NCBI GenBank assembly: GCA_001972305.1
Contig: BDDD01000895.1
Coordinates: 62,001-126,000 of the forward strand
Direction of reading: 5' to 3'
Source: Cephalotus follicularis
Taxonomy: Eukaryota; Streptophyta; Magnoliopsida; Oxalidales; Cephalotaceae
Length of the DNA stretch: 64,000 nucleotides
The notes under the pieces are model-generated. The model was not told where the DNA came from. It ran no database searches and saw only the letters and a list, made by a program, of their open reading frames with translations. Shown piece after piece: positions 1 through 64,000 of the stretch (position 1 is its first letter; each line of letters opens with the position of its first letter). The translations under genes were made by a program, and so were the position numbers.

Positions 1-697
1 ACCATGTCTAACAAAGTCTGATTCCTCCTTTCGGATACACCATTATGCTGTGGTGTTCCAGGAGGAGTCCACTGAGACAGAATTCCATTATCTCTAAGAT
101 AATGTAGGAATTCAGCTGACAGGTATTCTCCACCTCGGTCTGACCGAAGTATTTTAATGGATTTACCTGTTTGTTTTTCTACTTCAAGTATGAACTCCTT
201 AAATTTCTCAAAGGATTATGACTTGTGTTTCATCGGATACACATAACCATACCTAGATAAATCGTCGGTAAAGGTTTTGAAGTAGATATAACCACCTCGC
301 GCACTGACTGACATAGGACCACATACGTCAGTATGGACTAACCCCAGTAAGACCATAGCCCTTTCATTTGACCATAGAAGGGTGATTTGATCATCTTTCC
401 CAATAAACAGGATTCACAAGTTGGATAGGACTCTAAGTCCTGGATATCAAGGAGATCATCCTTAACCAACTGTGATAGTCTGGCATCACTAAGATGACCA
501 AGTCTACAATGCCAGGTATAGGTTTTATTTAACTCAGTTTCTCTTTGTCTTTTCTTATTACTTTGCTCTATGGATAGGACTTTGGATTGTACAGTATTTA
601 AGACAAATAATCCATTGTCGATAAAACCATTACCAACACAAACATTGTTAGAATAAACAAAACATTGAATGTCTTGGAATCTGAGCTCCAAGCCCAA
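1..697 (-). pseudogene. Copia A GAG-pre-integrase and integrase core (partial)
   Basis: The frame at 697-338 contains the GAG-pre-integrase signature WHCRLGHLS, then CESCLLGKM. From about 360 to the window edge the integrase core follows in another frame: a [14 protein letters not shown] first catalytic Asp region, then SDRGGEYLS and PQHNGVSERRNQTLLDMV, which holds the third catalytic residue (Glu). A one-base shift near 355-365 and an in-frame stop near 217 break it. The frame is offset from gag by another one-base shift near 745. The product would catalyse integration of the element's cDNA. Truncated by the window, not biologically. Confidence 0.85.
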
Positions 698-729
698 ATT
701 ACATAAGTATGAAACACTTATAATATTCC

Positions 730-1881
730 TTACAACGTTTGAAATGAAATAACAAGTGTCAATACATAACCATTACATAAAGTAATATCATAAATCCCTA
801 CAGCTTCAGCGATGATCCCAGATCCATCCCCAAGCCGTAAGTCCAAGTCTCCAGCTCTAAGCTTTCTAACTTTTCTTAGTCCCTGAAACGAATTGCAAAG
901 GTTAGTTCCACATCCAGTATCCAACACCCATGAAGAACTACTATTCAAAGCTAGATTTAGTTCAATCATGAACATACCTGATGTACTCGCACCATGCGGG
1001 TTATCAGCAGAGACAGTAGCAACAGCAACACGACAATCCTTTTTCCAGTGTCCGGTCTTACCGCACTGGAAACAAGCACCTTCAACAACTAACTTCTTCA
1101 TACGATCTTTGGCAACACCCCCACTAGGTCCAAGCTTCCCCTTTTTCTTCTTTTGCTTCTTCTTACCCTTGCCTTTTGTGTTGACAGGCATGAGCACGCC
1201 CTTCCCTTTACAGGAAGACGAGGCACTGCCCTTTCCTTGGGCAGACCTAGAAGGAAGAAGTAGGGAGTGGGTCTTTGACTTCCCAAAGTCAAAATCGGCC
1301 TCAGCCGTCCACAACATAGCAACCAGCTCAGGTAGAGTTACCTCTATCTTGTTCATGTGAAAGTTCACCAAGAAATGTGAGAACGACTTAGGAAAGGATG
1401 TCAGAATAAGATCTACATATAGATCATGGTCCATGACAAACCCTAATTGAGCCAACTGCTCAATCATGTCTATCATCCTCAATCCATGCTCATGGACTGA
1501 AGCTCCCTCTTGCATCTGAGCCTTAAAGAGTTTGCGAGATAGATTAAACCTTTGAGTCCTAGACTCAGTTCCATACACTTCCTGAAGGTTGAGTAGTATA
1601 GCAGATAAGGTCTCAATCTTCTCATTCTGACACTGAAGCTCAGGTGTCATCCCGAGAAGGGCAAGACATCTAGCCTGCTCGTCATCCTCTAGCCACTTGG
1701 CTAGTCGCTCACTCTCTTCGGGCGTCGGATCTTCACCCAGTGAAGGAGGCCCCCCAGTCATCACATAGGCCATTTTATTGGCCGTAAGGACAATCTTGAG
1801 GTTCCGGTGCCAATCGTTGAAGTTGGGCCCCTCAAGTTTGTTTGTCTCAAGAATGCGGGACATTGCATTTGATAAAGCCAT
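730..1881 (-). CDS. gag: Copia A gag polyprotein with protease start (383 aa open frame)
   Basis: Begins MALSNAMSRILETNKLEG, the usual start of a Copia gag, with the conserved FNDWHRNLKIVL segment at residues 21-32. Capsid-like (UBN2/retrotran_gag) sequence runs to about residue 200, then a Lys-rich linker (about 230-250). A CCHC zinc knuckle, CFQCGKTGHWKKDC (CX2CX4HX4C), lies near 270, and the aspartic protease motif WVLDTGC near 317. It packages element RNA into virus-like particles and starts the polyprotein. The open frame runs into a stop just before the pre-integrase segment, where a single-base shift near 745 has occurred. This is the best preserved gag in the window. The start is the first ATG after the leader and fits the family. 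Confidence 0.88.
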   Translation of the reverse strand: MALSNAMSRILETNKLEGPNFNDWHRNLKIVLTANKMAYVMTGGPPSLGEDPTPEESERLAKWLEDDEQARCLALLGMTPELQCQNEKIETLSAILLNLQEVYGTESRTQRFNLSRKLFKAQMQEGASVHEHGLRMIDMIEQLAQLGFVMDHDLYVDLILTSFPKSFSHFLVNFHMNKIEVTLPELVAMLWTAEADFDFGKSKTHSLLLPSRSAQGKGSASSSCKGKGVLMPVNTKGKGKKKQKKKKGKLGPSGGVAKDRMKKLVVEGACFQCGKTGHWKKDCRVAVATVSADNPHGASTSGMFMIELNLALNSSSSWVLDTGCGTNLCNSFQGLRKVRKLRAGDLDLRLGDGSGIIAEAVGIYDITLCNGYVLTLVISFQTL

Positions 1882-2065
1882 TTTATAGCAACCTAGATAA
1901 GGAAATATAACGTTGAGTCAGCATCTATTCCAGTTTTAATATATGACAACCATAACACTTGGTCTTTAGTGCTTATGGTCCCTCCCACTATTCTAATCGT
2001 ACCCATACCCCCATATGGAATTCGAGAAGTCCAACTTCCTAGTGGGGATTGGAATCCATCGCAAT

Positions 2066-2389
2066 CATATTATAGCCTCAGCTAGGGCATGACAAACTAT
2101 AATATATCCAATGGGTAGGCTTTCTTGCTAATTTGTATCCAATACAAGATCCAATCATAGTATTCGGCCTTAGATTCAATATGGCCTCAGTTAGGGCATG
2201 ACAAACCATCAGAATCTTAATAAGTCCAATACCCACAATTTTCATTGGAATGCACTAGTTTTAACACACACACGTAGGCGTCTCCAAGTGCTAAAACATA
2301 GCCACCCTTTGCGGTGCCCAACACCAACGTTGACATAATATCCCCAAGTTATCAGCCTTCGCTAGGGCATGACAAACCAACAACCCAGG
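2066..2389 (-). promoter_or_regulatory. Array of three leader hairpins with a constant 21-nt loop (Copia A)
   Basis: In sense (minus) order: hairpin alpha 2389-2343, beta 2217-2172, gamma 2106-2066. Each loop is 21 nt and starts TTTGTCATGCCCTA, ending CTGAGG (alpha: CGAAGG). Stems are unrelated in sequence but all pair. Alpha: CCTGGGTTGTTGG with CTGATAACTTGGG, 13 pairs including G-U. Beta: ATGG/CCAT plus AGATTC/GAATCT across a small internal loop. Gamma: TATATTATAG with CTATAATATG, 10 pairs. Element B keeps the same three in the same order. This is what I see by eye; a function (packaging, dimerisation, translation control) is inference. Confidence 0.7.
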
Positions 2390-3164
2390 AACACTACTCA
2401 ACGAAAATTGTGGAAGGCCACGGGGAACCACTCCATGGGTTCCTACGTTGAGACTTATTATTGCAGTGAGGGAATTTGTGGTCTCATGTTTTAATTACCG
2501 AGCCATTAATTAATTCATTGGTTTTATTAGCCAATTCCAATTAATTACGGCATAGCATGCAAGACGAGTATCTTATGCACATTGGACATATTTCTAAAAT
2601 ACGTCAATGGATTTGGCAAGGACAATATTAGTAATGACTTGATCCCAAAGTCACTACTAGGTCTTCCTAGGTGTAAAGATTTAAATCTATTTATTACATC
2701 AATAACCATGCATACATGGCCTTCAAAAGTCTTGTACTTCATTTCTCCCTTCCTCCATCTCTCATTGCATGGTCTTCTTTTACAAAAAGAACATTACATT
2801 TTCGAAAAGAAATTTACATTTAAAATTACAAGGAGAAGTTACAAAGGTAAGGAAAAATAAATGGTGCACGCAGGCACCTAATAACAGACCTTTAAAATAA
2901 TAAATATATAAATATCCAATCACACATAGAAAACCATAAACTAGGTCTATGTCCTTTTTCGGGCCATCCATTTTGCATAAGACTTATATTATATCCAATA
3001 TAATAAAACCACATAAAAACAAATTCCATAAATAATAACCAATTACTCAATTTAATTCAAGGATTGTTAATTGATCAAACTCCCACTAAATCAAGTAATG
3101 ATTTCAATTTTACAAGTGCCAAAATGTATAAAATCCAATTTTATTAATAAACAGTTTTTTTATT

Positions 3165-3415
3165 AAAAGACGTCGACGCTTATCAACAGCATCGACGTGT
3201 TTTCTGGAAATACTTGAACAAGGCGTCGATGCATAACAGGAGCATCAATGCGTTTCTCAAGAACAGTTGAAAACGGCGTCGACGTCCAACAAGAACATCT
3301 ACGCGTTTCACAAAAGGATGAACAAGACATCGACGTCTACCAATAACGTCGACGTCTTTCCTGGGAATATGAATAAGACATCGACGTCTACCAAGAACGT
3401 CGACGTCTATAGCCC
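3165..3415. repeat. GTCGAC-core repeat cluster in the Copia A leader
   Basis: At least eight copies or near copies of GCGTCGACGT/ACGTCGACGT with spacers of roughly 20-35 bp. The motif core is a perfect palindrome. Element B lacks it at the corresponding place and instead has a TGCGCA/GTGCGC-rich stretch near 11815-12255. Confidence 0.75.
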
Positions 3416-3654
3416 CCTGGGCAGTTTCTGCATTTCTAAAAATGCTGAAACCAATGGTTTAGACTATGGAATACCATTCTGGCATTCCAAAATGCACTAT
3501 GCATGTTCCAAACATAGTTCTAAACACATTAAAACAACATTCCCAGCACAAAAACACAATGAAATCCAATTTCATGCAATTTTCATTAAGGCACTTTGAA
3601 AATTTAGTTTGATCACAAAACACATCCATTAATTAAACCATTAATCAGTACCGC

Positions 3655-5547
3655 TACAAGCTTGAGTAGATTCCCCTTTGATGTTCTCCAAGTCTCAGGA
3701 ACATTGAGCAATCCAACCAGCAAAGATATAGTGTATGAACTCTCTCTCTCTCACTTAGCTTAGAAAAGGTATATTGATATTGACCAATGAAGTCAATGAT
3801 CCATCCACCCTAGATAAGCTCTTGCTTGGTGTATCACAGATGAAGAGAACACACTGCAGAGGAGAATTCAAGCTCTCTTGCCCAGCAAAACTCCTCAAAC
3901 TCACTTTTTCATTTTCTACAGAAATCCTTATCACTAGCCTCCTATATCTCTCTCTCACTCTCCCATTCACTTAGGATCATGGCCCTCACTCCTTGGGAGT
4001 CTGTGGCCATGATCCCCACGTTTCATAACATGCAAGAACAGGAGATGGTTGCTGGATATGAGAGAGAAAACGTGCCCACGAAGTGAGCTCGTGCACAGGT
4101 TGCACGTTCTGCTCAAAGATGTCGATGCCTTCCAAAAGACATCGACGCCCATGCAATGTGGCATTAAAGCACATCGACGCTTTCTAAAAGACATCAAAGT
4201 CTTTAAAAGAGATAAGCATCAACGTCTTTCTAAAAGACATCGACGCCTTTTGTCTGGCCAGTGAAGCATAAAGAGTCTAACTCTTTTAGTGATCTCATGT
4301 ACCCTTCAAATATTGGTTAAGTAAGATCAAGCATACGTGTTTCCACAAAATGCAAAATCCACACAACCGATATGTGACATCAAGACTTAATATGTCCAAC
4401 ATATCAAATATCTAATCATTATAAGGCAGGGACCCTTTAAAATCTTAGTTAAAACGTGAGGTGTTCATAAAATTACCGAAATACCCCTTGGGTCCGGTTT
4501 AGCCATTCTAAATGGTCCTTGACCAATTTAAATGCTCTCAGAATAATATCTAATATTATCCAGATGGAAAAATTAATCTAATTAATTTTCCCATAATTTA
4601 TTACACACCTCATTAACCCTAGATTTTCTAAGTCATCGGTTCACGTGTACTATAATCCCTTGTCATGCTTGGCCCCGATGGAGGACTAGGGTAAGGATAT
4701 GTGTCAACCCTAGATAGTACCTCAGTGGCTAAAATATCTGATCATTACTAGGACCTTTGGTAAACTCTCCGAAAATCTAATTTCCAGTCTACCTCAACCT
4801 TGGCCTAGGATTTCATAAGTCCAAAGTATAATCAGACCATAATAGGGCCGATCACCTTCGCTCAGGTGTGACAATCCCTTATTGCGCACTCACTTATATT
4901 CGTATAGATTCGATCATACCCAAAGACCACCCGATTGCCAACCCTTCGTAAGGACTGGGTAAGGTGGAGATCAAAGCATAACCATCTCCATACAATATAG
5001 AGTAGTTGCTCAAGTCTAAGGATCAGACGAGTTAAAGAACTCGCTAAGTGATAATCACTTATACACAACCGCAACAAGTAGGAGTCACTACTGACATGAG
5101 AATAGTGACTATCCAAATAGTGTCTCCTATGCGGGGCCTGTTCAGTGTACATGATCCCAGCGCGCACCCCGTATTTGCCCTAGAGTCCAACATAGATGGT
5201 AGTGAGAGAATCCATCCCCCGATTCCATGAGCAGGCAACATATGCGCAAGTCTATCCGGTTCACTAATGCCCACAAAGTGAACCTATGACTTGGAACAAA
5301 TTTGACATAAGGAGTAAGGTAACCAGTCTCACAGCCTCCATGCCAGGCATCCAACCTTATGTTAGGGCATCACTAGTATAAGTAGGTAATAAATAAACTA
5401 CTTCAATTATGTGATAAAATATAAGTGATATAGCCATAACAAATTTTAGCACGCATCATATATATATAAGGAATAAGATTGTTCCATACAAGATAAGATA
5501 TAATATGAGAACCCATCTAATGGCTTGTCGGGTCACTATATCTAACA
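3655..5547 (-). repeat. 5' LTR of Copia A
   Basis: The start at 5547 is set by TGTTAGATATAGTGACCC on the minus strand, matching the 3' LTR start of element B (TGTTAGAGATGGTGACCC after its polypurine tract). Sequence from about 4300 to 5200 is an inverted match to B's 5' LTR at about 6000-6900. The left end, near 3655, is uncertain because no clean TG..CA end plus primer site is visible. A second GTCGAC-type cluster lies inside at about 4115-4262. Confidence 0.7.
4112..4262. repeat. Second GTCGA-type repeat cluster, in the Copia A LTR
   Basis: Repeated units of the form aaAGACATCGACGcctttc or variants (ATCGACGC, ATCAACGTC) at 25-35 bp spacing, near the downstream end of the LTR. Related to the 3165-3415 cluster but more decayed. 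Confidence 0.6.
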
Positions 5548-5905
5548 TGCTGACCCATTGGATTATAATGTAATGGGTCAGGTACGGGTGGAGTTTCGCA
5601 GCAAGTAGAGGATTGAAGCACTGTGTAAGTCTCCTCCCTCCAATTGCAGTTCGAAGACCAAGTTATGTAAAAGTATATTGTATATTATTAACGACATGCC
5701 GGCCTGTGGCAGAGCTAGACTTTAAACCGTAATGTATAACTTTGGGTTTTATCCACATATTTTTATGGGTTGTTGGTTTTCCGCATGCACTTTTATCTAT
5801 TAAATTGTTTTTTAGTCAATCTGCTGAATGTTTGGTAAATTGAATGGTACTGCTAGTGGCGCGTCAAGCATTGGGGGATTGCCCCTTGGGGTTTGGGGTG
5901 TTACA
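5548..5905 (+). repeat. Fragment X: right end of another LTR between elements A and B
   Basis: The segment ends GGGTTTGGGGTGTTACA, a typical plant gypsy LTR end, and the B LTR resumes at TCAAAGTAGTTTAAATTT. This fits an LTR inserted in B's LTR and itself interrupted by A at 5547. It starts with a perfect hairpin, TGACCCATT (5551-5559) and AATGGGTCA (5572-5580), with a 12-nt loop. Its left part is not in the window. Confidence 0.5.
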
Positions 5906-7588
5906 TCAAAGTAGTTTAAATTTATTATCTGCTTACACATATGGTGCCCAATCACATCAAGGGTTGGATGTCGGGCCTGGGGGCTTTAAGAACGACTTCC
6001 TTATTCCCTGTGACTAAACCGTTCCAAGTCGGAGGTTCAGTTACATAGGGCATAATTGAACCAGTTTGATTTGCCGCGTTATGCTTGCTCTCATAGGTTG
6101 GAGGGTAAATTATCTCATTGCCACTTGCGCGGAACCCTAAAGCTAATGCAGGGTACGTGATGGGAGCATGTAAACTGAACCTGACCCACCATAGGAATGT
6201 TATTTGGATGGTCGCTAATCTCATGTCAGTTGCAATTCCTATCTGTGGCGATAATGTATAGGCACTTAGTGCCTAGCTGGACCTTAGAGGACCTGTCTAA
6301 TTCTTAGACATGAGCTATTGCTCTGCATTATGTAGAGGAAGTTGGACTTTGATCTCCGCCTTACCCAGTTCTCTCACGTGATTGGCAAACAAGAGGTTTT
6401 TGGGCCTCACTGAATCTGCATGAATGCAAGCGAGTACGCAAGATAGAATTGTCACACCCGTAGTGAGGGTGATAGGCTTTATGCTATCTGTATTCATTAT
6501 GAACTGAAAAATACATGTGCAGGTTACGAGGACAGGAAACTGGGTTTCCGAAAAAGTCCGCGGATAGTTGTAATGAGTTTACGGATGTATAAGCACTGAG
6601 CAAAACTAGGATTGACACGTATCCTTACCCTAGACCGTGGTTTGAGCTGGGATGATGAGGGATTATAGTGCACGGTAACCATCGACAAGAAAAGTACCGA
6701 ATGTGTCAGAAATGGACATGTGATGTGGGAAATTAATTTTGGATTAATTTCCACACATGAAATATGTTGAACATGATTTTAGGGTTGTTAAAATAGTCGG
6801 CGACTATTTACGGTAATTTTACCTGTGCGTAGGAGCGCTGGGGTAATTTACCGACGTTACTGATTTTATTCTGAACTTTCGGGTGCCGCCTGATTAATGG
6901 AAAGTGATATGTGTAGGAAACTGGTGGTAAATCTAGTTGATTAACTAGTATATATTAATGTAACACTAGTGGGACACTAGGCACCACATGGAAGTGGCAC
7001 ATAACCCCACTAAGCATCACATTAATATATAAAGAGAAGTTGAAAGTGGAGGAAGTGAGAGACACCTGTCATATGCATACTTGGAGCCGACCACATGTTG
7101 GAGGAATTAAGTGACACCCCTCATATGCATGCTTTGTGGCCGACCACATGTTGAGAGAATAAGAAAGTAATATAGGTTGGAAACATGTAGAATTCTATGA
7201 TGATTGCTCACTTTGGGGCTGGTCACATAAATAGAGAAAATGGGATATGTTTTGGTAACTTGAAAATCCATCTTGATAGTGCGTTTTCTTGTGGCTGCCG
7301 AGAGAAACGGAATGGGAGAAAAGAACATGGTGTCCTTCTTCAACATCCCTTTCTTCTTCCATTTAAGCTAAGCTTGGAGCCTAGTTTTCTTCACTTTCTC
7401 TTTCCACCACAATAATCAATATAGGTGCAGCTAAGCTTTGCATTGAAGATTAGCTTTATCTATTTTGATTTTAGATTAGGGTTTAGAAGCTTGATGGTGG
7501 CGACACTTTGGTATCTAAATTGATGTGCAAATCCGTGAGTTTTGTGGACTTTTAGAAGCTGGAAATTGCGCACTTAAAGAGCAGATTT
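5906..7588 (+). repeat. 5' LTR of Copia B, first segment
   Basis: The left boundary shares TAGTTTAAATTT with the 3' LTR copy at 20428-20438. The segment at 6090-6490 is an inverted match to the A LTR at 4850-5170, including a shared CTTTGATCTCCRCCTTACCCAG stretch. It is interrupted by solo LTR C at 7589. Confidence 0.75.
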
Positions 7589-8795
7589 TGTCACGCCCCG
7601 AAACGCGAGGGTAAACCCCCACGATCCGACGCGTGATATAAACCATCCGTTCAGTCCATTCATCATTTTATTCATACTTCACCAAGTGCTATATATAAAA
7701 AACTTTAAGTCAAAGTCATATACATCAGCGAAATAGTCAATTCAAATAAAAACTAACTCTTAAAATCTCCTGAAATTTCAGCATGAAGTATTCGTTTATC
7801 AAACTTAACCCCCTATAAAGAAAAACACATTTTTATATCTCCACACTCCCGAAGGAGGAATCAACAGTTTATGTATATATATGGGCTCAGCCCTCAGAAC
7901 CACAACTAAACCAGTAACATATCATTCTAATGCCTCAAGTGATGGGCCTGTTCCTGTTTAATATATCAACACACATATCATAAGCACTGCCATATCTCGG
8001 CATGTCGATAGCTGAATAAAACATATCTCTATAATGTCTTTTGATCTGTCTATTATACATAGCAAGTCTAATATAACTCAAGGCCATTTTTACAACTCAT
8101 ATAAACAAACCCATATCCATTACCATAAGTAAGATCATACACAATATGGCAAATCAAAACATGCTACAGAGAATCCATCCATCCCAGCCTGTCTCATTTA
8201 ATACAATTCATATAAGTAAATCCATAACATGATCATAACGAGACCATATACAACAACAACACAATCCCAACACCACTACTATTCAAGATCCAGCTTAGGT
8301 ATCCATCCATCTCGATCCATTTCACTGTGATCCATCACCTGGGCCTGAGCCTGACCCATTCCGCACACAGGGGAAATGGATCAGCAACATAATTTTGTGT
8401 AGGGTATACTATGTGCTCTGTATGCAATGTATGCACCAATGCAGTAGTGTGACAGTGTAACAGTATGCTCTGTAATGGTACAATGATAGTACAGTGCACA
8501 GTGAACAGTAACGGTGTATAGTAATATTGGCAGTGGTAGTAACAGTAACAGTGCAGTGCAATATATTAGTGCACAGTTGCAGACAGCTTCGATATACCAA
8601 CCATCCTTAAGCAGGGTATATCTAGCTAGTCATAATCACATCAAGGCTATAAGCCTGCAGACACTCCATAAACAATCAGTAATCATACATAGGGAAAAAC
8701 AATCCATAGGTCCATCCCACTTTCTACGCACTCTCTAAGTCGTAGATGAGTAGGGTTGAGATAACACTGACCACACAGTGCTTACAGTAGAGCTT

Positions 8796-8952
8796 GTTCA
8801 CAATGGTCCAAGCCCATATAGTCTCAACTGTTCACAATAGTCCAGCCTATATTGTCTCGACTGTTCACAATAGTCTAGCCTGTATTGTCTCGACTGTTCA
8901 CAATAGTCCAGCCTGTATTGTCTCGACTGTTCACAATAGTCCAACCTATATT
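8796..8952. repeat. 33-bp tandem repeat in LTR C
   Basis: About 4.5 copies of a unit containing ACTGTTCACAATAGTCCAGC followed by CTRTATTGTCTCG. The corresponding place in F1 and F2 has a different array built on CCGTAAAAACGGTCAGA. Confidence 0.85.
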
Positions 8953-10862
8953 ACGTGGTCTAACATTCATGACCTTCATGAAGGAGATGAGAGTCATGAA
9001 TGGGTTATCTCATTTGGTCTCAAATAATATCAGTCATAACAGTAATCATACAGTACTCGTACCTGTAATAGTATTTCAGTGGAAATGATAGGGACCTAAA
9101 AGATCAAGTGAGATCCACATCCGTCAAAACAGTTTATAAAACAATTTTCGGTAACAGTATTCAGTAACAGTTTTCAGTAACAGCTGTTGGTCCCTATCGA
9201 AGTTTGTAAAACAATGGAGAGGAAGTCCAATTGGATATCTGGGCCTAGACGTCCAAAAGGAGCTATCCTAACCATTCTTAAAACCCATTTGCATGAAAAC
9301 TCTTTTGTTGCATTGCTTCAAGAATCACTTTGAAAACTTGATTTAAGATTCAACAGTGTTAAAAGATATTCGCATAGGATACAAGGCCTTAGGGAGGGTT
9401 CCTATGGAATCAATGTAAAGAAGTAACAGTTTGAAATTGAAAATAGTAAGAAACAGTGACATTTCACAAAACAAGGCACTAAGCGTCGACTAGTTTAGTT
9501 GAAAAGTGTAAAGTGCCGACTATTCAGTTTAACACACAAAAGAGTCTATGGTTTTAAAAAGCATAAGTATAAAGAATTGACCACTCAGTTTAAAGGCATG
9601 AAAACATCGACGGGTCAGTTTTGAAAGTAGTAAAGTGTCGATGGTTTCATCAGAAACAACAGTTCGCAAAGCAGTTCACAAATCAATGGAACTATGTCCA
9701 AAATCCATGAAAGCCGTTTCAATGTCAGTAAAAATAGTTTATAGATCCACACCCAATTCCCACTCAGTACGATAACCGGTGAATAGTAGCAGTTTCAATA
9801 ACAGTATAACAGTCAATCAACACGTAATAACAGCAACACATTAATATTCACACAATTCACTGAAATTCAAGAATGCAGTGCAAATAGTATAACCTACCAG
9901 TTGAATCAGTAACAACAGTTGCGCTTGCTATTCAAGGCATTCTGTAGCAGAACCGACGAACCGTCAGCTCCTCCAAGCTTGAACCGGCTATCAAATCACC
10001 ATCGCTTGGGAATCCCCTATCCTTGATCACTTCATTCACACTGCATACGCAATACATTCCTGTTACACTTTACACATGAATCAAACACTGTCGCCACCGG
10101 AGCCCAGGCCAGATTTCGGCCAACACCCCATGGCTCTGATCGAGCCACCAATAGGCTCCACACTGGTTGATCTATTCATATATGCCAAATAACTGTCGTG
10201 ATTCAGCGCAAAATGCACAGTCACCACCGGTAGCGAGTTTGACTCACTGAGTTGACTCGTTGGTCATCTACGACTCCGGACGCTTCACAAATAGGCTTCC
10301 GCAATGCCTGTTCTATGCGTCTTTACCTGAGAATCGGTGAGAATTGACGCTGACGCGCCTTGCCGGAGATCTGGCCAGGTCGCTTAAGCTCTGGTCGCAC
10401 CACCGTTCACCTCAAAATCTTGTGATCATTCCATTGGTGGTCAAGACTTGCCATGACTCGACGTCAAATGCCGTGTCTCAGGCGGCATCGAGTCGAGGTG
10501 ACTCAGCTGACTCAGTCGGCACAAAACGAACGATTTACGCTGGAAAAACGCTTAAACCATCATCACCGTGGGTAGAGCTAGTCTCCTGGACGAGGACCGG
10601 CTCCAACCACGACGATAGAAATGACGAAAACGGGGTCGACAGTGACCCTTGGGTGATACAGAAAAGAAGAAAAGGGGGAGAGGGAGGAGGAGGAAAAGAG
10701 CTTACCGTTGGAAATGACGACTCTGTCCGACGAGCTCTCCTTTCCCGGCGTCGTGCCACACTGGCGTCTCCTTCTCTTTCTCTTCTCGCCCGCCCATGCT
10801 CTTCCTTCTATCTCTCTCGCAAGGCGCTGGCGCTAATGCGCCCGCTACCTTTGTGTTAAAGT

Positions 10863-10884
10863 GCCTGGCGTTTTAACGCCAGGC
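10863..10884. other. Perfect palindrome near the transcript start of LTR C
   Basis: Arms GCCTGGCGTT and AACGCCAGGC with a 2-nt spacer, just downstream (in minus sense) of a TATA-like ATATATAAATA stretch and before the CT-rich and GC-rich block. F2 has an unrelated 9-bp paired sequence at the equivalent place. Confidence 0.75.
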
Positions 10885-10955
10885 TCTTTTCTTTTCTTTT
10901 TTTATTTATATATCTATATAAATGCATATATATTATATATATTTGGGGCATTACA

Positions 10956-11482
10956 GATTTTGTGCACCAATTTTTGTTGTTTTGGAAGCTTGAAACTGAG
11001 ATCTAAGGTGACTATTTTTCTGGCTGTCCTTGCAACTTTGGAATGCAAGCTTGGAGGTGTACTTAATGTGCCTTTGCCGTGAGCATTTGTGGAGCACAAG
11101 TGTGAGGAAAATGGCTGCCTATTTTTGCGCACCTGAGACCATGAAGGCAGCGCATTGCTTGTGACATTGTAGTAACTTGGAACTCAATTAGGATGGAGAT
11201 CATGCCGCTTGAAGGAGGTGGCCAAAGATGGTGGAGCCTCCAAACGATGGTATGATTCCGTTCCTTATGTTTTATGCCGAATTGGATTCAGTTTTGTGTA
11301 TACATGCTTGACTAGTTAATTGGTTCAATTGAATATTAAACGGAGATCCTAGGACATTGATTTATTTATTAGGATGTTAGTATAATCCTTGACTTGGAGT
11401 CTTTGATGTTTTAAAAATCAAAATTATACACACTAGCATCCTAGGCCCAAAATTAACAGGAAACCCTAACAGTTTTCTAACA
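10956..11482 (+). repeat. 5' LTR of Copia B, second segment
   Basis: Resumes after the GATTT duplication of solo LTR C and ends TTTTCTAACA directly before the primer binding site. Confidence 0.8.
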
Positions 11483-11483
11483 G

Positions 11484-11497
11484 TGGTATCAGAGCCA
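11484..11497 (+). promoter_or_regulatory. Primer binding site of Copia B
   Basis: TGGTATCAGAGCCA, complementary to the 3' end of plant initiator methionine tRNA, one base after the LTR end. Confidence 0.93.
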
Positions 11498-13297
11498 TCA
11501 GTTTTAATTTCAATTGGACTTTAGTTTCAATTTTTGTGGCTGTTTTGGAATGATTATTGTGGCTGTATATTGGTTTAAATTCCCTCCCTTTATTGTTTTA
11601 TAACTATGCAATTGGATTATGAAGTGTGTTTGTGTGTTGGTTGGACCTATTTTGCGAACTAGTGTTGGAGACCAACTGGTGACTGTTTTTTGTGTCCAGA
11701 ATCATGTACTGGGGGCTGTTTTGTAACATGGACAACAACACAGGCTCCTAAGTATAGTTATAGATCATTGACAGGGCCTTGGAAGCTCAACGGACTGAGT
11801 TTTGAAGTGTTACAAGTGACTGCGCGCAAAATGCACGTGTGCAAAATTTTTCTGCACATAGTTTCCTGTAGGAGTTTACCTACTGTCAAGTGGACGGGCA
11901 ATAGAACTACTGTTGTCTGCAAGGCAGCATATATGCCAGCATGGAAGCCGTGCATTTTGGGTAGAAACTTGATGCATATGGATAAGTAGTTCGCGTGCGG
12001 AATGCTTATAACACGCATTGTTTCCTACAGAGTTTTAAGCAGAGTTTTCTACAGACTTCCTACACTATTTTTTGCACACCAGCCTTGAGTGAAGGCAGAC
12101 TGCGCAGGCAGTGCGCAGGTGCTGTGAGCGCAGGCAACACACACACAGCGAGTAAGTGCTGGGAACATGACATATATGCAAAACACACTGTGCGCGTGCA
12201 GGGCACGTAGCGCATACCTATCATGTGCGTGCACGTAGCGCACGCGCACTGTTTTTGAATTTTTTTTGAAATCTAATATTTTTTTCTTAAACCAAGGGGA
12301 AACTATGATTTAATTAATCTAGTGGGAGTTTTACCGGAATATTGGCGCACTTGTTAAAGTTATTTTGATTAGCCATCAGAAATGGAAATTATTTGTGTTT
12401 ATTCAAAGTTTATATTAGATATAATTTTTGAATGTCTTATGCATGATGGTAAGCTAAGGGACTTGACCTAATTTTTTGGTTTCTTTTGTGAATGTTTAAT
12501 TTTATTTATTACTTTAATGGTTTATTTGGTTTATAATAAGGTTGCTTGCGAGCACCACATTTCTTATATTTTAATTCCTCTTTAGGATAGGATCTCTTCT
12601 CCCTGAAATTTGTATTCTCTTCTTTAACTCAAATGTATTCTTAGAAATTTCATTTTGAAACCAAATAAAGAATGACAAAGGAGGAAGAAGTGGAAAATGA
12701 AGAAAATTACAAGACCAATGAAGGCCATGAATGCATGGTGCATTTTGTAATAAAATAGAACTAAATATCTCATCTAGGAGACCGAGTGATGGCATATGGT
12801 TGATGCACATCACTTATAGTTTTAGTCCCTAGCCAAGCCATTTTATTTCTATGTGGGACATAGGTTGCGTGAGATGGATGGTCAAAACACGTCAAGCATG
12901 CTCAGTCGCAATTAATTGGAATTGGCTAATGCAACCAATCAATTAATTAAAGGCTTGGTAATATTAAAATGTGAGACCCAAATTCCTCCAAATTTCAAAT
13001 TATAAGTCTCAACACTAGGGACACAAGTGAGTGACCCGACATGGCCTTCCACGATTCTCATTGAGTGGCATGGACAGGTTGTGGGCGGTTAGCCACAACT
13101 AAGGTCTGCGTTCTGTCGGGTGTCATATCAATGTCAGTGCTAGGCATTGCAAGGAGATGTATATGTTTTGGCACTTGGACACGCACATGTGTGGGTGTCA
13201 AAACAGGCGCATATCTTTAAGGATTGTGGGTAAGGACTTATACTGGCTCTAATGGCTTGTCGAGCCACAAACGAGACCATACTGAGCTGGTAGGCTG
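11498..13297 (+). other. Copia B untranslated leader (before the D insertion)
   Basis: No coding sequence seen. A GTGCGC/TGCGCA-rich stretch at about 11815-12255 sits where element A has its GTCGAC cluster. The rest is AT-rich and aligns with A's leader. Two of the three leader hairpins lie at 13073-13117 and 13245-13288. The leader continues after solo LTR D at 16775-17340. Confidence 0.65.
13073..13288 (+). promoter_or_regulatory. Leader hairpins alpha and beta of Copia B
   Basis: Alpha (13073-13117): GACAGGTTGTGGG pairs with TCTGCGTTCTGTC, 12 of 13 positions with wobbles, around a 19-nt loop. Beta (13245-13288): ATGG/CCAT plus GGCTC/GAGCT around a 21-nt loop starting CTTGTCGAGCC. The stems differ from those in element A at nearly every position, yet pairing is kept. 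Confidence 0.65.
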
Positions 13298-14444
13298 TGT
13301 AATACCCAGGTACAGTTTTTTAGAGGATCTTCTTTGTCATTTGCTTGTTAAGGCCTGGTTTGGGTTCTATTATTTTCCTTGATCCATTTGGGAGTCCTCT
13401 CTTGTGCAATATTAAGGCCTAAAGTGGTGTTTATTGGGAAGAGTCATTTATTTTGACTAAGCCCATAAGTGAAGTTTACAAGGGAAGCTAACGATTTCCA
13501 ATGTGAAAGGACGTGTGTCAGGGAGAGTGTGTGAAATGATATATCTGGCGCCTTGGGCAGAAGAAAGAAAAAAAAGGAAGAAGTCAAGGAGAAGTAGGTA
13601 GGAAGAAGAAGAAGGAAGAAAAGGGAAGACACCGAGTGAACTCTGTCTGGGTGAGTTGTGAGTACTCCCTGTGACATTCAACCTTCCTCTTTCGTTGGAT
13701 CCTTACTTCTGGCGTGACCGAGCATCTCCTCTACAAGTCTTGTTTCTCTTCTTCTCCATTTCTTCTGTAGTCAAACGTGGTTGAAGGTGATTCTCACTGA
13801 TCTTTGATGTCCTTACCCGAGTGTGGTATGGTGGATTCGGAGTTCCTTAGTACAATGAGCAGTGAGTTGGTATCCCTAGTGCGTTTGACATCAGAGATGG
13901 CGAAATGTGGATCCGCTGGTAGATCCGAAGCTCTAGATGGGCTGTTCGAGTTCTTGGAATGTGAAGAATCCAGTGGGGAGATTCAGAGTTCCAAGGAACT
14001 GGTAAGCGTTGCAGGAGCTGGTCTTGAGAGACCCAGGTATGTGATGTTTTACTGTGGTTTCATTTATGGTTATACTAACTTAACCATTTTGTGTTGAGGT
14101 GTTTTGTGAGTTTGTGTTTTAGCATTTAGATTCTGGATAGATGAGGTTCCTCAGATCTTATGTGACGAATACAATTGTTATGGCCATGTAAGATGCGTGT
14201 TCTTGCCAGGGAGTTAGTGCGATGTGCGTCCTAACAGAGGAGTCAGTTTGATGTACATCCTCTGTTGAGCAGTGCATGTTAAGCTTTCCTTGCAGAGTAG
14301 TCCATGTCGGGCGTTCCTTGGTGAGCAGCGCATGTTAAACGTCTTCTTGAGCATTTACCAGTTGAAGTGTCTCCTCGGTAGTGGCTGAGCGGTGATTCGC
14401 GGGCCCCTTGGATGAAACTAACGCTAGGTGATTGCTAATGAGGT

Positions 14445-14610
14445 AGCTCCTCGATCGATGTTCATATGGTGGAGTGCTGAGCTAGTGATTGCCGATGGGA
14501 GTGGGCTTGCGTAGCTCCTCGATCGATGTTCATGTAGTGAGGTGCGCCAAACTTGTGATTGTCGAGGAAGGTGTGCTCACGTAGCCCTTCTATAGATGTT
14601 CATGCGGTGC
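14445..14610. repeat. Roughly 75-85 bp repeats in LTR D
   Basis: Three imperfect copies around GTAGCTCCTCGATCGATGTT then CATGYRGTG, with TGTGATTG downstream. The same unit, less often repeated, is in the I and K LTRs near 49325-49500 and 63365-63540. Confidence 0.7.
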
Positions 14611-14879
14611 TCTGGAAGTGGGTATCTATATGCGTATATGAGGGATGTGTACAGTCCTATAGCCCATGACCACATTGATGGATCTTCAACAGAGTTGTTA
14701 TTTGTGCTTGCCGAGGTGGTTTCGGCTATGGAAGTGTGAGAGTAAGAATTTTTCCTTAGTTTTGCCCATCCTCCCGACCTAGGACCAACTCGGTCCCTGA
14801 AGATGTTTTATCGGGTGAGCCCTGATGGATCCCTTGGGTATTGGGCCGGGGTGAGATTTCATCTCCTTAGTGTAAGTTG

Positions 14880-15290
14880 AGTGTTGGAGAGACCCCGGGC
14901 ATTGCTAGTGTGATGGTCTCCCCGGGCATTGCTGGTGTGGTGGTCTCCTTGGGCATTGCTAGTGTGATGGTCTCCTCGGGCATTTGCTTGTGCGGTGGTC
15001 TCCCCAAGCATTTGCTGGTGTGATGGTCTCCTCGGACGTTGCTTGTGCGGTGGTCTCCCCAAGCATTCGCTGGTGCGATGGTCTCCTTAGACATTGCTTG
15101 TGCGATGGTCTTCTCGGGCATTTGCTTGTGTGTTGGTCTTCTTGGGCATTTGCTTGTGTGATGGTCTTCTCGGGCATTGCTGGTGTGGTGGTCTCCCCGG
15201 ACATTGACTTGTGTGGTAGTCTCCTTGGGCATTGCCTTGTGTGGTGGTCTCCTTGGACATTGATGTATGTGGCGTCTTATCAGGTGTTGA
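14880..15290. repeat. About 38-bp minisatellite in LTR D
   Basis: About ten imperfect units of the form GGGCATTGCTRGTGTGRTGG then TCTCCYYG. The related segment of LTR I (about 47860-47945) has only a few diverged copies of a GGRCATGYCCTC motif, so the array expanded in D's lineage. In-frame reading gives repetitive peptide on the minus strand; I take that as a by-product. Confidence 0.9.
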
Positions 15291-15691
15291 GTAAAGCTTC
15301 TTGGGCATTAAGCAAAGCTTCTCCAACGTCATGATAAGTTAAGCCTCCTCGGGCGTTGACTGAGGGAAGTGGCTTCTCTGGTGTTTTGTTGAAGATGCCT
15401 TCTCGGGTGTGAATCTCCTCGGGCTACCTGGTTTGGTGCTGGGAGTGGGTTGGCATCTGTAGATGGTTTGATATCCGTGGATGGGCTGTTGTTCCGTGGA
15501 TGGTCTGGTACTCTGTAGTGGGCAGGTGTGCATGGCTTCTCTGCGGGCAGGTAGTGGAATTGTTGTGGCATTCTACATCTTGCTGTTGTGGATGATGCCT
15601 GAAGGTAGACATGCCAAACTTGCTGAACTATGATGCAAGGGTGCGTACCCTTGAAGTGCACAGCTCCCGGGCAGGCAGTGCTTGTTGTTCT

Positions 15692-15873
15692 GGTACCTTG
15701 TAGTGCTTGTGGCCTGGTACCTTGCAGAGGTTGTGGTATGGTTTGTTGTCTGGCACCTTGTAGAGGTTGTGGTCTGGCACCTTCCAGTGATGGTGGTCTG
15801 GCTTGTGGCCCGGTACCTTGCAATACTTGTGGTCTGACATGTTACAGAGGTCCTCGTCTGGCATATTGCAGAG
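15692..15873. repeat. 12-bp-based array (24 and 36-bp units) in LTR D
   Basis: Units such as GGTACCTTGTAGTGCTTGTG plus GCCT (24 bp) alternate with 36-bp units that add GGYTTGTKGYCT-like 12-mers. Unit lengths are multiples of 12. Confidence 0.7.
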
Positions 15874-16774
15874 GTGGTGATGAAGGGTCTAGAGAGAAAA
15901 AGGTTTGTAGACGCCTAGGGGTTTCATACGTTGATCGTGGTAAGAAGTGCTCCTTGTAGAAGGGCAGAGGAGAAGGTCTGTGGAGGTTGTGTTTCCTCTG
16001 ACCTTGGACCAAGGTGTTAAGTGATCACGTGTAGAACATGAGGGTGCTCTCCTCGGGTCTAAGTGACACGGTGCATGTTGGTGTCTTGGAAGACAATGTT
16101 AAGTGATCACATGTAGAACACGTGGGTGCTCTCCTCGGGTCTAAGTGATACGGTGCGTGTTTTGGAAGACAGTGTTGAGGATTTAATGAAATGTTGAGTT
16201 GAGGCTCTCAGCTCGTTGAAGTCCTCTGCTCCCTTGTATAATACATCCTTGGAGTCGTCCTCATGTTTTGTTGAGCAGTGGCTTCTGGTTTTCTAGTGTG
16301 GCTTCTCTGCCATGTATGGCCGGTGTGGTTATCCTTTCATTCTTAGTAATTGCTAAGCTATGTAACCCTGTATGTAATGAACTTCATACTAGTGGAACCT
16401 CATGGATGATTGAGGAAGTGTACGTAGGCATTTTCTGTGCCGAACCACTATAAAAATGGCTGTCTCATTCTTCTCTTTCCTTTATCTTGTATGTGTGAAT
16501 GCATGAAGGCTATGTCCAAGATTGTTGTAGGCCTGGTCCTCTACCGTGGAGGAAGAGGATAGGCAAGACCTTGGCGCGTGGTGCCAGTCCGTTGCAGTGG
16601 GTAGCCGAGGTGCAGGTGGACGTCCAGTCCTCTGCTCTCGTGATGCGCTTGGAAAAAAAATTTAAAGGAGAAGATGAGAGAAGGAAATTCACATGACCAG
16701 TTTGTGCCATGGGTTATGGTTAAAGTCATCCCAATTTTCTTGTAACGGCACGGGTTTCGGAGTGGGTCGTTACA

Positions 16775-17340
16775 TGCTGAATCTATAATTGGATCTTACA
16801 TGATGAGGGTGGAACCCTGCACAGTGTAAATTGGCGAGCGAGCCTACCCATCTCAGGTATTATGGTTTGTCATGCCACAACTGAGGCCGTAATTTCTTGG
16901 ATGGATTCCAATCCCCACTAGGAGGTTGGACACCTCACGAATTCCACACGGGGGTGTGGAATACAATTAAAATAGTGGGAGGAACCATAAACACTAAAAA
17001 CCAAGTGCTATGGTAGTCACATAAAATTTGGAATATAAGCTAACTTTTACTATTAGTTTCCTTATATTAGGTTGCTAAATATGACTACTATCACCCTTAT
17101 TCTTGAGACCAACTAACTCAAAGGGCCTAAATTTCTTAAATTGGCAAACGTACACTAGGCGGGCAATCGGTACTAAGTACTTCTACCTCACCTAAAGACT
17201 TGCAGAAGTAGGCATGGTGCCTGATTACAACGCTAGCACGAAAATATGGAGAACCGCTCCGAAATACTTCTATAAGAGTTATATGGCACAATAGACTAGG
17301 TTTTTGTGGTTCAAATAATCTCGATAGCTCTTTAGGATAA
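16775..17340 (+). promoter_or_regulatory. Rest of the Copia B leader, with hairpin gamma at 16856-16896
   Basis: Hairpin gamma: GGTATTATGG pairs with CCGTAATTTC (9 of 10) around a 21-nt loop starting TTTGTCATGCCACAA. The following sequence (GGATTCCAATCCCCACTAGG, GAGGAACCATAAACACTAA) is the direct counterpart of 1960-2060 in element A, read on the other strand. Confidence 0.7.
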
Positions 17341-17960
17341 GAATGACTGAGCGAACTTCAGACCATTCAAGTGGACTGATGATGTGTGATTTAATTGAGC
17401 TGGGAGCTCAATTGGATCACGTCATGGAATTTATAGTGACGTCCCATCCTCAGATATTTTCACAGTTATGTAAGAACTTCCGTATGTCTAATGTGGAGTT
17501 CATACTACCGGAGCTAGTTATTATGCTTGGGACTGCGAGAGCCAACTTTGTCCCTAAAAAGTCAAAGGTCCCAATTAGTTAACATCTTTATCTTTGGACT
17601 ACCTTAAAAGGTGGTGCTGTGGCTTCCTATTGCTAGGGAAGACCTTAGCTATCGAAGCTAAGAAGAATAAGAAGAAGGCTAATGCGTTTGGAGTGTAAGG
17701 GAAAATTTCCAAAGATATGATGAGAAAATTTATAAGGACCATACCTCCTTCCTCTGTGGTATGAAGGGGCACTAGAAAAGGGAATGACAAGAGTTCATTG
17801 CTTACACTTCCACTGATCCACCTCAGGGAGGTGCCTCAGGACCTTGGAGGTTCTATACAACTAAGAGCTCATAAAGAAGTGGATCTAAGGCTTTGCATTG
17901 GATCTAGGATCACTGCAAAAGCTATAGAATTTATGAATTGTTAGCATATAAAGTTTTTTA
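17341..17960 (+). pseudogene. Copia B gag remnant
   Basis: The frame at 17343-17582 gives MCDLIELGAQLDHVMEFIV and SHPQIFSQLCKNFRMSNVEF, aligning with residues about 135-205 of element A gag. The N-terminal part of gag is missing. A decayed zinc knuckle follows (about 17742-17795): first Cys replaced by Ser, WK turned into a stop plus K, last Cys lost. LRLCIGSRITAKA near 17890 matches A's LDLRLGDGSGIIAEA. No functional product is possible. Confidence 0.8.
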
Positions 17961-20266
17961 TTTCAAGACTTGGACCTAGTGGTTATATACAGAAACATTA
18001 TAAGTGTTCATTCACTTATACAAAATGGGCTTAGAGCTCAATTTTGAGAACAATGATTGTTCTTTGTTGTCTAATGATATTTGAGTATATAATGAGATTC
18101 TTCTTAATGGTCCATAGGTTTTAAACAAAATATTTAACGATTCGATAAAGAACTCATAAAAGACAAAGAGGAGCAAACATGTAAGCTTGTTAAAACACTT
18201 CGATTGGATCGAAGAGGCAAATACCTATATGACGAATTCAAAAATTATCTTAGAGATAATGGAATGTTCTCTGAATGGACCTCTTCTAGAACACCGCAAC
18301 CTATCGGTATGTCCCAAAGGAGGAACCGGACCTTGATGGTCATCGTCCGGGCCATATTGTCTTTTAATGACCTCCCTACCTCATTTTTAGGGGTTACGCA
18401 CTGGAAGCAACAGCATACAACCAAAATCGGCCTTACAGATCCGTGCCCTCTATTCTATACTAAGGATAGATAAAGAGGAAACCCAACCTAAATAATTTTT
18501 AGGATTGTCTAGCTTACGTTAATAGGCTGAGTCCTAATAAGCTAGAGGCGCAATTAGACCGCTGTCGGTTTGAGGATTATCCTAAGGAAATTGAAGGATA
18601 CTATTTCTACTATCCCTACAAATACAAGGTATTTGTTACATGTAGTGCTGTGATCCTAGAGAGGGAATAACCTCTCCAAGGATGGAATGGGAGTAAAATG
18701 GAACTCTAGGAGTTGCCATAGGCAGAAACCACGTAGGATTTAAAGGAATTAGAGGTTGAATGCTCTATAGACATAGCTGAGATTAAATTTCAGTCAGGCA
18801 CTCCGCTGATAAAGAGTTAAGGTAGGATTTTATAAGTACTTGAGAGATAGGGTTTTCTCATCAAGGGCATTAATAAATCTAGCATCATCAAGGATGACAA
18901 GCCTATCAGCTATTATAATACAGTGCAAGGCACTGAATTCGAGGCTTGGATAGAAGCCATAAAATTTGAAATGGAATATTGAGGCATCCTAAATGCAATT
19001 AGAAATGAAGGAGTGTGCACGACATGGTGTCGAGTATACCGAAAACCTTCTCACTAATAGCTACGCTCAAATGCATTAGGATTTTGCTTGCTAATACCAC
19101 TCGTCATGGTTATGAAATTTGGAGAATGGATGTCTTAATGCAAGGGATTTACATCCAATGAGTTTTTGCACATAGTGTGTGAACTCGAAAGGTCGTTATG
19201 ACCTTAAGCAAGCATCTCATAACTAAATCATGGGTTCTAATGAAGTGGTCAAATCTTTTGACTTCTTTAAGAACATGAATTAGCTATGTGTCTACCGAAG
19301 TTATAACTAGCCCTAACATAAATTCTTGGTTTTGTACCAGAAATTACATCCTACCGATTATAAACATCGTAGGTGTGTGATTTGTTGGTGTGGAATACAA
19401 AGAATTTCTCCATTACGATTTGGGAGAAGCCACCTATATGTACTGGGTATGGTGATCTTTGAGGAAGATCTAAAAAGTTGTTTTAGCTTTCTCAAAGCTA
19501 GTACATTAGCATAGTGTTGAATTTATTCAACATGGAATTAAATTCTTCACTGAGGATGTTCCTGGAGATACCTAGTGGGAGAACACACATAGACCAAATA
19601 TATTAAGTGATGGCTGTAGGATCGGTCATGTATACCATGATGTATAATATGTCTGATATCGTGCTTGTGGCAAGCAGTTATCAGTCCAATTCTGCTTTGG
19701 ATACTGGATTATAGTCAAGGGAATCCTGAAGTATCTTAGAGGCACCAAGGATGCCTCCTTGGACCACAATGGAGTGAGTTGATTGAAATTGGAGCTATTT
19801 ATAAGAGTCCAACTTTGTTTGTGATCTGGGTGATCACCAATAGTCTCAAGATAGGTTTGTACACTAAACGGGGTAGAAAGAGCTATTAGAGCTCGCACCA
19901 GGAATTCATGGTGGATTCCATGGCTAAAGCCATATACATAGCAAACCAAGTTGCTATAAAGGATGGTGTAAGGATGCAGAAGTTCTTGAAGGAACTTAAG
20001 GTTGTTCCATTCATCATTAGTCCAACGATTATGATAGAGGCCAATGCATAGGCCAATAGAACCTCGGTCTCACTTGCGATTCTAATGCATTCATCACTGC
20101 TATCTTTTGGTCCAATAGATCATGGATAGGGAAGACTAATTGCTTGAGAGTGTCACCTTAAAGGTGAACATAGCATATCCACTGACCAAAGCTCTAAGCA
20201 TCTTAACTTTCAAGAATTATAGTAGGGCGATGGACTTGAATTTTAGGTCCTCGTGGCTTAAGGGCC
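17961..20266 (+). pseudogene. Copia B pol remnant (integrase, RT, RNase H)
   Basis: Integrase is recognisable at 18200-18400 (RGKYLYDEFKNYLRDNGMFS, then PQPIGMSQRRNRTLM), with the pre-integrase domain largely deleted. RT and connection remnants lie at about 18500-19750 in all three frames. RNase H and the polyprotein tail are recognisable around 19890-20260: HQEFMVDSMAKAIYIANQVA, MQKFLKELKVVPF, then an AYPLTKAL-like segment and LKGQVGD just before the polypurine tract. Dozens of stops and indels; old. Confidence 0.8.
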
Positions 20267-20438
20267 AAGTGGGAGATTGTTAGAGATGGTGACCCGTCAA
20301 GTCACTAGGTGGCTGGATGTAGCTGTTATTATTTTTGTGTTAAAACAGTCTTATTCTATTTATGTGACATATGTGCATACTTTTATTTATACTGGAAAGC
20401 AGTGTGTGTTTTATCACATCATCGAAATAGTTTAAATT
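20267..20438 (+). repeat. Polypurine tract and start of the 3' LTR of Copia B
   Basis: AAGTGGGAGAT (about 20267-20277) precedes TGTTAGAGATGGTGACCC at 20278, the Copia 3' LTR start. The LTR is cut after 161 bp, at TAGTTTAAATT, by LTR E. Confidence 0.85.
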
Positions 20439-21529
20439 TGTAATGCCCTAAAATTTTATGCAAATAATTGTAATAAATAATATTGTGAAATGGTATTTGG
20501 GTAGAACTTAGGCCATGGAAAGGAAGGGGAGAGTTTTGGGCCGGCCATTTTGAGAAAGGCGGTTTGTAGTGCATTCTAGAGTCTTCCACTCAAATAAATG
20601 GGATATTTGTGTGAAGTGGGACCTCATTGTCTCACAATTTCGGGAAGAGACAAAGCAATGCCTTTGTTAACAGAGTTCGACACTTTCTCCTTTTGCTCTC
20701 ATTTATCTTCTCATCCCCGAAGCTAGAGGGAGACAGTGAGAGCGCGAAATTGAGAGAGGAAGATTGGTTTCGTGTAAAGAAGGAGTCGTCAGACTTGCAA
20801 CAGGGAGTAGAACTAGAAGGAAATAGAAAATCGAGGGTTTTACAGAAATTCTCAAAGATCGGCAATAATCAATTGATATTGAGGTAGGTTCTACTCCAAT
20901 CCTTGAACTGATATATGTTTATATATATATATATGCTGTAATGTTGTATACTGATGTAATTTGATATGAGGTGCTGCTATAAATTGTTAGATCAAGATTA
21001 TGATTGGGATCGATCACTGGAGCTTGTGACTCCATCAAATCGAATGATTGATTGCCTGTATGAGTCTTGAATTGTTGAAGTGTTGTTTAACAACTATATT
21101 GTATTGTCAAGCCCTTAGGCTATCGACTCCTCTAATCAGAACGTTACCGCTTTAGTGGAATTGTACCTCAGTACTAGAAGGCAGACCTAGTACTTGAAGG
21201 AAATCGTATTGTCATAATTCGCCTATGCGTTAGACACTCAGTCTAAGTCAAAACAGACCTCAGAGGAAAGAGGTCACTGTGCCACAAGACTATAGAGCAT
21301 AATTGTCCATGAGGTTACAGAGAAGACCTGCACCACAAGACTGTAGAGAATACTTAACCATGAGATGATAGAGAAGACTTGCGCCACAAGACCGCAGAGC
21401 AAACTTGTCCATGAGGCGGCAGAGAAGACCTACGTGCCAAGGCTGCAGAGCAAACCTGTCCACAAGGCTGCAGAGCAGACCTGCGCCGAGGTCGTAGAGA
21501 ATAGCAGACCTGCGCTTATGGTATCGAGC
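20439..21529 (+). repeat. LTR E with a primer-site-like end
   Basis: Starts TGTAATGCCCTAAAAT at 20439 inside the B LTR and ends near 21516. TTATGGTATCGAGC (21516-21529) follows, a close match to the initiator-Met primer site arrangement seen in element H. This makes it the 5' LTR of a gypsy element whose internal part is replaced by LTR F1. No coding sequence is seen. It carries a 51-bp tandem array in its last 250 bp and a short (TA) run near 20922. Confidence 0.6.
21262..21510. repeat. 51-bp tandem repeat at the end of LTR E
   Basis: About 4.5 units. Each runs GAGAAGACCTGCRCCACAAG, then ACYGYAGAGMAWACTTRWCC and ATGAGRYRRYA. The last unit merges into the primer-like site. Confidence 0.85.
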
Positions 21530-22732
21530 TGTCGCGCCCCGAACCGCGGGAGTAAACCCCCACGATCCGACGCGTGATATTCATTTCCTTCAATCCATTT
21601 ATATCATATAATTCATACTCGAAAAAGTGCTATAAATTTAAAACTTTGAATCCAAGTCATATAAGCGGAAGAACCATTATATAACATCAGGGGAATAATC
21701 AAATCAAAATAAAAACTAACTCTTAAAATCTCCCGAAATTTCGGCATGAAGTATTCGTTTATAGAGCTAAACTCCCTGTAAAGAAAAACTCAATTTATAT
21801 ATCAACACTCCCGAAGGAGGAATCAACAGTTTATATATATACACGGGCTCAGCCCTCAACAATCACAACTAAACCAGTATCATATCATGCTAATGCCTTA
21901 TATGATGGGCTTGTCCCTGTTTAATACATCAATACACATATCATAAGCACTGCCACATGTCGGCAGGTCGATAGCTGAATAAAACATAACTATAACATCT
22001 TTATATTTGTCTCTTATACATAACCAATCTAACATATCAGTACAGTTCATTTATAACTCGAGGCCCTTTTCACAACTCATATAAACAAACTCATATCCTT
22101 TACCATAAGTAAGATCATGTACAATAGGGCAAATCAAAATATGCTATAAAGAATCCATCCGTCTCAGCCTGTCTCATTTAATACAATTCATATACAAGCA
22201 ACTCCATATACAATTGGCTGACAAAATCTGTTATAGAAAACATGTCCTTATCAGCTTACCTCGTTGCAATCCATCACCTGTGCCTGAGCCTGACCCATTC
22301 CGCACACAGGGGAAATGGGTCAGCGACATAATGTCGTGTAGGTATACTATTCCATACATACAATAGTATAATAGTGTATGTGTGCGACAATATATCAATG
22401 TATGTTGTGTAGTGCATCAGCATAATGGTGATATGCGTGCAATGGTATAATATGTATGTATGGTATGTCGTGTGCACAAATGACAATTGCGGACGACGTC
22501 AATATACCAACTGTCCCTAAGTAGTGGTATACTAGGCTGGTCCTAATCACATAAAAGGCCATAGGCCTGCAGACAATCCATATAACAATCAATATCAATC
22601 ATAGGGACAACCAGTCCATAGGTCTAAGTACTACTCTGCCCCTCCGGCCCGAGATAGTACTATCACCAACTACCTACCCTTTTGAGGTCGTAGCCGAGTG
22701 GGGAAGAGATAATGCTGATCACATCATGGCTA

Positions 22733-22880
22733 AGCCGTAAAAATGGTCAGAGCCCATAATATAGTGGTAAAGCCGTAAAAACGGTCAGAGCCCATAGAGT
22801 GGTAAAGCCGTAAAAACGGTCAGAACCCATAGTATAGTGGTAAAGCCGTAAAAACGGTTAGAACCCATAGGCGCCGGTAA
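22733..22880. repeat. CCGTAAAAACGGTCAGA tandem array in LTR F1
   Basis: Four units of about 30-40 bp: TAAAGCCGTAAAAACGGTCA then GARCCCATAG with an optional TATAGTGG. The core CCGT-AAAA-ACGG is itself an inverted repeat. Confidence 0.85.
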
Positions 22881-23566
22881 CCTCCAATGTTGATGTGATC
22901 GAACACCCATAATGCTCGCGACGGAAACATAGGTTATGGATTGGTTATCTGATAGGTCTCAAACAATAATATATATCATAGTTGTACCTTGTAATACTCG
23001 TAACCCATAACATATATTTGTTTAAAGGATAGGGACCATTTCATAAAGGATCTCATAGGATCCACATCCGTCAAATCATATAAAGATCATTTCGTAATCA
23101 TAAGTCATTTTTCATATCCAATGGCCATTTCGTGTTCATAATCCATTTTGTAATCATATTTTTTTCATATATCATTTGGTTGGTCCCTATCAAAGTTATA
23201 ATGAATGGAAAGGGAGTCCAAATGGGAGTATCCATGCCCAGATGTCCCAATGAAAGTACCTGACCATTTTGAAATCCATAAAACAATGGAAAGGAAGTCC
23301 AAATAAGATATCCGCGTCTCGATATCCCAATGGAATTACCTGACCATTCTGAAAACCATTTAGAAACCATTTGCGTAAAACTCTTTTATTGAGTACTTTC
23401 CTTAAAACTTCACTTGAACATCGATTTAGAAATCAAAAGTGATACATAAGGATTTTCATAGGTTACAAAGCCTTAGGGAGGCTTTCTATGGAATACGGTT
23501 GAAGATAAAACCATTTTGGATGGAAAACCATGAAAAACAGTGTGTTTGGGCTGAATAGGGCACTAA

Positions 23567-23812
23567 GCGTCGATGCTTAGCCCCGGGCATGAACAGTTTT
23601 AAAAAGCACAAGTATAAAGCATCAACGGTTTGTTTTAAAGCATAAGGCGTTGACTATTTGGTTTAACTCATAAAAGCGTCGACTGTAAGTTTAACACATA
23701 AAAACGTCGACGGTTTTAGAAAGCATGAGTATAAAACATCGACTACTCAATTTAAGATATGAAAGAGTCGACGGGTTTAGTTTTGAAAGCATAAAGTGTC
23801 GACGGTTTTGAT
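23567..23812. repeat. GTCGAC-core cluster in LTR F1
   Basis: Eight copies or near copies (GCGTCGAT, GCGTTGAC, GCGTCGAC, ACGTCGAC, ACATCGAC, GAGTCGAC, GTGTCGAC) about 25-45 bp apart, separated by AAAGCAT/TTTAACWCATAAAA spacers. Confidence 0.8.
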
Positions 23813-24282
23813 AGAAAATGTGGTTTGCAAAAGAGTTCGTAAATCAATGGAACTATGTCCAAAATAGTTCAAAGCCCTTTTAAGATTCATCCCATAGCCC
23901 GTGAATTGAGAGAATGCAAGAATTCATCTTCTCTTAATTCAACGTCGAACCCTTATATCATATGCCCTATGCAGTATACATATCCATCCGTAAGCTCGTA
24001 TATATATACATATGTATATATACACAATCATGCATCCATACAAATACAATTCGTACACATCAATCCATATAATTATTTAGAATGCATGAATGTAATGCAA
24101 GCAATAGTATAACCTACCTCTTAGCAACTGAGCTCGTAAAGCTTAAAAATTCTCTATCCTTGATCGTTTTCCTTATCCTTGATCGTTTCCTTTATCCTGC
24201 ATGTACAACACATTTCTGTTACACTCTATGCACGGAAACCAAGCACAGCCGTGATCGGAGCTTCGGTCAGTTTCCGGCCAAC

Positions 24283-24909
24283 GCCGGTAGTAAATGTTAC
24301 CTGCCTATCATCTTCGGAGCGAAGGTGATAGTTAGGTGGTGCACAGTTGGTGCTAGGAGTTAGCGACATGTGACACCCAAACCACTGTATGAATTGATTG
24401 TACCCTTGTGCGGTATTCTTGCATATGTATTGTTTATGGCCACTTGGCATGATTGCTTATATATTGGCACTTTTAAATGTTATTTTAAATATAAACTATC
24501 ATACATGTTGCATTCATATATTCCTTAGCATGCATTATCTTTCTACTTAGCCAAGTGAGGACAACGGCTAACCCCTACAATTTCAGATTAAGTGAAGACT
24601 TGGAGATTGCTGCTGAAGCTTGGAGAGCTTCTATTGGTCATTTTAAGGTTGTTATTTATGATGTTGTATTGTAATTTGTAATGAACGGTTCATACCCCGT
24701 ATTGTTGTATTTCCTTTTGTTTAAGGATATCGTTGGATTGTACCTGCACGTAGTATGGGCTACGTGCAGATGGATTACGTTTTAAATAATTCAAGATGAA
24801 TGCTTCCGCGTATGTTTTTGAACTGTTATTGGAATGCTGAATAATTATACTTATTCCTGATATCACCATATATGCTTGTCTAATGTAAATGGTAAGGTGA
24901 GGTGTGACA
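24283..24909 (+). repeat. 5' LTR remnant of G
   Basis: Begins GCCGGTAGTAAATG and ends GAGGTGTGACA. Matches the last 630 bp of the 3' LTR (about 31576-32205). Confidence 0.93.
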
Positions 24910-24912
24910 GCA

Positions 24913-24924
24913 TGGTATCAGAGC
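24913..24924 (+). promoter_or_regulatory. Primer binding site of G
   Basis: TGGTATCAGAGC, three bases after the LTR end: initiator methionine tRNA type. Confidence 0.93.
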
Positions 24925-25012
24925 GTATTCCATATATGCTAACTGGGATAAGTTTCTCGGAAGTTAATTGAGTTGTTTCCTAATGATTATGTCATTCCAT
25001 ATAGGAAACTGA

Positions 25013-26090
25013 ATGGATCTACGAAGAGGAAGAAGGGGAAGGTGGTGAGCCGATGAAGGTGTCAGTACTCCGCCAGTACCTGGAAATGACCCGGCAGTGA
25101 ATAAAGGAGTGAATGTTCCCCCAGCATATGACGAGAGGAGTCACTTTGACCGCATGGATGATTTCTCTCAACAGCAGATGCAAGCGAACGCGACAAACAT
25201 GGAACAGATTCAGCAAATGTACGAGCCTAACCGTACCTATCAGCAAGCACCTGAAGCTTGCCATGCCGGTGGATTTGGCCGAGATCTGGAGCGGTTCATG
25301 AGACAGAATGCTCCGACTTTCAATGGTGAACTGAATGCTACTGTGGCCGAGCAGTGGATTAGAGATTTGGAGAAGATGTTTGCTGCTTTTGAGTGTACCG
25401 ATGAGCAGAAACTCAATTTCGCTGTGTACCGCTTATGGGGCGAGGCTACTTATTGGTGGGAAAGGACTGAAGCAAAATGGGAAGCCCGTGGACTTGACCG
25501 GACTTGGGACATATTTTAGTCCGAGTTCCTTGAGGCTTATGTGCCGCAGATAGAGCATGACCGATGGGAGACAAAATTGATGGAGTTACGTCAAGGAGAC
25601 ATGACGGTAGCTCAGTACCAGACCAGATTTATGGAGCTAGCAAGACATACACCTTATCTGGTAGAGGGTGAATCACGGATGATCCGAAGGTTTCTAAAAG
25701 GCCTTCGACTTGACATCAGGTCTAAACTGTTGATGTTGCAGCTGACCTCTTTTGTTGAAGTTGCTGAGAGGGCGATGATTCTTGAAGAATATGCCAATGA
25801 AAGGAGAGCAGAATGGTCTCGAACTAATCAATCGAGGGCCGCACAGTCACAGGGTCAAGGTAGTAACAATCCTGCTAAATTAGCAAAGTCTAGTAACCGG
25901 GGGCAAGGGGGTTCTCAACGTAGTAACTCACGATCAAGGACACCTAGCTGGAACAGTCAACAGAATGCAAGTGGATGTGCTTTTTGCGGTCGATAGAACC
26001 ATGATGAGACTGAATGCTGGAAGTAGATGGGGAAATGCTTGAGGTGTGGTTCACAGGATCACATGATGAGTAGTTTCCCAATGATGAGGG
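25013..26090 (+). pseudogene. gag: Element G gag
   Basis: The ATG at 25013 gives MDLRRGRRGRW then a TGA at 25046; the frame continues with NKGVNVPPAYDERSHFDRMD. Retrotran_gag features follow: FNGELNATVAEQWIRDLEKM and TYWWERTEAKWEARG, then after a TAG at 25517, LMELRQGDMTVAQYQTRFME and RRFLKGLRLDIR. The nucleocapsid part has a first knuckle CAFCGR-stop-NHDETEC (TAG at 25994), another TAG at 26024, and a second knuckle CLRCGSQDHMMSSF whose last Cys is Phe. All pieces share one frame, so gag-pol was a single open frame broken only by substitutions here. The product would have been the capsid and nucleocapsid. Confidence 0.9.
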
Positions 26091-28335
26091 ATCAAGCACG
26101 CGGCCAACAAGGAAGTGCTGGTGCAAGTGGTAGTGTTGCGGAGGCTCAACCGCGGAGAGACACCGAAAAGGGGATTGTGAAAGGTACCTTATCTAAAGAT
26201 GATGTGCCAGAATCTACTACTGTTGTGGGAGGTACTATTTACATATCTGGCATATTAGCTCATGTATTGATTGATCCTGGTGTGACGCATTCATTCATTG
26301 CATCTGAATTTGCTCGCAATTTGCATGGTATTACTTCTAGACTACCATATGTATTAGAGGTAAATACTCCGGCGGGTACTTGTCTTCTATCTGATATTGT
26401 TATGAAAGACTGTGAGATCGTGGTAGCTGGGATACAATTATCTGCTGACATGATAGTGTTACCTATCCAGGAATTTGATGTAATCTTGGGGATGGACTGG
26501 CTGTATGCTCATCATGCTTGTGTTGATTGCTACAATAAGGTGATGACATTTTACCTTCAGGATGGGACTGAGTGCAAGTTTATCGGAGAGAAGAATGTTA
26601 CTGCTCCGATCATTTCATATACTCGAGCACAGAAGTATCTCGAGCAAGGATGTGAAGGCTATTTGGCGTATGTGATTGATCATACGAAAGGTACGCCTAG
26701 TGTTGAACAAGTGTATGTTGTATGTGAATTTCTTGATGTATTTCCTGATGAACTCACTTCGTTGCCACCGGAGAGAGATATAGAGTTCAGTATTGAGTTG
26801 TTGCCTGGGACTGCTCCTATATCCAGAGCACCATACCGGATGGCTCCTGCCGAACTGAAGGAGTTGAAAGTCAAATTGTAGGATTATCTTGACAAGGGCT
26901 TTATCAGACCGAGTGTATCACCGTGGGGAGCACCGGTTCTGTTTGTAAAGAAGAAGGATGGATCGATGTGGCTATGCATTGACTACAGGCTGCTAAATCA
27001 GGTGACTGTGAAGAACAAGTATCCTCTGCCACATATTGAGGAGTTGTTCGACCAATTGCAAGGCTCAACTGTATTCTCCAAACTTGAGCTAAGAACAGGT
27101 TATCATCAGTTGAGGATCTGAGAAGGTGATGTGGAGAAAACCGCGTTTCGAACCAGATATGGGCACTACGAATTTCTGATACTACCATTTGGTTTGACAA
27201 ATGCTGCTGCAGCCTTTATGTGTCTGATGAACAGAGTGTTCCAACCTTACCTGGACCTGTTTGTCATCATATTCTTAGATGACATCCTGATCTATTCAAA
27301 GAGCATTGAGGAACACATGCAGCATTTGAGAATTGTAATGCAGACGCTACGGAAGGAACAACTGTATGCCAAATTCAGCAAGTGCGAATTTTGGCTGGAT
27401 CATGTGACTTTCCTACGTCACATTGTGTCGAGTGTAGGATTGTTAGTGGATCCTTCGAAGATTGAGAGTATTGTGGATTGGCCCCAACCGAGGAACGTTA
27501 CGGAGGTTCGTAGTTTCTTGGGTTGGCTGGCTACTACCGAAGGTTCATCAAGGGATTTTCGAAGCTTGCTACACCGTTGACACAGCTGACTCAGAAGAAG
27601 TCAAGTTTTGTGTGGGATGATTCTTGTGAGGCAAGTTTCCAAGAGTTGAAGAGTCGGTTGATTTCAGCTCCAGTGTCGGCGTTACCTGAGGGTAATGAGG
27701 GTTTTACTGTCTACACTGATGTTTCTGGGAAGGGATTGGGATGCGTACTTATGCAACATGGCAGGGTAATTGCATACACATCAAGGAAGTTGAATCTGTA
27801 CGAGGAAAATTATCCCGTACACGATCTTGAGTTGGCAGCCATAGTGTTTGCTTTGCAGAAATGGAGGCACTACCTCTATGGTGCTCAGTTTGAGATCTTC
27901 ACGGACCACAAGAGTTTGAAATACTTGTTTTCCTAGAAGGAGCTCAACATGAGACAGAGGCGATGGGTGGAATTATTTAATGACTACAACTGCAACATTC
28001 AATACCACCCGGGAAAGGCGAATGTAGTGGCTGATGTGCTGAGTCGCAAGGCAATGATAGTTGGAGCAATGGTTTCACAGTGGAAGCTATTGGAGGAATT
28101 TCAGAGATGAAATCCATTCATGGTTTCCCGAGGAGTTATTGTGGCAAGTCTGAGAGAACAACCGGAACTTCTGGAGCGTATTCTGACTGCTCAGTATAGC
28201 GATTCTGAATTGTGGAGTATTCGTGAGAACCTAAACCCTGATTCTGAGTTCTCCATTCATACTGATGGCATATTGAGGTTCCGAGGGAGGATATGTGTTC
28301 CGAATGATGAGAGCATCAAGAATGAGCTACTGTAA
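26091..28335 (+). pseudogene. pol: Element G protease, reverse transcriptase and RNase H
   Basis: Protease: AHVLIDPGVTHSFIASEF (about 26250), then [49 protein letters not shown] and the FLDD active site (about 27275). The first catalytic Asp of RT (usual [10 protein letters not shown]) is Glu in [10 protein letters not shown], so the enzyme would be dead even without stops. RNase [45 protein letters not shown]. Stops: TAG 26879, TGA 27119, TAG 27934, TGA 28108, TAA 28333. A one-base shift near 27525-27535 changes frame at the RT-RNase H junction. Most stops look like CAG to TAG or CGA to TGA. Confidence 0.9.
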
Positions 28336-29591
28336 CAAGCTCACAAATCGAGATATAGTGTCACCCTGGAAGTTCCAAGATGTGGCACGATCTGAAAAAG
28401 AACTACTGGTGGAGTGGTATGAAACGGGAGATTACAGAATATGTAGCAAGATGTTTGACCTGCTAGAGAGTGAAGGCTGAACATCAGAAACCTGCGGGAC
28501 GGCTACAATCGTTACCAATGGTTGAATGGAAATGGGAGCACGTGACCATGGACTTCGTGTCAGGATTACCGAGGTCACGAAATCAGCATGAAGCAGTGTG
28601 GGTTGTGGTGCACAGACTTACTAATTCTGCACACTTTCTTCTGATGAACATGACGTATTCCATCGAGAAGCTTGTTCGATTGTACATCCGGGAGATAGTG
28701 AGATTGCATGGGGTGCCGGTCAGTATTGTTTGTGACCGAGATGCTAGATTTACTTCAAGGTTCTGGAAGAAGTTCCAAACAGCAATGGGAACAACCTTGA
28801 ACTTTAGCACTGCATTCCACCCATAGACTGACGGACAGTCCGAGCGTACTATTCAGACTCTGGAGGATATGCTACGGGCTTGTATGATTGATTTTGTTGG
28901 GAGTTGGGAGGATCATCTGGCATTGATTGAGTTCTCCTACAACAACAGTTTTCATACCAGCATTGGAATGGCTCCCTATGAAGCTTTATATGGAAGGAAA
29001 TGCAGATCACCTATTTGCTGGGACGAGGTAGGTGAGAGACAAATGCTTGGACCGGAATTGGTACAAGAAACGACTGATAAAGTGGAGATGATCAAGAAGA
29101 GACTGCTAGCTGCACAAAGTCGGCAGAAGAGTTACGCCGATATCAAGAGAAGGAAGCTAGAATTCGAGAAGGGGGATCATGTATTCCTGAAGATCTCACC
29201 TTCGAAAGGGATACACCATTTTGGCCTCAAAGGGAAGTTGGCTCCAAGGTATATTGGAACTTACGAGATACTGGAGAGAGTGGGGAAGGTAGCGTACCAG
29301 GTTGCACTACCGCCTAGTTTATCAGATGTGCATAACGTATTTCATGTCTCAATGTTACAAAAATACGTACCCAACCCATCTCACATTCTGAGCTACGACC
29401 CTGGATTCATTAGTCCTAGATTGACATACGAGGAAAGACCGACAAGAATTGTGGATAGAATGGAAAAGGTTCTAAGGAACAAGACCATCCCTATGGTAAA
29501 AGTGCTGTGGCATTTTCACGGTGCAGAGGAAGCTACGTGGGAGCGTGAGGACGAAATGAGGGAGACATTTCCCCACTTGTTCGGAATGTAA
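28336..29591 (+). pseudogene. pol: Element G integrase with chromodomain
   Basis: The zinc-binding N-terminus (28336-28470) is shifted and full of stops (QAHKSRYSV visible). The catalytic core is clear from 28470: MDFVSGLPRS (first Asp), VCDRDARFTSRFW (second Asp), FHP-stop-TDGQSERTIQTLED (Glu; TAG at 28824). RKSYADIKRR-type and KGDHVFLKISPSKG segments follow, then LKGKLAPRYIGTYEILERVG. A C-terminal chromodomain remnant, RNKTIPMVKVLWHFHGAEEA then TWEREDEMRETFPHLF, marks the Tekay lineage; in related elements it directs insertion to heterochromatin. The last 240 residues (28869-29591) are uninterrupted. Confidence 0.92.
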
Positions 29592-29623
29592 TGTAGGGAT
29601 AAATTCGAGGACGAATTTTCTTT

Positions 29624-29636
29624 AAGGAGGGGGGAA
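29624..29636 (+). promoter_or_regulatory. Polypurine tract of G
   Basis: AAGGAGGGGGGAA immediately before the 3' LTR start TGTAATAACC, preceded by the usual GAGGACGAATTTTC. Confidence 0.93.
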
Positions 29637-32205
29637 TGTAATAACCATAACTTCAATTAATGTATATTGATCCAATTTTTAAATAAAATATACATTTTAA
29701 TTGAGTTAATTGTCCAATTATAATAATTTTCTGTGATTGGTAATTGCTTGGGGATGAATGGATATACAATTGGTGAAGTATCAAACTAAAATAACCAAAA
29801 CAGCCATCGACAGCCGACTGTCATAGGGGAACAGTCGACTGTCTGAGGCGAGAGTGGACAGTCGACTGCCTGTTGAAGACAGTCGACTGGATCGGTACAG
29901 AATAGGTGTCTGTGCATGCCTGTGTGACTGAACCAAGAGGGCATTGCATGGGGGACAGGTGTTGAGCGAAGTCACCAGCTGCCAGAGCATGCAAAAAGGC
30001 ATGCTTGCATGTCTTCTATCCCTCCTACAACTTGCAAACAGAAATGGGAAAGAGAGAAAGTAAATGTAGACAATGAACATGTGAGAGAGAGAAGGAAAAG
30101 AGAGAGAGTTGAGCAAGGTAATCTGGCAAATTCAAAATCTCAAAGCTTTATATCAACTGTTAGGAGTGTGTGTGAGTGTTAGAAAACACTGGAGATAGAG
30201 GAGAGTGGCTGGAAATCCTTGGAGCTTGCATGTTGATGGATTAGAGCTCAAGTGGAACTTGGAAGCTTTGGACTTTTCTTGGTAAGTTTCCAAATTCGAA
30301 CTCACTGCTACTGTGAAGATAGTGTGTCTAGGAATGTTTAATGTCTTCTGTTAACATGGTTAAGAATTAACAACATCTAGAATTGAAATAGAATGTGATA
30401 AATGGTTCAAGTGTAAATGGAGATTATAACCTTTAATTGGATTATAGATGTTGTTAGTTGTCATGATATAAACATTCTCTTAAGTATCTGTATGCATCTT
30501 CTGTCAACACATTTAGATCAAGGAATCCGAAATTGAATGATAGTTGACAAGGAGTTCAAAGGGAAATTGTAAAAATGGGAGTTTAAGACTTAATGGAACT
30601 TGTGATAAGCTGCTGTGTAGTAGTAATTGCGTCTGGATAGATTAGTTAACCTATTGATTAGATGACTGAACCACATGCATGCATGATATACATTGTATTC
30701 TGCTGGAATTAAAGAAATGATTGGTGAAAGAGGCTTGGAAACTCAAAGAGAAAGATCATTCCAATTGATCTTGGGATAAGCTATTGAGGTAGGGGTAATG
30801 ATATATTCTAGAAGATATGAGTATGCATATTATGTATGTTTATTTTCTTCTTGATTGCATGCATTGATTGGATTGGTATTAGATTATGAAATAGATAACC
30901 TGCTACTGCCTGCATTTCTGGGCAGAAGCAGTCGACTATTCTTCATGGAAGTCGACTGCTCAACCTATTCAGTCGACTGTTAAGTAAAGACATTCAACTA
31001 CTCAATCCAAACAGCCGACTGTTCTTGAGAGCAGTCGACTGTCCTGGGTAAAAATGCATAACATTGATTGAATTGATATTGTTTTAAAATGCTGTTACTG
31101 TATATGCTACCATTAGATTAGTATATATTGTTTTGGTGCTATTTAACTCCATTACCACTTATATGTCAATGATTGAAACCAATTTAGTACTATATGCACA
31201 AATTATGATACCAACTATCATTTTCAAATGAAATATTATTGCCGAATGAACTACTGATTTTCCTCCTATGAGAGGTACCCACTGTTTTGTTTCCCAAACT
31301 GGAAACCACTATTGAATGGATGTCGTTTTCCTCATATGATATGTACGATAAATGAATTGTTATATGTTTCTAAAAGAAAACAACTTTTATATTTCATATT
31401 ATTGATATATGTAATATTATTATTGAAATGCTTGAATCGTTTGTCTATGCTTATTGCCGTAGTCGAGTGATGGAGGATGTCACCGACTACGGATGTGATC
31501 CTGGGTGCCAGGAGTTGGCCAGAGTATCACCCAAACTTATCTGCATTGCAGATCTCATTTGTTAAACTACCCGCCAATGCCGGTAGTAAATGTTACCTGC
31601 CTATCATCTTCGGAGCGAAGGTGATAGTTAGGTGGTGCACAGTTGGTGCTAGGAGTTAGCGACATGTGACACCCAAACCAGTGTATGAATTGATTGTACC
31701 CTTGTGCGGTATTCTTGCATATGTATTGTTTATGGCCACTTGGCATGATTGCTTATATATTGGCACTTTTAAATGTTCTTTTAAATATAAACTGTCATAC
31801 ATGTTGCATTCATATATTCCTTAGCATGCATTATCTTCCTACTTAGCCAAGTGAGGACAACGACTAACCCCTACAATTTCAGATTAAGTGAAGACTTGGA
31901 GATTGCTGCTAAAGCTTGGAGAGTTTCTATTGGTCATTTTAAGGTTGTTATTTCTGATGTTGTATTGTAATTTGTAATGAACGGTTCATACCCCGCATTG
32001 TTGTATTTCCTTTTGTTTAAGGATATCGTTGGATTGTACCTGCACGTAGTATGGGCTGCGTGCGGATGGATTACGTTTTAAATAATTCAAGATGAATGCT
32101 TCTGCTTATGTTTTTGAACTGTTATTGGAATGCTGAATAATTATACTTATTCCTGATATCACCATATATGCTTGTCTAATGTAAATGGTAAGGCGGGGTG
32201 TGACA
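29637..32205 (+). repeat. 3' LTR of G (2569 bp)
   Basis: TGTAATAACCATAACTTC to GGCGGGGTGTGACA. Carries CAGTCGACTG palindromes in two clusters (29800-29892 and 30925-31050). No open frame of note. Confidence 0.92.
29800..31050. repeat. CAGTCGACTG palindrome clusters in the G LTR
   Basis: Cluster 1 (29800-29892): five copies or near copies of ACAGTCGACTGTC/CAGCCGACTGTC. Cluster 2 (30925-31050): about six, including GCAGTCGACTATTC, AAGTCGACTGCTC, TTCAGTCGACTGTT and GCAGTCGACTGTCC. The 1 kb between them has none. Confidence 0.8.
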
Positions 32206-33253
32206 ACAGGACATTTGGGCTTCAACACCATCCTCTAGGCGTCGACGTCATCACCGTAGGCATCAACGTATAACATTGGTTAATGCACAGAAACGCGAAA
32301 AAGTGGTCATCGCGTCAATTGCTCACCTCTTGGGTGTCAATTCTTCACTCATAGGCGTCGACGCTACGAACCAATGCGTCGACGTGTTGATCGACAGAGG
32401 GGTTGACAAACAAAGGAGAATTTCTTTCAAACCCCTAGAAACAATCAATCAGATACTCTGAACCCTTCTCTAGAGGTAAGGATGTTAACTCACCCGGAAA
32501 TACGTATGGGTATTCACAAACAACCAAAACATCCTCAAACCTCGGTACCAGTCTCCTGTTATCGGTCACATATGCCAGATATCCATTATAACCTTGTCCC
32601 ATAAGTCTATCAGCATGAACGACTGATATCATCTGAACTGACTGATGATCCAAAGTCCCAATAAACTAGAATTGAGACTATCTTGATATATTGAAGGTCT
32701 TAACCTTCCCGTAACCATTCACATGGGTACAATGTGCTGCTAACCAATCCATCCGATATCCTTAGGAGGGTTAACTAAACACACGGATTGTCTTCCAACT
32801 ATACCATCACAATCCGGACCATTACGATCCATAAACATATCATATCCGTATCCATACCTTATCTCTTAGCCATTACCGCACGATCCGTAGACGTACGATT
32901 CATGGTTGTACGGTCCGCAACCGTACGATCCATAACTGTATAACCAGCCCATATCACAAAACTGTGAGACTAGGTCAAATTGTATGTCCTCGGTAATTCC
33001 CGACCGTGGGACTAGTCTAAATGTGGTATGGTAGTTCCTTTCCTTTTCCATTACATATCTACTTGTTTAAGAGACAAATATTAAGCTATCGACTTCTTAT
33101 ACTCATACTTCCATGAAACTCCATGCAACACTTATCATTTCGCTATTCCAAGTAACTCCAAATAGCACTTTATTTCCATCAATCATTCTCAATTCCCATA
33201 GCCAAGGACCATATCCTGGCGTATCCAGACTAGGACCGGCCCTGATACCAAGC
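32206..33253 (-). pseudogene. Decayed gypsy gag-pol fragment with primer site (minus strand)
   Basis: The minus strand directly left of LTR F2 reads GCTTGGTATCAGGGCC (33253-33238), an initiator-Met-like primer site, then a short leader and a Tyr/Gly-rich gag-like start (MEKERNYHTTFRLVPRSG at 33051). A jump follows to protease and linker sequence: MDWLAAHCTHVNGYGKV and GQGYNGYLAYVTDNRRLVPR, then VVCEYPYVFPGELTSLPLEK. Most of gag and all of RT to integrase are gone. The last 250 bp (32206-32455) hold a GTCGAC-type cluster (about 32237-32400) of unknown origin. Confidence 0.7.
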
Positions 33254-34432
33254 TGTCGCGCCCCGAACCGCGGGAGTAAACACCCACGATCCGACGCGTG
33301 ATATTCATTTCCTTCAATCCATTTATATCATATAATTCATACTCTAAAAAGTGGTATAAATTTAAAACTTTAAATCCAAGTCATATAAGCGGAAAACCAT
33401 TATATAACATCAGCGGAATAATCAAATCAAAATAAAAACTAACTCTTAAAATCTTCCGAAATTTTGGCATGAAGTATTCATTTATAGAGCTAAACTCCCT
33501 GTAAAGAAAAACTCAATTAATATATCAACACTCCCGAAGGAGGAATCGACAGTTTATATATATACACGGGCTCAGCCCTTAACAATCATAACTAATCCAG
33601 TATCATATCATCCTAATGCCTCATATGATGGGCTTGTCCCTGTTTAATACATCAATACACATATCATAAGCACTGCCACATGTCGGCAAGTCGATAGCTG
33701 AATAAAACATAACTATAACATCTTTATATTTGTCTCTTATACATAACCAATCTAACATATCAGTACAGTTCATTTATAACTCGAGTCCCTTTTTACAACT
33801 CATATAAACAAACTCATATCATTTACCATAAGTAAGATAATGTACAATAGGGAAAATAAAAATATGCTATAAAGAATCCATTCATCTCAGACTATCTCAT
33901 TTAATACAATTCATATACAAGCAACTCCATATACAATTGGCTGACAAAATCTGTTATAGAAAACTTGTCCTTATCAATCCATCACCTGTGTCTGAGCCTG
34001 ACCCATTCCGCACGCAGGGGAAATGGGTCAGCGACATAATGTCGTGTAGGTATACTATGCTATGCATGCAACAGTATAATAGTGTATGTGTGCAACAATA
34101 TATCAATGTATGTCGTGTAGTGCATCAGCATAATGGTGATATGCATGCTATGGTATAATATGTATGTATGGTATGTCATGTGCACAAATGAAAATTGCGG
34201 ACGGCGTCAATATACCAACTGCCCCTAAGCAGTGGTATACTGGGCTGGTCCTAATCACATAAAAGGCCATAGGCCTGCAGACAATCCATATAACAATCAA
34301 TATCAATCATAGGGACAACCACTCCATAGGTCTGAGTACTACTCTGCCCCTCCGGCCCGAGATAGTACTACCACCGACTACCTACCCTTTTGAGGTCGTA
34401 GCCGAGTGGGGAAGAGATAACGCTGATCACAT

Positions 34433-34580
34433 CATGGCTAAGCCGTAAAAATGGTCAGAGCACATAATATAGTGGTAAAGCCATAAAAACGGTCAGAACC
34501 CATAGAGTGGTAAAGCCGTAAAAACGGTCAGAACCCATAGTATAGTGGTAAAGTCGTAAAAACGGTCAGAACCCATAGGC
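34433..34580. repeat. CCGTAAAAACGGTCAGA tandem array in LTR F2
   Basis: Four units, the counterpart of 22733-22880 in F1, with a few substitutions. Confidence 0.85.
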
Positions 34581-35272
34581 ACCGGTAACCTCCAATGACG
34601 ATGTGATCGAACACCCATAATCCTCGCGACGGAAATGTAGGTTATGGATGGGTTATCTCATAGGTCTCAAACAATAATATATATCATAGTTGTACCTTGT
34701 AATACTCGTAACCCATAACATATATTTGTTTAAAGGATAGGGACCATTTCATAAAGGATCTCATAGGATCCACATCCGTCAAATCATATAAAGATCATTT
34801 CGTAATCATAAGTCATTTTTCATATCCAATGGCCATTTCGTGTTCATAATACATTTTGTAATCATATTTTTTTCATATATCATTTGGTTGGTCCCTATCG
34901 AAGTTATAATGAATGGAAAGGGAATCCAAATGGGAGTATCCGCGCCCAGATGTCCCAATGGAAGTACCTGACCATTTTGAAATCCATAAAACAATGGAAA
35001 GGAAGTCCAAATAAGATATCCGCGTCTCGATATTCCAATGGAACTACCTGACCATTCTGAAAACCATTTAGAAACCATTTGCGTAAAAGTCTTTTATTGA
35101 GTACTTTCCTTAAAACTTCACTTGAACATCGATTTAGAAATCAAAAGTGATACATAAGGATTTCCATAGGTTACAAAGCCTTAGAGAGGCTTTATATGGA
35201 ATCCGGTTGAACATAAAACCATTTTGGATGGAAAACCATGTAAAACAGTGTGTTTGGGCTGAATAGGGCACT

Positions 35273-35516
35273 AAGCGTCGATGCTTAGCCCCGGGCATCA
35301 ACAGTTTTAAAAAAGCACAAGTATAAAGCGTCAACGGTTTGTTTTAAAGCATGAGGCGTTGACTGTTTGGTTTAACTCATAAAAGCGTCGACTATAAGTT
35401 TAACACATAAAAGCGTTGACGGTTTTAGAAAGCATGAGTATAAAACATCGACTACTTAGTTTAAGATATGAAAGCGTCGACGGGTTTAGTTTTGAAAGCA
35501 TAAAGTGTCGACGGTT
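35273..35516. repeat. GTCGAC-core cluster in LTR F2
   Basis: Same layout as F1 23567-23812. Some cores that are decayed in F1 are intact here and the reverse (AAGCGTCGACGGGTTT here, GAGTCGACGGGTTT in F1). Confidence 0.8.
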
Positions 35517-36736
35517 TTGATAGAAAATGTGGTTTGCGAAAGAGTTCGTAAATCAATGGAACTATGTCCAAAATAGTTCAAAGCCCTTTTTAAGATTCAT
35601 CCCATAGCCCGTGAATTGAGAGAAGGCAAGAATTCATCTTCTCTTAATTCAACGTCGAACCCTTATATCATATGCCCTATGCAGTATATATATCCATTCG
35701 TATGCTCGTATATATATACATATGTATATATACACAATCATGCATCCACACAAATACAATTCGTACACATCAATCCATATAATTATTTAGAATGCATGAA
35801 TGTAATGCAAGCAATAGTATAACCTACCTCTTAGCAACTGAGCTCGTAAAGCTCAGAAATCATCTATCCTCGATCGTTTTGCTTATCCTTGATCGTTTCC
35901 TTTATCCTGCATGTAGAAAACATTTCCGTTACACTCTACGCACGGAAACCAAGCACAACCGTCATCGGAGCTTCGGCCAGTTTCCGGCCAACTTACTTAG
36001 CTCCGGCGAAACCCAAAAATAGGTTCCACATTGGGCGATATGTTCAAAACCATTGGAGGCTCACTGTGACTCGTCGTGAAACGCATTGTCACGGTCGGCA
36101 GTGAGTCAACTCACTGAGTCAACTCGCCGGTCAACCACAGCTTCGGTCACCACCCAAAATCACCACACAATCATTAATTATACGCATCACTGCCAGAGAC
36201 TCACCGTGACTCACCGTGAAACGCGCTATCACGGCCGGCCAGTGAGTTCAACTCACTGAGTTGACTCGCCGGTCGTCCTTAACTCCGGCTACCACCAAAA
36301 AAGGCATCACAATCATCATATAAACACACTACCAGCCTTAACTCGCCGAGACTCGGTGCACATTGCGTGGTCTCAGGCAGCCGTGAGTCGACTCGCCAAC
36401 TCGACTCAATTGACACATCCCGGCTGATTCCGGCCAAACCACACCTCACCGATGGTCAAAATGGATAGAGCGAGCCTTCTAGATGAAAACCCCCTCCATC
36501 CGTGACGTTAACGGCTCCGACAAACACATGGCAATGCGCGACAGTGACGGGGAGAACGGAGGAAAAGAAAGAAAAGAAGAGGAAGAGGAAGGTTACCTGC
36601 CATGGAGGAACCGCCGAGACGCTCGCCGCTTCGCTGGCCGGCGTCTCTCTCTTTCTTCTCCGGCGCCTGGCTCTCTCTCCCGCTCTCTCCAGCTTTCTCT
36701 CCCGATATCTCTCTCTCTCATCTGCCTTCTTCTAAC

Positions 36737-36765
36737 ACACACGGGTGACTTAAGAGCCCGTGTGT
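36737..36765. other. Perfect hairpin near the transcript start of LTR F2
   Basis: ACACACGGG and CCCGTGTGT around an 11-nt spacer, at the place where LTR C has GCCTGGCGTT/AACGCCAGGC. Confidence 0.7.
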
Positions 36766-37077
36766 CTCTTTTTCCCCCTCTTCAATTTTGCTTCCTTTCT
36801 TGGTATTTACCAGCCAAAATACTAAGGCATGGGTCCCATTTAATCCAAAAACGGCAATATTAATTATCCGAACGGGTACCAAAATAATCGCAATAAAAAT
36901 GGGAACATAGGGCCTTGTTGTCGCACATTAAAAAATGCGCTTTATCAGTCATTTTGGGCCTTATGATTTGCGGCTCCAATACGCAATGCTTTTTATCGAT
37001 TCGGGATCCATCGGCTCAATACGGCTATACACTGTGCCAATATTAAAATAATTATTTATAAAATTTGGGCCCTTACA

Positions 37078-38221
37078 TCCTCCCCTCCTTAGAAAAATCT
37101 CGTCCCGAGATTTCCTAGGTTAAATCATGTGAGGGTAGAATGTCTTCGTTTCTTTCTTGCGTCTCATATAACTTTCTCAAGCTCATAGCATTATAATCAC
37201 ACTTCACCCATGAAACGTCCTCATCCTTTAACCATTTGGTCCACAACCGTATTACCCGTTTCATCGTCCTTCGGTGTCCATATCATTCCAAAACCATCTC
37301 TGAACATATATTTATATACATACATATGAGTTCTCCTCAAACTCGTATCCGTCCTTAGCTCTAACGGCTCATATGGTAGCACGTGAGAAGGATCTGGATA
37401 ATATACTCTCAGTATTGAGATATAAAAGCCTTATGAAACACATGATCTTCCCGTGTGAGTTCTGCTCACGACAGAAGTCCATTCCAACTGTTATCTCTAT
37501 CCGTCACGCTTCTGTGATGCCACCCTGATCCAGGCATATACTCTACCTTATATGGTAGGTTTCGATCCCGTAGACTGAGTGGTAAGGCAGCCTATAGGAT
37601 ACTGTGTCCACTCCATCATCATGTCATTCCACCAAATTGAATTACAGATCTCGATACATCTTGCTAATCGCCGGATGTACTGAGAAACTGGAGCGATAAG
37701 CTTGGAACTATAGCTCCTCCGTTGGCTTTTCGTTGTAAAGCGCACAAACTCTGCCTTGGGATTTTATCAACTTATCACCACGAATCAAGAATTCTGGTTT
37801 GAATCCATCTTGATCATGTAATGCAGCCTTAAGAAATTCACCACTCATTCCTCGAGCCTCTCAATTCTATCCATTAACCACGGTCGTGCTTGAACTTAGG
37901 GGACCGTCAAGTAAGCTAATCAGTGACCTAAGGCATCTGCTAGCATATTAGCATCGGCTGGTTGACATTGCATCTCACAGATGTAGCCATTGAGCAGCTC
38001 CATCCATCTTCTTTGTTTCATATTTAGATCCTTCTAAGAGAAAGGAGGTTTCGGACCCTTGTGATCTGTGAAAGCCTCTAATTTTGTGCAGTACAGACAG
38101 GGTCTCCATTGGCGTAGCGCACGGATAACGCTGCAAATTCTAGGTCGAGAGCGGAATAACTCACTCCTGAGGCTCCAACTTTCCTTAAGACATAGGGGCT
38201 CATTCCCCAAACAATCTCAAA
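37078..38221 (-). pseudogene. Gypsy pol remnant (RNase H, integrase, chromodomain-like tail) and polypurine tract
   Basis: The polypurine tract CTAAGGAGGGGAGGA (minus, ending at 37078) is preceded by GAAATCTCGGGACGAGATTT, the usual gypsy 3' junction. Further right in minus sense: a chromodomain-like tail (IRLWTKWLKDEDVSW, about 37150-37260), integrase zinc-domain traces (SVHP..SKMYRDL, about 37640-37710), and RNase H (QKDLNMKQRRWMELLNGY with ADANMLADALGH, about 37935-38040; YSALDLEFAALSV, about 38130). All in several frames with stops. The integrase core is deleted. The right end joins LTR H1 abruptly at about 38222. Confidence 0.7.
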
Positions 38222-41200
38222 ACACTTGCCCATGCTATCCCTGAAAACCTGCCGCATGGAAAACAAAACACGGCTGAGCAAACCTCAGTACAGATATAGA
38301 ATCATAAAATAGTTTACGAACAGTTTATGAAACAAATCAATTACGAAACAACATAAATACGGATCAAAACAAATACGAATCAAAACAGATACGAATCAAA
38401 ACAGAACGGTTTACGAAACAAAACAGAACAGTTACGAATCATAAAAGATCAGTTACGAATCATAACAGAACGAAACAAAACAGAATAGATACGAATCATA
38501 ACAAAACGAAACAAAATCGTATCCGAAACAAAGCAGTTTACCAAAACGAAATGGTATCCGAAACAAAACAATATCATGCTCAATACAGTATCTGAAACAA
38601 ACACGATGCGATACAAACAATATACGAAACGAAACACTCAACGAAACAGAAGAGATCAATTTATGGAACAAAAGAAAGCAGTTTCTGAACAGTACGAAAC
38701 AAACAGATTATGGAACAAAACAAAACAGTAAACGATAAATGATAATTTGAAAGCAGTAAGATTTCAAAGTTAACTCAAAACAGAAATCTTAAGCAATAAA
38801 TTAGTTTAAACATTCTTTGAAGTCACATATGAACTTTCATAAAAATCAAATCCATAACTTTCAAAACGTATAACAAAACTTTCAAAACATAAGTTCCATA
38901 CTGAGCCACATATCACATATCAGAACACATATAGCAAGGGAGTAGCTAATTCCACATGCCAAGTAGAATTGAAGTGTACGGCATTACACATATCAATTCT
39001 CATAACATATCATATCACATCACATATCATATACTAGAATCGATTCATACGTCTCTATCGCATAGCGGATCCATAAATCCACCTCATGGGATTTATTCAT
39101 AACACTCAAAGACGCCGTAGACTAATCACACCGCTACAGAAGTGTCATGTCCCCGTGCCAGGCCTACGACATGCCTATGGTACGCCCCATAGGTGGGTAC
39201 AATACACAGTATTCAATCATTTCGAAAACATTGATTTATCAAAATCACTTTAATAACACATATAAACATGCTTTTTTGAAACATATTCAAAAATCGTTAA
39301 CAAACGATATCATAACGTACATTTCATAATCGGAAATCAACTCATTTATTTCCACCATAAAAGAGAAGATCATAACATATTTCATAACATATCATAGCAC
39401 AAGAATAGTAAAGTCGAGAACATTCAAATTTCATAAAATGTCAAAAACCGACTTTATTTTCGAAACATATCAAAACCATAAAACATGACCGAGTTCATAA
39501 ACCGAAAGAACATAGCATAAAAGCAAAGCTGACTTTCGTTCGATAAAATCAGATAGCCCAAGAGTGATAGTGTTCGTACATATCCATTAGGCAATAAAAC
39601 AGGTTTATTCAATCAAAACCGATCAATGATAACCAAGAAAGGAGATCCATACCAAATACAGAATCCGAAATTATCTCAAATAAAAGCAGAAGGATAGCCA
39701 AGGAAGGACATCTGTACAAAAGAAAACATAACCGACTTTATCTCAATAAAACCGACAGAGAAATCCAAAGCAAAGATAATCCGTACAATAACGAAAGATA
39801 AAGCTGAAATTTATTCTTTAACAAACCAGTAGGAGGGTATCAAAGAAAGAGTTATCCATACATAATCATTAAACAGTAAAATTGACTTTATTCAAATAAA
39901 ATCGAAGGGAGTATCCAAGAACGAAAGAATAATCCGTACATTAATCATAAAAGTGAAACGGGATAGTTCCAATAAAATCAGATAGCCAAAGAATGATAGA
40001 ATCCGTACATTTCAACAAACAGATTGAACTCAGATAAAACCGAATGATAACTAAACGAAGAATCCATATTTTATTCGCAAAACAAAACTGAATTTGTACT
40101 CTTATAAAATCAGTAAGAGTGTGTCAAGAAACGAAGATCCGTACTTCACGCGATCACCAAAACAACCTCAAGAATATATATCGAGACTTCTCTAGACCGC
40201 TCGTCGGTTGTTGCAAATATCTAACAGAAATAAAATCGTTCTCATAAGGACTTGAAATAAAATCAGACCTCGACTCATGGGTCATTGTACACTAATCATG
40301 ACCATATAAGAAAACAATAGGTTTAATACATCCAATTCGCAGAAGTCTCATCTAAACATATTTTCGAATTCGCTAAGGTAAGTCCAAGTTGTCCAATTCA
40401 TCCAATTTCGAATCATAATACTAGTTCAGCTCATAATATCGTAAAACGATTACATAAATACATAATTCAACCAAAAACAGAATTTAACGGAGTAGGGTTC
40501 AGAGTTTACCGAAAGCAGACGGAATAGATAACAAAGCCATAATCACACCGCGGAATCGGAGTAGATCACACCTATGCGGAGATTGGAGTCGGAAAATGTC
40601 AAAAACGTGTCACCGGAGACTGCCGCGCGTGGGCTCACGCGCCGCTGCTGGCCAGCGCGTGTCTATCACGCGTCGCCGGTCAGACGCTGAAATGGGCCGA
40701 TCTGAGGCGTTTGAGGCCGGGGATCACATATCCAGGGCGCGTTTGCCACAACGCCGCCGTATTTGGCCAGAACGAACGCTTTTGACCGTAGTTGACTTTG
40801 CGCTGATCTGCTTTTCTGGCGTCGCCAAGGGTCGGGGCTGGTCGGGTTCGCTTCCTCTCGATGCCAGGATGCCGAATATGTGATTGTCTTGTCGTGACGA
40901 TCACCGGAGACGGAGCTATGGCGTTCGACAGTGACGGGGAGAGAAGACGTTGTGCACGCCGATTGGGCCATTGTCCGGCGCAAGGGGTTGGGTCTGGTGG
41001 ACTCATGAGATCATGGGGGTTCGACCGGTGCCTTCGCCGGTGCCATATCGGCACTGACGCCGGTGACAACAGCTGAGTGGGGAGAGAGAACGGGAGAGAC
41101 GACGGGAGAGAGAGAAAGAGAAAAATAAATATAAAATAGGGTTTTGATATTTAAAAATGTTGAAAATTGGTTTTAACAAATAAATAAAAAGCCAAAATTA

Positions 41201-41384
41201 TTTTATTTATTCATGGACATAATATCAAAACCCACTAGGCTAATGCCAAAACCCGCTTAATCTAGCCAAAAGCAAAACAAACTGAAAAAAATGGGCATTC
41301 CACAAACTGAAATAAAATAAACAGCCCAAACGAAACAGATCAAAAAGTTCCGAAAATTCTATTTGAAAAAAACAGGATATTACA
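38222..41384 (-). repeat. LTR H1 (3' LTR of H, missing its last ~300 bp)
   Basis: Start TGTAATATCCTG at 41384. It ends at ACACTTGCCCATGC near 38222, where H2 and H3 continue with the final 300 bp. The segment 38750-40671 is almost identical to H2 44033-45954. It has ACGAAACAAAACAG-type simple sequence (about 38300-38740) and a GC-rich block (40600-41060). Confidence 0.88.
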
Positions 41385-41407
41385 TCTCCACCCCCTTTAA
41401 AAAAAGA
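41385..41407 (-). promoter_or_regulatory. Polypurine tract of H
   Basis: Minus strand: TTTTTTTAAAGGGGGTGGAGA immediately before TGTAATATCC. Confidence 0.9.
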
Positions 41408-43220
41408 TTTTGTCCAGAAATCTAAAACCCCTACTAGCCTAAAACAAGCAGATTATCCAGACGGAACGCGCCATATCATATCAACGGAAACCTCAAACCA
41501 TATGTAAAAACAGTATGGATAACCATTACAACCATACTCTTAGGATTTCCCGAAAATCGGGCATGATGTATTCGTTTATCGGACTCCTTGCCACCTGATA
41601 AACCACAATTTATATGTTTGGAGATCAACTCTCATATCTCATCACAATCTATATGCTCGGATTCATCCCGCACAAGACTATATCACCACTATATCAAATA
41701 TACCATTTGCACGCGAAAGACAATCCTTTCAATACTCTAAAAGATGAGCTTGATCATATACAATAATATCGTACGCATGCAAAAGATAATAATGTAAATG
41801 GAATAATCAATTAAGTACATTCTAACTCTTATAATCTCCCGAAAATTGGGCATGTAGTATTCGCTTATCGGACATATGCCCCCTGTAAAGAAAACACAAT
41901 TTATATCCACACTCCCGAAGGAGGAACAATCAGTTATAAATAGGCTCAGCCCTCAGTAAACCACAATTTAAGTCTGAATCATCATTCCAATCTCTCAAGT
42001 GTGAACTCATGTATATCCAATACATCAACATACATCTCATAAGCACTGCCACATGTCGGCAGGTCGATAACTGAATAAACATATCTCTTAAGTTACCTCT
42101 TATACATAACAATTCTCATAAATCTATACAGTTTAGTTTATGAACAAAATGTACTCTTTACAAATCATACAAACAAATCCATATCCATTATCATAAGCAG
42201 TGAATGTGTGCAGAGGTCTAGCAGATATATATAATATTGTTCATGTGAGATGTATATATAGCATAAAAAGATGTGAACAATGCCATATCATATCCATATA
42301 AGCCATAACACAACCTGTCATTAGTAACTTCACCATATACTATCACCCAAAGCCTTCGTTCCATATCCATCCATGATTGTGCTATATCCATTACATTTCA
42401 TATCCGTTTACGGTCCATATCCATTTACAATCTATATCCGTTTATGATTCATAGTCATTTAGCACTCCACTAGGAATCTAGAGGCAAACTCCATATGTAG
42501 TTGACATCGAAGGGTTGACTAAATGCATATACTGTCACATACCAGCATATATAAGTAGTTAACTGTCACATCGGTTCATTCACAAACTATTTCGAGCATC
42601 CATGCAATGCCAATCCATTTAATAATAGTCCATCCGATCACTATCCATTCAGTAATGACCCATTCGATCACTGTCCGAGCAATAATGATCCATTCAATCA
42701 CTATCTGATCAATAACGGGTCACACGATCACTATATGTTCAACAATGGTCCTTACGATCACGATCTGTTCAATAAAGGTCCTTAACGATACTATGCGATC
42801 GATAACGATATACTAGCCATCCCTACACTATCCATTCACAATGACAATTCATATTCTATCTCGATCAACCACTATTCGATACGGAAGCTATTCAGACAAC
42901 AATTATGCCTTTCGGCCCATTCGATCGATCGCTTAGCATTACAGCTTATTCGGTCGGTCTTTTAATCGCTATACATTTGGCTCATATCGTGCATCCTCTT
43001 GTGAAACAACTGACTCAGCTTCCGGATTAACATTCCTTAGTCGTCCGACTCTTCGTGTCATCAAAGAAACAAAACCGAAACGGAGTAAAACAAAGAGAGA
43101 CAGAAAACTAGAATACAAAGGACATATCAAAACGACTCTTAAGGAATAGCCCTAACCCAAATGTCTACCCATCTCACAGGTCAAACCTAGATAGGTCTTC
43201 TAAGGAAAGAAAAACCTATT
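41408..43220 (-). other. Non-coding internal region of H
   Basis: No coding domain in any frame. At 41540-41600 and again at 41820-42080 it carries sequence of the C/F LTR type: CCCGAAAATCGGGCATGATG then TATTCGTTTATCGGA; CACTCCCGAAGGAGGAACAA; GGCTCAGCCCTCAG; AGCACTGCCACATGTCGGCA. At 42590-42800 there are degenerate repeats of about 25-30 bp around AATRATCCATTCGATCACTAT. The rest is AT-rich. It may be old LTR-derived filler or the element's own packaging region. Confidence 0.7.
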
Positions 43221-43231
43221 CTCTGATACCA
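43221..43231 (-). promoter_or_regulatory. Primer binding site of H
   Basis: Minus strand: GTTATGGTATCAGAG directly after the LTR end GGGGGTGTTACA; initiator-Met type. Confidence 0.9.
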
Positions 43232-43235
43232 TAAC

Positions 43236-46200
43236 TGTAACACCCCCGATTCAGAACCAGGATCACTCCCGATTCAGGATCGGTGTCTCACACAAAACAA
43301 AGCTAAAACATATCAAATATCTTAATCTTAATCAATACGTGGCGGTTCTAAAAATCGAAAAACATGTATCATCATGGAACATAAATTGAATCTGAAACAT
43401 AATCTGAAAACTTTGTCATAAACCAAAATCACAATACTGTTTAGATAACTTGCCTATACACGACCATAACACTACTAAGAACATAACCGGATCAAACTCC
43501 TAGATGATCCTCTGACATAGGGTAACTCTCTCATCACACTTGCCCATTCTGTCCCTGAAAACCTGCAGCATGAAAAACAAAACATGGCTGAGCAAACTTC
43601 AGTACAGATATAGAATCATAAAACAGTTTACGAACAGTTTATGAAACAAATCAATTACGAAACAACATAAATACGGATCAAAACAGATACGAATCAAAAC
43701 AGAATGGTTTACGAAACAAAACAGAACAGTTACGAATCATAAAAGATCAGTTAAGAATCATAACAGAACGAAACAAAATAGAACAGTTACGAATCATAAC
43801 AAAATGAAACAAAGCAGTTTACCAAAACGAAACGGTATCCGAAACAAAACAATATCATGCTCAATACAGTATCTGAAACAAACACGATGCGATACAAACA
43901 TTTTACTAAACGAAACACTCTACGAAACAGAATAGATCAATTTACGGAACAAAAGAAAGCAGTTTCTGAATAGTACGAAACAAACAGATTGTGGAACACA
44001 ACAAAACAGTAAACAATAAATGATAATTTGAAAGCAGTCAGATTTCAAAGTTAACTCAAAACAGAAATCTTAAGCAATAAATTAGTTTAAACATTCTTTG
44101 AAGTCACATATGAACTTTCATAAAAATCAAATCCATAACTTTCAAAACGTATAACAAAACTTTCAAAACATAAGTTCCATACTGAGCCACATATCACATA
44201 TCAGAACACATATAGCAAGGGAGTAGCTAATTCCACATGCCAAGTAGAATTGAAGTGTACGGCATTACACATATCAATTCTCATAACATATCATATCACA
44301 TCACATATCATATACTAGAATCGATTCATACGTCTCTATCGCATAGCGGATCCATAAATCCACCTCATGGGATTTATTCATAACACTCAAAGACGCCGTA
44401 GACTAATCACACCGCTACAGAAGTGTCATGTCCCCGTGCCAGGCCTACGACATGCCTATGGTACGCCCCATAGGTGGGTACAATACTCAGTATTCAATCA
44501 TTTCGAAAACATTGATTTATCAAAATCACTTTAAAAACACATATAAAGATGCTTTTTTGAAACATATTCAAAAATCGTTAACAAACGATATCATAACGTA
44601 CATTTCATAATCGAAAATCAACTCATTTATTTCCACCATAAAAGAGATGATCATATCATATTTCATAACATATCATAGCATAAGAATAGTAAAGTCGAGA
44701 ACATTCAAATTTCATAAAATGTCAAAAACCGACTTTATTTTCGAAACATATCAAAACCATAAAACATGACCGAGTTCATAAACCGAAAGAACATAGCATA
44801 AAAGCAAAGCTGACTTTCGTTCGATAAAATCAGATAGCCCAAGAGTGATAGTGTTCGTACATATCCATTAGGCAATAAAACAGGTTTATTCAATCAAAAC
44901 CGATCAATGATAACCAAGAAAGGAGATCCATACCAAATACAGAATCCGAAATTATCTCAAATAAAAGCAGAAGGATAGCCAAGGAAGGACATCTGTACAA
45001 AAGAAAACATAACCGACTTTATCTCAATAAAACCGACAGAGAAATCCAAAGCAAAGATAATCCGTACAATAACGAAAGATAAAGCTGAAATTTATTCTTT
45101 AACAAACCAGTAGGAGGGTATCAAAGAAAGAGTTATCCATACATAATCATTAAACAGTAAAATTGACTTTATTCAAATAAAATCGAAGGGAGTATCCAAG
45201 AACGAAAGAATAATCCGTACATTAATCATAAAAGTGAAACGGGATAGTTCCAATAAAATCAGATAGCCAAAGAATGATAGAATCCGTACATTTCAACAAA
45301 CAGATTGAACTCAGATAAAACCGAATGATAACTAAACGAAGAATCCATATTTTATTCGCAAAACAAAACTGAATTTGTACTCTTATAAAATCAGTAAGAG
45401 TGTGTCAAGAAACGAAGATCCGTACTTCACGCGATCACCAAAACAACCTCAAGAATATATATCGAGACTTCTCTAGACCGCTCGTCGGTTGTTGCAAATA
45501 TCTAACAGAAATAAAATCGTTCTCATAAGGACTTGAAATAAAATCAGACCTCGACTCATGGGTCATTGTACACTAATCATGACCATATAAGAAAACAATA
45601 GGTTTAATACATCCAATTCGCAGAAGTCTCATCTAAACATATTTTCGAATTCGCTAAGGTAAGTCCAAGTTGTCCAATTCATCCAATTTCGAATCATAAT
45701 ACTAGTTCAGCTCATAATATCGTAAAACGATTACATAAATACCTAATTCAACCAAAAACAGAATTTAACGGAGTAGGGTTCAGAGTTTACCGAAAGCAGA
45801 CGGAATAGATAACAAAGCCATAATCACACCGCGGAATCGGAGTAGATCACACCTATGCGGAGATTGGAGTCGGAAAATGTCAAAAACGTGTCACCGGAGA
45901 CTGCCGCGCGTGGGCTCACGCGCCGCTGCTGGCCAGCGCGTGTCTATCACGCGTCTAAACATATTTTCGAATTCGCTAAGGTAAGTCCAAGTTGTCCAAT
46001 TCATCCAATTTCGAATCATAATACTAGTTCAGCTCATAATATCGTAAAATGATTACATAAATACATAATTCAACCGAAAACAGAATTTAACGGAGTAGGG
46101 TTTAGAGTTTACCGAAAGCAGACGGAACAGATAACAGAGCCATAATCACACCGCGGAATCGGAGCGGATCACACCTATGCGGAGAACGGAGTCGGAAACT

Positions 46201-46986
46201 GTCAAAAACGTGTCGCCGAAGATTGCCGCGCGTGGGCTCACGCTCCGCCGCTGGCCGGCGCGTGTCTATCATGCATCGCCGGTCAGACGCTGAAAAGGGC
46301 TGATCTAAAGCGTTTGAGGCCGGGGATCCCATATCCAGGGCGCGTTTGCCACAACACCGCCGTATTTGGCCAGAACGAACGCTTTTGACCGCGGTTGACT
46401 TTGCGCCGATCTGCTTTTCAGGCGTCTCCAAGGGTCGGGGCTGGTCGGGTTCGCTTCCTCTCGACGCCAGGATGCCGAATATGCAATTGTCTTGTCATGA
46501 CGATCACCGGAGATGGAGCTATGGCGTTCGACAATGGCGGTGAGAGAAGACGTCGTGCACGCCGATTGGGCCGTTGTTCGGCGCAGGGGTTGGGTCCGGT
46601 GGACTCAACAGATCATGGGGGTTCGACTGGTGCCTTTGTCGGTCCCATATTGGCACTGACGCCGGTGACAGCAGCTGAGTGGGGAGAGAGAACGGCAGAG
46701 ACGGCGGGAGAGAGAGAAAGTGAAAAATAAATATAAAATAGGGTTTTTGATATTTAAAAATGCTAAAAATTGGTTTTAACAAATAAATAAAAAGCCAAAA
46801 TTATTTTATTTATTCATGGACTTAATATCAAAACCCACTAGGCTAATGCCAAAACCCGCTTAGCCTAACCAAAAGCAAAACAAACCGAAAAAAACGGGCA
46901 GTCCACAAACCGAAATAAAATAAACAGCCCAAACGAAACAGATCAAAAAGGTCCAAAAATTCTATTCGAAAAAAATTGATATTACA
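43236..46986 (-). repeat. LTR H2 (5' LTR of H, 3.75 kb) with an internal duplication
   Basis: TGTAACACCCCC at 43236 to TTGATATTACA at 46986. It holds a 322-bp direct duplication (45633-45954 and 45955-46276). Left of 45954 it is nearly identical to H1; right of it the match to H1 drops visibly. Confidence 0.9.
45633..46276. repeat. 322-bp tandem duplication in LTR H2
   Basis: CTAAACATATTTTCGAATTC starts both copies, which end near CGTGTCTATCACGCGT/CATGCAT. The first copy matches H1 40350-40671 almost base for base; the second differs from both by roughly 5%. Confidence 0.92.
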
Positions 46987-47405
46987 ATTAGCATGCTTCC
47001 GCACTTTCATGGATTACCTAATGAGGATGCATATCTCTTCCTTCGCGAGTTCGAGGAGGTGTGTGCCCTCATGAAACTTCAGTAACTCTCGGACGATGCG
47101 ATCAAATTGCGTTTTATAAATTTTTTTTTGAATGATGGAGCTAAGAAGTGCCTCTACAGTCTCCCAAAAGTTTCCATCTCTACATGGGACCATTTTACTG
47201 TCTCGTTCCTAAAGAAGTTTTTTCTGCTTCACAAATCCAATAAACTTAGGAATGACATTCTCCAGTTTAGTCAGTGTCCCAATGAATCATTTTCCCGTTG
47301 TATGGAACGTTTCAAAGATCTTGTTTTAGAGTGTCATCATCATAGTTTGAATACGTGGCATTTATGCCAAATCATTTATGAAGGCATCGATTACCAGACC
47401 AAGCA
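46987..47405 (+). pseudogene. gag: Athila-type gag, N-terminal part (element J)
   Basis: The translation includes FHGLPNEDAYLFLREFEEVC, stop near 47083, LRFINFFLNDGAKKCLYSLP, TWDHFTVSFLKKFFLLHKSN, FSRCMERFKDLVLECHHHSL and CQIIYEGIDYQT. This is the retrotran_gag domain of Athila/Tat-lineage gypsy elements (compare the usual FFPTAKTARLRNDI and ESLYEAWERFKELL motifs). It is broken exactly at AAGCA by the insertion of element I and resumes at 59890. The upstream end of gag is missing because H sits there. Confidence 0.85.
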
Positions 47406-49984
47406 TGTCACGCCCCATTTCCAAGCACCCCCGCCCGAGGACGGCCATGCCAGGTGGAAGGATCCCCCACCTGGATCCCTAACCAAAACTCCAACAAACA
47501 AAGGCTAACGCTAAGGCCAGGGCAGGCGTTAAAAACACGCTGCCAAGGAGAGCCGCGCTCCCCAGGCCAAGCGTACCTAAGGCATAAAAATAAGAAAATG
47601 CCCGCAGAAACACACGACAGAGAAGGGACAAAGAAGGAAGGGTTACATAAAACCATTCCCAAAACTCACCGTTTAACTAAAGGAACACACATAACACCCA
47701 CTGCCCAAACGCACCGTTCCACTAAAGGAATATGCCAGGGGAGGGAGCCAGGGCAGAGAACGTAACACTACGTCTTGCCTGGGGTTTCGGGCAGGGGATG
47801 CCAACACAACATGACGTATCACAAGCCAGGCCTGTGCCTCCCTCCTAAGACATGCCTTCCCCGGACGAGCCATCCTCGAGCATGTCCTCATTGGATGACT
47901 AACTTCGGGCATGTCCTCCCCAGGGCATGACCCATACAAACTAGGTTATGCCCGGGCACAATAAAATGACAACGTTCAATAGGCTAAGCCTAGGATCAAC
48001 ACAAGGGCTCGGGGACAAACGCCAAGCATGGGACCACTACCCGGGGTCCCCTAAACACTCAAACTACACTACGGAGATGAAATCTCACACTGGCCAGGTA
48101 CCAAGGGGATCCAACAGGGCTCACCCACCAAAACGTCTCCAGGGACCGAGCTCGTCGGAGGTCTGGAGGTCGAGAAAAACTAAGGAAAACTGCTTACTTC
48201 CACTTAACGCCTACGGCATGCCCGGGGACAACACTCGGGGACGCCACCAGACCCCAGCTTAGGGTTAACCAACATGATCTGCGAAGTCAACCTAAGGTTT
48301 GACCAACCACGAACATAGCCACCCATCTCCCGGCATCTCAGCAGAGGTGCCACACACAAAGGGCCCCGGGGAGAAACACTGAAGTTTCACCAAGGTCGGG
48401 GCTGGGGAGACATGCTCCTCTGCCTAAGGTCAAACAACCCCCGAACTCATACATCGTCCCTGCAGTCCCAAACACTTAGCAAAAATAACGCCAGGGCTGG
48501 GAAAACAGCTCAAACAACAAAGTATATAAAACAAGTGAATTATATAAATGGTCCCCAGGCCAGGTGCTGAGGACACACAACATCCAAGAGTTAATACACA
48601 TGTTTACAACAAAAGGGTTACAAGGCATAGACATTAACAAAATCTATACAACAGAACCCCCAAGAATGTCCCCAAATGCTTGAAGGTGCCAGCGGCCTAG
48701 GAGCCATCCTAAGGTGCTGCGTCCGGCGTCTACCTCTTTCACACGCTGTCCTTAGTAGATCACAAGAACATTGTTGCCCCACTCCCACTGCACACAAAAC
48801 AGAGAAGGGATTAGTCCAACTGACTAGTGAGTAAGATCAAGGAATATCCTGGGCAAACCCACTTCCACCGGGTGCCAAGAGCCAAGGTGAACGTGCTCTG
48901 CCCCAACTGGGCCAAAGGACAACCCATATCCATTGCTCAACAAAACAAGGCAGGGGTGAAAATATACAAGGATATCAATAAAAAGGAAAGGCCGAGGAGA
49001 CGTCAGAGCTACCAACTCAATGACCGACCTCAAGGAAAGAAGATAAACGATAGTTTATATGTCAGAACATGCCAGGGATCCAAGGATCAACAAAAGATCA
49101 ACTATAAGGATCAAAAATTCTCAAGGGGACTACTGGTACTGCATCAATCACAAGCACATTCCACACACGCACATGCACACATCAAACTGCACACTTCCAT
49201 AGCCGGAACCACCTCAGCGAGCACAAATAACAACTCCATTGAAATCCATCAGCTCGGTCATGGGCTACAGGCCTTTACACATCCCTCATATACGCATATA
49301 GATACCCACTTCCAGAGCACCATATGAACATCGGTAGAAGGGCTACGCAAGCACTCTTTCCCTGGCAATCACACGTTGGCGCACCTCACTCCATGAACAT
49401 AGATCGAGGGGCTACGCAAGCCCACCCCTTTCAGCAATCACGAGCTCAGCACTACACCATATGAACCTCAATCGAGGAGCTACCTCGTCAGCAATCATAT
49501 AGCGTTAATATCATCCAATGGGGTCCAAAAATCACCACTCAGCTCCACCCTTGATGAGATGACAGAGGAGAACATCGGCTCAGAGGTAAGTGTATCACCA
49601 CTTAGACCATCTCGTGTCGGCAATCTCATACATAACCAAGTAACCAGTACCCGAGGACAACAACACATGATATCAAAATAAAGCCTGAACACTTAAACAG
49701 AAGGGGAAACAACAAGTTCAACCCAGACATTGAACCCTCAGCTCGAAAACAGTAGTATTCACATGCAATACCAACAAGATGACAGAAGAAGAAATCCTAC
49801 TCAAAGATAATATCATGGAAGGACATATAAACAATAAACTCTTAGTTATCAATTGATAGAAAGAAGAACATCCCACTCACTAGTATCAGTAGCTTTCTCA
49901 GCTAGCGTGCCTGTTGTGCGAGCTCCGTGCCTAGATCTTCCTCTACAAGACCAACACACAACAATGCTTAGATACCATGATCAA
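47406..49984 (-). repeat. 3' LTR of I, distal segment
   Basis: Sense end of the LTR (plus TGTCACGCC). Interrupted at 49985 by solo LTR H3. Contains the GATGTTCATR/GTAGCCCYTC units (about 49325-49500) shared with D and K. The 5' LTR lacks about 1.88 kb corresponding to 48025-49910. Confidence 0.92.
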
Positions 49985-52900
49985 TGTAATATCCCGTTTT
50001 TTTTGTGTGTAGAATTTTCGGGCTTCTCGATCTGTTTCGTATGGGTTGTCGATTTTTTTTCGGTTTGTGGACTGCCCATATTTCGATTTGTTTTGCTTTT
50101 GGCTAGGCTAAGCAGGTTTTGGCCTTAGCCTAATGGGTTTTGATATTAAGTCCATGAAAAAATAAAATAATTTTTGGCTTTTTGTTTATTTGTTAAAACC
50201 CTTTTTCAGCACTTTTAAGCAATTAAAAACCCTAATTTTACATTAAAAATTATTTCTTTCTCTCTCCCTCTCTCCCGGCCAACCTCCCTCTCTCCCGTTC
50301 TCTCTCCCCTATCACCCTCTGCCATCGGTGTCAGTGCCGATATGGCGTCGGTGAAGGCACCGGTCAAACCCCCACGACCTCCTGAGTCCACCGGACCCAA
50401 CCTCTGTGCCGGACAACGGCCCAATGGGCGTGCGCGACGTCTTCTCTACTCGCCACTGTCGAACGCCATAGGTCATATTCGGCATCCGGTGATCGTCAAG
50501 ACAAGCCAAGGTCATATTCGGCATCCTGGCGTCGAGAGGAAGCGAACCCGACCAGCCCCGACCCTTGGCGACGCCGGAAAAGCAGATCGGCGAAAAGTCA
50601 AGTCGCGGTCAAAAGCGTTCGTTACGGCCAAAGGAGGCGGCGCCATGGAAAACGCGCCATGGATATGTGATCACCGGCCTCAAACACTCTAGATTGACCA
50701 CTTTCAGCGTCTGACCAGCGACGCGTGACAGACAAGCGCCGGCAAGCGGCGGCGCGTGAGCCCACGCGCGGCTGTCTCCGGCGACAATTTTTTTGGACAG
50801 TTTCAGACTCCGTTCTCTGCATAGGTGTGGTCCGCTCTATTTCTGAGATGTGATTATGGCTTTGTGCTTTGTTTCGACTGCTTTTGGTAAACTCTGAACC
50901 CTACTTCGTTAAATTCTGTTTTCGATTGAATTATGTATTTCTGTAACCGTTTTTTGATATTATGAGCTGAACTAGTATTATGATTCGTAATTGGATGAAT
51001 TGGACAAATTGAACTTACCTTAGTGAATCCAAAATTATGTTTAGATGAGACTTCTGCGAATTGGACGTATTAAACCTATTGTTATCTTATATGGTCATGA
51101 TTGGTGTACAATGACCCATGAGTTGAGGTCTGATTTTATTTCAAGTCCTTATGAGAACGATTTTATTTCTGTTAGATGTTTGCAACAACCGATGAGCGGT
51201 ATAGAGAATTGTCGATATATATATTCCTGAGGTTATTTTGGTGACTGCATGAAGTACGGATAACTCTTTCTTTGATACCCTCCTACTGGTTTGTTAAAGA
51301 ATAAATTTCAGCTTTATCTTTCGTTATTGTACGAATTCTATTTGCTTTGATTTCTCTGTCGGTTTTGTTTAAATGAATTCTGTTTTATTTTTAGTACGGA
51401 TCTTCGTTTCTTGATACACTCTTACTGATTTTATTAGAGTACAAATTCAGTTCTATTTTGCGAATAAAATATGGATTATTCGTTTAGTTATCATTCGGTT
51501 TTATCTGAATTGAATCTGTTTGTTGAAATGTACGGATACTTTTGTTCTTTGGCTATCTTTCTGATTTGATCGTAATAAATTCAGTTACTGTCTTGGAAGT
51601 ACGGATTTTATCGTTCTTGGGCTATCTGATTTACTTGAGATAAACCCAGTTTTATAAGTATGTTACTTTTGATTTTATGAACTCTGTTATGTTTCGGGTT
51701 TTGACACATTCTGTAACTAAAGTCAGTTTTGACATTTTTACGAAATTAAATGTTCTGACTTTATATATGCTCAGTTATGTTTCTTTTATGAAATGCTATG
51801 CGATCATCTCTTTTATGGTGAATTAAAATGAGTTGATTTCTGATTGTGAAAACGTCCGGATTTCTCCGTTTTTGGGTCATTATCCTCCGATTTTATTGAA
51901 ATGAATTCAGATATGTTTTTCGTACGGATTCTTCATTTTGACTATTATGTTTTGATATGATTCGAATAAAATCTGTTTTATTACTTTGTGAATGAAATTA
52001 AAGATTACTGATTTTATTTTTGGGCACGAGCATGACTTTCACTATCGAGAGTATGTTAAATGGGCATGACTTTCCCTATCGAAAGTATGCTGATTTTATG
52101 AAATGATATGTATATGTTTTGAATTGGTTTTGGAGTAAACCAATATATGAAATGATTTTTGATAAATCATTATTTTCGAATACTGAGAATATATTTGTTT
52201 CCTACCTATGGAGGTACCATAGGCATGTCGTGGGTCTGGCACGGGGACATGACACTTTCGTAGCGGTGTGATTAGTCTACGGCGTCTCTTAATATCTTGT
52301 GATAGGATATGGCCAACTGAGGCGTATGAATATACTCTAGTTATTTGTCAGATTCAGATTCAGATTTGGAATTGATTGTGTAGTGACGTACACGTCTTTC
52401 CGTCAGAGCATGTGGGCTTTGCAAACCCCTTGCATATATATATGTATTTAATCCGATATTGCATATCTCAGTATAAGACATGGATTCAAAAAAGTTTTGG
52501 AAACTGATATGTTTGATATATATTTTCACTTTATGTTGAATTGTGAATCTATATATATGTATGATTTGACATGAGCATCTTTTGATTTGCATAAATTGGT
52601 TTAATTATGAATTGTTCTGTTTATGTAAAAGATTTGTATTGTTTCGTTTCGTAAACTGATTCGCTTCGTTTCACTCTGTCTGTAAAATGTAAAATGTTTA
52701 CTATTAAAAGAATTTTTTAAAATTTACTACCTTCGTCTTCATCGATTATTAGGATTTCGTCTTATCAGTATTGTTTTGTTCTGTAAAATGTTCTGTTCGA
52801 TTTTGTAAACTGTTTTGATTCGTATACTATTCCGTTTTGTTTCGTAACCGTTTTGCTTCGTATCGTAACTGTTTTATTCGTAAACTGTTTTATGATTCTA

Positions 52901-53285
52901 TATCCGTACTGAGGTTTGCTCAGCCACGTTTTTGTTTCCATGCGGCAGGTTTTTAGGGACAGCATGGGCAAGTGTGATGAGAGAGTTACCCTATGTCAGA
53001 GGATCATCTAGGAGTTTGATCTGGTTATGTTTTAGCAGTGTTATGGTCGTGTATAGGCCAATTATCTAAATAGTATTGTGATATTTTAGTTGGTTTATGA
53101 CAAAGTTTTCAGATTATGTTTCAGATTCAGTTTTGTTCCATGATTATACATGTTTTCAGAATTTTAGAACCACCACGTATTGATGATGATTAAGATTAAG
53201 GTCTTTGATATGTTTTAGTTCAGATTTGTGTGACACACCGACCCCGAATCGGGAGTGATCTCGGTTCCGAATCGGGGGTGTTACA
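49985..53285 (+). mobile_element. Solo LTR H3 (H family), 3.30 kb
   Basis: TGTAATATCCCG...GGGGGTGTTACA, flanked by ATCAA (49980-49984) and AACAA (53286-53290). The uninterrupted sister LTR at 59394-59410 reads ACCATGAACAACATC, so AACAA is the original target and the left copy has one mutation. It is complete over the 300 bp missing from H1. No gag or pol. A GC-rich block lies at 50320-50800 and TTCGTTTCG-type simple sequence at 52620-52880. Confidence 0.93.
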
Positions 53286-53792
53286 AACAACATCTCTGAA
53301 ACTATGCATGAACCTCTAACATCCATGAAAACCAAGGCGAAGCTCTTCCTCGGCCTCAAAGATCGTGCATGCACCAACCGTGCGACGTACCAAAACGTAC
53401 TAAGGAGGACACTCACCTACTAGACGCGTAGACGGGTGAAAGAAAGTCCCAACCTCAAACAGCGATCGAAGCTTCAGAAGAAAGATGAAGAGGAAAGATG
53501 AAAGATGAAAGCTCACTCTCCCAAATGCTTCTTCAGGCGTGAGATGATGGATATGATATCTACCAAAAGTCAACTGCCAAGCTTCCTAAGCAAGCTTTGC
53601 ACATATCCCAACACCAACTAAACATATCTTATCTCTTAACCACATACGAACCTTTGGGCCTCCACCAAGCCCAAGCCAAACCAACATTATCCAAGAAAAG
53701 ATCCGAAGCCAACCACAACCAAGGAGAAAAGGAAAAAAAATTTCCCCCAAGCCCAAACAATAATTTACCCAAAATTAATGCGGGTCGTTACA
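53286..53792 (-). repeat. 3' LTR of I, proximal segment
   Basis: Starts (minus) TGTAACGACCCGCATTAATT at 53792 and matches 59395-59889 of the 5' LTR. Confidence 0.92.
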
Positions 53793-53806
53793 TCCTCTCC
53801 CCCTTA
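53793..53806 (-). promoter_or_regulatory. Polypurine tract of I
   Basis: Minus strand AAGGGGGAGAGGA directly before TGTAACGACC, after the GAGGACAAAATTCC tail. Confidence 0.93.
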
Positions 53807-53819
53807 AGGAATTTTGTCC

Positions 53820-55195
53820 TCAAAATTCTAGCTCTGGTCCAGGGAACAAGTAAGGATAATGCTCCCTCATCTGGTCCTCACGTTCCCAGGTAGCCTCTTC
53901 TGCTACATGGTTTCTCCACAAGATCTTCACCAAGGGAATGTTCTTGTTTCTCAAAAGCTATTCTCGGCAGTCTAAGATCTGCTCGGGGGCTTCCTCATAA
54001 GCCAACACTGGTAAATCCTCTTGGAATAACACCACTGGCTCGGTCAACACATGGGAAGGATCAGCAACGTATTTCCTCAACACAAATACGTGAAACACGT
54101 CGTGCACCCTAGCCATCCCCTCGGGCAACACCAGACGATAAGCCACTGGTCCGATCCTTTGCACAACCTCAAAGGGACCTATGTACCTTGGGCTAAGCTT
54201 CCCACGCTTGCCAAAACGAACAATCCCCATGTGAGGGGATACCCTGAGGAAAACCTTGTCACCTACAAACAATTCCAAGTCCTTTCAGCGTTTGTCTGCG
54301 TAGCTCTTCTGCCTACTATGGGCTGTACGCAAACGATTTTGGATCACCTTCACCTTCTCTGCTGCGTCTTCTACCAACTCCGGTCCTAACAACTGGTGTT
54401 CTCCCACCTCTTTCCAACACAAAGGAGTTCGACAACATCTGCCGTACAAATCCTCATAAGGAGCCATACCAATGCTCACCGGATAGCTGTTGTTGTAGGC
54501 GAACTCGATATAAGTCAAATGGTCATCCCAACTTCCTCGAAAATCCATGATACAGGCTCTCACAATGTCCTCAAGAATCTGGATAGCACGCTCAGACTGC
54601 CCATCGGTCTGAGGATGGTACGCCGTACTGAGTCGCAACTCCATACCCAATGTACTCTGCAAGCTCCCCCAGAATCTTGATGTGAACCTCGGGTCTCTAT
54701 CAAAAACTATGCTGTTGGGGATTCCATGTAACCTGATCACATCATCCACATACAACCGAGCTAACTTGTCCAAACTGAAGTCCCTCCTTATAGGTATGAG
54801 GTGAGCAGACTTGGTCAAGCGATCGACAATCATTCAGATTGCATCATGCTTACTCCTCGTCTGAGGAAAACCAGTGACAAAGTCCATTGATATGTTGTCC
54901 CATTTCCACACTGGAATAGCCAGCGGTTGAAGAAGACCTGAAGGCTTCTGTCGCTCAACCTTCACCTACTGGCACGTCAAGCACCTTGCCACGAACCTGG
55001 CAATCTCACGCTTCATGCCCCGCCACCAAAAATACTGCCTTAGGTCACGATACATCTTGGTACTTCCAGGATGCATTGACCAAGGAGAACGATGAGCTTC
55101 TTCTAGGATCTCCTGCTTGATCGTCTCGACATGTGGCACACATATCCTCTTCACAAACATCAGAGCACCGTCACTCCTGATGTGGAAACCTCCAG
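53820..55195 (-). pseudogene. pol: Element I integrase with chromodomain
   Basis: From 55160: zinc-binding domain AHRSPWSMHPGSTKMYRDLR with FVARCLTC, a stop, the core with MDFVTGF, IVFDRDPRFTSRFWGSLQ and DGQSERAIQILEDIVRACI (DDE triad intact). Then FVGDKVFLRVSPHMG, LSPRYIGPFEVVQRIG and FHVFVLRKYVADPSHV. The C-terminal chromodomain remnant reads LLRNKNIPLVKILWRNHVAE then EATWEREDQMREHYPYLF, ending at a TGA at 53820. Stops after CLTCQ, at DAI-stop-MIVDR, at DKR-stop-KDLE and at CRE-stop-LLRN interrupt a single frame. A one-base insertion near 55193 separates it from RNase H. Confidence 0.92.
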
Positions 55196-57260
55196 TCCTT
55201 CTCTTGCAATCCTCGGATCTGCTCTTCCCAAACAGATCTCACTCGTAGAGAAGTCAACACTGCTCCACTGTCCCCGGCAGACAGCTCTGCCCTCAAATAT
55301 CTCAATTGTTCCAACATTGGCAAGTAAACCAATCGTACATGATCCAAGGAAGCAGAGGACTTCCTGCTCAACACATCAGCAACCACGTTGGCCTTACCAG
55401 GATGATACTCGATGGTACAATCATAATCCTTGATGAGCTCGATCCATCTCCTCTGCCTTATGTTCAAATGTGGTTGAGAAGACAAATACTTCAAACTCTG
55501 GTGGTCAGGAAAGATCTGGCAGACTTCACCATACAGATAATGACGCCATATCTTCAAAGAAAACACCACCGCAGCTAACTCCAAGTCATGTGTAGGGTAA
55601 TTGAGCTCATGAACCTTCAACTGCCGAGAAGCATAGGCAATAACCTTCCCTTCTTGCATCAACACACAACCAAGGCTGTGCAAAGAATCATCACTGTATA
55701 CCACAAAACCAACCCCAAGAGAAGGAAGGGTCAACACCGGAGCTGACGTCAACTTATCCTTCAGCATCTGGAAGCTCTTCTCACAGTCGTCCGACCAAAC
55801 GAACTTCACATCCTTCCTTGTCAACTTCGACAGAGGAGTCGCTATTGCCGAGAATCCCTCCATGAATCTTCGGTAATAGCCAGCAAGTCCAAGGAAACTC
55901 CGTACTTCAGGTACGCTCTTGGGTCTTTCCTAGGCCAACACGGCTTCAACTTTCCTCGGGTCCACTTCAACACCTTGGCCCGAGATCACATGGCCCAAAA
56001 ACACAACCCTGTCAAACCGAAACTCACACTTACTGAGCTTAGCATACAACTCATGGTTTCTCAAGGTCTGCAAAACAATCCTCAGGTGCTCCTCGTGCTC
56101 AACCATACTCCGCGAGTATACCATCACGTCGTCTATGAACACCACCACAAAGGTGTCCAAGAAGGGTTGGAACACTTGATTCATCAAATCCATGAAAGCG
56201 GCCGGTGCATTGGTTAAACCAAACGGCATAACTGAGAACTCATAGAGACCATAATGAGATCAAAAGGCTGTCTTTAGAACATCCCCTTCCTTCACCATCA
56301 ACTGGTGATATCCAGATCGAAGATCTATCTTAGAGAACACACAGGCGTCTTGTAACTGATCAAACAAGTCATCGATCCTTGGCAACGGATACTTGTTACG
56401 CACAGTGACCTTGTTGAGTTGCCTATAGTCGATACACAAGCGCATAGCTCCATCCTTCTTCTTCACAAACAGGACCAGAGCACCCCATGGAGAACTAGTA
56501 GGTCGGATAAATCCTTTATCCAACAAGTCTTCCAACTGTACCTTTAGCTCTTTCAACTGTACAGGTGCCATACGGTAAGGAGCAAGGGATATAGGAGCTA
56601 CACCAGGGATCAACTCGATCTCAAAGTCTATTTCCCTATCCGGAGGAGGACTTGGTAACTCGTCGGGGAAGACATTGGGAAACTCACAAACCACGGATAT
56701 GTCCCATACCTTTGGCTTAGTCATCCGAGTATCCACCACATGAGATAAGAATCCTTGCGCACCTTTACCCAAAGCCTTACGTGCAACCATAGCTGAGATC
56801 AACTTCAGAGGTGCCAAGCGCTGCTCGCAAACTAACTCCATGCCTGACTCATCTGGCAAGAAAAAGGAAACAATCTTACACGAACAATGACCACTGCTCG
56901 GTGCCTTACCAGGCAATCCATGCCTAGGATGGCATCAAAGCCCTCAATCTTGAAGGGAATGAGGTCGACTACAAAACTCTGTTCCTTGATCGCAACATCA
57001 CAACCCCTGTAGACTCATTCTACAGGGTAACTCTGGCCTGTAGGAACAGACACAATGATCTCTTCGTCCAAGGAACTTAACACTCCACATGCATGTGTGC
57101 AAAATGCATTGGCAACAAAAGATAAAGAGGCTACCATGTCAAACAAAACCGTGGCATCTCTGCCAAAGATAAGAGCCTTACCTATAGCCACGTCTGTGGA
57201 TCCGAGAGCAACTTCTCTGTTAAGAGCATAGACTCTAGCTGTTGCAGCTGGTCTACCCTG
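55196..57260 (-). pseudogene. pol: Element I protease, reverse transcriptase and RNase H
   Basis: Protease active site is degraded to LFDMVASLSF (near 57135; usual DTG/DSG-A), then [44 protein letters not shown] (first catalytic Asp intact), a stop at AF-stop-SHYG (56260), [20 protein letters not shown], and [12 protein letters not shown] (active site intact). A stop falls between VEAVLA and [20 protein letters not shown] (55930). RNase [55 protein letters not shown]. All in one frame; the breaks are single substitutions. Confidence 0.9.
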
Positions 57261-58564
57261 CTGATGACTTCACCAGCCCTGGATGATCCCACTTGCGAAG
57301 CCGTTGATCCACCTCTGGATCCTGCAGGTTGTCTATTAGAAGCAGCTAATCCAGGTGTCATCGTGGTCTGCTGGACTTGTGGACAATTCCTCTTGATGTG
57401 CCCAACCTGGCCACACTGGAAACATTCTCGGGTATCTACCTCGTAGTTGCCAAAGTGGAAGCGACCACACTTCTGGTACTTGGGAGGCTATTGAAAAACT
57501 GATGAACTCTGGTTCCTGCTCTGCTGCGCACCACTGGCTATAGGAGGATTCGTCTGCTGCGAAGAAAACATCCCCTGGCCATCAGACCTGGCCTGTCCTC
57601 GGTTTCCACCATCAGCTTGCTGGTTTGGGTACCGTTTCCTTCGTTTCCCTTGTCCTCGGGAGGAGCCCTTCCCTTGAGCAACCTGCTGTCCATCTCTCTT
57701 CTATCCTTTTTCCTGGTGATTCCTCTGCTCCATAATACTCTGCTCAACCCTCTTGGTAGATTCCACCAAATCTCCAAAGATAGTCCAGTTGGTTGCTGCC
57801 ACAGTATGTCTCACCTCGGGATTCAACCCATCCAACAATTTCTCACACCTCTCCTATTGGTCTGCAACCAAAGCCGGAGCAAAATGAGACAACTCCATAA
57901 AGTGGTATTCATACTGGGTCACGGTCATACTCTCTTGACGCAAGTACATAAACTCTCTCCTCTTCCCCTTCAAGAAGGTAGCCGGAAAGAAGTACTGACG
58001 AAACTCTCACTTGAAAACATCCCAAGTGATCATAGCAACATTAGTATGCCTAGCTTGGAGAGCTTCCCACAACCGAAGAGCATTCTTCCTTACCAAGAAG
58101 GTGCCAAGTCCAACTCGTGAGTCGGCGGAAACTCCCATCTGTACAAAGATAATCTCAAGATGATTCAACCCTGCCTCTGCATCCGCTGGATCATCCGTTC
58201 CCTCAAAAGTTACAGCACCTAAACATTGCAAACGCTCAACCGGTAAAGCTTGAGGTAGAGAACCACTCAAAGCTTGTGCTATCATCGTAACAAACTGCAT
58301 CCACTCTGCTTGACCACCAGTACCAATCGGAGGAGGTACCTGCGCTACTGACTGCGCTACCAGGACCTCAGCTGCCACAGCTGGTCCAGTCTCTCATTCA
58401 ACCATCCCAAGGTTAGCCTGCACACCACGTATAACAGGAGGCAGTTCTTGATCCACATGTGGTGGGGAGGTCTCTCTTCCTCTACCCTGACCACGTTCTC
58501 TGGCTGGGGAGGAACCTTGTCCCCTACCTATGCCACTTCCTCGAGTCTGACCCGGAGCCACCAT
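57261..58564 (-). pseudogene. gag: Element I gag
   Basis: The ATG at 58564 begins MVAPGQTRGSGIGRGQGSSP, the Gly/Arg-rich start of Tekay gag. After one stop, the capsid part reads LQCLGAVTFEGTDDPADAEA, GLNHLEIIFVQMGVS and ALRLWEALQARHTNVAMITW (58378-58007). Then EFRQYFFPATFLKGKRREFM and a frameshift between about 58000 and 57780. The linker at 57777-57538 precedes a CCHC knuckle, CFQCGQVGHIKRNC, near 57440-57400 with all four ligands. Several stops. Confidence 0.88.
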
Positions 58565-58661
58565 CTACCTTCACACGCAAGGTTAGGGTATTACTAACAT
58601 GTATACTACATGAAATGCAACCCCAAAAGTCTCCAAAGAAACACAAAGAAACTAAACCGGT

Positions 58662-58674
58662 CTCTTTGATACCA
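58662..58674 (-). promoter_or_regulatory. Primer binding site of I
   Basis: Minus strand TGGTATCAAAGAG, six bases after the LTR end; initiator-Met type with one change from TATCAGAG. Confidence 0.85.
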
Positions 58675-58680
58675 AAAAGC

Positions 58681-59889
58681 TGACACGCCCCGTTCCCGAG
58701 CACCGCTGCCCGAGGACGGCCGTTCCAGGTGGAAGGATCCCCAACTTGGATCCCTAACAAAAACTCCAACAAACAAAGTCTAACTCTAAGGCCATGGCAG
58801 GCGTCAAAAAACACGCTACCGAGGAGAGCCGCGCTCCCTAGGCCAAGTGCACATAAGGCATAAAAACAAGAAAATGCCTGCAGAAACACACGACAGAGAA
58901 GGGACCAAGAAGGAAGGGTAAAACTATAGAATAACTCTAACATAAAACCATTCCCAAAACTCACGGTTTAACTAAAGGAACACACACAACACCCACTTCC
59001 CAAACGCACCGTTCCACTAAAGGAACATGCCAGGGGAGGGAGCCAGGGAAGAGAATGTAACACTACGTCTTGCCTGGGGTCCCAGGCAGGGGATGCCAAC
59101 ACAACAAGACGTATCACAAGCCAGGCCTGAGCCTCCATCATAAGACATGCCTTCCTCAGACTAGCCATCCTCGAGCATGTCCTCATTGGACGACTAACTT
59201 CGGACATGTCCTCCCCAGGGCATGGCCCATACAAACAACGTTATGCCCGGGCACAAGAAAATGACAACGTTCAACAGGCTAAGCCTGGGATCAACACAAG
59301 GGCCTGAGGACAAACGGCAAGCTTGCCTATTGTGCGGACTCCGTGCCTAGATCTTCCTCTACAAGACCAACACACAACAACGCTTAGCTACCATGAACAA
59401 CATCTCTGAAGCTATGCATTAACCATAAACATCCATGAAAACCAAGGCGAAGCTCTTCCTCGGCATCAAAGATCGTGCCTGCACCAACCATGCGACTTAG
59501 CAAAACGTACTGAGGAGGACACTCACCTACTAGACGCGTAGAGGGGTGAAAGAAAGTCCCAACCTCAAACAGCGATCAAAGCTTCAGAAGAAAGATGAAA
59601 TATGAAAACTCACTCTCCCAAATGCTTCTTCAGGCGTGAGATGATGGATATGATATCTGTCAAAAGTCATTTGCCAAGCTTCCTAAGCAAGCTTTGCACA
59701 TATCCCAAAACCAACTAAACATCTTTCATCTCTTAACCACATACAAACCTTTGGGCCTCCACCAAGTCCAAGCCAAACCAACATTATCCAAGAAGAGAGC
59801 CCAAGACAACCACAAGCAAGGAGAAAAGAAAAAAAAATTTCCCCTAAGCCCAAACATCAATTTACCTAAAATTAATACGGGTCGTTGCA
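58681..59889 (-). repeat. 5' LTR of I, internally deleted (1.2 kb)
   Basis: Matches 47406-48025 and then 49905-49980 plus 53286-53792 of the 3' LTR. The junction lies near 59320 (GGCAAGC|TTGCC), with only AGC shared at the breakpoints. Confidence 0.92.
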
Positions 59890-60810
59890 AAGCAATTGGT
59901 CGAGTCTGTGTCCTGATGGGTTCACCTCGTACATGGATGAAAACGAGGCTTCAAATTTCCTTCTAGATTTGGTGACTGAACTAGGGAGTTGGAGTCCACT
60001 CAAGTTTCAGAGAGTGCTTTGCCGAATAAAGGGTATGTTGTCGAGGGAGCAGTTTCCTTAGAGGCACAATTAGATAGTCGTTTCAAGGTATTAGAGTTGT
60101 TAATTAGGGGTTATGTGCAAGTAAATCACATCGACCAAAGCGCCCCTCTGTGTTTGTGGTCTCAGTCCCCGAATCATGTCGTTGAAGAATGCCAACAATT
60201 CATTGAAAATCAATACTCTCCTAAGAATGTGTCCGCAATGAATCAATACAACCCGTATAGTAACACTTATAATCCGGGTTGGCGCAATCATCCAAACCTC
60301 TCATGGAGTCAAGGGAAAAACACGAGAGGACCAGTGAACTTTTCGAGTCGAAATTCCAATTCTTCTCGGTAGCCTTCGAGATTCGCTGCCCAACCTTCAC
60401 AATTTTTGGGGCAACCTTCGAGCTTTTCTGGTCAGTCTGCTCCACAGCAGACCTATCAAAGGTTCCCTCAAAATTCAAGTAATGTCCGACCATCATTCCC
60501 ACCACAAAGTCAGTTTCAAAATCAACAATCACTTGGACTATTGAACCAAAGGGAAGAAATGTCTAGGATGTCATCGTTAGAAAAGAGCATGGAGCTTTTC
60601 ATGAGCACTGTGATGACTAGTCAGCATAATATGGAGAAACAAATTTCACAGCTAGCATCTGCTCTACATGAAAGAGAGAAAGGAAAAATGCCCTACCAAC
60701 CTAACTCGAATCCTAAGACGGTCATGATTATCCCGCTCCAACCCAACCAACATCTAATCTGCAAGTCTCTTCCTCCTCCTCGGGTCTATCAAAACAAGTT
60801 TTTGCCCTAA
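59890..60810 (+). pseudogene. gag: Athila-type gag, C-terminal part (element J)
   Basis: Continues the gag cut at 47405. A one-base shift near 59990 and a stop at 60370 break it. Recognisable Athila features: SQSPNHVVEECQQFIE (knuckle-like remnant), MNQYNPYSNTYNPGWRNHPN then LSWSQ, a Gln/Ser/Pro-rich stretch (QPSSFSGQSAPQQTYQRFP), and a coiled-coil-like SSLEKSMELFMSTVMTSQHN then MEKQISQLASALHERE. This N(P/Q)YSNTYNPGWRNHPN block is diagnostic of the lineage. Confidence 0.88.
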
Positions 60811-61791
60811 GGAGTGGAAATGTGTACCAACCGGCGAATCAAACTGAAGAAGTGAGCGAGCAATTGGCTGAGTCTTTAGCGGGCAATGAATTAAAAGAAC
60901 TGTTGGCTGACTCCTTCGTGCAACTAATGACTTTGAAGGAGCAAGAGGACAAGGAAAAGGAACAACCAGCAGTGGTACCCGAGCGTCCATATGATCCACC
61001 ACTTCCTTTTCCAAGGAGATTGGAGAAACATAAGAATGCCCCAGCAATGAAAAAAGATCATTGAAACCTTTAAGCAAGTCTGAATCAATATTCCATTTCT
61101 AGAAGCTATTAAGCAGGTGGCCTCTTACGCAAAAGTCCTAAAAGGCTTATGCACGAAAACGAGGATCCTTCAGACTCCTAAAAAGGCTTTCTTGGCAGCC
61201 AACATTAGTGCGATGTTTTCGCAACCCATGGTGCAAAAGTACAAAGACCCTGGTTGCCCAACAATCTCTTGTGTCATCGACAACACTAGAATTGAACATG
61301 CCTTGCTCGATTTAGGAGCAAGTGTGAATCTGTTGCCATCATCGGTTTATGAGAAGTGCGGACTAGGAGAGTTACGACCGACCACGATGACGTTGCAATT
61401 ATCGGATAGGTCTATGAAGGTTCCGCAAGGAAAATTTGAGGATGTGTTGATAAAGGTTGGTGGGTTTTTCTTTCCCGTCGACTTCGTCGTCGTAGACACC
61501 CAGCCTAATGCAAACCTAAGCGATCAAATTCCAGTTGTCATCGATAGACCATTCTTGGTGACTAATAATGCTTTGATCAATTGTCGCAATGGTCTGATGA
61601 AGCTAAGTTTTGGAAACACTTTAGTGGATTTTAATGTCTTCCGCTTGGGTAAGCATTTTGTTGATTTTGAGGAAATGAGAGCTATACACTCAATTCCCGA
61701 CCACATTGAGACACAGTTTGACATTGACTTTGAGGGAAAATTCAATGAATGTATGCAAGAATTAGAGGATATTAATAGAGGGGATTTATTT
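60811..61791 (+). pseudogene. Athila-type linker and aspartic protease (element J)
   Basis: 60822-61064 encodes the acidic linker (EQEDKEKEQP, then YDPPLPFPRRLEKHKN). A frame change near 61050 and a stop at 61088 follow. From 61117, 225 residues are open: MASYAKVLKGLCTKTRIL, then the active site ALLDLGASVNLLPSSVYEKC (about residues 63-82), LSDRSMKVPQGKFEDVLIKV, FFFPVDFVVVDT, VVIDRPFLVTNNALINCRNG and LMKLSFGNTLVDFNVF. It is cut at 61791 by LTR K, before RT. The protease domain looks chemically intact, but its upstream frame is broken. Confidence 0.88.
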
Positions 61792-64000
61792 TAACACGCC
61801 CTATTCCCGAGCACCCCAGCCCGAGGATGGTCGTGCTAGGTGGAAGGATCCCCCACCTGGATCCCTAACCAAAACCCCAACAACAAAGACTAACACTAAG
61901 GCCAAGGGCAGGCATTAAAACACGTTGCCGAGGAGAGCCATGCTCCCCAGGCCAAACGCACCTAAGGCATAGAAACAAGAAATGCCCGTGCACAAGGAAA
62001 TGACAACGTTTAACATAAGCTAAGCCTGGGATCAACACAAGGGCCCGGGGACAAACGCCAAGCATGGGACAACTACCCGAGGTCCCTCGAACACTCAACT
62101 TACACTAAGGAGATGAAATTTCACTCCGACCCAATACCCAAGGTATCCACCAGGGCTCACCCGACAAAACATCTTCAGGGACCGAGCTGGTCTGAGGTCG
62201 GGAGGACGGGCAAAACTAAGGAAAACTTCTTACTCTCACTTAACGCCAGTGAGCATGCCCGGGGACAAACACCCGGGGACGCCACCAGACCTCAGCTTAG
62301 GGTCAACCAACCTGAGCTGTGAGGTTAACCTAAGGTTTGACTAACCATGAACATAGCCACCCCTCCCCCGGCATCTCAGCGAGGTACCACGCACAAAAGG
62401 CCCCGGGGAGAAACATTGAAGTTTCACCAAGGCCAGGGCTGGGGAGACCTGCTCCTCTGCCTAGGGTCAAACGACCCCCGAACTCATACGTCATCCCTGC
62501 ACCCTAAACGTTTAACATAAACAACGACAAGGCTGGGTAAACAACTCATAACAACAAAGTATATAAAACAACAAGTGAATTATATACGGTCCCGGGCAAA
62601 ATGTCAAGGACCCACAACATCCAAGAAGTCATATACATGTTTAAAAAAAGAGGATTTACAAGACATAGACATCAATAAGTCTACACAAAAACCCCAAGAA
62701 TTTCCCCAAATGCATGAAGGTGCCCGTGACCGAGGAGCCATTCTAAGGTGCTGTGTCAGGCGTCTACCTCCTTCAACACGCTATCCTTAGTTGATCTTAA
62801 GAACCCTGCTGCCCCGCTCCCTCTACACACAAAACTGAGAGGGAATTAGTCCAACTGACTAGTAGTAAGATCAAGGAATATCCTGGGCAAACCCACTTCC
62901 ACCGGGGTGACAAGAGACAAGGTAAACGTGCCCTGCCCCAACTGTGCCGAAGGACAACCCATATCCACTGCTCAACAAAACAAGGCAGAGGTGAAAATAT
63001 ACAAAGATATCGATAAAAGGGAAACCCGAGGAGACGTCAGAGCTACCAACTCAGTGACTGACCTCAAGGAAAGAAGATAAACAACAGGTTATATGTTAGA
63101 ACATGCCAAGGATCCAAGGATCAACAAAAGATCATACTCTAAGGATCAACATTTATCAAGGGACTACTAGTACTATATCAATCACAAGCACATTCCACAC
63201 ACACACATGCACACATCATACTCACACACTTCCATAGCCGGAACCACCTCAGCAAGCATAAATAACAACTCCGTTGAAGATCCATCAACGCGATCATGGG
63301 CTACAGGACTGTACACATCCCTCATATACGTATATAGATACCCACTTCTAGAGCACCGCATGAACATCGGTAGAAGGGCTACGCAAGCACTCCTTCCCTG
63401 GCAATCACACGTTGGCGTACCTCACTACATGAACATAGATCGAGGGGCTACGCAAGCCCACCCCTGTCGGTAATCACTAGCACAGCACTACACCATATGA
63501 ACATCGATCAAGAGCTACCCCATCGGCGATCACGTAGCGTTGGTATCGTCCAAAGGGCCCGCAAATCACCGCTCAGCTCTACCCTTGACGAGATGACAAA
63601 GGAGAACATCGGCTCAGAGGTAAGTGTATCACTACTTAGACAATCTCGTGTCGGCAATCTCATACCCGAGGACTCCATTATGGCTTGACCAGAAAAGATA
63701 GCGGATCCTCGGCTGCCCCCACATATCATTCCATCATAGACCAATGAAATGAGAAGATCCGGGTATGGAACCTAGGCACAGTCACACTCAACAGTTCATC
63801 GTAGACAATGGCACTGCTGAATGGAATAGGGATTGAACGCCCACTCCTCCATCAACCACAATAAGTCTCATACATAACCAAGTAACCAGTAACCAGTACC
63901 CGTGGATAACAACACATGATATCAAAATAAAGCATGAATAATTAAACAGAAAGGGGGGAACAACAGGTTCAACCCAGGGATCGAGTCCTCAGCTCAGAAA
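61792..64000 (-). mobile_element. LTR K (I family), running off the right edge
   Basis: Left end TAACACGCCC (family TGTCACGCC/TGACACGCC, first G changed) at 61792 inside the Athila pol. It matches LTR I 47406-49700 but lacks the part equal to about 47605-47945. It also has an extra 208 bp at 63658-63873 bounded by TCTCATAC. Whether it is a solo LTR or part of a full element cannot be told here. No coding sequence. Confidence 0.88.
63658..63873. repeat. 200-bp presence/absence segment in LTR K bounded by TCTCATAC
   Basis: TCTCATAC at 63658-63665 and 63866-63873 flank 200 bp absent from LTR I (single TCTCATAC at about 49624). It is either a small insertion with an 8-bp target duplication or a deletion in I between short repeats. 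No terminal inverted repeats seen. Confidence 0.7.

What the first reader, a model, noticed from the sequence alone, without database searches (positions are those of the whole stretch)
2066..2389. Three leader hairpins with a constant 21-nt loop and freely varying, base-paired stems
In Copia A the leader holds three copies of a loop, TTTGTCATGCCCTA(G/A)C(T/G)(G/A)AGG, each closed by a stem of quite different sequence: CCTGGGTTGTTGG/CTGATAACTTGGG, AGATTC+ATGG/CCAT+GAATCT, and TATATTATAG/CTATAATATG. Copia B has the same three in the same order (13073-13117, 13245-13288, 16856-16896), with stems changed again but still pairing: GACAGGTTGTGGG/TCTGCGTTCTGTC, GGCTC+ATGG/CCAT+GAGCT, GGTATTATGG/CCGTAATTTC. 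Conserved loop plus covarying stem is the classic sign of selected RNA structure. The triple arrangement suggests a binding platform, perhaps for Gag packaging, dimerisation or translation. I know of no description of it; the function is inference.
Basis: seen in the sequence. Interest (0 to 1): 0.85.

Follow-up and report, generated by a model that had tools for sequence, protein, structure and literature searches.

The report
Retrotransposon leader RNA with repeated caps
A plant jumping gene carries, just before its first gene, a folded RNA region whose hairpins wear the same short cap on stems that change sequence but keep pairing, probably a tag by which the element recognises its own RNA.

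Summary
Copia-type element A (minus strand; host very probably Cephalotus follicularis) has three leader hairpins with near-identical 21-nt caps. B has the same three; 21 of 32 stem pairs differ and 19 of those still pair. Cap or cap-like sequence occurs 10,336 times in the host genome (control 43). Among 70 loci found by a flank outside the hairpins, 54 show all three at up to 4 mismatches, mostly at fixed spacing. The hairpins belong to a larger fold with a fourth hairpin and closing helices. On a tree of 79 leaders, pairing was kept in 108 of 140 changes on internal branches, 202 of 435 on end branches (p=1e-10), and 868 of 1571 in misaligned internal controls. Internal branches favour G-U over A-C (49:9 against 123:92), pointing to the transcript strand. 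In one subfamily h3 keeps its stem but carries another cap. Selected RNA structure is well supported. Function is inference: most likely a genomic-RNA recognition, packaging or dimerisation platform. An all-pairs covariation screen found nothing significant. My searches found no published description. No other plant genome could be searched.

The parts
2343..2389 (-). hairpin h1 of element A (13-bp stem, 21-nt cap); its lower stem extends to about 2330-2401
   Evidence: (E 2.3e-12; a training sequence of the model)
2172..2217 (-). hairpin h2 of element A (AGATTC/GAATCT and ATGG/CCAT, same cap)
   Evidence: (E 9e-5, cap and inner stem)
2056..2114 (-). hairpin h3 of element A (core 2066-2106, outer CCAUU/GAUGG)
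   Evidence: (E 3.4e-9)
2258..2297 (-). fourth leader hairpin hM (GUUUUAGCAC/GUGUUAAAAC) with a second cap type, between h1 and h2
2312..2326 (-). small hairpin SLb (UGGUG/CACCG; CAGUG/CACUG in some B-type copies)
2233..2413 (-). long-range helix P1 (CCACAAUUUUC 2403-2413 with GAAAAUUGUGG 2233-2243) enclosing h1, SLb and hM
2166..2419 (-). closing helix P0 (GGCCUU 2414-2419 with AAGGCC 2166-2171), also enclosing h2
730..1881 (-). open reading frame holding gag of element A (PF14223 gag, zf-CCHC), ATG about 175 nt after the end of h3
1893..1910 (-). 3'-splice-site-like tract ending 11 nt before the gag ATG
   Evidence: (AG in 59 of 70 loci); splicing itself not tested
3740..5547 (-). LTR of element A as matched by L031 (86%); a recognisable PBS is missing after it
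4855..4874 (-). cap-like 20-mer (X1) inside A's LTR; kinship to the leader caps uncertain
   Evidence: not found by covariance model R1
13073..13117 (+). hairpin h1 of element B
   Evidence: (E 2.9e-5)
13245..13288 (+). hairpin h2 of element B (diverged cap)
   Evidence: not found by model R1
16856..16896 (+). hairpin h3 of element B
   Evidence: (E 1.4e-4)
6449..6468 (+). cap-like 20-mer (X2) in the part of B homologous to A's LTR
   Evidence: not found by model R1
11484..11495 (+). primer-binding site TGGTATCAGAGC of element B
   Evidence: label tRNA-iMet recalled

Best explanation
The leader of this copia-type family folds, in the transcript, into a conserved domain of about 360 nt between the primer-binding site and gag: a closing helix, a long inner helix, and hairpins h1, SLb, hM, h2 and h3, of which h1, h2 and h3 present the same cap on stems kept only for pairing. 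Shown by calculation: base pairing of this fold, in the sense strand, was favoured in the lineages that gave rise to several copies, and the three-hairpin layout is kept in most sampled copies. Inferred: the repeated cap is a recognition unit, most likely bound by the element's own Gag (zinc-knuckle) and/or pairing cap to cap between two RNAs, so that genomic RNA is selected, dimerised and packaged. Also inferred, and weaker: an acceptor-like site just before gag, and 52 upstream AUGs in one leader, suggest that translated mRNA may be spliced, leaving the domain only in the unspliced genomic RNA.
For: Pairing kept in 108 of 140 internal-branch changes against 202 of 435 terminal ones, p=1.3e-10; cap hairpins alone 56 of 73 against 95 of 205, p=9e-6; slid controls on internal branches 868 of 1571, p=3e-7 against the real pairs; double changes 12 against 0.6 per slide. 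New G-U against A-C from Watson-Crick pairs: 49:9 internal, 123:92 terminal, p=1e-4. Pair counts: h1 94.3% paired, 41 cells changed on both sides against 9.2 shuffled; h3 92.6%, 30 against 11.2; percent paired and covariation score beat all 500 shuffles in both. All three hairpins in 54 of 70 loci found by a flank, commonest offsets -318 (39 of 56), -147 (57 of 64), -38 (61 of 66). LTR, PBS, leader, hairpins and gag lie in that order in L031. Letters after GCC change together: CTA in all three hairpins in 51 of 79 rows, A first in all three in 11 of 15 B-type rows, AAA in h1 and h2 of 3 cap-swapped rows (12 of the 15 B-type rows were chosen by a pattern with A there in one cap). Acceptor-like AG in 59 of 70 loci; 52 ATGs in a 1786-nt leader.
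Against: No test of binding, packaging or dimerisation was possible. The all-pairs covariation screen found no significant pair. Part of the internal/terminal difference is not due to pairing: slid controls also keep more on internal than terminal branches (0.55 against 0.49; main group alone 0.63 against 0.50). B-type rows alone: 33 of 54 against 63 of 140, p=0.055, and not different from slid controls (p=0.16); the main group alone shows no double change on internal branches. Some measures in the pair counts are weak: pairs with both sides changed in h1 reached by 55 of 500 shuffles, further pair types in h3 by 126 of 500. Caps as a whole are not significantly more constrained than the rest of the leader (internal/terminal 0.304 against 0.393, p=0.14); low rates at single cap positions were picked after looking. 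MFE z-scores are modest: mean -2.6 sense, -1.7 antisense in 14 leaders. The one gag-pol deletion junction tested occurs once in the genome, so no mobilised derivative was shown. No convincing splice donor was found, and the acceptor tract is less conserved than the 60 nt before it (0.87 against 0.95).
Confidence: 0.5

Rival explanations
1. Translation control: the domain just upstream of gag is an internal entry or ribosome-bypass structure, needed because the 1.8-kb leader is full of AUGs; many main-group caps even hold AUG-CCC-UAG or UAA.
For: 52 ATGs upstream of gag in L031; h3 ends about 175 nt before the gag ATG in A; the start-stop pair is seen in many main-group caps.
Against: The start-stop pair is absent from many B-type and from the cap-swapped copies; the acceptor-like site suggests the leader may be spliced out instead (itself unproven).
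Confidence: 0.17
2. Nuclear export or splicing control: repeated caps recruit a host export factor so that unspliced genomic RNA leaves the nucleus, as transport elements of some retroelements do.
For: [quoted passage not shown] acceptor-like site next to the domain.
Against: No host factor or shared motif was tested; Rfam searches gave nothing relevant.
Confidence: 0.13
3. DNA-level function: the repeats are enhancer or protein-binding sites in the leader DNA, as reported for the Drosophila copia leader and as proposed for palindromic repeats of Sirevirus LTRs.
For: Such a leader enhancer is in the reference list, and the LTR repeats in passages, of PMC2829016.
Against: Stems differ freely and keep pairing; G-U is preferred over A-C on internal branches, which double-stranded DNA would not distinguish.
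Confidence: 0.06
4. Priming, strand transfer or end-to-end circularisation: caps pair with one another or with the cap-like sequence in the LTR to shape the RNA for reverse transcription.
For: Main caps contain AGCU, whose four positions have 6 internal changes against 14.8 expected from letter-matched columns, P=0.028, tested after looking; a cap-like 20-mer lies in the LTR; Ty1 RNA ends pair directly (PMC4974528, passages).
Against: The LTR 20-mer is not found by the covariance model; AGCU is not kept in all copies.
Confidence: 0.12
5. No function: chance hairpins in decaying repeats.
For: Many sampled copies carry private, pair-breaking changes; the all-pairs screen was negative.
Confidence: 0.02

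Closest known systems
5' cis-acting RNA domains of yeast Ty1 and Ty3 and retroviral packaging/dimerisation leaders
   Same: Structured RNA at the 5' end of an LTR element; a CCHC Gag is present here. For Ty1 the packaging sequences lie within 580 nt of the 5' end, and recognition of cis-acting sequences by Gag is implied (PMC4974528, passages).
   Different: Ty1 is described with a pseudoknot (PMC4974528, passages) and kissing loops (PMC5454406, title and start of abstract in a listing); no triple of equal caps on different stems is mentioned in what I saw.
BARE (barley copia element) dimerisation and packaging signals
   Same: A plant copia element with an untranslated leader; the paper mentions conserved dimerisation and packaging signals in BARE2 (PMC3735527, passages).
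   Different: The passages give no structure; I could not compare sequences.
Multiple dispersed packaging signals of RNA viruses (MS2 and others)
   Same: Several stem-loops that share a recognition motif while precise sequences vary around it (PMC6281560, passages).
   Different: Here the set is compact, of nearly fixed number and spacing, and in a retrotransposon leader; coat/Gag binding is not shown.
RNA transport elements of mouse IAP and MusD
   Same: Structured cis-acting RNA in LTR retrotransposons (PMC12786077, passage).
   Different: They act in nuclear export by named host factors; no sequence or structure comparison was made here.
Sirevirus conserved non-coding motifs
   Same: Conserved repeated motifs in non-coding parts of plant copia elements (PMC2829016, passages).
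   Different: Those repeats are palindromic boxes upstream of the TATA box in the LTR (in some elements also near the ENV gene); these are leader hairpins with constant caps and changing stems.

Membership tests
Retroviral/Ty-type packaging-dimerisation leader | structured RNA between PBS and gag, in the sense strand | tested here: met
Retroviral/Ty-type packaging-dimerisation leader | specific binding by Gag or NC | not testable with these tools
   only the presence of a CCHC knuckle was seen
Retroviral/Ty-type packaging-dimerisation leader | needed in cis for RNA to enter particles; kept in gag-less derivatives that still move | tested here: inconclusive
   one deletion junction tested, single copy
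Retroviral/Ty-type packaging-dimerisation leader | domain absent from spliced mRNA | tested here: inconclusive
   acceptor-like AG in 59 of 70, no clear donor, no RNA data
Dispersed packaging signals with a shared motif | several stem-loops with a common motif and variable stems | tested here: met
Dispersed packaging signals with a shared motif | coat/Gag affinity of the motif | not testable with these tools
   none
RNA transport element | recruits an export factor | not testable with these tools
   none
Any Rfam RNA family | covariance-model match above the family's gathering score | tested here: not met
   all 11 matches up to E 10 in window 1-20000 and the 1 match up to E 5 in 1883-2460 are below their gathering scores
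Ty1-copia LTR retrotransposon | copia gag, LTRs, PBS TGGTATCAGAGC | tested here: met
   gag in A; LTR pair and PBS in the relative L031; PBS in B; A itself lacks a clear PBS

The most novel reading that the evidence does not exclude
A plant retrotransposon uses an interchangeable cap cassette: one recognition loop is mounted on three (with hM four) unrelated stems, the caps change in step within each subfamily, and a cap can be transplanted from one hairpin to another while the stem stays, together forming a multivalent tag by which its Gag or a sister RNA tells unspliced genomic RNA from everything else.
Probability: 0.3. Interest if true: 0.75.

Novelty: new variant of a known kind. Interest (0 to 1): 0.6.

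Why it matters
How plant LTR retrotransposons pick their own RNA seems poorly known: a 2025 review of their life cycle contains none of the terms packaging signal, dimeriz-, hairpin, stem-loop or secondary structure in its main text; its one mention of a kissing loop concerns a mouse export element (PMC12786077, term counts and passages). A defined domain with very many natural variants, including a cap swap, makes the question testable. The internal-versus-terminal branch test, with slid controls, also gives a simple way to see selection on RNA folding in an old, abundant repeat family.

Tried and rejected
All-pairs G-test with APC against tree-based simulations (79 rows, 401 columns): no pair at E below 0.05; observed maximum 77.5, first simulation 73.9. 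I suspect the deep split between groups swamps it.

Extra constraint on caps as a whole: not significant. Low internal rates at G3, G8, C9, A13-T16 and G19 were chosen after looking and may be confounded by decay on end branches.

LTR 20-mer as a further copy of the hairpin: similar letters, but not found by the covariance model; kept only as a lead.

Mobilised gag-less derivatives: the one deletion copy examined (C4:388663) has a junction found once in the genome, so it looks like an ordinary deletion.

Other plants: no plant collection could be searched. The viral contigs pattern scan gave 0. The own genome cannot be searched with the covariance model. Genome-wide counts of A-U, G-C, G-U and A-C at one h3 pair, and of the cap swap, were asked for but did not complete.

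Rows dropped before counts: one search used 14 of 17 chosen leaders (3 lacked the anchor). One search dropped 26 of 124 leader matches as too short, then 19 of 98 as duplicates or with N, leaving 79 including window A; window B was not in that set because its leader is split. One search counted hits with up to 6 mismatches (59, 67, 66 and 56 with all three); at up to 4 the counts are 56, 64, 66 and 54, and I use the latter. L031-L050 and L121-L140 were chosen by cap patterns, the last 20 by a pattern with A after GCC, so only the 70 anchored loci (the first 70 of 1716 in contig order) bear on presence, and A in one cap of the last 20 is by choice. L031 and L032 were picked as examples.

Full report
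What is there. Element A lies on the minus strand, with an open frame holding gag at 730-1881 (Retrotran_gag_2 E 1.3e-21 and a CCHC knuckle). In a protein search the first 24 hits, 65-86% identical, are copia gags; 23 bear the name Cephalotus follicularis (some cut short) and one name is cut off before the organism. The host assembly has 1.577 Gb in 9746 contigs. One of its contigs, C30, has exactly the length (1,426,819) of the contig that holds Cephalotus protein P0020, so the host is very probably Cephalotus follicularis. In the related copy L031 the order is: 2.2-kb LTR, PBS TGGTATCAGAGC directly after it, 1786-nt leader with the three hairpins, gag. A's LTR matches at 5547-3740 but A has lost a recognisable PBS; B has a PBS at 11484. 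A and B stand head to head and can be aligned over large parts from the LTR to near gag.

The hairpins. The three caps of A are 21 nt and differ at up to 2 letters from the first. In the window A pairs 32 of 32 and B 30 of 32 stem positions; 21 pairs differ, 19 of them still pair, 7 with both sides changed. A pattern covering the leader caps and the LTR 20-mer occurs 5229 + 5107 times in the genome, against 25 + 18 for the reversed pattern. To sample without using the cap, I searched a 21-nt flank 3' of h3: 1716 copies, control 3. Of the first 70 loci, 56 have an h1, 64 an h2 and 66 an h3 at up to 4 mismatches, and 54 have all three; the commonest offsets are -318 (39 of 56), -147 (57 of 64) and -38 (61 of 66). 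Some apparent absences are B-type h1 hairpins whose cap is shorter than the pattern (L051).

The larger fold. RNAalifold on 14 varied leaders gives a closing helix P0, a long helix P1, h1 with a long lower stem, a small hairpin SLb, a fourth hairpin hM, then h2 and h3. hM carries a different cap. The four of 70 loci that lack the usual h3 cap (L094, L096, L101, L104) keep the h3 stem with another cap; in the three of them that were aligned it is close to the cap of hM. As the four lie on four different contigs, the swapped form appears to have multiplied.

Selection on pairing. I placed 79 unique leaders on a tree and followed every change at 81 pairs in eight helices. Internal branches hold changes that arose while the lineage still moved; terminal branches should be mostly decay after insertion. 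Starting from paired states, pairing was kept in 108 of 140 internal changes and 202 of 435 terminal ones (p=1.3e-10). The cap hairpins alone give 56 of 73 against 95 of 205 (p=9e-6), the other helices 52 of 67 against 107 of 230 (p=6e-6). Sliding the partners by 2-12 columns gives 868 of 1571 internal and 1995 of 4112 terminal, so a small part of the difference is unrelated to pairing, but the real pairs stand out on internal branches (p=3e-7). Without B-type rows it is 54 of 66 against 139 of 295 (p=2e-7); in the main group alone 48 of 56 against 133 of 279 (p=6e-8), without any double change on internal branches; in B-type rows alone 33 of 54 against 63 of 140 (p=0.055; against slid controls p=0.16). 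Double changes on internal branches number 12 in all, against 0.6 per slid control.

Which strand. From Watson-Crick pairs, internal branches acquired 49 G-U and 9 A-C pairs; terminal branches 123 and 92 (p=1e-4). On the opposite strand a G-U would be an A-C mismatch, so the selected fold is in the sense strand.

Pair counts on single hairpins. h1 (66 rows): 94.3% paired, 41 cells changed on both sides against 9.2 in shuffles, score 0.459 against 0.320. h3 (56 rows): 92.6%, 30 against 11.2, 0.179 against 0.136. Weaker measures: pairs with both sides changed, 6 in h1 (55 of 500 shuffles as high) and 5 in h3 (5 of 500); further pair types, 13 of 500 in h1 and 126 of 500 in h3. At one h3 pair, G-C is seen in 26 rows, A-U in 23, G-U in 3, other in 4. 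These shuffles ignore relatedness; the branch test uses the tree.

Results against. An all-pairs covariation screen gave nothing. Whole caps are not significantly slower than the rest of the leader. Folding energy z-scores are modest, mean -2.6 sense and -1.7 antisense in 14 leaders. Rfam has no relevant match. The LTR 20-mer and B's h2 are not found by the model.

Caps change together. The letters after GCC read CTA in all three hairpins in 51 of 79 rows. A stands first in all three in 11 of 15 B-type rows (3 of these 15 were not chosen by a pattern with A), and the 3 cap-swapped rows show AAA in h1 and h2. This may reflect a shared partner, common descent, or exchange between hairpins by template switching: L102 has an h2 whose 5' stem is that of h3.

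How it may work. Position between PBS and gag, multiplicity of one cap, and a CCHC Gag make a packaging or dimerisation platform the likeliest reading. The leader of L031 has 52 upstream ATGs, and an acceptor-like tract ends 11 nt before the gag ATG in A, with AG in 59 of 70 loci, though the tract as a whole is less conserved (0.87) than the 60 nt before it (0.95). If mRNA for Gag is spliced there, only unspliced RNA would carry the domain. No good donor was found, so this step is conjecture.

Literature. Search listings and passages of PMC3735527, PMC12786077, PMC2829016, PMC6281560 and PMC4974528 showed no such domain in a plant element; BARE2 is said to have conserved dimerisation and packaging signals, without details in the passages seen. 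Most subscription papers are not in the library, so an earlier description cannot be excluded.

Noticed in passing
window about 13331-16780: Insertion of about 3.45 kb splits B's leader between h2 and h3; it holds a repeat array with spacings of 28, 55 and 83 nt, and parts recur near 48.0-49.5 kb and 62.1-63.6 kb.
   Followed up: partly
window 21519-35992: Direct pair 21519-24282 / 33243-35992 at 95.4% with PBS TGGTATCAGAGC at 24913: probably an LTR element with LTRs of about 2.75 kb; diverged copies of parts of that repeat lie within 7589-10180.
   Followed up: no
window 38215-46986: Direct pair 38215-40674 / 43529-45955 at 97.3%, with further repeats beside it.
   Followed up: no
window 3648-3739: Element A has no recognisable PBS where L031 has one; about 420 nt of L031 are replaced by about 90 nt.
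   Followed up: partly
window 5046-5060 (minus) and 6260-6274 (plus): A small hairpin in the LTR reads AAGTGA-TTA-TCACTT in A and AGGCAC-TTA-GTGCCT in B, with several paired changes; the LTR RNA may also be folded.
   Followed up: no
L094, L096, L101, L104: A subfamily keeps the h3 stem but carries another cap; in L096 and L104 it holds the palindrome ACGTGCACGT and resembles the cap of hM.
   Followed up: partly
window caps at 2076-2096, 2185-2205, 2356-2376 (minus): The caps of A contain a start-stop pair (AUG CCC UAG or UAA); it is absent from many B-type copies.
   Followed up: partly
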